A program made the position numbers and the translations under genes. Below are positions 1 through 35,462 of a stretch of DNA of 35,462 bases, piece by piece. Position 1 is the stretch's first letter; each line of letters opens with the position of its first letter. This DNA is from Cyanobacterium sp. T60_A2020_053 (GTDB lineage Bacteria > Cyanobacteriota > Cyanobacteriia > Cyanobacteriales > Cyanobacteriaceae). Location: assembly GCA_015272165.1 (NCBI GenBank), contig JACYMF010000032.1, positions 1 through 35,462 on the forward strand, written 5' to 3'. Under the pieces are notes generated by a model. The model made no database searches and was not told where the DNA came from. It saw nothing but the letters and a program-made list of their open reading frames with translations.

Positions 1-524
1 ACTCTTATTCATTGTAATATTTTTGCTTTTTTTTGAAGTATGCGGAAGGTGGGTTTTAACATTGACGATCAATACCAGCAGATCAAGTAGAAGGTAGCAA
101 GTTTATTCTCTTAATGAATCAATAGAATTGAATAACAAAATAGTTTTTTCTATTTTCCTTTTGAAATAAGAGGCTTTTGACCTATTTTTTTTGGTAAAGT
201 ATTATGCTTTTACCATATTTTGTTTTGAGAGTTACAATTTTTGGATATTTTATTTATTTTTTATAAATAATTCCTAATCGCTATGGATTAGATAATATTC
301 TTTCAAAATTCTTGACCAAATTCTTACATCTTTTCATCCAAGCATTTGACCTTTCAATTGCTCAGCTTAACTATGAAAAACGCTATTTGGGCTTAGTTTT
401 TGTTGAAATACCGTTAAACTCTTTAAATCAGTTTGACAATACTGCCAAAAATAAAATAAATTCTTTTACAACACCATTTCTTATTGAATCTTGAATTTGT
501 TAATTCTTAGAAAAGAAATTAGTT
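1..524. other. Gene-free left edge
   Basis: Very AT-rich sequence with no convincing gene. A 60-codon frame from a TTG at 312 to 494 has no recognisable motif and no clear ribosome binding site, so I do not call it. No tRNA-like or terminator-like structure stands out. Confidence 0.5.
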
Positions 525-2039
525 TTAAAAAACCTTCCACCAGCGCCTATTTCCATCAGGAAAAGTCGTACCCCAATTAATCTTTGCCTCTTTAAGCTGA
601 CTTTGATTGACTTTAGCATTCTTCAGATTAGCACCACAAAAATTGGCATCCTTAAGATTAGCATTAGTAAAATCAGCACTGGCTAGGTTTGCCCCCCGAA
701 AATCAGCGCCCTCCAAATTAGCTTTAGCTAAATAAGTCTGAAATAAATTAGCATTAGTAAAATCAGCGCCCTTCAAACTAGCGTTATAAAAATTAGCCTG
801 AGAAAAATTGCTTTCCACACAAACAATATCTTCCAACTGAGCATTACGAAAAACAAAACGACCTAACTTTAAGCCACTAAAATTAAGATTACTAAGCTCC
901 TGATCACTAAAATCCTTCTTCCCATTATGATAAGCAGAAGTAAAAGTATCCTGATCCCACTTTATTGTCACATTCCTCTTAACCGCATTCTGACTACGGC
1001 GGTTTGTAATTGCCCGTCTTAACTGCTCCGTTGCCGAAGAAGCGCCCGTCAAACTAGAACCATCCGACACCGTCAAATCATCGCCTTCCACCCCCACAAA
1101 GCCCTTAGTAGAAGCACTAACACTCATACTCTGCTCAAAAGAGGTCACATCTAAAGCTGTCCACAACTCATCAGCAGTCTTAAAACGTTCGCGCACATCA
1201 GGCTCAAGCATTTTCGTCAAAATTTTCTTTAAACCGGGGCTAACCGTGACCTCATTTTGCCAGATTAATGCCCCTGAATCGGGATCACGGTCAAAATTTT
1301 TCGGCGACTTTCCCGTTAACAAATAAATACAAGTCGCACCCAAAGCATAAATATCACTAGAAAAAATGGGACGCATCGCCATTTGTTCAGGAGGTGCATA
1401 ACCCATTGTACCCACCGCAAACTTAGTTAAAGCAGTCTGCCCATAGGTTTGAGCCAATTGCGTATTAACCTGATCTTTCACCGCCCCAAAATCAATCAAA
1501 ATTAATTTAGCATCCTTTTTTTGACGCAAAATATTAGCAGGTTTCAGATCACGATGGATCACCTTTTGCGAGTGAATATATTGGATAACCGGAGTCATCT
1601 CCACTAAGAAACGCTTAACCGCCAACTCTCCGTAAACGCCTTCCTGCTTGATTTCCTTCTGTAAATTTCGCCCATTAATTAACTCTTGAATTAAATAAAA
1701 TTCATTTTCATGGACAAAATAATTCATCAATTTAGGAATTTGTGGATGACTAATTTTATCGAGAGTTTTGGCTTCTCGCCTAAACAAACTCAAAGCCATC
1801 TTGAATGCTTGAGGATCATCCGTCGCTGGGCGTAACTGCTTCACTACACAAAGAGGATTACCAACTAAGGTCAAATCAACTCCCACAAAAGTCGCCCCAA
1901 ATCCCCCCTTACCTAATGTTTTAATTACTCGATAACGCTTATTTAAAATTAAACTAGAACCACAGGCATAACACTTTTTTAACTTAGGGTGGTTTTTGGG
2001 ATTAGGACAACTGGGATTGACACAATAACTAATAATCAT
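525..2039 (-). CDS. SpkB-type serine/threonine protein kinase with pentapeptide repeats (copy 1)
   Basis: A eukaryotic-type (Hanks) Ser/Thr kinase that transfers phosphate from ATP to protein Ser/Thr. Visible in order: a four-Cys zinc-ribbon-like motif (C6, C11, C23, C26); the Gly-rich loop LGKGGFGATF at 42-51; ATP lysine K67; alpha-C Glu E89; catalytic HRDLKPAN at 162-169 (D164); DFG at 183-185; and from about 385 to 490 repeated A(N/D)LxxA pentapeptides that should form a right-handed quadrilateral beta-helix. This Cys-motif, kinase, pentapeptide order is that of Synechocystis SpkB. No membrane segment is apparent, so it is probably cytosolic. It lies 57 bp downstream of a paralog on the same strand with the same architecture, so the pair is a tandem duplication and probably co-transcribed. 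Substrates cannot be read from the sequence. Confidence 0.93.
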   Translation of the reverse strand: MIISYCVNPSCPNPKNHPKLKKCYACGSSLILNKRYRVIKTLGKGGFGATFVGVDLTLVGNPLCVVKQLRPATDDPQAFKMALSLFRREAKTLDKISHPQIPKLMNYFVHENEFYLIQELINGRNLQKEIKQEGVYGELAVKRFLVEMTPVIQYIHSQKVIHRDLKPANILRQKKDAKLILIDFGAVKDQVNTQLAQTYGQTALTKFAVGTMGYAPPEQMAMRPIFSSDIYALGATCIYLLTGKSPKNFDRDPDSGALIWQNEVTVSPGLKKILTKMLEPDVRERFKTADELWTALDVTSFEQSMSVSASTKGFVGVEGDDLTVSDGSSLTGASSATEQLRRAITNRRSQNAVKRNVTIKWDQDTFTSAYHNGKKDFSDQELSNLNFSGLKLGRFVFRNAQLEDIVCVESNFSQANFYNASLKGADFTNANLFQTYLAKANLEGADFRGANLASADFTNANLKDANFCGANLKNAKVNQSQLKEAKINWGTTFPDGNRRWWKVF

Positions 2040-2096
2040 GTTTTTGCAAAATTAATCTTTAACCATAAATGAATAAAATTTAAAAAATAATTAAAA

Positions 2097-3626
2097 TTAC
2101 CACCACTTCCTCTTACCATCAGGAAATAAAGTGCGCCAATTAGTCTTAGCTAACTTCAGTTGTTCCTCATTCACCTTAGCGCCCGTCAAATTCGCTCCAC
2201 ATAAATTAGCATCCTTTAAACTAGCTTCTTCTAAATTAGCTTTTTGTAAATCAGCACCAGTCAAATCAGCATTTTTCAAATTAGCCTTATATAACTCCGC
2301 CCGTTTTAAAATAGCCTCTTTCAAATTAGCCTGAGCTAAATTAGCTCCCACAAAATTAGTACGATATAAATTAGCTTTCTCCAAATTAACCCCAATTAAC
2401 TTACTCTGAGAAAAACTAGCACCCGTTAATTTTAAACCTTCCAAATCAAAACCACTCAATACCTGTTGACTAAAATTACGATTTCCGCGCCCATATTCCT
2501 GATAAATCAAATCAGGGGTTAATTGCATCTTCGGAGTGGTCATAACAGGTACACTAGGATTAGATTTTTGAGGATTATTTGCCTTTTCTCTTCTCTTGCG
2601 AATAGCATCTGCTAAATTCTGCGAAGTCAAGCCAGAGACTGTTAAATCTGCTGAAGAATCTTCGTCATCATGACCGATAATATCCTTAGTGGCACTTAAA
2701 TTAACCATTCCCCCTGCCAACTCTTGCTCATAAGGTACTAATTCCAGAGCCTGTATTACTTCATCTGCTGAAGCAAAACGTTTACGTACGTCCAGTTCCA
2801 ACATCTTATTTAAGACTTTGGCAAAATTAGGTGTTACTGCTGTATATTTTTCCCATTGTAGTTCACCCGTACTGTTATCGCACATATCCTTGGGAGCTTT
2901 ACCCGTCAAAAGATAGATACAAGTAGCGGCTAAGGCATAAATATCACTGGAATAGACAGGGCGCATTGCCAACTGCTCTGGTGGGGCGAAACCCATTGTC
3001 CCAACGGAAATTTTGGTAAAAGCACTTTGGGGACTAGCGTTCATCAACTGAGTGTTAACCTGTTCTTTAACTGCCCCAAAATCGATTAAATATAATTTTT
3101 TCGTTTCTTTTTCTTTTAAGATATTCCCCGGTTTAATATCACGATGAATTACTTTTTGGGAGTGAATATATTTTAATACAGGCAATAAACTTCTTAAAAA
3201 ACTTTTAGCAGAAGATTCCTGATAAGTACCACCTTTTTTAACTTCTTTCTCTAAGTCTTTTCCTAAAATAAAATCTTGAATCAAGTAAAACTGTTCTCTT
3301 TCTTCAAAATAATTCAAGAGACGAGGAATTTGAGTATGCTCCAGCTTCGCCATAGTTTTTGCCTCTCGGCTAAACAAATCTAATGCTGTTTTATAGGAAT
3401 CAGGATTAGTGGTCGCTGGTTCAAGTTGTTTTACCACACAATACTTATTTTTTTGAGCCATATCCACTGCCAAATAAGTTGTACCAAATCCACCTCGACC
3501 AATTTTTTTTATGGCTACATAACGTTTATGGAGAATCAGATTTGAACCACAGCTACGACACTTTTTGGTTTTAGTGTCATTTTGTGGATTTTCACAATGG
3601 GGATTTAGGCAATAGATAATGCTCAT
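2097..3626 (-). CDS. SpkB-type serine/threonine protein kinase with pentapeptide repeats (copy 2)
   Basis: Upstream member of the tandem kinase pair. It has the same four cysteines (C6, C11, C23, C26), Gly-rich loop IGRGGFGTTY at 42-51, K66, HRDIKPGN at 161-168 with catalytic D163, and DFG at 182-184, so it should be active. The C-terminal pentapeptide array from about 410 is longer and more regular than in its neighbour, rich in ANLxxA and ADLxxA units, and ends in the same Phe-Pro-Asp-Gly-(N/K)-R-(R/K)-W-W tail. The linker between kinase and repeats is the most diverged part, which suggests that partner choice rather than catalysis has drifted. Which copy is the orthologue of Synechocystis spkB cannot be decided here. 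Confidence 0.93.
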   Translation of the reverse strand: MSIIYCLNPHCENPQNDTKTKKCRSCGSNLILHKRYVAIKKIGRGGFGTTYLAVDMAQKNKYCVVKQLEPATTNPDSYKTALDLFSREAKTMAKLEHTQIPRLLNYFEEREQFYLIQDFILGKDLEKEVKKGGTYQESSAKSFLRSLLPVLKYIHSQKVIHRDIKPGNILKEKETKKLYLIDFGAVKEQVNTQLMNASPQSAFTKISVGTMGFAPPEQLAMRPVYSSDIYALAATCIYLLTGKAPKDMCDNSTGELQWEKYTAVTPNFAKVLNKMLELDVRKRFASADEVIQALELVPYEQELAGGMVNLSATKDIIGHDDEDSSADLTVSGLTSQNLADAIRKRREKANNPQKSNPSVPVMTTPKMQLTPDLIYQEYGRGNRNFSQQVLSGFDLEGLKLTGASFSQSKLIGVNLEKANLYRTNFVGANLAQANLKEAILKRAELYKANLKNADLTGADLQKANLEEASLKDANLCGANLTGAKVNEEQLKLAKTNWRTLFPDGKRKWW

Positions 3627-3737
3627 TCACTCTACTTTCTCTTGGAGATTAACCGTCAGTATTAATCAAAACGTATTTTTAGTTTATCTCAAATTTTCCC
3701 AGTCGATGTGATTTTTCTATACTAAATCAATAATGAT

Positions 3738-3757
3738 GGTGAAGGGCGCCCTCCACC
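3738..3757. repeat. 20-bp palindromic form of the heptamer element
   Basis: GGTGAAGGGCGCCCTCCACC, a nearly perfect inverted repeat (one G/A versus C/C mismatch) centred on GGCGCC. It lies just beyond the ccs1 stop, in the gap between ccs1 and the kinase pair. Near-identical palindromes occur at 25726-25749 after metK and at 29134-29155 inside the sensor kinase gene. It could fold as a transcript hairpin downstream of ccs1, but no T-run follows, so I do not call it a terminator. Confidence 0.7.
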
Positions 3758-3770
3758 CCAACCAAAAAAG

Positions 3771-5105
3771 TTATATTTGCTCAATAATTTCTAACATTTC
3801 TCTTTCAAAAGTAACCAGCGCCCGATTAGTTTTACCACCGAAATAAGTTGACTTATCTTCTTCCAGTAGCCACACTTGGGAAAAGGAAACATAACTCATC
3901 ATGACACCGATCATCAACAACGCAAAACCAAGATATACTATGGGTACACCCGGGTCTGATTTGATTTGCAATCCCGTAGCACCTACCAAATCTAATACTT
4001 TTAGATTAATACCATTCACCACCACAGGCATATTAGGGCGGAGGGCGCTGATTAATTTGCCTTCCATATCATAGACAAACATTGTACCTTGTAAGTCTTT
4101 TGTCACGAGGGAAACTCCTTCACTCATATCTGGTTTTGTGGGTATCCAAGTTCCCCATATTTTCCCTTTTCCTGCAATGGGTAATTCTGCCATAGGTAAT
4201 TGAAAAATTGGACTATTATTTAATTGTACTTTTACGGCGGAAATATTCCAGTCAGTTTGATAAAATGTCACTCCACCGTAACGCAAAGGTTGATTAACAA
4301 AAATAGTTTCTCTTTTCAATTCTTCTCCATTTTGACCAATAATCGATAAATCAGAATAAAACTGATCAACAGCGCCCGTTGCACTATAATCAATCCAAAA
4401 ATCATTAACTTTCACCGTAAATCTTTGCGGTTTTTGTAAATCAGTCAACCTTCCAGCTTCAATGAAATTACTAATCTTAAAAGTATCTCCTGCATCGATC
4501 ATTTCTTGAGCAAAAAAACCAGTAAAAGCACCCCAAATTGCACCTAACAAAATAACTATCATTCCAATATGAACAATAATAGGTCCTATTTTACCCACTA
4601 AACCTTTTTGAGCATATAAATAATTATTTTCTTCATGAACTTTATAACCTTTTGCTGATAGAATATCTTTGATTTTTTCTGGATAATTAATCGTTAACTC
4701 AGCACTAAAAGCCAGTTTATTAAATTCTTGTGATTTTTGATAATATTTCCAATTTTGAGCACTTTTTAGAGCAGGTAACTGACGTTTAAACGTACAAGTA
4801 ATTAAACTACTTCCAAATAGAACCAAAATTGCCAAATACCACCAAGTAGTATAAACATGATTTAAGCCTACTTTTACTAGAACTTGCCAAGTTAAAAAGC
4901 CAAATAAAGCTGGATTTTCAGGATAGTTTTGTTGATAATAATTAAGGCTTTGATTTTGCTCAATAACTGTACCACTAATACTAAAAACAGCGATTACTAA
5001 TAAGAGAATAATTGCTAAACGTAAATCAGCGATTAAAGAAATACTTTTACGAATAACTTTATAAAAATTTGAACTTTGATTAATGTTTGATGATGAAATA
5101 CTCAT
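3771..5105 (-). CDS. ccs1: Cytochrome c biogenesis protein Ccs1 (ResB family)
   Basis: ResB/Ccs1 component of the system II cytochrome c maturation machinery, which works with CcsA to deliver and attach haem to apocytochromes on the lumenal/periplasmic side of the thylakoid or plasma membrane. The protein has hydrophobic segments near 28-48, 88-105, 172-195 and 385-410, with a large soluble domain between the third and fourth, the expected four-helix ResB topology. Residue H179 in the third helix (segment IIVHIGMIV) is the position of a conserved family histidine. Its length of 444 residues is normal for cyanobacterial Ccs1. No ccsA is in the window; the two genes are often unlinked in cyanobacteria. 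It lies upstream of the kinase pair on the same strand, with a 144-bp gap containing a palindrome. Confidence 0.93.
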
Positions 5106-5233
5106 AGATATTTAGTAATCAATTATCGAATAATAAAACGTTTAAGATTTTGTCTTTTAAGACGTGAAAAAATTTAATGGTAATCCAAGCCATCTTTAAA
5201 TTTCCTTTACCCTTTACCCCTTGACCTTTTAAC

Positions 5234-5566
5234 TTACTCTATAGTTTTGTCTGTTTTATCTGTATCAGTGACAGACTTAATTTCTTCTTCACTAGCTTCA
5301 ATACCAGAAGCAATAGCTTGACGTAACCTCAGTAAAGTATTTTCCCAATTACTGACGGTAGAAGCTGACAAACGACTACTGTTAATTTTTACAGTGGTAG
5401 AAATATCTTCCGCCATATCGGGTAAAGCATCGGCGGTTTTTTGCAAAATCTGACGGGTTTCCTTGCCTGATCTTGGTGCGGTTAATAAAGCCACGAGCGC
5501 CCCTGCACTTCCCCCCAATAGTAAACCGCCCCAAAAAGCCAGATTGCGATTATTTTTATCACTCAT
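5234..5566 (-). CDS. YtxH-domain (gas-vesicle-protein-like) small membrane protein
   Basis: A 110-residue protein with one N-terminal hydrophobic, Gly/Ala-rich segment (about 10-28, FWGGLLLGGSAGALVALLTA) followed by the characteristic APRSGKETR sequence of YtxH proteins and then a charged, probably helical tail. YtxH proteins are small membrane-anchored proteins, some stress-induced and often annotated as gas-vesicle-like without involvement in gas vesicles. The molecular role is unknown. It lies 128 bp upstream of ccs1 on the same strand, so it may share a transcript. Confidence is good for the family and low for any function. Confidence 0.8.
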   Translation of the reverse strand: MSDKNNRNLAFWGGLLLGGSAGALVALLTAPRSGKETRQILQKTADALPDMAEDISTTVKINSSRLSASTVSNWENTLLRLRQAIASGIEASEEEIKSVTDTDKTDKTIE

Positions 5567-5809
5567 AAGTAACTCAGTTGCAGATTATTTGATCGGTGAA
5601 GGTGAAAAATAGGGTTAAATAATTTTTACCGACTAATGCCAACAGTTTAACAAAAATTCAAAGTCAGTAGATCGAAAAAGATACTTTAGATATATTCTTT
5701 TTACCCAAAAATATTTTATGTGACTTAAGAATTAAAATATTGCTTTTATCGCATAATGCTATTCTTGCATAATGTATAATTTGTTACAGAAATATTTATT
5801 AGTTATACC

Positions 5810-6445
5810 ATGAGTGAAATTCAGATTAAGTCTATTGACATTATTCCCAAAATCATTAGTGACCTTCATGACGGTGAAATAGTAGCTTTGCATACTGATA
5901 TGGTTTATATTCTTCTAGCCAATGGATTAAATTCTGATGCTTGTGAGAAAATTCATAAACTTAAAAGATGGAATCCTCGTAAACCTCTGACGTTGCTATC
6001 TAATCAGAAAAAACTACCTGAATATGCTCAACTAGATAATAATGCTCAAATCTTAGCTAATCAATTTCCGCTACCTATTAGTCTTATTGTTCCTCATCGC
6101 AATAATCTTTCTGAGATTGTCACAGCAGGACATAATACTATTTTTGTTTCTTGCCCTGATAACTTTACCTACAGGCTAGTGGAAAAATGTTCCTTCCCTA
6201 TCGTTGCAGGAACAGCTAGTTTTGGTGGCGATTTTAGAGCTAATAATGCCAAAGTTACTGAGCAATTCTTCGGCAATAATGTAGCTCTAATTATTGATGG
6301 TGGCGATTCAAAAGAACGCATTAGAACTACTTTAATTGACTGTCACTTACCTTTACCTACAATTATGAATTTTGGTCTAATTTCTTATGATGAATTACGC
6401 TTAATCCTTCCCCATATTGAATTGCCTTCTCATTTGCGTAAATAG
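5810..6445 (+). CDS. Sua5/YciO/YrdC/YwlC family protein (divergent)
   Basis: The 211 residues show the YrdC fold pattern: an N-terminal EIVALHTDMVYILLANGL strand-helix (canonical GG.v.ypTeTvYGLgan), then LKRWNPRKPLTLL matching the K-R...KPL nucleotide/phosphate-binding segment, and a C-terminal IDGGDSKERIRTTLID in place of the usual lDgG....pSTVvD. Canonical members make threonylcarbamoyl-AMP for t6A37 in tRNA. Here the usual (P)SAN motif is replaced by GTASFGGDF and STV by RTTL, so this may be a paralog of the true TsaC/Sua5 with changed or lost activity. It stands alone on the plus strand with a TAG stop and is followed by a transporter remnant. Confidence 0.8.
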   Translation: MSEIQIKSIDIIPKIISDLHDGEIVALHTDMVYILLANGLNSDACEKIHKLKRWNPRKPLTLLSNQKKLPEYAQLDNNAQILANQFPLPISLIVPHRNNLSEIVTAGHNTIFVSCPDNFTYRLVEKCSFPIVAGTASFGGDFRANNAKVTEQFFGNNVALIIDGGDSKERIRTTLIDCHLPLPTIMNFGLISYDELRLILPHIELPSHLRK

Positions 6446-6488
6446 TTTTTTGTCCATGTCCAATTCCTAATCTATTTTAGTATTATCT

Positions 6489-6740
6489 TTGGGCTATGAT
6501 TTAACTCAACCCTTATTTGTTGGTATTGTCACTGATTTGGGAGATGATAATAATTTAGGACAAACCATTGGTTTGAAAGTATTTGTTCTTTTTACTGGGT
6601 TTGGAGTAGGTAGTTTAATATTTGGAGAATTATTAAATTTTGGTTTTGCTTGGTCTTTGGGAATTTTTGGTATTTTACAACTTTTATTTGGATTAATTGC
6701 CATGCCTTTATTTTGGCAAGAAATACCTAGCCGAAAGTAA
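6489..6740 (+). pseudogene. C-terminal remnant of an MFS transporter
   Basis: The 83 codons read from a TTG encode two hydrophobic helices (about 23-45 and 52-75) with MFS-like content: a GxDLTQPLFVGIVTDL loop, a LFTGFGVGSLIFGE helix and a last helix rich in G, L and F. This resembles the last two or three helices of a 12-TM major facilitator, with everything upstream missing. No good start codon or ribosome site precedes it, and the frame is blocked upstream. The likely explanation is a decayed transporter left after deletion. It is too short to function as an MFS carrier. Confidence 0.55.
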
Positions 6741-6966
6741 TATAAAATGGTTATTCCTCTTTTGTCATTCTTTGAAAATATTTACCATTTTTAAATCACA
6801 GAACTTACTTTGATTAACAAATCATTGCGAGACTTTTTAAGTAATATGAATTATGGGTATTTACACATATATGAAACTTTGTCCGATCAAGGAACTTGAT
6901 CCAAACGTGACAGATAACGGATAATACTTTTTTCTTTACCAAACTAAACTACTTGTTTCCCACGAC

Positions 6967-6996
6967 AAAAAAACCCTCTCCCGTAGGAGAAGGGTT
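6967..6996 (-). terminator. Rho-independent terminator of groEL2
   Basis: Read on the minus strand, the stem is AACCC(T)TCTCC, loop TACG, GGAGAGGGTT, followed by a run of T (plus-strand A at 6967-6973). That is ten base pairs with one bulged T, closed by a C(UACG)G tetraloop of the stable UNCG type, about 25 bases past the groEL2 stop. The core resembles dispersed repeats near 23780 and 33256, so a mobile repeat may have been adopted as a terminator. Confidence 0.8.
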
Positions 6997-7020
6997 AGGA
7001 TAAGGGTAACTAACAAGAAA

Positions 7021-8685
<1,665 letters not shown>

Positions 8686-8724
8686 TTATTTTATTGAAAC
8701 TCTATTTTTTCTCCATACATAAAT

Positions 8725-8751
8725 TTAGCACTCATGGGCGCTGAGTGCTAA
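8725..8751 (-). promoter_or_regulatory. CIRCE operator (HrcA binding site)
   Basis: TTAGCACTC, nine spacer bases, GAGTGCTAA: a perfect CIRCE inverted repeat, 45 bases upstream of the groEL2 start and about 28 bases downstream of the predicted -10 box. HrcA bound here would block transcription and release it on heat shock. The spacer (ATGGGCGCT) contains the window-wide heptamer GGGCGCT at 8736-8742. Confidence 0.95.
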
Positions 8752-8779
8752 TACGGTTATCAGTACCTTTTTTGAGCTA

Positions 8780-8808
8780 ATCTTAATTTGAAGAGTCAGT
8801 AATTTCAA
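8780..8808 (-). promoter_or_regulatory. Predicted sigma70-type promoter of groEL2
   Basis: On the minus strand, TTGAAA (-35, plus 8803-8808), exactly 17 bases, then TAAGAT (-10, plus 8780-8785). The CIRCE operator lies just downstream, where a bound repressor would block initiation or early elongation. The spacing and boxes are near consensus; the start site itself is an inference. Confidence 0.65.
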
Positions 8809-8894
8809 TGGTAGTCTAGATAAGCACACTACAAATTATGAAGGACTGTTATAGTTATATGTTAAAGTTAGCCTAACATAAACTAGCGTAGATA

Positions 8895-9518
8895 ATGAAA
8901 GAATTTGCTAAAAAAACTAGAGAAATAATAATATTATTATTCTATTTACCATTAGGAATTAGTTTTTATTTTACTTCAGAAAAATCTCTTATTACTCAAG
9001 ATATAAATAGGTGGATAAAGTGTTTAAATATTTCTTCAAAAAACAGTGATTTAATTAATTTACTTAGTCTATCATATCAAGCTCCTGAGTTTCGTAATCT
9101 CTATTATTTTAGGTTGTTAAAAGGCAATTTACAAGGTAAAATTTTCATGTATATATTAAAAATCTTTTATCGCCCTTTTAATTACTTTTTTTTAGATAAT
9201 TCCTGTGATATTGGTGGAGGTTTATTTATTCAGCATGGTTTCAGCACCATTATTATGGCTGATTTGGGCGAAAATTGTTGGATTAATCAGCAAGTTACTA
9301 TCGGTTACAAAGATAAAACAGGAAGACCAAAAATCGGCAATAATGTTCGTATTACTGCTGGGGCAAAAGTCTTAGGTAATATTACCATTGGTGATAATGT
9401 GGTGGTGGGCGCTAATGCAGTGGTTACAAAAAATGTCCCTGATAACTGTGTTGTAGTTGGTATTCCAGCGCACATCATCAAAAGGAATGGTGAGAAAGTT
9501 AATGAAAAATTAGCATGA
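8895..9518 (+). CDS. Serine O-acetyltransferase-like hexapeptide acyltransferase
   Basis: The C-terminal half (about 105-195) is a left-handed beta-helix of hexapeptide repeats: IGGGLFIQHGFSTIIMA, then LGENCWINQQVTIG, then IGNNVRITAGAKVLGNITIG, then VVVGANAVVTKNVPDN and a VVGIPAHIIK cap. The pattern is that of CysE/SAT and of the related acyltransferases in polysaccharide clusters. H114 in IQHG matches the catalytic His position of SAT. The N-terminal 100 residues lack the canonical CysE helical domain and contain hydrophobic stretches (about 9-27), so the acceptor may be a sugar rather than serine. The stop overlaps the start of the next gene by 4 bases (ATGA), so the two are translationally coupled, although their products have no obvious link. 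Confidence 0.8.
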   Translation: MKEFAKKTREIIILLFYLPLGISFYFTSEKSLITQDINRWIKCLNISSKNSDLINLLSLSYQAPEFRNLYYFRLLKGNLQGKIFMYILKIFYRPFNYFFLDNSCDIGGGLFIQHGFSTIIMADLGENCWINQQVTIGYKDKTGRPKIGNNVRITAGAKVLGNITIGDNVVVGANAVVTKNVPDNCVVVGIPAHIIKRNGEKVNEKLA

Positions 9519-10279
9519 AATTATTATTAGATCAATATGCCCATTTAGACTCTCCTCTGCATCGATGGCAAGGAAAGTCAAAGTTTATTGCTTTTTTTAG
9601 TCTTATTTTTAGTTTTGCTTTTGTGCAAAAGCTAAGTTTATTACCCTTGGTAATTATTATTACCTTTCTTCTTTTTTATATTTCTAAATTACCTTTAACT
9701 TTTTTATTATCTCGTCTCAAGTATCCGGGTATTTTTATCTTCGGAGTAATATTAGTTTTACCTTTTTTTGCTGGTGAAACTGTCATTTTTTCTTGGGGCT
9801 TTTTAAGTATTAAATCAGAAGGAATATTAACAGTTATTTTAATAGTTACTCGTTTCGTTTGTATTCTGACTATTTCTTTAGTTTTATTCGGCACAGCGCC
9901 CTTCCTCGTTACCTTAAAAACTTTGAAATCATTAGGATTATCTCCCATTCTTAACGATATGATGTTATTAACTTATCGTTATTTAGAAGAAATCAGCAAC
10001 CGCTTATTGATGATGCGAAGGGCGCTGAAATTAAAAGGATTTAACGGACAAAAATTAACCCTGCGTAACTTACAAATTATTGCCAATTTAATTAGTAGTT
10101 TATTGATTAGAAGTTATGACCAATCAAAATTAGTATATCAAGCCATGATATTAAGAGGCTATGGATATGATTCCCCTGATAAAAAACCGATAAAAGAAGA
10201 AATTAATTATCAACACTGGTTTAATTGTGGCGTAATGGTGACAATTAGCGCCCTTCTCATGGTTTTACAATGGCTATAA
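9515..10279 (+). CDS. CbiQ/EcfT family energy-coupling factor transporter transmembrane protein
   Basis: A 254-residue membrane protein with about five or six hydrophobic helices (around 25-40, 45-60, 70-86, 100-125 and 232-250) and the long cytosolic coupling region typical of EcfT. The two short coupling motifs are recognisable as RRALKLKGF near 168-176 and MILRGYGYD near 211-219, in place of the usual ARGF/ARGY pair. In ECF transporters EcfT links the ATPase pair to a substrate-binding S component for vitamin or metal (Co/Ni) uptake. No ATPase or S component is encoded nearby, so this is probably a solitary EcfT serving subunits elsewhere, as is common in cyanobacteria. The start overlaps the previous stop. 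Confidence 0.87.
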   Translation: MKLLLDQYAHLDSPLHRWQGKSKFIAFFSLIFSFAFVQKLSLLPLVIIITFLLFYISKLPLTFLLSRLKYPGIFIFGVILVLPFFAGETVIFSWGFLSIKSEGILTVILIVTRFVCILTISLVLFGTAPFLVTLKTLKSLGLSPILNDMMLLTYRYLEEISNRLLMMRRALKLKGFNGQKLTLRNLQIIANLISSLLIRSYDQSKLVYQAMILRGYGYDSPDKKPIKEEINYQHWFNCGVMVTISALLMVLQWL

Positions 10280-10293
10280 ATAATCGGTTTATA

Positions 10294-10388
10294 AATTGAC
10301 AATGGACAATGGATAATTGACAATTATGAGGTTTTACTATCCTCGTTTTGAATTTAACCTAATACCTGATACCTGATACCTGATACCC
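10294..10388. repeat. Short tandem heptamer-type repeats
   Basis: Two repeat types sit back to back: an AATTGACAATGGACAATGG-like stretch (about 10297-10326), then tandem ATACCTG units (about 10361-10386; four in a row with small variations). Both types recur elsewhere in the window (near 18936 and near 16113, 17463, 17541, 18731 and 31537). No gene is present. Confidence 0.75.
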
Positions 10389-10391
10389 TTA

Positions 10392-10760
10392 TTAAGGATT
10401 AGTAAAAAAAACAAATTTACCGATAAAAGTAAGCAAACCCGTTACCAACACTCCCACCACACCCAAAAAACCGATAGTCAAAGTATTTAAACGACTATTT
10501 ACCTCATCAAAACGTTTATCTACACTATCAAAACGTTTATCTACACTATCAAAACGTTTATCTACACTGTCAAAACGTTTGAGAATTTGTTGATTTTCAG
10601 TTTTTAATTTCTCCACATCAATTTTGGTGTCAGTTAGTTTGGCATCCAAATTGGCAATTTTTTGGTCTAGCTTATCAATTTTCCCATCCAGCTTATCAAT
10701 TTTGCTGTCTAACTTATTGAGGACATCAACTAGACTCATTTCTATGGTGGTTTGTGTCAT
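10392..10760 (-). CDS. Coiled-coil membrane-anchored protein with tandem heptad repeats
   Basis: A 122-residue protein of unknown function. Residues about 8-95 are predicted coiled coil, first with KLDxKIDKLDxKI repeats, then with a seven-residue unit (K/D)RFDSVD repeated about four times at about 61-86. The C-terminal 25 residues form one hydrophobic helix (LGVVGVLVTGLLTFIGKFVF). Such small proteins are often annotated as DUF1640-like or Bdr-like. The coiled coil followed by a tail anchor suggests an oligomeric peripheral scaffold, but this is only inference from composition. The repeat is nearly exact at DNA level, so its length may vary between strains. Confidence 0.7.
   Translation of the reverse strand: MTQTTIEMSLVDVLNKLDSKIDKLDGKIDKLDQKIANLDAKLTDTKIDVEKLKTENQQILKRFDSVDKRFDSVDKRFDSVDKRFDEVNSRLNTLTIGFLGVVGVLVTGLLTFIGKFVFFTNP
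10508..10579. repeat. 21-bp in-frame tandem repeat
   Basis: The 21-bp unit CAAAACGTTTATCTACACTA plus T repeats about three and a half times with one substitution (ACTGT for ACTAT). Because 21 is a multiple of three, the copies add exactly one heptad (KRFDSVD on the minus strand) each, so slippage would change coiled-coil length without breaking the gene. Confidence 0.85.
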
Positions 10761-10857
10761 CAGATTATTACCATCAACAATGTTAATAGGTTATTTGTAT
10801 TCATCCTATCGTATTTGACGTAAGATTCATTTAACCAACATTATTTCTTAATTCTCA

Positions 10858-10880
10858 ACAAAGGGTTTAAACCCCTTGAT
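10858..10880. repeat. Palindromic hairpin AAAGGGTTTAAACCCCTT
   Basis: An imperfect palindrome around TTTAAA, in the 226-bp gap before pilM. It matches the perfect version downstream of htpG at 23417-23440, so this is a dispersed hairpin. It lies between divergent genes and so is not positioned as a terminator. Confidence 0.6.
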
Positions 10881-10986
10881 TCCTAAAAAGAAAAAAATAA
10901 ATTTAATTATTAAAAACTTAGGATAAAATGAGTTTGTAAAAAATAATCCTCTCATCCGTAATAATACGCAAAAGGAAACATTAATT

Positions 10987-12099
10987 ATGTTTGATTTTCT
11001 AAGTAATATACTGGGGGGGCAAAGTAAAGGTGTGGGGATTGAAATTAATCCTGACCGAATTTCTTTAGCCCAATTAAGCAAAAAAGGAACGCAATATAAA
11101 TTAATAAAATATCAATCTTTAGAAGTACCAGAGGGTATCTTTGAAGAAGGACAAATCACTGATTCCACTGCCTTAGCAGAATTAATCGATCAACTATTAA
11201 AAGAAGCTAAAATTAAACCAAAACAAGTGGCAACCGCAGTGCCGATGCGTGAAGCCATTATCAGGATTTTACCTATTCCTGCGGAGTTAAATGATTTGGA
11301 ATTGCAAGATATGGTTTTAAACCATGAAGCCGCCTTATATCTTCCCTACCCCAGAGAAGAAGTAGATTTAGACTATCAAAAATTGGGCTATTTTGTGGAT
11401 GAGGATGGTATCGAAAAGGTGCAAGTTTTATTAGTGGCAACTCGCCGAGAAAACACTGATACTTACCTCGAAACTTTTCAACAAGCTGGTTTAACCGTTA
11501 ATATCTTGGAAATTAATAGTTTTGCTTTAATTCGTACCATTAAAGAACAATTGAAACAGTTTACCGAATCTGAAGCAGTGGTATTGGTGGATATTGAATT
11601 TGATAGTACCGAAATTGCTATTATCGTGGAAGGTGTACCGCAATTTTCTCGTACTATTCCCATTGGTACTTACCAGATGCAAACGGCTTTAGCCCAAGCC
11701 ATGAATTTACCCACCTCGAAAAATACGGAAATTTTACAGGAAATTACCATCCCTAACAATCCAGATCAAACTTCCAGTAGCACCACCAGCAGTCAAACTT
11801 GGATTAATCCGGGTATGGATTCATTATTAAGGGTTTTAGGGGAATTAGTGGATGAGTTGCGCCGCTCGGTTAATTTTTATCTTAATCAAAGTGGTGATAA
11901 GGAAGTAGTACAAATACTCTTAGCTGGACCGGGATCGGGCTTGGCACAAATCGACGAATTTTTTACCAAAAAATTAAGTCTTCCTGCCACACAAATTGAT
12001 CCCGTTGCCTCATTGGGCATTACAATGAAAGATGATTTAACGGGTATGGAACGGGCTGGACTCGGAACTGTACTTGGTTTAGGTATGAGGATGAGCTAG
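10987..12099 (+). CDS. pilM: Type IV pilus assembly protein PilM
   Basis: PilM is a cytosolic actin-fold ATP-binding protein that binds the N-terminal peptide of PilN and links the membrane alignment complex to the motor side of the type IV pilus. The sequence opens with GVGIEINPDRISLAQLSKKG, the first phosphate-loop strand of the FtsA/actin fold, has the VATAVPMREAIIRILPIP segment typical of PilM, and carries IEFDSTEIAIIVEGVPQFSRTIPIG and LAGPGSGL for the second nucleotide-binding half. Its length of 370 residues is normal. AAAGGAAA precedes the ATG at 10987. It is the first gene of pilMNOQ, two bases ahead of pilN, and ends in TAG. Confidence 0.95.
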   Translation: MFDFLSNILGGQSKGVGIEINPDRISLAQLSKKGTQYKLIKYQSLEVPEGIFEEGQITDSTALAELIDQLLKEAKIKPKQVATAVPMREAIIRILPIPAELNDLELQDMVLNHEAALYLPYPREEVDLDYQKLGYFVDEDGIEKVQVLLVATRRENTDTYLETFQQAGLTVNILEINSFALIRTIKEQLKQFTESEAVVLVDIEFDSTEIAIIVEGVPQFSRTIPIGTYQMQTALAQAMNLPTSKNTEILQEITIPNNPDQTSSSTTSSQTWINPGMDSLLRVLGELVDELRRSVNFYLNQSGDKEVVQILLAGPGSGLAQIDEFFTKKLSLPATQIDPVASLGITMKDDLTGMERAGLGTVLGLGMRMS

Positions 12100-12101
12100 T
12101 T

Positions 12102-12938
12102 ATGTACAATATTGATGTTAACTTTCTTAAGGATCGTAAACTAGACGGACAAACTCAAACTACTAAAACTGCTAGTTTTAAGAAAAAAGAAACTCCCTTT
12201 AGTGAGAGAGTACCTTTATTGATCGGTTCTGGGGTAGCCGTGGCTTTCATTGCTATGGTGGGTGGTGGTTTGGTGTTGTTGAACAACCAAAAAACTGGTT
12301 GGGAAGCTGAAATTGCTCAGTTGGACACAGAAATTCAACAGCTACAGGGGCAAAATACACGCATTACTGAAATTGAACAGCAGATTCAAGGGGTTAATCA
12401 ACAAATTAATAGTTTGGTGAGCGTTTTTGATAATATTAAACCTTGGTCAGCTTTATTGGAGGAAATTGCGGCGGTAACTCCTGCCAATGTGCAAATTCAG
12501 TCTCTGACTCAGTCGGGCGCTACGGGGTTAACCATTTCTGGTTTTGCTAATTCTTATGATGATGTCAATGATTTTGTTTTAACCTTAAAAAGTTCCCCGT
12601 TATTAAATGCTGAAGCCACCAGATTAACTTCCACCAGTTTAGGAGCTAATCCAGCTAATGTGATTCGCTCTCGTGCGGAAATTCCCACGGCAGAGGGTGA
12701 ACCAGCGCCCTCCACCGTGGCTGATACTGCACCGGTGGATGAATCAATCAATGTTACTCTCAACGAAGGGGCGACTTTTAACATTACCACGGAGTTAGCG
12801 CCCGTGCCTTCTACGGAAGTGGTTAACTTATTAGCAGAAAGAGGGGCCATTGGTTTGGTAAGTCGCATTAATGCTTTGAATCGGTTAGGGGCGCTGGACC
12901 TAGAACCGATTACCCAAGAAGCACAACCCACAGAATAA
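12102..12938 (+). CDS. pilN: Type IV pilus assembly protein PilN
   Basis: Bitopic inner-membrane protein of the pilus alignment complex. The N-terminus YNIDVNFLKDR is the short cytosolic motif that docks into PilM. One transmembrane helix spans about 38-60, followed by a coiled coil (about 65-100) and a periplasmic ferredoxin-like domain. The start is 2 bases after the pilM stop. The C-terminal extension past about 190 (Pro-, Glu- and Thr-rich, PTAEGEPAPSTV) is long for PilN. The iterated heptamer occurs four times in this gene (near 12517, 12703, 12798 and 12890), each giving Gly-Ala, Ala-Pro or similar small residues. Confidence 0.92.
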   Translation: MYNIDVNFLKDRKLDGQTQTTKTASFKKKETPFSERVPLLIGSGVAVAFIAMVGGGLVLLNNQKTGWEAEIAQLDTEIQQLQGQNTRITEIEQQIQGVNQQINSLVSVFDNIKPWSALLEEIAAVTPANVQIQSLTQSGATGLTISGFANSYDDVNDFVLTLKSSPLLNAEATRLTSTSLGANPANVIRSRAEIPTAEGEPAPSTVADTAPVDESINVTLNEGATFNITTELAPVPSTEVVNLLAERGAIGLVSRINALNRLGALDLEPITQEAQPTE

Positions 12939-12956
12939 TATGGAGGATCAATCATT

Positions 12957-13718
12957 ATGACCACATCTTTTACGACAACGGAAGATTTTGGCAACGAAGC
13001 GGAGAGTTTTGGTGTTGAGTCAGACTATCCTACTGCCTTTGGTGTCTCCTTTACTCCGCAAGTAATTGGTATCACCATTGGGGCTGTAGGGGCGCTAATT
13101 GCTGGTTATTTGGCTTGGAGTCAATTATTACCCGTGCAGACCCAAATTTCTGAATTACAAACTACCAAAGAGGAAAGAGAAGCTCAATTAGCTCAACTTA
13201 AGAGTAGTCAATTTGGAGCGCAAATTCCCGTTAAACAACAGGAATTAGAAAGGGCGCAAACTATGAAAACGGAAGTGGAGAAGTTATTTGCTCAAGATGC
13301 TAGTTTAGAAACTTTTTTGATTGATTTGAATAGTTTTGCTAATTTTGCTGATGTGAAAATGAGTACCTATACTCCTTCTCCTGACAAAACAACGGCTGAT
13401 CCTAGTTTTGGGGGCGCTAGTGATAGTCTATTAGTGCAAACTTTTAATTTTAATCTTGAGGGGAGTTTTCGAGAGTTACAGTTATTTTTACAGGATTTGG
13501 AACGAATACAACCTCTGATGGTGGTACAAAACTTTAATCTCAGTGTCACCACTCCCCAAGTTTATCTAGTGGAAAATCAAGAGGTGATTCCTGTCGGTGA
13601 ACCAACTTTAAGTAGTACCGTTACTGTGGCGGCGGTGTTTGCTAATGCCAGCGCCCCTCCCCCACCAGCCGAAGCTCCGGCGGAAGCGCCTCCGGCGGAA
13701 GAAGCACCACCACAATAA
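12957..13718 (+). CDS. pilO: Type IV pilus assembly protein PilO
   Basis: Partner of PilN: a cytosolic N-terminal segment of about 35 residues, one transmembrane helix at about 36-56, a coiled coil (about 60-105) and a periplasmic ferredoxin-like domain containing LETFLIDLNSFA and SFRELQLFLQDLERI. The C-terminal 25 residues are Pro/Ala/Glu-rich (about 227-253) and probably disordered. GGAGG lies 11 bases before the ATG, 18 bases past the pilN stop. pilP is absent from the cluster, as usual in cyanobacteria. Heptamer copies near 13090, 13412 and 13649 fall in the TM helix, the mid domain and the tail. Confidence 0.9.
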   Translation: MTTSFTTTEDFGNEAESFGVESDYPTAFGVSFTPQVIGITIGAVGALIAGYLAWSQLLPVQTQISELQTTKEEREAQLAQLKSSQFGAQIPVKQQELERAQTMKTEVEKLFAQDASLETFLIDLNSFANFADVKMSTYTPSPDKTTADPSFGGASDSLLVQTFNFNLEGSFRELQLFLQDLERIQPLMVVQNFNLSVTTPQVYLVENQEVIPVGEPTLSSTVTVAAVFANASAPPPPAEAPAEAPPAEEAPPQ

Positions 13719-13777
13719 TTTTATTATTTTTTTACTATTCATTTTCAATTATCAATCGTGTGTAGGAGTTCAAAATC

Positions 13778-15682
13778 ATGAGTTTATTTTCTCGTCAACA
13801 AATCAGATTATTAAGTAGTACAAGTTTATTATTGTTAGGATTACAGTCAGGGGTTGTTGCTTCGGAAGAACAGTTAAAAGTTGGTATCTCTCCTCAAGGT
13901 TTGGATAAGCTCATTTTGGCACAAAATGCTGATGTATTAGTGCCTAATCCTGAAATGTCTATTGATGGTAAACCCGTTCCAAATATTCCCGTACCTCCTA
14001 ATTTTCGTCGTCCAGTTGCCCCTCCTGTGGGAGATATGGCGGTATCTAATCGACAAGGAAATAATCAAGATATAATTTTTCCCAATGACGTGCGAATTGA
14101 TAGAATACTTCTCCTCAACAAGAGATTAGATGAAGTAATGGCAATCTTGGCTCGTGCGGGAAACTTGAATATACTATTTGACTACGGCGTTGTTACCGGC
14201 ACAGCCAGAGAAGTAACAGAGAATAGACAAGAAGATAAAGCCAGAAATGCTCAGTTGGGTGTTACGGCTGACGCGCAAAGAAATGTTAATGTGACAACTA
14301 ATGGCAACAGAGTTAGCCAAAATGCTCAAGGTGATTTAGACGGTAATGTTAACGTATCTACTAATGCCGTAGGAAGACAAAATGAGACTTCTCAGGTACA
14401 GCTAAATGAAAGAGCCATATCTCCCCTAGAGCGACCAATCACATTGGAATTAGAAGATGTTAGCGCTCAAGAGACATTTAATAATCTTTTGAAAATTTAC
14501 CGTTTACAAGCATCTCTAAATAACAATACAATTTTCGTCGGAGCTAATCTATCACCGACACTACAAAATACTGTTAGTAAAAGTATTCGCCTTAATCAAT
14601 ATAGTGTTGCTAACGCTGCACGCTTTTTAAATACCATGGGTGCTTCTGGAACAATCCTCACAGGAGGTACAACTGTCGGTGAGACAGAAATTCCAGAATT
14701 ATCTGTTTTGCAGTTACCTGAACCACAAAATCCTATTGGTATTTTTGTATTGAAAGGTTTAAACCTTTATGCTGATCCCATTCATAATACAATCATTCTT
14801 ATGGGTTCACAGCGTTTAGTGGATCAAGGGGTATCTTATCTAACTCAATTAGATTTACGCCGCCGTCAAGTGGCGGTGAATGTAAGAATTGTAGATATTT
14901 CTTTGGGTAATGACAAAAGTTTTGGTGCTGATTTTTCTTTCGGTGTTGATAATACCTCCATTGATCAAACAGGAGGTTCTTTACTTTTGAATTTTTTGAC
15001 AGGCGCCCAAGGGGCTAATTTAACCAGAGATTTTGCTGCTAGAATACAAACTACCATTGCCACAGGTAACGGTAAAATCTTAACCGATCCTACTTTGATT
15101 GTTCAAGAAGGACAAACGGCACAAATCAAATTAACTCAAGAAGTTTTTGGAGGTTTTCAGCAACAACAAGAAACCGTAGATGGTGTTACTACTATTACCA
15201 GAGAACCAATTATTAAAGATGCAGGGATTACCCTTGATCTGGATGTAAACAAAATTGATGACAATGGTTTTGTTACTGTTAATTTACGTCCGATTATTTC
15301 AGGGATTGCTGGTTCTCAAAATACGGCGGAAGGTCTTATTACTTTAACTCAAGAAAGAAGTTTAGAATCTGGCTTAATTCGTTTAAGAGATGGTCAAACT
15401 CTTGTTTTAAGCGGTATTATTCAAGATACGGATCGAGCTACTGTTAGCAAAGTTCCTATTCTCGGAGATTTACCCCTTTTAGGTTCTTTATTCCGATTTA
15501 CTAATAATGTCAATGAACGTAATGAGGTAATCGTTCTAGTTACTCCCAATATCTTAGATGATTCTGAGACGAATAGTGGTTTTGGTTATAACTACAATCC
15601 TTCTCGACAAACCCAAGAATTTTTACAAGAAAAAGGAGTTAATATTCCGGGTAGTGGCTTTGAAGCTACTCCTCAACAATAA
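13778..15682 (+). CDS. pilQ: Type IV pilus secretin PilQ
   Basis: Outer-membrane secretin through which the pilus passes. A signal peptide is visible (LLSSTSLLLLGLQSGVVASE, about 10-30), followed by a flexible region, a secretin N domain (about 105-290) and the secretin barrel domain (about 360-600) with the family signature VPILGDLPLLGSLFR at about 558-572. At 634 residues it is shorter than many cyanobacterial PilQ proteins, and I see no AMIN domain, which commonly anchors PilQ to peptidoglycan. An Asn/Gln-rich linker (about 148-212) with NVNVTTNG and NVNVSTNA near-repeats interrupts the N domain. AGGAG lies 10 bases before the ATG. Last gene of the cluster. Confidence 0.95.
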   Translation: MSLFSRQQIRLLSSTSLLLLGLQSGVVASEEQLKVGISPQGLDKLILAQNADVLVPNPEMSIDGKPVPNIPVPPNFRRPVAPPVGDMAVSNRQGNNQDIIFPNDVRIDRILLLNKRLDEVMAILARAGNLNILFDYGVVTGTAREVTENRQEDKARNAQLGVTADAQRNVNVTTNGNRVSQNAQGDLDGNVNVSTNAVGRQNETSQVQLNERAISPLERPITLELEDVSAQETFNNLLKIYRLQASLNNNTIFVGANLSPTLQNTVSKSIRLNQYSVANAARFLNTMGASGTILTGGTTVGETEIPELSVLQLPEPQNPIGIFVLKGLNLYADPIHNTIILMGSQRLVDQGVSYLTQLDLRRRQVAVNVRIVDISLGNDKSFGADFSFGVDNTSIDQTGGSLLLNFLTGAQGANLTRDFAARIQTTIATGNGKILTDPTLIVQEGQTAQIKLTQEVFGGFQQQQETVDGVTTITREPIIKDAGITLDLDVNKIDDNGFVTVNLRPIISGIAGSQNTAEGLITLTQERSLESGLIRLRDGQTLVLSGIIQDTDRATVSKVPILGDLPLLGSLFRFTNNVNERNEVIVLVTPNILDDSETNSGFGYNYNPSRQTQEFLQEKGVNIPGSGFEATPQQ

Positions 15683-15727
15683 TCAAAATTATCATCGGTA
15701 AGGGGTTTATGATGTAACACAAGCCTC

Positions 15728-15751
15728 TTCACAAATTGTTAATTTTGTGAA
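15728..15751 (+). terminator. Possible terminator hairpin after pilQ
   Basis: Stem TTCACAAAT pairs with ATTTTGTGAA around a TGTTA loop, 46 bases past the pilQ stop and followed by CTTTTCTGT. The stem is AT-rich and the T-tract is interrupted, so this may be only a weak terminator. Confidence 0.4.
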
Positions 15752-15871
15752 CTTTTCTGTAACAAAATGTTTCGGCAACAAGGTCATGAATTACACGAAA
15801 CCAATGATATTACGTTCAATAAATTGAACTAAGATGGTTTTTAAATAGACATCTCCAATAATAGCTATTTT

Positions 15872-15918
15872 AAGGGCTGAAGCCGTGTAAGGGTTGAATA
15901 ATATTCAACCCCTACGAG
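15872..15918. repeat. GGGTTGAA hairpin repeat (copy A)
   Basis: Contains a perfect 21-nt palindromic hairpin at 15891-15911 with arms GGGTTGAAT and ATTCAACCC, flanked by GGGCTGAAGCC and CCTACGAG. A close copy with the same flanks is at 34196-34247, and a shorter copy with changed arms is at 27257-27277. Multi-copy intergenic hairpin, function unknown. Confidence 0.75.
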
Positions 15919-16066
15919 TCAATAAAAAATAAATTATAACCCTTGTTAAATCAAGGCTTCAAGCATAATAAAACCCATAAAAAGCACCCTCAACTCCTCT
16001 TTTTTCTCTAAAAATCACCTCTTTCCTCTACCCAAATCAAAAATTATTGATACAAATGAGCAATTT

Positions 16067-16177
16067 ATGAAAAATAACTATTTGGCTTAACTCTTTAATT
16101 TATAAACATTTCACCGCGACACCTGACACCCGACACCTGACACCTCCCCTCACCAAAATACTTTTTCAGCAACCCCT
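16067..16177 (-). mobile_element. Partial copy of a MITE-like element (inverted relative to 18698-18807)
   Basis: About 110 bases match the complement of 18698-18807: ATGAAAAATAACTATTTGG at one end, CTTAACTCTTTAATTTATAA, a block of tandem ACACCTG heptamers, then CACCAAAATACTTTTTCAGC and AACCCCT at the other end. The terminal 13-mer TTCAGCAACCCCT is at 16165-16177. The far end of the full element is missing here, so this is a truncated copy. It stands just before the DUF4335 gene and may supply part of its upstream region. Confidence 0.7.
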
Positions 16178-16212
16178 ATATACATTATGACAGTTTCTTG
16201 ATAGTGGAAAAA

Positions 16213-17409
16213 ATGCCCAAAAAATCATTGTGGAAGCGTTACACTCCAGCTAGTTGTACTTTAGAAATTTATCAGACACCGAAAATATTTGAGCTAAATA
16301 AACAGATATTAAGCGCAGAATATGAGTTTAAGATAATTTTTGATGACCCTAAATTTTCAGAACAAAATAGTTTAACAATCGCTGGGATAAATTCATCTTT
16401 AGAACAGTTAATCATTCAATGTAATTCTTATATTGAGCAGTATTTACAAGGAAAATTAAATAATAGCGTAACGGAAAATAATCAATATTTTTCTCTTAAT
16501 CAGGTTAATTTATGGACACATCAATTAACTACTCCAGAGCAAGAAAAAATAATTTTAACTAATACTCAATTATTTGATTTATTTGAGGCTTTAAATAGTT
16601 TTGTTGAAGACAAAAAAGCGATTAACATTACTAAAAAACCTGTTTGGTTAGTGGCTTCTATTTTAGGGGGAATTGTGGCGGTGACGGGCGCTATGTGGTG
16701 GCAACAACAACAAATAATCAATCAGTCTATCAATATAGTAGAAGATGGAGAGGAAGACAATGAACCAAACTCTGCTAATTTACCCGAAGTTTTACCGCCT
16801 ACTTCTATCATTAAGGATAATTTACCACCTTTAACAGCGCCCTCCGCCCCATCCCCAAATCCAGCGCCCTCCCCTCCTCTCGAAGTGCCGACACCCAGCG
16901 CCCCTCAACTAGATATTAATACAGATGAATCATTAAATACCGCCCTAATTATTCCTTCTATCCCTTCCACCTCTTCCACCCCTTCCACCCCTGCCACCCC
17001 TTCTCCCTCTGCCACCTTTTCTACCCTTCCCCCTCTCGGCACTAATAAACCGAATTTAGCCAATCTTCCCCCCCTCGAAAGTTTTAATGTGCTACCAACG
17101 GAAGATGATAACCCCGTGGAAATTTTGCCTTCAGAAAATATTAACCCTCGTGATGAAATCAAAAATTATTTTCAGGAAAGATGGCAACCGCCAAAAAATT
17201 TAACTCAAACTATCACTTATCAATTAGCTGTTAATGGGGAAAAAGGCATCATCGAAAAAGTGACGGCGAAGGGCGCTGGGGCTAGTTTTTTCCTCTCTCA
17301 AACTCCTATTCCTCTTAACCAAGAAGTGATTTTTTCTCCTCAACCAAATACAGCGCCCTTCACCCTAGAATTAATACTTAGCCCTAATGGTGATGTAGTT
17401 ATTTTTTAG
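16213..17409 (+). CDS. DUF4335 domain protein with a transmembrane helix and Pro-rich linker
   Basis: Cyanobacterium-specific DUF4335 family, function unknown. The N-terminal domain (about 1-135) starts with KRYTPASCTLEIYQTP and continues with NSLTIAGINSSLEQLIIQCNSY-like strands; a hydrophobic helix follows at about 146-163 (WLVASILGGIVAVTGAMWW), then a Pro/Ser/Thr-rich linker (about 195-300), then a small C-terminal domain (about 315-398). I take the ATG at 16213; a GTG at 16204 and a TTG at 16198 are in frame upstream but add only residues atypical of the family. Five heptamer copies occur, three within 68 bases of the linker, so part of the proline richness comes from the repeat. It is two genes upstream of folK. 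Confidence 0.75.
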   Translation: MPKKSLWKRYTPASCTLEIYQTPKIFELNKQILSAEYEFKIIFDDPKFSEQNSLTIAGINSSLEQLIIQCNSYIEQYLQGKLNNSVTENNQYFSLNQVNLWTHQLTTPEQEKIILTNTQLFDLFEALNSFVEDKKAINITKKPVWLVASILGGIVAVTGAMWWQQQQIINQSINIVEDGEEDNEPNSANLPEVLPPTSIIKDNLPPLTAPSAPSPNPAPSPPLEVPTPSAPQLDINTDESLNTALIIPSIPSTSSTPSTPATPSPSATFSTLPPLGTNKPNLANLPPLESFNVLPTEDDNPVEILPSENINPRDEIKNYFQERWQPPKNLTQTITYQLAVNGEKGIIEKVTAKGAGASFFLSQTPIPLNQEVIFSPQPNTAPFTLELILSPNGDVVIF

Positions 17410-17462
17410 ATAAAATTGAATGGCTCTTCTACTTTGAATATGATAAATTATGTCTAAGAAAA

Positions 17463-17570
17463 GGTGTCAGGTATCAGGTAGCAGGTATTAGGTTAAATTC
17501 CAACTGACGTTACGCACTCATTTATATGTTAAGTTTTAATAGGTGTCAGGTGTCGGGTGTCAGGCACTTT
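17463..17570. repeat. Tandem TGTCAGG heptamers in two clusters
   Basis: AGGTGTCAGGTATCAGG-type units at about 17463-17493 and again at about 17541-17567, separated by the palindrome-free stretch AACTGACGTTACGCACTC. Same unit family as near 10361, 16113, 17987, 18731 and 31537, and typical of cyanobacterial short tandemly repeated repetitive sequences. Confidence 0.75.
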
Positions 17571-17585
17571 ACCGTTTTAGGTTTA

Positions 17586-17963
17586 ATGAAAATGATTGAA
17601 GTAAAAAGTTATCGAGATTTAGCGGTTTGGCAAAAATCAATGGATTTGGTAGTGAATTGTTATCAATTAACTTCTCAATTTCCCAAAACTGAAATTTATG
17701 GGTTAAGTAGTCAAATACAAAGAGCCTCTGTTTCAATTCCAGCCAATATTGCAGAAGGAAAAGGAAGAAATTATTTGGGTGATTATATTCGTCATCTTTC
17801 CATTGCTAATGGTTCACTCAAAGAACTAGAAACTCATTTGTTGATTGTTGAACGATTAGAATATATTGAATAGGAAGAATTACAAATCCTCTTAAACAAA
17901 TGTGAAGAAATTGGCAGAATGTTACATAGTTTAATCGAAAAACTAAGTCAAAAGAAAAAATAG
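17586..17963 (+). pseudogene. Four-helix-bundle (S23/IVP-like) protein interrupted by one TAG codon
   Basis: From ATG at 17586 (or 17592) the frame reads MIEVKSYRDLAVWQKSMDLV, then RASVSIPANIAEG, the signature of the four-helix-bundle family (TIGR02436/PF05635) related to proteins encoded in rRNA intervening sequences. At 17871-17873 a TAG stops translation after LIVERLEYIE, but the same frame continues for 29 further codons (EELQILLNKCEEIGRML onward) to a TAG at 17961-17963. These are the expected last helix. One substitution (for example CAG or AAG to TAG) explains it. The truncated product would lack helix four. It is a recent pseudogene or a sequencing error. It is surrounded by heptamer repeats and lies inside the MITE-bracketed segment. 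Family function is unknown. Confidence 0.85.
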
Positions 17964-17984
17964 TGAATTTTTTTGATTTTTAAA

Positions 17985-18010
17985 CCTAAAACCTGACACC
18001 TGACACCTTC
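17985..18010. repeat. Tandem ACACCTG heptamers
   Basis: Three ACCTGACACCTGACACC-type units immediately upstream of folK, in the opposite orientation to those at 17463-17567. Same repeat family. Confidence 0.7.
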
Positions 18011-18041
18011 TGCATAATATTATCAAAACCGATTATAAAAT

Positions 18042-18536
18042 ATGAGAGCGACGGGCGCTGAACGAGATTATATTCCCTGTGCCATTGCATTAGGTAGTAA
18101 TTTAGGCAAAAGTATAGAAATTTTAAATCAAGCTGTAAAAATAATTGAATTAACTCCAGAAATTAACTTAATAAATTGTTCACAATGGTATCAAACTAAA
18201 CCCGTAGGACCGCCACAACCGGATTATTTAAACGGTTGTGTTACTATAAATACATCTTTTTCACCACTAGAATTATTAGATTTTTTGCTCAATATTGAAA
18301 CAAAATTTGGTAGAGAAAGGAAAGAAAAATGGGGAGCAAGAACTTTGGATATGGATATAATTTTTTATGGTAATTCAATCATTAATTTACCTCAGTTAAA
18401 GATACCACATCCTTTGATGAGAGAGCGAACTTTTGTGTTAATTCCTTTAGCTGAAATTGCGCCTAATTGGATCGATCCTGTTACTAATTTAACTGTTCAA
18501 GAATTATTAAAAAACATTCTTTTACCTGTAGTGTAG
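18042..18536 (+). CDS. folK: 6-hydroxymethyl-7,8-dihydropterin pyrophosphokinase (HPPK)
   Basis: HPPK transfers pyrophosphate from ATP to 6-hydroxymethyl-dihydropterin in folate synthesis (cytosol). Diagnostic sequences are ALGSNLG at 16-22, WYQTKPVGPPQPDYLN at about 49-64, and the signature RERKEKWGARTLDMDI at 91-106, with Mg-binding aspartates D103 and D105; IPHPLMRERTFVLIPLAEIAP follows. Its 164 residues are a normal single-domain length. The first 12 residues before AIALGSN include ATGA encoded by a heptamer copy at 18053-18059 and are not conserved in the family. No folP or folB is adjacent. Stop is TAG. Confidence 0.95.
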   Translation: MRATGAERDYIPCAIALGSNLGKSIEILNQAVKIIELTPEINLINCSQWYQTKPVGPPQPDYLNGCVTINTSFSPLELLDFLLNIETKFGRERKEKWGARTLDMDIIFYGNSIINLPQLKIPHPLMRERTFVLIPLAEIAPNWIDPVTNLTVQELLKNILLPVV

Positions 18537-18697
18537 AGCCTTTTGATTGTCAATAGAATTATCCCACAATTAGGATTTTTGCACCGTGGAACAGGCATCT
18601 TGCCTGTATGTGTATTAGACTAGCGCCCTTCACCGCCGTGCAATAAATTTCACGGCTACCGTAATGCCGTTTAATAAATTAAACTCTTTCATTAATT

Positions 18698-18925
18698 AGG
18701 GGTTGCTGAAAAAGTATTTTGGTGAAGGGAGGTGTCAGGTGTCGGGTGTCAGGTGTCAGGTGAAATACTTATAAATTAAAGAGTTAAGCCAAATAGTTAT
18801 TTTTCATTCGGATACCAGAAATACAGATTTTTTGGAGAAAGAAGATTATTTTTGGCACGTTTTTAAATTTTATTGTGCTTAAAAACCTTTATTTAAAAAG
18901 GATTTCGATTTATTCAGCAAACCCT
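18698..18925 (+). mobile_element. MITE-like element, 228 bp, with 13-bp terminal inverted repeats
   Basis: Ends are AGGGGTTGCTGAA (18698-18710) and TTCAGCAAACCCT (18913-18925), matching at 12 of 13 positions when inverted. The interior has tandem TGTCAGG heptamers and no open frame. Flanks are ATTAATT on the left and AATCATT on the right, so a short target duplication of TAATT/AATC type is possible but unclear. 18698-18807 is repeated inverted at 16067-16177, and a diverged piece is at about 31537-31618. The ends resemble insertion-sequence termini, so mobilisation in trans by a transposase elsewhere is plausible. The 160 bases before it (18537-18697) hold a GGAACAGGCATCTTGCCTGT intergenic repeat and one heptamer copy, with no gene. 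Confidence 0.65.
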
Positions 18926-18935
18926 AATCATTCAT

Positions 18936-18972
18936 TATCTATTATCAATTATCAATGGTCCATTGTCCATTA
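18936..18972. repeat. ATTATCAATTATCAATGGTCC low-complexity repeat
   Basis: Tandem ATTATCA-like units followed by CCATTGTCCATT, ending at the amidase stop codon. Related stretches occur near 10297 and 27278. Confidence 0.6.
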
Positions 18973-20742
18973 CTTTTGTAACCACAAACTAACAGCATCG
19001 GCAATGGCTTGAGCTAACTTTTCTTGCTCATTCGGGTTAATAATCCATTCAAACTCATCAGGATTAATCATGAAACCTAATTCTAATAATACACTAGGCG
19101 CAGAGTGAGGACGAGTGAGGGCAAGATTATTCCAGAATACACCATAAGAAGGACGATCCAGATTTTCCGTTAAATAGTTATGTAAAAATACCGCCAAATC
19201 GTGCGCTTGGGGATGATACCAAAACATCCCGATACCTTGGGTTTTTTCAGCATCACCATTATCGGGTAAAGCGTTATAGTGAATGGATAAAGCGAGAGTT
19301 GGTTTAGTGTCTCTAATCATAGCAACTCGCTCACCCAGCGCCCTCCCCTCGTCTTTATCACGGGTTAAAATAACCTTAGCGCCCTTCCCCTGTAATTTTT
19401 CAGCAATTAACTTAGACACTACCAGATTAACTTCCTTTTCAGTATAACCATTAGGTCCCACAGCGCCCGATTCCGTGCCACCATGACCAGCATCAAGTAA
19501 AATAGTAGCACCCTGTAAAGAATTAGATGTTAAACGGGGGGGATAATTAAGACTCAAAATTAATTGATTACCCTCATAGCGCACATCATAACCCCACTGC
19601 TGAGAATCTTTGAAGTGAAAAGTATAATCAATGCGTGTGGGTGTCACCTGTTGCCAATCCAAACGGCGAATCAACGGGTTATCATCAAGACGAATGGTAT
19701 CGGTTTGAGCAATGGTATTATGTAACGACAGGATAAATCGATCATCCTCTTGTTTAATGGTAATCGGTACAGGGTTAGTGAGGGGGAAAATCATCTCCAT
19801 ACCCCGATTATTGCCACGATAACCCACACTGCGGATAGTAGCGAGGGGGGGTACAGTGGTAGGCAAAGTTTGCGTCTCATTGGCACGAATCCAGCCACCA
19901 TAATCAAGGCGTAACCATTCCCCTTCTTTCCCCGTCACTTGCGCCTTTGTGCCTTGGGGAAGGGGTGTCAAACGAGAATGATTGGTACTCGCACCGGTGC
20001 GCGCTACCCCTTCTGGTACACTAACAGCGATAACGGGTAATTGTGAGGGATTAAGGGTAGTAATTTTGCCCACTTGATTTTGCACGATGGTTTTGCCTTC
20101 GTAACTCATCGTCATGACGGGATTTTCGTTATTTGTAACGGTGGTGCAACCCTGAAATTTTGCCCAATTTTGAGCATTGATGATATTTGGCTCGTTATTA
20201 GCGGTTAAAATGCCACTATTAGGCGGTAAGGTGACAATGTCTCTCGTTGGGGTCAAATTTAGGGTTTTTTGGCTTAATTCTACCTTCACGGTGGCAGTGG
20301 CAGGGGCGCTGGTGTGAAAACATACCAATTCATTGGGTAATCTTGCCAAGTCCACGTTAGGATAAATTAAATTTGGCGACAATGTCTCTAACTCTTCTGC
20401 TTTTGGTGTGTTGGCAATACGAGTAATTATTTTAGTGATACTTTGATTGTTGGTACGAATAGTGAAGTTATTTTGACCAATTTGTAAAGGGAAACTAGGG
20501 GCAAAAAAGCCTTGTTTTGAGGTGTTGATTTCCTGTCCGTTAATTAATACTTTTGTTCCCGCCGTAGTTGAACCAATGAAAAAAAGGCGAGGGGCGCTGG
20601 TTTGATGGTTGTCGGGGGGGTAAACTATTTTTAAACTCTGATTTTGTGCCACGGCGGAGGGCGCTGGATACCAAAAGTTATGAGTAATTACCCCCAAGAT
20701 TACCAAAAATAATAAACTATTTATAAATAATTTTTTAGACAT
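18970..20742 (-). CDS. N-acetylmuramoyl-L-alanine amidase (Amidase_3, AmiC-like) with SH3-type domain
   Basis: Zinc amidase that cleaves the bond between N-acetylmuramic acid and the peptide stem of peptidoglycan in the periplasm. From the ATG at 20742 (590 residues), a signal peptide is visible (KLFINSLLFLVILGVITHNF, cleavage near AVAQ 31-33), then an Ig-like domain (about 36-105), an SH3-like segment (about 240-290, LPQGTKAQVTGKEGEWLRLDYGG), an AMIN-like beta domain (about 305-400), and the Amidase_3 catalytic domain (about 413-588). Zinc/catalytic residues are H420 (DAGHGG), E435, H488 (SIHYN) and E554 (LLELGF). An upstream in-frame TTG at 20778 would overlap the previous gene and precede the signal peptide, so I reject it. 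The ATG lies one base beyond the upstream stop, implying coupled translation. Confidence 0.94.
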   Translation of the reverse strand: MSKKLFINSLLFLVILGVITHNFWYPAPSAVAQNQSLKIVYPPDNHQTSAPRLFFIGSTTAGTKVLINGQEINTSKQGFFAPSFPLQIGQNNFTIRTNNQSITKIITRIANTPKAEELETLSPNLIYPNVDLARLPNELVCFHTSAPATATVKVELSQKTLNLTPTRDIVTLPPNSGILTANNEPNIINAQNWAKFQGCTTVTNNENPVMTMSYEGKTIVQNQVGKITTLNPSQLPVIAVSVPEGVARTGASTNHSRLTPLPQGTKAQVTGKEGEWLRLDYGGWIRANETQTLPTTVPPLATIRSVGYRGNNRGMEMIFPLTNPVPITIKQEDDRFILSLHNTIAQTDTIRLDDNPLIRRLDWQQVTPTRIDYTFHFKDSQQWGYDVRYEGNQLILSLNYPPRLTSNSLQGATILLDAGHGGTESGAVGPNGYTEKEVNLVVSKLIAEKLQGKGAKVILTRDKDEGRALGERVAMIRDTKPTLALSIHYNALPDNGDAEKTQGIGMFWYHPQAHDLAVFLHNYLTENLDRPSYGVFWNNLALTRPHSAPSVLLELGFMINPDEFEWIINPNEQEKLAQAIADAVSLWLQK

Positions 20743-20743
20743 T

Positions 20744-21211
20744 CTAAAATGAAGTATTTTTGCCTTTAGTATCAACAAATTTAAAAATTTTGATAGCTTC
20801 TGTATCTTTATTTCCTAAGTTTAAATCTGGCAATTTTGGCTCTTGCTTTTCTTCTTTTTTAACTACTGTGTCAGGTTTTTTTTCTATTTTTGTTTGATTT
20901 GCAGAAGTTTTCAAGTCAGGGTTAGGGGTTTTTAATTCAGGGTGAAGGGTTTTTGAATCGGGGTGGAGGGCGCTGGTATCACTGCCAGTAAATAAATCAT
21001 TTAATTCTTTTTTAACTGCTTCTGTCAACTGAGCATTAAAGCCAATTATTTTTTTTAATTCTTGAGCTTTCTGTAAAAAATCTTGTACTTTTTGTTTCGT
21101 TTCAGCTAATTGTTTTTGTTTTTCGATTAACTGCTCTTGTTTTTTTTGTAAGTCTTTAACTTTTTGTGATAAATCCTGATCTATTTTCTCGAAAAAATCG
21201 CCAAACTCCAT
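20744..21211 (-). CDS. Coiled-coil protein of unknown function, coupled to the amidase gene
   Basis: The 155 residues contain a long coiled coil (about 8-70, Lys/Gln/Glu-rich, QKKQEQLIEKQKQLAETKQK), a repetitive linker (about 78-102) with three TLHPELKTPNPDLKT-like near-repeats, and a Lys/Glu-rich tail ending in IFKFVDTKGKNTSF. No signal peptide or membrane helix. A heptamer copy near 20967 encodes SerAla at the start of the linker. Its stop abuts the amidase ATG with one intervening base. In many bacteria amidase activity is controlled by coiled-coil EnvC/NlpD-type activators, but this protein lacks a LytM domain and a signal peptide, so such a role is not supported. I do not recognise the family. 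Confidence 0.7.
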   Translation of the reverse strand: MEFGDFFEKIDQDLSQKVKDLQKKQEQLIEKQKQLAETKQKVQDFLQKAQELKKIIGFNAQLTEAVKKELNDLFTGSDTSALHPDSKTLHPELKTPNPDLKTSANQTKIEKKPDTVVKKEEKQEPKLPDLNLGNKDTEAIKIFKFVDTKGKNTSF

Positions 21212-21277
21212 CGGTAGTACCCCGTAAGCATAAATTATGCCTAATTATATATTAAATAGCCAAAAAATCAATAAGTC

Positions 21278-21312
21278 AAAAGGGCAAAGTACAAAGGGCA
21301 AGGGGCAAAGGT
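21278..21312. repeat. GGGCAAA-type short repeats
   Basis: AAAGGGCAAAGTACAAAGGG followed by CAAGGGGCAAAGG. Very similar stretches are at 26449-26482 and 35336-35350, all in intergenic gaps. Confidence 0.65.
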
Positions 21313-21466
21313 AAATTTAATAATAGTCTTAAATTTACTTGATGTCTGATTCGGTAAACCACATCTTGATGAACAGTCAACATTTGTGACATGATCTCAA
21401 TTAATTAAACCACAGGCTACAAAGTGGTATTCAATCAATTATATATAATTAAAATTAGAACTGTCT

Positions 21467-23404
21467 ATGAGTAATGTCTTAGAAAAAGGGAATATTTCCA
21501 TTCATACCGAGAATATTTTTCCCATTATCAAAAAATCGCTCTATACTGATCATGAAATTTTCCTAAGGGAATTAATCTCTAACTCTGTAGATGCTATATC
21601 TAAAGCAAAAATGGCATCTCTAGCTGGCGAAATTACAGGTGATTTACCCACCCCCCTCATCACCCTAGAAATCGACAAAGAGAAAAAAACCCTCTCTATC
21701 TCCGATAACGGTATTGGTATGACAGTGGAAGAAGTGAAAAAATATATCAACCAAGTAGCTTTTTCCAGCGCCGAAGACTTTATTACCAGATACGGCAAAA
21801 GCCCTAATGATTTAATCGGGCATTTTGGTTTAGGTTTTTATTCTGCTTTTATGGTAGCTAAACAAGTGGAAATCGACACCTTATCATATCGGGAGGGCGC
21901 TACTGCTGTCCATTGGAGTTGTGATGGTTCACCAGAATTTGAATTATCCGAATCAGCGCGCACCACCCCCGGCACTACTATCACTCTTACTATTCTGGAT
22001 GATGAAACGGAGTATTTAGAAGAAAGTCGCATCAAAAATTTAGTTAAAAAATACTCTGATTTTGTACCCGTTGCCATCGAAATGAAAGGGGAAGCGGTTA
22101 ACCGCCAAAAAGCGTTATGGAAAGAATCTCCCCAAAATTTAACCGATGAAGATTATTTGGAATTTTATCGCTATCTTTACCCTTTCCAAGAAGACCCGTT
22201 ATTATGGGTACATCTCAATACTGATTATCCTTTCTTACTCAACGGTATTTTATATTTTCCCAAATTAAAACCCGATGTTGATGTATCCAAAGGGCAAATT
22301 AAGTTATTCTGTAATCAGGTATTTGTGAGCGATCATTGTGAAGAAATTATCCCTGAGTTTTTGATGCCATTAAGAGGGGTAATTGATAGCCCTGATATTC
22401 CTTTGAATGTATCCCGTAGCGCCCTCACTAATCATCGCACCGTGAGGAGAATTGCTGATTTTATTAGTAAAAAAATTGGCGACCGTCTCAAATCTTTATA
22501 CAATGAAAACAAAGGAGAATATATCCGTTGTTGGGAAGATGTGGGAACATTTGTGAAATACGGCTCACTACGAGATGAGAAATTCAAGAAACAAGTAGAG
22601 GATTTGATTCTTTATCGTACCACTTACCAAGTAGAACAGCCCAAAGTAGAAGTAGAAACAGGGGATGATGCTTGGGCAGATGCTGGTAATAATCAGCCTT
22701 TCACTACTTTAAACGAATATTTAGAGCGCAACAAAGAAAAACACGAGAAGCGCGTATTCTATTGCACCAATCCCCAAACCCAAAGCACCTACGTTGATTT
22801 GTACAAAAATCAGGGTATTGAGGTGTTATTTATGGATTCTTTCATCGATACCAATTACTTTATTCCGTTTTTGGAGAGAGAATATGACGAGGTGAAATTT
22901 TCCCGTGTGGATGCGGAATTAGATGATAGTTTGGTGGCGGAAGATAAAGGCAATGACATTGTTAACCCTGCCACTAATAAAACTCGCGCCGAAGAAATCA
23001 AGGAAATGTTTGAGAAGGCAATCAACAAGCCCAAAATTAATGTGAAAACTCAGGCATTGAAAGCGGATGCGAAGGATACACCCCCAGCTATGGTATTGTT
23101 ACCAGAGGCAATGCGCCGTTTTCAAGAAATGACTGCCATGATGCAACAAAAAGAGGTACAATTCCCCGAAGAGCATCAATTAATCATTAATACGGCGCAC
23201 CCCCTCATCGAAAATATCTATAATTTGGCGAAGGGCGCTGTTATTCAAGCTGGTGGCGAGTCTCCCACTACGGAAATGGTTAACCTAATGTGTCAACATG
23301 TTTATGATTTAGCTTTAATGGCGCAGCGCGCTTTTGATGCGGAAGGAATGACGGCGTTTGTGGAGCGTTCAAATAATGTCTTAACTAAGTTGACAAAACG
23401 TTAA
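21467..23404 (+). CDS. htpG: Chaperone protein HtpG (Hsp90)
   Basis: The 645-residue bacterial Hsp90: an ATP-driven dimeric chaperone in the cytosol. The GHKL ATPase pocket is complete, with ELISNSVDA at 35-43 (E35, N39), ISDNGIGM around 78-85 and GHFGLGFYSAFMVA around 118-131. The middle domain carries KGQIKLFCNQVFVSDHCEE and the NVSRSALTN segment with the catalytic-loop Arg. The C-terminal dimerisation domain is present, with no MEEVD tail, as expected in bacteria. In cyanobacteria HtpG also supports phycobilisome and tetrapyrrole-enzyme stability. A TATAAT lies at 21444-21449, only 18 bases before the ATG, so its role as a -10 box is uncertain. Strong palindromic terminator downstream. Confidence 0.96.
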   Translation: MSNVLEKGNISIHTENIFPIIKKSLYTDHEIFLRELISNSVDAISKAKMASLAGEITGDLPTPLITLEIDKEKKTLSISDNGIGMTVEEVKKYINQVAFSSAEDFITRYGKSPNDLIGHFGLGFYSAFMVAKQVEIDTLSYREGATAVHWSCDGSPEFELSESARTTPGTTITLTILDDETEYLEESRIKNLVKKYSDFVPVAIEMKGEAVNRQKALWKESPQNLTDEDYLEFYRYLYPFQEDPLLWVHLNTDYPFLLNGILYFPKLKPDVDVSKGQIKLFCNQVFVSDHCEEIIPEFLMPLRGVIDSPDIPLNVSRSALTNHRTVRRIADFISKKIGDRLKSLYNENKGEYIRCWEDVGTFVKYGSLRDEKFKKQVEDLILYRTTYQVEQPKVEVETGDDAWADAGNNQPFTTLNEYLERNKEKHEKRVFYCTNPQTQSTYVDLYKNQGIEVLFMDSFIDTNYFIPFLEREYDEVKFSRVDAELDDSLVAEDKGNDIVNPATNKTRAEEIKEMFEKAINKPKINVKTQALKADAKDTPPAMVLLPEAMRRFQEMTAMMQQKEVQFPEEHQLIINTAHPLIENIYNLAKGAVIQAGGESPTTEMVNLMCQHVYDLALMAQRAFDAEGMTAFVERSNNVLTKLTKR

Positions 23405-23416
23405 TTTTATGCTAGT

Positions 23417-23440
23417 AACAAGGGGTTTAAACCCCTTGTT
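23417..23440. terminator. Perfect 24-bp palindrome after htpG (probable terminator)
   Basis: AACAAGGGGTTT and its exact complement without a spacer, 13 bases past the htpG stop; folding would leave a 4-base TTAA-type loop. No T-run follows directly, although GGTTTTTG comes 6 bases later. A near copy is at 10858-10880, so it is also a dispersed repeat. Confidence 0.6.
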
Positions 23441-23661
23441 ATGCAAGGTTTTTGCATTCTCAAAATGTCAGTTTCTCAAACTAGCGAATAGTCCGAAATT
23501 CGGAGGTTTTTAACTAAAAACTAATCAATTATTAGAAAATATTACTCCCCTCTCCTATGCAGGGCGTTTTCATTCTCAAAAATGTTAGTTTCTCAAACTA
23601 GCCAATAATCTGAAATTCAGAGGTTTTTAACTACTAATAAATCAATTAATAGTAAAAAATC
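23441..23661. repeat. Two tandem direct copies of a ~105-bp non-coding unit
   Basis: Copy 1 begins at ATGCAAGG (23441), copy 2 at ATGCAGGG (23557), a period of about 116. Shared blocks include CATTCTCAAAA, TGT(C/T)AGTTTCTCAAACTAGC, a short inverted repeat and AGAGG/GGAGG-TTTTTAACTA. The inverted repeat reads TCCGA-AAT-TCGGA in copy 1 and TCTGA-AAT-TCAGA in copy 2, with both arms changed together. No frame is open through both copies. Confidence 0.75.
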
Positions 23662-23670
23662 CTCCTGTCT

Positions 23671-23818
23671 CCCTGAATCTCCCCCCTTTTTAAGGGGGGT
23701 TGGGGGGGATCATCCTTATATTGTCTTCTTGTCAAAAACAAATCAATTTTGATCCTGACTTTGAAAACACCCTGCTATGGGAGAAGGGTTGGGGGTGAGG
23801 GCAAAGCGTTTTGATACC
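23671..23818. repeat. G/C-run hairpin repeats between htpG and hicB
   Basis: Two unrelated repeats: a hairpin of six C and six G around TTTTTAA at 23681-23699 followed by a second G run, and at about 23774-23818 the CTATGGGAGAAGGGTTGGGG element followed by GTGAGGGCAAAGCG and TTTTGATACC. The second is an inverted near-copy of 33213-33270. Confidence 0.7.
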
Positions 23819-23855
23819 AATTTTGCCCCAAAAATCATACAATTTTTTCGCGCTG

Positions 23856-24065
23856 TTAAACCGTGACTAATTCAGGTTTCGGTAAAGGCTTATTCTTTTC
23901 TTGATAGTCTTCAATTAACAACTCTAAAACTTCTTGACCATTTTTCAAGGCTTCTTCGTATGTATTGCCATGGGTATGAGCATAAGGACCAAATTCAGGT
24001 AAGCTAACAATGTATTTTTGATCATCGTCAAACCATTGAATAAGAATACTATATTTATGATTCAT
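23856..24065 (-). CDS. hicB: HicB-family antitoxin
   Basis: A 69-residue HicB-like protein with the partial RNase-H-like fold: KYSILIQWFDDDQKYIVSLPEF, then the conserved turn before HGNTYEEALKNGQEVLELLIED. HicB proteins neutralise HicA mRNA interferases. I take the ATG at 24065: AAGGAG sits 7 bases upstream, overlapping the end of the hicA frame, while the upstream in-frame start at 24083 lies inside hicA. No C-terminal DNA-binding domain is visible, as in short HicB proteins. Its hicA partner is interrupted by a stop codon, so this may be an orphan antitoxin. Confidence 0.85.
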   Translation of the reverse strand: MNHKYSILIQWFDDDQKYIVSLPEFGPYAHTHGNTYEEALKNGQEVLELLIEDYQEKNKPLPKPELVTV

Positions 24066-24069
24066 TAAT

Positions 24070-24276
24070 TTACTCCTTGACATTTTCTAAATCTTGAAGG
24101 GCATTTTTAACATCTTTTTCTTGATAACGACTAGCATTAGCACCATCTTTACCCGAAAGAGTTAAACTATTTTCTAAAAGAGGATGACTCTACACAGTAT
24201 GACTTCCTTTACCTGAACGATAAGTAAATCCTGCCTTCAGTAACATTGATTTAAGTTCCCTAATTTTTTTAGACAC
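24070..24276 (-). pseudogene. hicA: hicA toxin gene interrupted by an in-frame TAG
   Basis: From GTG at 24276 the minus strand reads SKKIRELKSMLLKAGF, then the HicA core GKGSHTV with the catalytic His at codon 26, then TAG at codon 29 (plus 24190-24192), then SHPLLENSLTLSGKDGANAS and a normal C-terminal helix (YQEKDVKNALQDLENV) to TAA at 24070-24072. HicA proteins usually have an aromatic residue at the stop position, so a Trp TGG changed to TAG is the simplest history. All other segments are intact, so the lesion is young. The GTG start may also be a changed ATG. No toxin would be made, while hicB keeps a good ribosome site at the 3' end of this frame. Confidence 0.85.
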
Positions 24277-24356
24277 TTGTAGAAATATCTCTATTTTCTT
24301 TTCCCATTTTACTTTATCAGGAAATACATTAACAGATACACAGTATGATAAATCTT

Positions 24357-24386
24357 TGTTGGGTTACGCTTTGCCCTAACCTACAG
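24357..24386. repeat. Intergenic repeat GTTGGGTTACGCTTTGCCC
   Basis: GTTGGGTTACGCTTTGCCC followed by TAACCTAC, a sequence commonly found dispersed between genes in cyanobacteria (recognised from general knowledge, single copy here). It lies immediately before the metK promoter region. Confidence 0.5.
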
Positions 24387-24395
24387 ACTTTATAT

Positions 24396-24423
24396 TTTAC
24401 AAATGATTGAGGATTGCTATATT
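24396..24423 (+). promoter_or_regulatory. Possible metK promoter
   Basis: TTTACA (24396-24401), 16 bases, TATATT (24418-24423), then ATATAGAG. The boxes are near consensus and 36 bases before the metK start. In this AT-rich DNA such matches are frequent, so this is a weak call. Confidence 0.35.
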
Positions 24424-24459
24424 ATATAGAGTTAAACGAAAAAAATCGAGGGAAGAAAG

Positions 24460-25710
24460 TTGAGTCGTAATTATTTATTTACCTCCGAGTCAGTAACCGA
24501 GGGACATCCAGATAAAATATGTGATCAAATTTCCGATACTATCTTAGACGCTTTACTCACTCAAGATGAATACAGCAGAGTAGCGGCGGAAGTTGTTGTC
24601 AATACGGGGTTAGTGCTGATTACGGGGGAAATTTCCTCTAGGGCGCAAGTAAATTATATTGACTTAGCTAGGAAAAAAATTGCTGACATTGGCTATACTG
24701 ATGCAAATAATGGCTTTTCTGCTAATAGTTGTGCGGTTTTGGTGGCATTGGATCAACAGTCTGCAGATATTGCCCAAGGGGTAAATCAGGCGCAAGAACA
24801 ACGAGAAGATTTGAGCGATGATGAGTTAGATAAAATCGGCGCGGGAGATCAAGGCTTAATGTTTGGTTTCGCCTGTAATGAAACCCCCGAATTAATGCCT
24901 TTACCCATCAGTTTAGCCCATCGGATGTCGCGCCGTTTGGCAATGGTGCGTAAATCTGGACAACTTCCCTATTTAGGTCCAGATGGTAAAACTCAGGTAA
25001 CTGTTGCCTATGAAAATGATCAGCCTGTGGGTATCGACACGGTTTTAATTTCGACTCAACATCAGGAAGTGGTTAATGGTATTACTGATAATACCAAAAT
25101 TCAAGCACTTTTGAAAGAAGTAATTTGGGAAAATGTGGTAATTCCTGTTTTTGATGATTTAGACATTAAACCAGATGAAAATACCCGTTTTTTAATTAAT
25201 CCTACGGGAAAATTTGTCATTGGTGGTCCCCAAGGGGATTCGGGCTTAACTGGTCGTAAAATTATTATTGATACCTACGGCGGTTATTCTCGTCATGGGG
25301 GGGGCGCTTTTTCGGGAAAAGACCCCACAAAAGTAGATCGTAGTGCTTCTTATGCTTGTCGTTATGTGGCTAAAAATATTGTGGCGGCAGGTTTGGCTTC
25401 TAAGTGTGAGGTGCAGGTAAGTTATGCTATTGGCGTAGCGCACCCCGTCAGTATTTTTATTGAAACTTTTGGGACTTCTACCGTACCTGAAGAAAAATTG
25501 TTACCTTTAGTTAAAGCGCACTTCGACTTGCGCCCGGCTGGTATCATTCAAATGTTTGATTTACGCTCTCTGCCGGCTCGGAATAATGGTCGTTTTTATC
25601 AGGATGTGGCGGCCTACGGTCATTTTGGTAGAACTGATCTTGATTTACCTTGGGAAAAAACGGATAAAGCCCTATTACTTAAAGAGGAGTTGAGGGCGCT
25701 GGTGGTTTAA
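24460..25710 (+). CDS. metK: S-adenosylmethionine synthetase
   Basis: Makes S-adenosylmethionine from methionine and ATP. The sequence starts (M)[18 protein letters not shown] with the catalytic HPDK motif at 15-18, carries [12 protein letters not shown] around 127-138 and the [18 protein letters not shown]-loop-like signature around 282-298, with [13 protein letters not shown] after it. The start is TTG at 24460: GAGGGAAG lies 5-12 bases upstream, and the first residues match the family N-terminus exactly, so no ATG is available or needed. Its 416 residues are the usual length. SAM made here would also serve the CobA methyltransferase in this window, but nothing indicates co-regulation. A heptamer palindrome follows the stop. 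Confidence 0.96.
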
Positions 25711-25725
25711 TTTTAGAAAATTTGA

Positions 25726-25749
25726 GCGGTGGAGGGCGCCCTTCACCGC
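25726..25749. repeat. 24-bp palindromic form of the heptamer element after metK
   Basis: GCGGTGGAGGGC followed by GCCCTTCACCGC: inverted repeat centred on GGCGCC with one mismatched position pair. It begins 16 bases past the metK stop and would form a strong GC-rich hairpin in the transcript. No T-run follows. Same element as 3738-3757. Confidence 0.7.
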
Positions 25750-25796
25750 AGACAAGATTTATAATGGAAAGGAGAAATGGAGAGTAAATAAAGACT

Positions 25797-26444
25797 ATGA
25801 CCACCACAGCCGATGACGTTTGGAAAATACTGGCAGAATTAGCCATTGAGCAAAAAGAAACAAAAAGACTTTTTCAAGAAACAGATCGTATTCTTAAAGA
25901 GCAATCACAAGAGACAGATCGACGTTTTCAAGAGACGGCTCAAAGTTTTCAAGAAACAGAGCGTATTCTTAAAGAAAAATCACAAGAGATGGATCGACGT
26001 TTTCGAGAAACAGATCGCCAAATCGGTAAACTCAGTAATCCCTTAGGGGAATTTGTGGAATATCAAGTGCGCCCTTCGGCGGTAAAACTATTTCGTCAAC
26101 GGAATATTAATGTTCATGAATTGCATCCGGGAGTAACCGTTAAACGTGATAACGGTGGTTTAGAAATTGATTTATTAGTAGTTAATGATACTGAAGTCGT
26201 TTTAGTGGAAGTCAAAAGTAAATTAAATCAAAGAGATATAGATGAACATTTAGAGCGTTTAAATAAGTTTAAAAGATTGATGCCTCGTTATCAAGAAATG
26301 AGAGCTTATGGGGCGGTGGGCGCTATGATTGTAACCGATGAAGTGGCTAATTATGCCTACCAAAAAGGTTTATTTGTGTTAGCTCAAAATGGTGATAATG
26401 TCATCATCACCAATGATGAACAATTTAAACCTAAAACTTGGTAA
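25797..26444 (+). CDS. DUF3782-like coiled-coil protein with PD-(D/E)XK nuclease-type core
   Basis: The 215 residues have two parts. Residues about 15-78 form a coiled coil with repeated QETDR(R/I)(F/L) heptads; residues about 83-215 have the PD-(D/E)XK pattern, with D125 in GGLEIDLLVVN and E138-V-K140 in VVLVEVKSK, separated by 12 residues as in the nuclease family, plus an upstream Glu (E86). The fold is typical of cyanobacterial DUF3782/DUF4351-type proteins, often in multiple copies per genome and not shown to be restriction enzymes. No methyltransferase is adjacent. Nuclease activity is inference; DNA or RNA substrate unknown. ATG at 25797 follows AAAGGAG at about 25768 too distantly to be decisive. 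Confidence 0.72.
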   Translation: MTTTADDVWKILAELAIEQKETKRLFQETDRILKEQSQETDRRFQETAQSFQETERILKEKSQEMDRRFRETDRQIGKLSNPLGEFVEYQVRPSAVKLFRQRNINVHELHPGVTVKRDNGGLEIDLLVVNDTEVVLVEVKSKLNQRDIDEHLERLNKFKRLMPRYQEMRAYGAVGAMIVTDEVANYAYQKGLFVLAQNGDNVIITNDEQFKPKTW

Positions 26445-26448
26445 GTAA

Positions 26449-26482
26449 AAAGGGCAAAGTTGAAAGGGCAAGGGGCAAAGGT
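26449..26482. repeat. GGGCAAA-type short repeats
   Basis: AAAGGGCAAAGTTGAAAGGG followed by CAAGGGGCAAAGG, nearly the same as 21278-21312. It fills the gap between convergent genes. Confidence 0.65.
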
Positions 26483-26506
26483 TCAAAAAGGGAAAAGTCC
26501 GAAATC

Positions 26507-27070
26507 TTAATTAATTTGTTCACTCAGGGATTTTTGTTCAGCTTCATGAACAATAGCTTCAAGATTATTAAAAATGATATATGGCAAGGAGGATGCTTTT
26601 AAACCTTTGATAATGCGGGAGGGAGTCTGAGGGAAAACCACAAACAGAGGCAGTATTTTTTCAGCAACATCACTAAACATATGGTCTTCCGCTTCTGGCA
26701 TAATCCATTCATATTCATGGGCGAGGGCGCTTTGGGAGTGGCGCCATCTCAAGAGTAAGTCAGAAAAATCTTCTCCGGGGCGATGAATGAAAATGAGTAT
26801 TTCTACGCCCATTTTAATTTTCCATTCCGGATCGCACATTAGCACGGCAATATCGCAGGGAATAGATGTTATGTCATCCAGCGCCCCTCCCCCTTGACGG
26901 TAGCGCACTTTTGCCAGAGGAAGGGGAATGGTGATAATACTTTCGTTGGCGCGCCTCATACTGGGAATCAAGGACAAATATTGACGATGTTGCCCTAAGA
27001 GTGTTACCACTCTTTCTCTGTCGCTATACTCAGCGAGGGCAGTTTCGTAGTCACATTGTTTGATCGACAT
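26507..27070 (-). CDS. Unrecognised 187-residue protein
   Basis: I do not recognise the family. The sequence has an acidic, mixed alpha/beta composition, no signal peptide and no transmembrane helix. Noticeable segments are VTLLGQHRQYLSLIPSMRRA near 23-42, IPCDIAVLMCDPEWKIKMGVE near 73-93, the hydrophobic strand ILIFIHRPGEDFSDLLL (about 94-110) and ILPLFVVFPQTPSRIIKGL (about 138-156). Two heptamer copies (near 26725 and 26879) encode SerAla and GlyAla in what look like loops. Codon use matches the neighbours. It starts with ATG at 27070; a purine-rich repeat tract lies upstream. Length and composition support a real gene. Confidence 0.65.
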   Translation of the reverse strand: MSIKQCDYETALAEYSDRERVVTLLGQHRQYLSLIPSMRRANESIITIPLPLAKVRYRQGGGALDDITSIPCDIAVLMCDPEWKIKMGVEILIFIHRPGEDFSDLLLRWRHSQSALAHEYEWIMPEAEDHMFSDVAEKILPLFVVFPQTPSRIIKGLKASSLPYIIFNNLEAIVHEAEQKSLSEQIN

Positions 27071-27136
27071 GATTATTTATCCTCTGCGGTGGAGGGCGCT
27101 GGTTTTCTCCATCATAATCATATTTTGTCATGGTGG

Positions 27137-27256
27137 ACAAGGGAGAAGGGGAAGAAGGGGAAGCGGAGGAGGAAAGGGAGGCAGAGGAGGAAAGGGAGGC
27201 AGAGGGAGAAGGGGAAGAAGGGGAAGCAGGGGAAGCAGGGGAGGAAAGGGGCGTAG
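27137..27256. repeat. Purine-rich (G/A) repeat tract, 120 bp
   Basis: Nearly all G and A on the plus strand, with only isolated C and T. A block GGGAGAAGGGGAAGAAGGGG occurs twice, and an 18-bp unit AGGAGGAAAGGGAGGCAG is doubled between them, with shorter AGGGGAAGC units at the end. Many runs of three or four G give G-quadruplex or triplex potential. Reading frames across it (Gly/Arg/Lys-rich) are artefacts of composition. A related tract is at 35336-35408. Confidence 0.8.
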
Positions 27257-27277
27257 GGGTTGAACAATGTTCAACCC
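27257..27277. repeat. GGGTTGAA hairpin repeat (copy C, compensatory change)
   Basis: Perfect 21-nt hairpin with arms GGGTTGAAC and GTTCAACCC. Compared with the copies at 15891-15911 and 34220-34240 (arms GGGTTGAAT and ATTCAACCC), one base pair changed from T-A to C-G on both sides, keeping the stem intact. AT-rich repeats follow to about 27305. Confidence 0.7.
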
Positions 27278-27346
27278 ATTATTAATTATTAATTATCAAT
27301 TGTTCATTGCTAAAATAAGGCTATAGGGGTTTTAATTAGTGCTTTT

Positions 27347-30300
27347 ATGAATTATCCTGTGTTGTCAAACATCACTTTTGCATCTCAATGGACTTTTGTT
27401 AATTATCAACCCATTACCATTTCTGGGGAAACTACTTTTCTAGAAGTTATTCGTAAGTTAACCCATGGGGTTGATTGTCTTCTCGTTACCAACTATGACA
27501 CCAACGATTGTCAACCATTAGGAGTAATCACCACCGAATCAATTATTCAACTCATTGCCACAGGAGTCAATATTTATTCTCTGAGTGCTAAACATTTTTA
27601 CCAAAATTTATGTTTGATACATACAGAAGAGTTAGATAATATTTTTGCCATTGCTCAAAATCTTTATCAAGGAAAATATCATGTTTATGGAGTTATCAAT
27701 GAAGAAAATAAGTTTATTGGTATTATCAATGCCAGAAGTTTAATTAAATATATTAAAACTGATTCTATTTACGCAAATATATTAACAAAAGACATTATTA
27801 AACCTAATTTATTATTAGTGAATCCAGAAGATACTTTATTCAACGTAGTTGATAAATTTAGTTTAAATGAAGGTAAATATGGCTTTATTTTTAATCACGA
27901 TTCATCATTTAAAATAGTTACTCCGAGGCAAATAATCAAACTTTTATTAGATTATAACTGGAAAACCCTAGCCATTAAAGATTTAATTTTTCGAGATTTA
28001 CCCTATTTTTCACCTCACGAAAATCTCCTCAATATTTGTGAAGTTTTATTACATCAAGAAGCAATTTTAATCAATCAAGATGAAAGTTTAAATGAAAAAA
28101 ATCTTTTTTCTAATCGAGTTTGCCATCTTGGGATTGATCATATTTCAGAACATCTTTGTAATCATCTGACTTTGATAACTCCTCAAGATTTAATAGTTAT
28201 TTTAACCCCTCTTTGGCAACAAAATTATTTACGGCAACAACAACAAAAATTAGACCACTTAAAAAGCACTGTCAAACAAGAAAAAAAACAGTTTGAACAA
28301 GAAAAACTCTTATCAAGTCTTAGTTATCGCATTCGTCAATCCCTTAATTTAGAACAAATTTTACAAAGTACTGTAAATGAAGTACGTTCTTTTTTAGAGT
28401 GTGATCGGGTAATCGTGTATCAATTGTATCCCGATGGTGATGGGGTGATTGTGGCAGAATCGGCAGGAGAGGGCGTAATGTCTATTTTAGGGCGTGTGGT
28501 GCAAGACCATTGTTTTGCGAAAGATTTTATTAAACCCTACTTAAATGGACGTATTCAAGCCACTGATAACGTTTTTACAGCTAACCTCTCCCCTTGTCAT
28601 TTGGATTTATTATTAGGGATTCAAGTACAAGCTAATTTAGTTGTACCAATTATTTTTCATGATGGTTTATGGGGTTTGTTGGCGGCACAAAATTCTTTTC
28701 ATCCTCGACATTGGCAACAAGATGAGTTGGATTTATTGCAAAAATTGGCTTCTCAAGTGGCTATTGCCATTCAGCAGTCGGAATATGCCCAAAAAGCCTT
28801 ACAAGTGGCAGAATATCAAACTGCCATAGCCAGTTTGGGTAATACTGCGTTGACTACCAATGATTTGGCAACTCTGGAGGAAATGACGGTTAAAATTGTT
28901 AGTGAGACTTTGGATATTGACTCCTGTAATATTTTAGAGTTACAACCAAATCAAGCGTCTTTTGTGATGAAAGCTGGTATTGGTTGGCATCAGAAATGGC
29001 TAGGGTTGGCAAAAGTTGGCTCGTCTCCCCGTTGGATGCCGGGTTATACCATGAAGGCAAAGCAACCAGTAATTACTGAGGATTTATTGATTGAAACGAG
29101 ATTTAGTCCTCCTCCTTTTTTACATAATACTGGGGTGAAGGGCGCCCTCCTCACCAATATCGGCAATGATCAGAATTATTTTGGTATCATCGGGGTTTAT
29201 AGTTCTGGTCATCGTAAGTTTAGCTCAGAAGAGGTAAATTTTTTACAAACGGTGGCTAACGTGTTGGCAACGGCAATGGAGCGCACGAAATCCCAACGGC
29301 AACTAGATTACTTTTTTAATTTGTCTCTGGATATGTTTTGTATTGCTGGGGTGGATGGCTCATTTAAACGGGTTAATTCCAGTTTTTCCACTACCTTAGG
29401 TTATGGCGAAGCAGAAATGATTAATCAAAATATGCTTTCCTTTGTGCATCCCGACGATGTGGAGATTACTGCCGAGGAATTAGAAAGATTAAGTCGGGGT
29501 TTTCCTAGTCAAAATTTTGAAAACCGTTGGCGCACCTCAGAGGGTTATTATCGTTGGTTGGCTTGGAAAAGTTTACCCTACGAGGAAGGCACTATTTACG
29601 CTGTAGCACGAGATATTACACTAGCAAAACAAGCGGAAGAGCAGTTGCGGGGGCTTAATGAGGAGTTGGAGATTAGGGTAAAAGATCGTACGGAAGAGTT
29701 AGAACAAACCACTACCCAATTAAGAACTTTTGTACAGACGGCTGGAACGGTTTTGGTGGTGTTAAACCAACGTTATCGTATCATGGAATGGAATGAGGAA
29801 GCGGAGAAAATTTTTGGTTGGAGTCGAGATTCGGTATTAGGGGAAGATTACTTTCTCTTGTTTGTAGCGCCCTCCGACAGACAAGGTTTGAGGGCGTCTC
29901 TTAATCATACCCTCACGGAAGGTCAGGTGCAACGGAATTTAGAAAGTAAAGTCATGGTGGCGGATGGCACGGAAAGAACTTTGTTATGGAATGTTAACCG
30001 TTTCACTGATGCCCAAGGGCAAGGTATTGGTATTATCGCCTGTGGGCAAGATATAGAGGAAGTGCGCTTGGCTCAACTGCGCTTAAAGTTAAGTGAAGAA
30101 AGATTCCGCAGTATTTTTAATCAGGCGGCAGTAGGTATTTTACAGGTTAGCTTACCCGGTAAATTAGTGTTGGTTAATGATAAATTTAGCCAATTAACTG
30201 GTTATTCTCGTCAAGATTTAGCGGAGTTAGATTTTCATGATTTAATTCACCCCGATGATGTGTCTGATACCCTCACGGATTTATCGGAATTATTGGCAAG

Positions 30301-31498
30301 TCAAAGGGCAACATTTGAGCGCGAGATTAGGATGAGGGGCGCTGATCAAGATTTCCTCTGGATTAATTTAACCATGTCAGTGGTATGGGTTGCTGTTGAG
30401 CCTTCTTACTTTATCGCCGTCATTAATGATATAAGTGACCGTAAAGAAGCCGAAGAATCTTTACAAAAAAGTGAATCTCGTTTGAACAGTGTTCTTAGTT
30501 CACTACAAGATGTAGTATGGTCAATGTCATTACCTGACATGAATTTGCGCTATATTAACCCAGCTTGTGAAATTTTGTATGGTCATTCTCCACCGTCAAT
30601 CTTAGCAGACAGAAGGCTTCTATTAGATATGGTAGCGCCCGAATACCGACAATTAGTAGAAAATATTTGGGCAGAAATTTTGGAAAGTTACAAACTGGGC
30701 ATTTTGCAAAATGAAACCAATAAAAAATGGGAATTAGAGTATAAAATTATTCTTGCTAATGGTCAATCCAGATGGATTCGGGAAAGGTCTCACATCGTTT
30801 ATGATCGGTATGGGTGCGCCGTAAGTATTGATGGTATTTCCACTGATGTCACTCAGCGCCATGAAGCAGAGGAAAAATTATTTAAGTCATTACAAGAAAA
30901 AGAAGTTTTACTCAAAGAAATTCATCACCGAGTGAAAAATAATCTTTACGTCATTTCCGGTTTATTGAATTTACAATCAACCTATGTGGAAGATGAAGCT
31001 GTGCGTAATTTATTCCATGATAGTCAAAATCGTATTCAAACTATGGCAGTTATTCACGAACAACTGTATCAATCTGATGACCTTTCGGAGATTAATTTTG
31101 CTGATTATATCAAGCGTTTAGTGTCTAATTTATTCTTTTCCTACAATCAAGGAGGCATTAAACCCATTACTAACTTAGAGGAATGTTATCTCAATATTGA
31201 AACGGCTATTCCTGCCGGGTTATTGATTAATGAGTTGGTGACGAATGCTTTTAAACACGCTTTTCCAGCAGGGAAAGGGGAAGTAACTATTAATTTAAAA
31301 GTGTGTCAACCGAAACATATTTGTTTGGAAGTCAAAGATAACGGTAAAGGATTACCTCCTCAGTTGGATTGGGAAGATAGCCCCTCTTTAGGATTGCGCC
31401 TCGTGCGCTTGTTAACTCAACAATTAGATGGAGAAATGACCGTTAATTCTGATGATCATGGTACTTGTTTTTTCTTACAATTTGAACCTTTTAATTAA
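27347..31498 (+). CDS. Multi-domain sensor histidine kinase: 4 CBS, 2 GAF (first DXCF-cyanobacteriochrome-like), 4 PAS, HisKA_2, HATPase
   Basis: The 1383 residues read as four CBS repeats (about 15-290), a coiled coil (295-322), GAF1 (about 325-478), GAF2 (about 490-648), PAS1 (about 652-772), a coiled coil, PAS2 (about 793-912), PAS3 (about 916-1038), PAS4 (about 1041-1178), HisKA_2 (KEIHHRVKNN; candidate phosphoacceptors H1193/H1194) and a HATPase domain (about 1280-1383). GAF1 carries both cyanobacteriochrome cysteines: C389 in DHCF and C417-H418 in the SPCH motif, 28 residues apart, the spacing of the DXCF photoreceptor TePixJ. A bilin chromophore and blue/green-type light sensing are therefore plausible. 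No membrane helix is visible, so the protein is probably soluble. No response regulator is adjacent. CBS repeats suggest an additional nucleotide input. Confidence 0.9.
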   Translation: MNYPVLSNITFASQWTFVNYQPITISGETTFLEVIRKLTHGVDCLLVTNYDTNDCQPLGVITTESIIQLIATGVNIYSLSAKHFYQNLCLIHTEELDNIFAIAQNLYQGKYHVYGVINEENKFIGIINARSLIKYIKTDSIYANILTKDIIKPNLLLVNPEDTLFNVVDKFSLNEGKYGFIFNHDSSFKIVTPRQIIKLLLDYNWKTLAIKDLIFRDLPYFSPHENLLNICEVLLHQEAILINQDESLNEKNLFSNRVCHLGIDHISEHLCNHLTLITPQDLIVILTPLWQQNYLRQQQQKLDHLKSTVKQEKKQFEQEKLLSSLSYRIRQSLNLEQILQSTVNEVRSFLECDRVIVYQLYPDGDGVIVAESAGEGVMSILGRVVQDHCFAKDFIKPYLNGRIQATDNVFTANLSPCHLDLLLGIQVQANLVVPIIFHDGLWGLLAAQNSFHPRHWQQDELDLLQKLASQVAIAIQQSEYAQKALQVAEYQTAIASLGNTALTTNDLATLEEMTVKIVSETLDIDSCNILELQPNQASFVMKAGIGWHQKWLGLAKVGSSPRWMPGYTMKAKQPVITEDLLIETRFSPPPFLHNTGVKGALLTNIGNDQNYFGIIGVYSSGHRKFSSEEVNFLQTVANVLATAMERTKSQRQLDYFFNLSLDMFCIAGVDGSFKRVNSSFSTTLGYGEAEMINQNMLSFVHPDDVEITAEELERLSRGFPSQNFENRWRTSEGYYRWLAWKSLPYEEGTIYAVARDITLAKQAEEQLRGLNEELEIRVKDRTEELEQTTTQLRTFVQTAGTVLVVLNQRYRIMEWNEEAEKIFGWSRDSVLGEDYFLLFVAPSDRQGLRASLNHTLTEGQVQRNLESKVMVADGTERTLLWNVNRFTDAQGQGIGIIACGQDIEEVRLAQLRLKLSEERFRSIFNQAAVGILQVSLPGKLVLVNDKFSQLTGYSRQDLAELDFHDLIHPDDVSDTLTDLSELLASQRATFEREIRMRGADQDFLWINLTMSVVWVAVEPSYFIAVINDISDRKEAEESLQKSESRLNSVLSSLQDVVWSMSLPDMNLRYINPACEILYGHSPPSILADRRLLLDMVAPEYRQLVENIWAEILESYKLGILQNETNKKWELEYKIILANGQSRWIRERSHIVYDRYGCAVSIDGISTDVTQRHEAEEKLFKSLQEKEVLLKEIHHRVKNNLYVISGLLNLQSTYVEDEAVRNLFHDSQNRIQTMAVIHEQLYQSDDLSEINFADYIKRLVSNLFFSYNQGGIKPITNLEECYLNIETAIPAGLLINELVTNAFKHAFPAGKGEVTINLKVCQPKHICLEVKDNGKGLPPQLDWEDSPSLGLRLVRLLTQQLDGEMTVNSDDHGTCFFLQFEPFN

Positions 31499-31534
31499 TT
31501 AGACCTAAGTTCGATGCAAGAATGCCAGATAAGG

Positions 31535-31618
31535 ACAGGTATCAGGTTGCAGGTTGCAGGTTTCAGGTGAAATGCTTATAAATTAAAAACCTTCGCCAAA
31601 CACTGACTTTTCATAAAT
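31535..31618. repeat. Diverged relative of the MITE-like element
   Basis: Heptamer units AGGTATCAGGTTGCAGGTTG then AGGTTTCAGGTGAAATGC, followed by TTATAAATTAAAAACC, where 18745-18790 has GTGAAATACTTATAAATTAA before AGAGTTAAGCC; both copies end near TTTTCAT. Terminal repeats are not recognisable. No gene in this 146-bp gap. Confidence 0.55.
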
Positions 31619-31644
31619 CGAACATTTCTATCAATGATTTTTAG

Positions 31645-31902
31645 TTAGAGTAGAACATCTAATCTTGGATTTCCATCACCTGAAAAGGTTTGATAAATAC
31701 TTTGACGATTAAGGTTAGTTTCCTCAGCCAATTTTTCAATACCGCCCATTGCATTAGCAACATCACGAATAGCTAACAAAAAGGCTTCAGTGTTATGGTC
31801 ATTTTCATAATCTTCTAACGCTATCAGTAAATAAGCCCTTGCTTCTAATGGTGAGGCTAATTTTTCTAAATGCCAATCTTCAAATTTAGTATAAGGTTTC
31901 AT
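31645..31902 (-). CDS. HigA-like addiction-module antidote (short C-terminus)
   Basis: An 85-residue antitoxin of the addiction-module-antidote family (TIGR02684, XRE-like): LASPLEARAYLLIALED, then FLLAIRDVANAMGGIEKLAEE with helix-turn-helix continuation TNLNRQSIYQTFSGDGNPRL. Family members usually continue 10-15 residues past LDVLL; here TAA follows, so the last helix is missing and the gene may be truncated. The ATG at 31902 overlaps the toxin stop by 4 bases (ATGA), giving the toxin-first order of HigBA. Autoregulation through the HTH is expected from family knowledge; no operator was identified. Confidence 0.82.
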   Translation of the reverse strand: MKPYTKFEDWHLEKLASPLEARAYLLIALEDYENDHNTEAFLLAIRDVANAMGGIEKLAEETNLNRQSIYQTFSGDGNPRLDVLL

Positions 31903-32219
31903 CTGTTTCTTTCTTGATAATCTTGCCAATAAACTTTTGCTTGATTTATGTCCTTTTGTTGAGTTGATTTATCTCCTCCACACAAAAGTAAAACGATAAC
32001 ATTACTTTCTTTAGCGTAATAAACTCGATAACCGTTGCCAAAAAAAAATCTTAATTCATAGACGCCATCTCCCACAAGTTTACTATCACCAAAATTACCA
32101 ATGGTAATTTGACGCAACCTATTACGGATTCGTAACTGATAAGATTGGTTTCTTATACCATCATACCATTTGATAAACGGCTGTTTTCCTTCTCTAGTCT
32201 GGTAAATTCTAACTTCCAT
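31899..32219 (-). CDS. HigB/RelE-like toxin (phage-derived Gp49-like family)
   Basis: A 106-residue RelE/ParE-superfamily toxin of the putative addiction-module-killer type (TIGR02683, Gp49/DUF891). It has the typical opening of a TReGKQPFIKWYDGIRN-type sequence, a central RIRNRLRQITIGNFGDSK basic helix and the VYELRFFFGNGYRVYYAK strand pair with VIVLLLCGGDKSTQQKDINQA near the end. Such toxins cleave mRNA at the ribosome. The basic and aromatic residues (R67, Y71) lie in the expected active-site strands. It is the first gene of the pair, 4-base overlap with its antidote; both run convergently toward the kinase gene end. Confidence 0.87.
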   Translation of the reverse strand: MEVRIYQTREGKQPFIKWYDGIRNQSYQLRIRNRLRQITIGNFGDSKLVGDGVYELRFFFGNGYRVYYAKESNVIVLLLCGGDKSTQQKDINQAKVYWQDYQERNR

Positions 32220-32275
32220 TACTGTAAACTATAGACAAAGGGGCAAATATATGATCAAATCATTTTGTCTCCGCT

Positions 32276-33130
32276 TTAAGATAAAGTCGAAATTTTACGA
32301 TCATATTCTGCTTGAGTAATAATGCCATGTTGTAGGGCTTCTTTTAACTTCGTAATTGTTAAACCATGTTTTGATAAATACTTTTCTTTGTTAATTTCTT
32401 CTTTGGTTTTTGACTCTAAATTTTCTAGTTTTTCTAAAAATTCTTCCTGAGTAAGAATACCGTCAGCAAAGGCTTTTTCTAAGTTTTTAATTTTACCTTC
32501 CATGAGGCAATCAATCTCATAATCATCGAGTTTTAATTGTAGAATAGCTTTCTTACGCTTAAACTCTTCTTCTGTTAAAATGCCACTACTAAAAGCAGAC
32601 TGTAATTTATTTATTTCTTCTTTTAATTCTAAAAGTACCTGTTTTTGGTTAGGATTAATTGATTCAGAAACAGGATAGTTATTTTTTGGTACTTTGTTAA
32701 ATTCAACAGAATTGGTTTCACTCACTGATTGAATACGGTTGAGACGACAGGCTTTTTGTAAGTGGTTAATTAGTTCATTTTCTAAGATTAAAGTCCAACC
32801 AGCGCCCGTCACCCCAGTCCAAAAACTTAACCCTCCCGTAAAAATAGCCGTAAAACTTGCCCCAGCAATATTTTGAACCCATTTCCCCCGTGAAGTTTCC
32901 AAAATCAATTCATCAGCATTAGTATCAGAGATATAAATTTTCAATTTAAAGGCTATATTTGTGCCTAAAAGGGTGCGAATTGTGCCGGTTTTTCGGGCTT
33001 GAATTACATAGATTTGATTTTTTAAAATTCCTTCTACTTCGTATTGTCTGCCCTTAAACCATAACAAAGCCTCGTTATAAACTAAGTCTAAATCTCTGTC
33101 AGTGCCTAAATGAAAATAGTTCTTTGCCAT
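32276..33130 (-). CDS. SHOCT-repeat protein with a hydrophobic N-terminal domain
   Basis: The 284 residues have an N-terminal domain (about 1-128) with beta-rich content and one hydrophobic stretch (about 88-112, AGASFTAIFTGGLSFWTGVTGAG), then three SHOCT-like helical hairpins: residues 174-195 (LQSAFSSGILTEEEFKRKKA), 216-237 (FADGILTQEEFLEKL) and 261-281 (LKEALQHGIITQAEYDRKI). Each has the A(F/L).xGI(L/I)T..E(F/Y) pattern. SHOCT modules are short oligomerisation or nucleic-acid-binding elements usually found singly at C-termini. Function is unknown. It lies upstream of the toxin-antitoxin pair with a 56-bp gap. One heptamer copy near 32801 encodes the TGAG turn. Confidence 0.75.
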   Translation of the reverse strand: MAKNYFHLGTDRDLDLVYNEALLWFKGRQYEVEGILKNQIYVIQARKTGTIRTLLGTNIAFKLKIYISDTNADELILETSRGKWVQNIAGASFTAIFTGGLSFWTGVTGAGWTLILENELINHLQKACRLNRIQSVSETNSVEFNKVPKNNYPVSESINPNQKQVLLELKEEINKLQSAFSSGILTEEEFKRKKAILQLKLDDYEIDCLMEGKIKNLEKAFADGILTQEEFLEKLENLESKTKEEINKEKYLSKHGLTITKLKEALQHGIITQAEYDRKISTLS

Positions 33131-33212
33131 AACCCCAAAACAATTAAAAATAAAGACTTTTTTAACTAACTATAGTAATTCTATCTGATCCAGAAGTAAT
33201 CCCTCTTAAAAG

Positions 33213-33280
33213 GTTTTTCAAAGTGGGTATCAAAATGCTTTACCCTCACCCCCAACCCCTCTCCCATAGGAGAGGGGAGT
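33213..33280. repeat. GTATCAAAATGC repeat with a 22-nt hairpin
   Basis: GGGTATCAAAATGCTTTACC then CTCACCCCCAACCCCTCTCC; the hairpin at 33256-33277 has nine base pairs (CCCCTCTCC against GGAGAGGGG) and a CATA loop. An inverted near-copy is at about 23774-23818. It stands between cobA and the SHOCT gene and may end the cobA transcript, although no T-run is present on that strand. Confidence 0.65.
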
Positions 33281-33316
33281 AATATTTTCTATTTGTAAGT
33301 TGAAAACCTATGTAAT

Positions 33317-34072
33317 TTATTTTCTAAAATTTTCAGTGCGGAAATCCACTACTCGACCAATTACCGCTACGGCGGGTGCTTCAAAACCTGTTTTTTCTAC
33401 TAACTCAATGATATTACTTAATGTACCATATAATTCCTCTTGATCTGGTCTTGTACCCCAACGAATCAAAGCAATAGGGGTGGAGGGCGCTAAATCGGCA
33501 GAAAGTAATTGCGGAATAATTTGCTGGAGATTATGAATACCCATATAAATTACGATGGTTTCTGAACCTTGGGCTAGCGCCCTCCAATTCACTTCTGGGC
33601 GGTACTTGCCCACGGATTCATGACCTGTTACAAAGGTGACTGAAGAACTATAACCCCGATGGGTGACGGGGATTCCTGCATAGGCAGGGGCGGCAATACC
33701 TGAGGTAATACCCGGTATTACTTCTACGGAAATACCAGCTTTAATTAAGTCTGCCATTTCTTCACCGCCTCGACCAAAGACAAAAGGATCACCGCCTTTC
33801 AAGCGCACGACAATGGCGTTATCTTGGGCTTTGGCGATCAGAAGTTGAGTAGTTTCGCTTTGCCGTAGGGAATGGCGCCCTTTTCTTTTCCCTGCGTTGA
33901 TTTTTTCGGCGTGGGGATTAATCATGGCTAAAATTGCTGGACTCACCAAGGCATCATATACTACGACATCCGCTAATTCTAAAATTCCTTTGCCTTTAAT
34001 GGTTAATAATCCCGGATCGCCGGGTCCTGCACCAACTAAATATACTTTTCCGATCACTGATTTTTCTGCCAT
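33317..34072 (-). CDS. cobA: Uroporphyrinogen-III C-methyltransferase
   Basis: SAM-dependent enzyme that methylates uroporphyrinogen III at C-2 and C-7 to precorrin-2, the branch point to sirohaem and cobalamin. The SUMT signature is complete: VYLVGAGPGDPGLLT at 10-24, VVYDALVSPAIL, the segment VVRLKGGDPFVFGRGGEE, PGITSGIAAPAYAGIPVTHRG, FVTGHE, and IYMGIHNL near the SAM pocket. At 251 residues it is the single-domain form, without the HemD or CysG dehydrogenase/ferrochelatase fusion. No neighbouring sirohaem genes. Two heptamer copies occur inside the gene and one just upstream of the start (34080-34086). Confidence 0.95.
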   Translation of the reverse strand: MAEKSVIGKVYLVGAGPGDPGLLTIKGKGILELADVVVYDALVSPAILAMINPHAEKINAGKRKGRHSLRQSETTQLLIAKAQDNAIVVRLKGGDPFVFGRGGEEMADLIKAGISVEVIPGITSGIAAPAYAGIPVTHRGYSSSVTFVTGHESVGKYRPEVNWRALAQGSETIVIYMGIHNLQQIIPQLLSADLAPSTPIALIRWGTRPDQEELYGTLSNIIELVEKTGFEAPAVAVIGRVVDFRTENFRK

Positions 34073-34195
34073 GGGCGACGGGCGCTGTTCTTTAAATTGC
34101 TTATAATGTTCCTTTTTCTAGCTTAATATTTCTTGACACTAATAGTGGTTAATTTTGACACAATTTTTTTTATTTAAAATAAACCTTTCCAAAAA

Positions 34196-34247
34196 TAGGG
34201 CTAGGATTGAAGCCATGAAGGGTTGAATAATATTCAACCCCTACGAG
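34196..34247. repeat. GGGTTGAA hairpin repeat (copy B)
   Basis: Copy of the element at 15872-15918: GAAGCC, a gap, then the 21-nt hairpin (34220-34240, arms GGGTTGAAT and ATTCAACCC) and CCTACGAG. It lies in the 212-bp gap between two minus-strand genes, 44 bases beyond the oxidoreductase stop, and may act as that transcript's terminator. Confidence 0.75.
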
Positions 34248-34284
34248 CCTATAAACAATAATTTATGGAGCTATCTAATAGTTT

Positions 34285-35292
34285 CTACTTTTGAAAGTCG
34301 ATCCACACTCCTTCCTTTGCTAATGATTGATTAAATCCTTCTAATATTTTCACTAAATCTGTGGCTAATTCCCCACTACCGCAAACGGTGGAGGGCGCTG
34401 GGGTGACATTATCCCAAAAAGCATCTAAAACAATTTCTAAGGTATTAAACGGAGCAAAATTAAATGTTTCTTGGTTTTTATTTTCAGGGCAGAAATTATC
34501 ATTTTCTTCTCTTAAACTAGCAGAATTTAAAGTCAAAATTGATGAAGACATTTCATCAAAAATTAAACTTGCTTTTTCTCCTACTATTGTTAATTTTCTT
34601 TGCTTATCATGATTTAACCAACTAACATGAATATCCACCACAAAATTATCAGAATAAATTAATTTCAACCAAGCTACATCAGCAATATTTTCTCTTAAAA
34701 AATAATTAGCTTTTGCTTGTAATTTTAAAGGTTTTTGCTCTAAAATGAAATGAAATATTGCTAAATCGTGAATGGCTAAATCCCATATACAGTCAACATC
34801 AGAGCGAATAGCATCAAAATGAGTTCGACTAGCGTAACCATATCGAAGATTACCTAATTTACCCTCATTAATTAGCTTTTTACATTGCACAACATAAGGA
34901 TTAAAGAGATAAGTATGATCAACAAATAATTGTAAATCATGATGTTTAGCTAGTTGAGTTAATTCCAGACATTCAAGGGAATTAGTAGTGAGGGGTTTTT
35001 CTGCTAAAACGTGATAGCCAAGATTTAATAAAGCCTTAATTAAATGATAATGGGTAGTGGCAGGAGTGGCAACAATTACTACTTTAATTAAATTATCATG
35101 AGTTATATCTTGCCAGTTCTGAAAACAGGGGATTTTTTGCTCATCAAGATGATATTTTTCTCGACATTTTTGCAATTTTAGGGGGCAGGAATCTACCAGC
35201 GCCCGTAACACAAACTTAGGGTGATCGAGTAAGAGACGAACATAATTACTACCCCAGCGCCCTCCGCCGATGACTGCTACTCCTAATTTCAT
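34285..35292 (-). CDS. Gfo/Idh/MocA-family oxidoreductase
   Basis: NAD(P)-dependent sugar or nucleotide-sugar dehydrogenase. A Rossmann motif opens the protein (VAVIGGGRWGSNYVRLL at 5-21), the signature EKP is at 98-100 (HVLAEKPLTT), and the catalytic region has WDLAIHDLAIF at 170-180 (D171, H175/D176). Length 335 is normal. The family includes WlbA-type UDP-sugar 3-dehydrogenases, inositol dehydrogenases and many others; the WDLxxHD arrangement is compatible with the nucleotide-sugar group, but the substrate cannot be read from sequence. No polysaccharide cluster is adjacent. Heptamer copies near 34393, 35198 and 35256 fall inside the gene, the last in the Rossmann loop (G-G-R). Confidence 0.9.
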   Translation of the reverse strand: MKLGVAVIGGGRWGSNYVRLLLDHPKFVLRALVDSCPLKLQKCREKYHLDEQKIPCFQNWQDITHDNLIKVVIVATPATTHYHLIKALLNLGYHVLAEKPLTTNSLECLELTQLAKHHDLQLFVDHTYLFNPYVVQCKKLINEGKLGNLRYGYASRTHFDAIRSDVDCIWDLAIHDLAIFHFILEQKPLKLQAKANYFLRENIADVAWLKLIYSDNFVVDIHVSWLNHDKQRKLTIVGEKASLIFDEMSSSILTLNSASLREENDNFCPENKNQETFNFAPFNTLEIVLDAFWDNVTPAPSTVCGSGELATDLVKILEGFNQSLAKEGVWIDFQK

Positions 35293-35335
35293 CTTGATTC
35301 ATTGTTGATAACGATTTGAGTCTATCACAATTCGT

Positions 35336-35408
35336 CAAAAGGGCAAAGGGGAAGCAGAGGAGAAAGGGAGAAAGGGAGAAAGGGAGAAGGGGAGAAAGGG
35401 AGGGTTTA
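35336..35408. repeat. Purine-rich (G/A) repeat tract
   Basis: AAAGGGCAAAGGGGAAGCAG followed by repeated GGGAGAAA octamers, all purine apart from three C. Composition matches the tract at 27137-27256. Confidence 0.75.
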
Positions 35409-35462
35409 TAATTCATAATTCATAATTCATAATTCATAATTCATAATTCATAATTCATAATT
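35409..35462. repeat. TAATTCA 7-bp tandem array, running off the window
   Basis: Seven exact copies of TAATTCA (35409-35457) plus five further bases to the window end. The seven-base period is the same as in the other heptamer families here, but the sequence differs. Total length unknown. Confidence 0.9.

Follow-up and report, generated by a model that had tools for sequence, protein, structure and literature searches.

A candidate DXCF-type cyanobacteriochrome histidine kinase whose predicted CBS disc has lost most of its nucleotide signature

Introduction

Cyanobacteria must weigh the colour of light against their energy state, and a protein that joins a four-CBS disc to a bilin-binding GAF domain is a place to look for that decision. 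An open reading frame (ORF) of Cyanobacterium sp. T60_A2020_053 was originally predicted, from its sequence, to be such a protein, with a light-sensing GAF domain and a CBS nucleotide sensor that together would integrate light and energy charge in one kinase. The ORF lies on contig JACYMF010000032.1 of assembly GCA_015272165.1, of which positions 1 to 35,462 form the window. Does this kinase read both inputs, and to what would it pass its signal?

SesA (Tlr0924) might contain a CBS region. The accessible text of PMC4067208 makes no mention of CBS for SesA, and the accessible texts of the papers that we consulted, which included PMC8846402, PMC4067208, PMC9953108, and PMC7291507 and were largely other than subscription papers and supplements, describe no protein that has both CBS domains and a cyanobacteriochrome (CBCR). 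A table for thermophilic cyanobacteria lists CBS as a histidine kinase sensing domain (PMC9953108), and in Arthrospira platensis C1 a multi-sensor kinase is reported to have a phosphosite in its CBS domain (PMC7291507); for these kinases, what is accessible of the two papers is silent on a bilin-binding GAF. Conversely, DpxA, whose kinase activity has been measured (PMC4937213), and RcaE, both of which act in chromatic acclimation, are CBCR light sensors, as is predicted for the window kinase, but the accessible descriptions mention no CBS block.

Results

The ORF encodes a multidomain protein with the following features:

27347..31498, + strand: ORF of 1383 amino acids with an ATG start, ordered CBS x4, GAF1, GAF2, PAS x4, HisKA_2, HATPase
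27392..28216, + strand: predicted four-CBS disc, residues ~16-290 (Pfam, as 2 CBS stretches; predicted model; motif residues)
28217..28318, + strand: helical linker from the CBS disc to GAF1, residues 291-324 (predicted model)
28319..28786, + strand: GAF1, CBCR-type with DXCF, residues 325-480 (sequence, tree, predicted fold)
28505..28516, + strand: DHCF, residues 387-390, including the second cysteine C389 (codon 28511-28513)
28595..28600, + strand: canonical chromophore cysteine C417, and H418
28814..29311, + strand: GAF2, residues ~490-655, without chromophore cysteines (Pfam, sequence)
29309..30886, + strand: four PAS, residues ~655-775, 791-905, 915-1040, and 1045-1180 (Pfam)
30899..31144, + strand: HisKA_2 dimerisation/phosphoacceptor domain, EIHHRVKNN (H1193/H1194)
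31184..31486, + strand: HATPase_c with intact N, G1, and G2 boxes

Pfam finds CBS in two stretches, two GAF domains, PAS in four stretches (PAS_3 and PAS_4), HisKA_2 at residues 1191-1266, and HATPase at 1292-1379. The motifs HHRVKNN, NELVTNAF, DNGKG, and LGLRLV are all present, so that the protein has both the phosphoacceptor histidine and the HATPase N/G boxes of a HisKA_2 kinase. The only cysteine of GAF2 is C527, and CH is absent from this domain. The predicted order of a second GAF without CH, four PAS domains, and a HisKA_2/HATPase output thus agrees with Pfam and the sequence. A phytochrome (PAS-GAF-PHY or GAF-PHY) is ruled out, as PHY gave no match in a Pfam scan of 15 families at E values up to 1 and GAF2 and the PAS domains come after GAF1. 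The linker is modeled as a helix spanning residues 288-332, with pLDDT below 50 at 319-333. Thirteen full-length or near-full-length homologues share 56-77% identity with the ORF; one of them, L012, is truncated by the end of its contig. A promoter scan returned 18 sites, where 18.1 were expected. The 187-amino acid gene upstream of the ORF is not the neighbour in L039.

GAF1 contains D387-H-C389-F and C417-H418. In an alignment with TePixJ (2m7u) the stretch between the cysteines is ungapped, and in both proteins they are 28 residues apart, just as was claimed for GAF1 at the outset. All 15 rows (the window and 14 relatives) keep both cysteines as well as D387 and F390, while H418 is kept in 13 and is replaced by Tyr in L020 and L021. 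The exact pattern of D-x-C, 28 residues, and CH arose in 12 of 20,000 protein shuffles; judged from these sequences, conservation is the stronger argument for the motif, and its invariance across the 15 rows rules out a chance occurrence.

The nearest solved structures to GAF1 are bilin photoreceptors (6oap, 8.8e-45; TePixJ 2m7u, 5.1e-33). The closest in sequence, at 46% identity, is a dual sensor histidine kinase (6oap/6oaq/6ob8), in which a CBCR GAF is likewise part of a kinase; however, it has DQYF in place of DHCF, and therefore no second cysteine in its motif. The TePixJ GAF (4glq/4fof/2m7u) shares with GAF1 the DXCF and CH cysteines, their spacing, the fold, and 43% identity over matched columns, but TePixJ carries a methyl-accepting chemotaxis protein annotation, whereas the output of the window protein is a HisKA_2 kinase.

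GAF rows for phylogeny came from a pool of 175 domain hits, 149 of them near-full, plus 7 references; alignment A2 held 81 of the 120 listed CBCR rows and the window. A preliminary quick tree of 143 rows, which left out nine named loci as well as gappy and identical rows, assigned classes by alignment column, so that a gap put AnPixJg2 among the rows without Trp; it was replaced by a tree of 54 rows, picked by hand. With the motif columns removed, the 54-row tree splits 47 rows that carry the canonical cysteine (GAF1 and 46 others) from 7 cysteine-less GAFs with support of 98/98, from a bootstrap that had not fully settled. GAF1 thus groups with CBCR GAFs, and its identity as a non-bilin GAF is ruled out by the tree. 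Forks within the CBCRs are little resolved; TePixJ falls with three other GAFs of the window genome (L003, twice, and L008). The clade to which the red/green references belong (100/99) does not include GAF1. According to the accessible text of PMC11284453, extended red/green (XRG) CBCRs conserve a Trp (WXDXXL); GAF1 has Val-385 there, and among the 15 rows this residue is Val in 14 and Ile in L022. An XRG red/green receptor is therefore ruled out, both by the missing Trp and by placement outside the red/green clade.

The predicted model of GAF1 (mean pLDDT 84.4) superimposes on TePixJ 4glq with Z 24.2 over 149 aligned residues (rmsd 1.9), and among the matches listed in the structural comparison, 50 of 50 are phytochromes, CBCRs, or derived bilin proteins. 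A search of the genome for bilin reductases found PcyA alone, at 350.9 bits (cut-off 206). Sequence, tree, and predicted fold accordingly support the candidate DXCF CBCR. That GAF1 derives from a CBCR but no longer binds bilin is very improbable: relatives do carry cysteine-less GAFs beside CBCR GAFs in the same proteins, and GAF2 lacks a chromophore cysteine, but in GAF1 the cysteines and the pocket-side segments A429-I435 and I403-A405 are invariant over the family and L022, and the tree separates it from cysteine-less GAFs.

Less easily dismissed, though still unlikely, is a GAF1 that binds bilin without being a classical blue/green sensor, either because it keeps phycocyanobilin or because C389 does not ligate C10. 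Position 448 is Gln in 15 of 15 rows (the family and L022), while across 129 rows His is commonest (81) and Gln occurs in 28, including these 15. The equivalent of C389 is replaced in near CBCR rows (for example L044, L051, and L057) and in 6oap, and DXCF photoproducts are diverse, ranging from teal to orange in the accessible text of PMC6628166. The colours do not follow from the DXCF motif alone. Against a non-classical photocycle, D387 and C389 are both invariant. A second literature search on the His/Tyr residue that follows the chromophore cysteine found nothing.

In a model of residues 1-490, residues 11-299 match four-CBS discs with Z of ~16-20, including SSO3205 (Z 20.1, 254 aligned, rmsd 3.7) and MJ1225 (Z 19.9). 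The N-terminus is thus predicted to fold like the four-CBS disc of AMPK-gamma. Pfam alone detects two units, and because the model resembles four-CBS discs, the original count of four CBS repeats stands at the level of predicted fold.

G-h-h-T/S-x-x-D is the nucleotide signature of CBS domains. The window protein lacks its Asp in CBS1, CBS2, and CBS3, and keeps D281 in CBS4. Across the family, the Asp is present in 0 of 14 members in CBS1 and in 1 of 14 in CBS3, compared to 10 of 11 relatives at each position, the relatives being those with CBS blocks at CBCR loci. The glycine of CBS3 and CBS4 is absent from 14 of 14 family members and from 0 of 11 relatives, the CBS4 counts having been read by eye from a residue table. 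These family counts should not be read as independent events. The 11 relatives include two, L060 and L065, with the CBS block in a frame separate from the GAF, which enter the CBS counts only; blocks were located with a profile grown from L022, so further ones may have escaped.

CBS is also the least conserved block, at 40-43% identity within the genus vs 89-92% for GAF1. Decay faster than in relatives was not seen: the sole comparable relative pair, L102-L108 (GAF 0.79, CBS 0.44), lies close to family pairs with GAF of 0.7-0.8 (CBS mean 0.34, range 0.28-0.42), and our claim is therefore one of signature loss, not of a difference in rate. On this sequence evidence, most of the usual signature for adenine nucleotides is gone from the family disc. 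Nucleotide could still bind, given that D281 is kept and that the CBS alignment is divergent.

These data bear directly on whether the protein is a true two-input kinase, whose disc reads adenylate charge (AMP/ATP) while GAF1 reads light. The predicted fold matches AMP-bound SSO3205 and AMPK-gamma, D281 is present, and most relatives retain the signature in CBS1 and CBS3; nevertheless, the loss of Asp from CBS1 in 14 of 14 and from CBS3 in 13 of 14 family members, the missing glycines, and the low conservation of the block make this an improbable reading of the window protein. With the signature mostly gone, a light sensor is more likely than a combined light-and-energy sensor. Of the proposed energy sensor, then, the disc fold survives as a model, and energy-charge sensing is unsupported by sequence in the window protein and more plausible in relatives.

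CBS-CBCR fusions recur in other cyanobacteria, as judged from sequence. In L022, L023, L047 (an uncultured Coleofasciculus), L113 (Oscillatoriaceae), L100 (Oscillatoria), and L118 (Richelia sinica), a CBS block precedes a CBCR-type GAF in one frame, as in the window ORF; Pfam confirms this for L023, L047, L100, L113, and L118. Unlike in the window family, CBS1 and CBS3 of all six still carry the signature Asp. Outputs of such relatives vary (HisKA_2, HisKA, GGDEF, two receivers), with L023 and L113 ending in HisKA_2 like the window ORF.

Pfam detects no receiver protein among ten other ORFs of at least 100 amino acids between 18970 and 35292, and a cognate regulator adjacent in the window is ruled out. 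A partner was instead located through synteny in other genomes. Of 36 matches outside family f1 to a receiver-HisKA-HATPase protein, which the window genome encodes on contig C62 (2337-3431), 32 come directly after a HisKA_2 kinase, and in the sister genus g5 the protein is the downstream neighbour in each of five genomes. Among the 14 family genomes with the CBS kinase, 9 have kinase and partner split, the window's and those of four genus mates included; G005 has them split as well. Because 43 of 80 HisKA_2 domains have no partner match after them, the pairing is no rule for all HisKA_2 kinases.

From this synteny, the C62 protein is the likely phosphorelay partner of the window kinase. It might instead be an old HisKA_2 partner that was re-assigned in the window genus, leaving the kinase to serve another regulator. 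The splits would fit such a history, and the window genome has other receivers, including a second, distant receiver-kinase (26%); but searches of that genome gave a single HisKA_2 kinase, the window ORF itself, along with a single close copy of the partner, and the partner on C62 has no HisKA_2 domain in the 1.5 kb on either side of it. We regard re-assignment as unlikely.

Discussion

On balance, we think it probable that the ORF is a DXCF-type CBCR histidine kinase with an altered or scaffold CBS disc and a relay to the C62 protein. This account builds on architecture, cysteines, CBCR grouping, CBS fold, signature loss, and synteny, taken from sequence, tree, or predicted fold, and from them we infer bilin binding, colours, phosphotransfer and its direction, and the role of the CBS disc. 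GAF1 would bind phycocyanobilin at C417, with the chromophore probably converted to phycoviolobilin, and C389 would make and break a second thioether to bilin C10 upon photoisomerisation. The predicted photocycle runs from a blue-absorbing dark state to a green or teal photoproduct. The signal from GAF1 would travel by way of GAF2 and then the four PAS domains before reaching the HisKA_2/HATPase unit. This unit would autophosphorylate at H1193 or H1194 and donate phosphate to the receiver of the separate C62 protein, itself a second kinase. The AMPK-gamma-like disc may act in this family as a scaffold or as a ligand site in altered form. It has its predicted fold in common with AMPK-gamma, MJ1225, and SSO3205, but differs from them in lacking most of the signature and in being fused to a light-sensing kinase.

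The recurrent pair of HisKA_2 kinase and receiver-kinase points to a target that can be tested downstream of many cyanobacterial sensor kinases, the orphan window kinase among them. A broader idea, which we put forward tentatively and consider rather doubtful, is that CBS-CBCR kinases form a class whose AMPK-gamma-like disc lets adenylate charge gate a light-sensing kinase, that its HisKA_2 members feed a dedicated receiver-HisKA-HATPase protein, and that the Geminocystis-like family has lost the adenylate input while keeping the light input and the relay. On the CBS comparison, integration of light and energy should be sought in relatives with an intact CBS signature rather than in the window species. 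Were the idea true, the Geminocystis-like family would be a natural experiment: with the adenylate input lost there and kept elsewhere, comparison would isolate what energy sensing adds.

A candidate light-sensing domain in a CBS-containing kinase

The kinase is encoded by one ORF of the window:

27347-31498, + strand: kinase ORF, ATG start, 1383 amino acids

Pfam finds in it two CBS stretches, two GAF domains, four PAS stretches, HisKA_2 and HATPase; together with the predicted fold, in which four CBS units are likely, this covers every domain of the original prediction. The first GAF domain (GAF1) carries DHCF at residues 387-390 and CH at 417-418, with the cysteines C389 and C417 set 28 residues apart. 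The proposed TePixJ-like spacing is thus present, and TePixJ aligns without gaps across the DHCF-CH stretch. A D-x-C, 28-residue, CH pattern arose by chance in 12 of 20,000 shuffles of the protein. Just upstream of the ORF lies a purine-rich 9/18-base tandem repeat (27139-27250), resembled by at least 39 further places elsewhere in the genome. A perfect hairpin, GGGTTGAAC-AAT-GTTCAACCC (27257-27277), stands 69 bases ahead of the start codon, is followed by an A/T-rich stretch and may act as a terminator-like or regulatory element.

The 60 genomes searched, the window's own among them, yielded 13 full-length or near-full-length homologues (56-77% identity), all of them from the window's family; L022 is an additional, remote homologue. 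D387, C389, F390 and C417 are invariant in all 15 rows (window plus 14 homologues), and H418 occurs in 13, with Tyr in L020 and L021. Compared with four genus mates (L009-L012), identity is 92-96% for HisKA_2, 89-92% for GAF1, 84-93% for the PAS domains and 76-81% for HATPase, and 70-72% for GAF2 versus 40-43% for the CBS region.

The best-scoring solved relatives of GAF1 are bilin photoreceptors. In a 54-row GAF tree with motif columns taken out and rough bootstrap values, 47 canonical-Cys rows (among them TePixJ, AnPixJg2, Slr1393g3, RcaE (8k9o), 6oap and the GAF1 family) separate from seven cysteine-less GAFs with support of 98/98, placing GAF1 among cyanobacteriochromes (CBCRs) as originally proposed. 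The red/green references form their own clade (100/99, equally rough), with GAF1 outside it. L022, L047, L077 and L023 emerge at the polytomy from which the GAF1 family also departs; the tree settles few forks within the CBCRs. A GAF1 model built from 82 rows (mean pLDDT 84.4) matches TePixJ 4glq with Z 24.2 and 6oap with Z 24.5, and the 50 best structural matches listed are all bilin photoreceptors or engineered from them. By sequence and structural model, GAF1 is a cyanobacteriochrome domain. PcyA, detected by its equivalog model, is the single bilin reductase found in the genome.

In the consulted text of PMC11284453, the DXCF type is recognised by a second Cys within DXCF and by the lack of the Trp of WXDXXL; it typically converts phycocyanobilin to phycoviolobilin, and the second Cys is linked to C10. 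Since GAF1 shows both sequence features, they point to the DXCF type. Residue 448 is Gln in the family, whereas His is commonest among 129 rows (81 His, 28 Gln); 15 of the 28 Gln rows are the family and L022. Because of this Gln, and because DXCF photoproducts vary (PMC6628166, consulted text), the colours of GAF1 are still a prediction.

Contig C8 of the same genome encodes two further proteins with DXCF GAFs, one with two such domains and the other with a DXCF GAF and a DPCIP GAF without the canonical Cys. In the 54-row tree all three of these DXCF GAFs cluster with TePixJ, and the DPCIP sequence fits the DXCIP lineage named in the consulted part of PMC6628166.

A candidate phosphorelay partner

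No receiver protein was found among the ten other ORFs of at least 100 amino acids at 18970-35292. One small ORF lies downstream of the kinase; the Pfam family that it resembles is RelE-like:

31899-32219, - strand: 106-amino acid ORF, PF05973 (phage Gp49) at 23.6 bits, just below the 23.9 cut-off

In Geminocystis sp. GBBB08, a 378-amino acid receiver-HisKA-HATPase gene starts 16 bases past the kinase stop on the same strand, and in genus g5 such a partner is the downstream neighbour in five of five genomes. The window's genome holds an orthologue elsewhere:

contig C62, 2337-3431: partner orthologue (67%)

With E at most 1e-60, the 60 genomes contain 51 partner matches, of which 37 stand immediately behind a HisKA_2 domain in the same orientation, with 359-641 bases separating domain end from match start; outside the family the figure is 32 of 36. 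Viewed in reverse, 37 of 80 HisKA_2 domains have the partner next and 43 do not. Both occur in 35 genomes, the partner alone in two (one, G057, a partial match), HisKA_2 alone in 10 and neither in 13 (Fisher 1.5e-5, related genomes counted as independent). Outside the family the counts are 20, 2, 10 and 13 (p 0.0012, kinship ignored). In the window's genome, no HisKA_2 kinase other than the window ORF was found. The pairing is weakened because kinase and partner are split in nine of the 14 family genomes holding the CBS kinase (the window's genus and two others) and because the genome has a second, distant receiver-kinase (26%). In G005, a 67% complete genome of the same family, the HisKA_2-kinase-region and receiver-kinase matches each contain an in-frame TGA (C74:2193-2852 and C129:14600-15706).

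By analogy with known DXCF receptors, light would isomerise a bilin bound to C417, and C389 would form or break a second bilin link. The signal would reach HisKA_2/HATPase by way of GAF2 and then the PAS domains, and phosphate may afterwards pass to the C62 protein's receiver, as synteny and genome content suggest. The C62 protein being itself a kinase, this would constitute a two-kinase relay.

The CBS block and energy-charge sensing

The model of residues 1-490 has blocks mostly at pLDDT 75-92 (21-240 and 271-300) and low values at 1-13 and about 241-270. Its predicted N-terminal fold is shared with the four-CBS discs of SSO3205 with AMP (Z 20.1), MJ1225 (19.9) and AMPK-gamma (about 16-17). 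Because of this fit, the protein likely has four CBS units, though Pfam detects two.

The nucleotide signature of CBS units, G-h-h-T/S-x-x-D, was checked in 14 family members and in 11 relatives whose CBCR locus includes a CBS block. The CBS1 Asp occurs in 0/14 family members versus 10/11 relatives, and the CBS3 Asp in 1/14 (L009) versus 10/11. The Gly of CBS3 and that of CBS4 are each found in 0/14 versus 11/11, and the CBS4 Asp, read off the table by eye, in 3/14 (D281 of the window protein, L010 and L011) versus 5/11. CBS2 is uninformative because its Asp is absent from both sets (0/14 and 0/11). The Gly of CBS1 and CBS2 is kept in all 14 family members. As the family forms a single clade, these differences stand for few independent events; even so, the contrast speaks against the window protein being a standard adenylate sensor and in favour of such a sensor in the relatives. 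Given the Asp counts of CBS1 and CBS3, the suggestion that this kinase reads energy charge through its CBS domains is unlikely to hold. No difference in CBS decay rate between family and relatives was strong enough to claim.

Spread of the CBS-CBCR architecture

Outside the family, a CBS block lies upstream of a CBCR GAF in one reading frame at L022, L023, L047, L074, L100, L102, L108, L113 and L118, seven of these nine belonging to the 80 named loci. L022, L047 and L023 are also among the loci at the polytomy of the GAF1 family. Both CBS and GAF were confirmed in all five loci scanned with Pfam. The C-terminal output is of the HisKA_2 type in L023 and L113, as in the window ORF, HisKA in L047 and L118 (L118 with two receivers) and GGDEF in L100. 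L118 (Richelia sinica FACHB-800, 5782-11256) is a hybrid kinase with a DCCL/CH GAF, and a 356-amino acid ORF follows it by 9 bases on the same strand.

Cyanobacterial histidine kinases with CBS domains have already been described (PMC9953108, PMC7291507); the consulted text of these papers makes no mention of a bilin GAF alongside them. The window kinase is an unusual, though not unique, combination of ordinary parts. Energy-charge sensing would be the most exciting part of the original prediction, and it is worth testing in the relatives.
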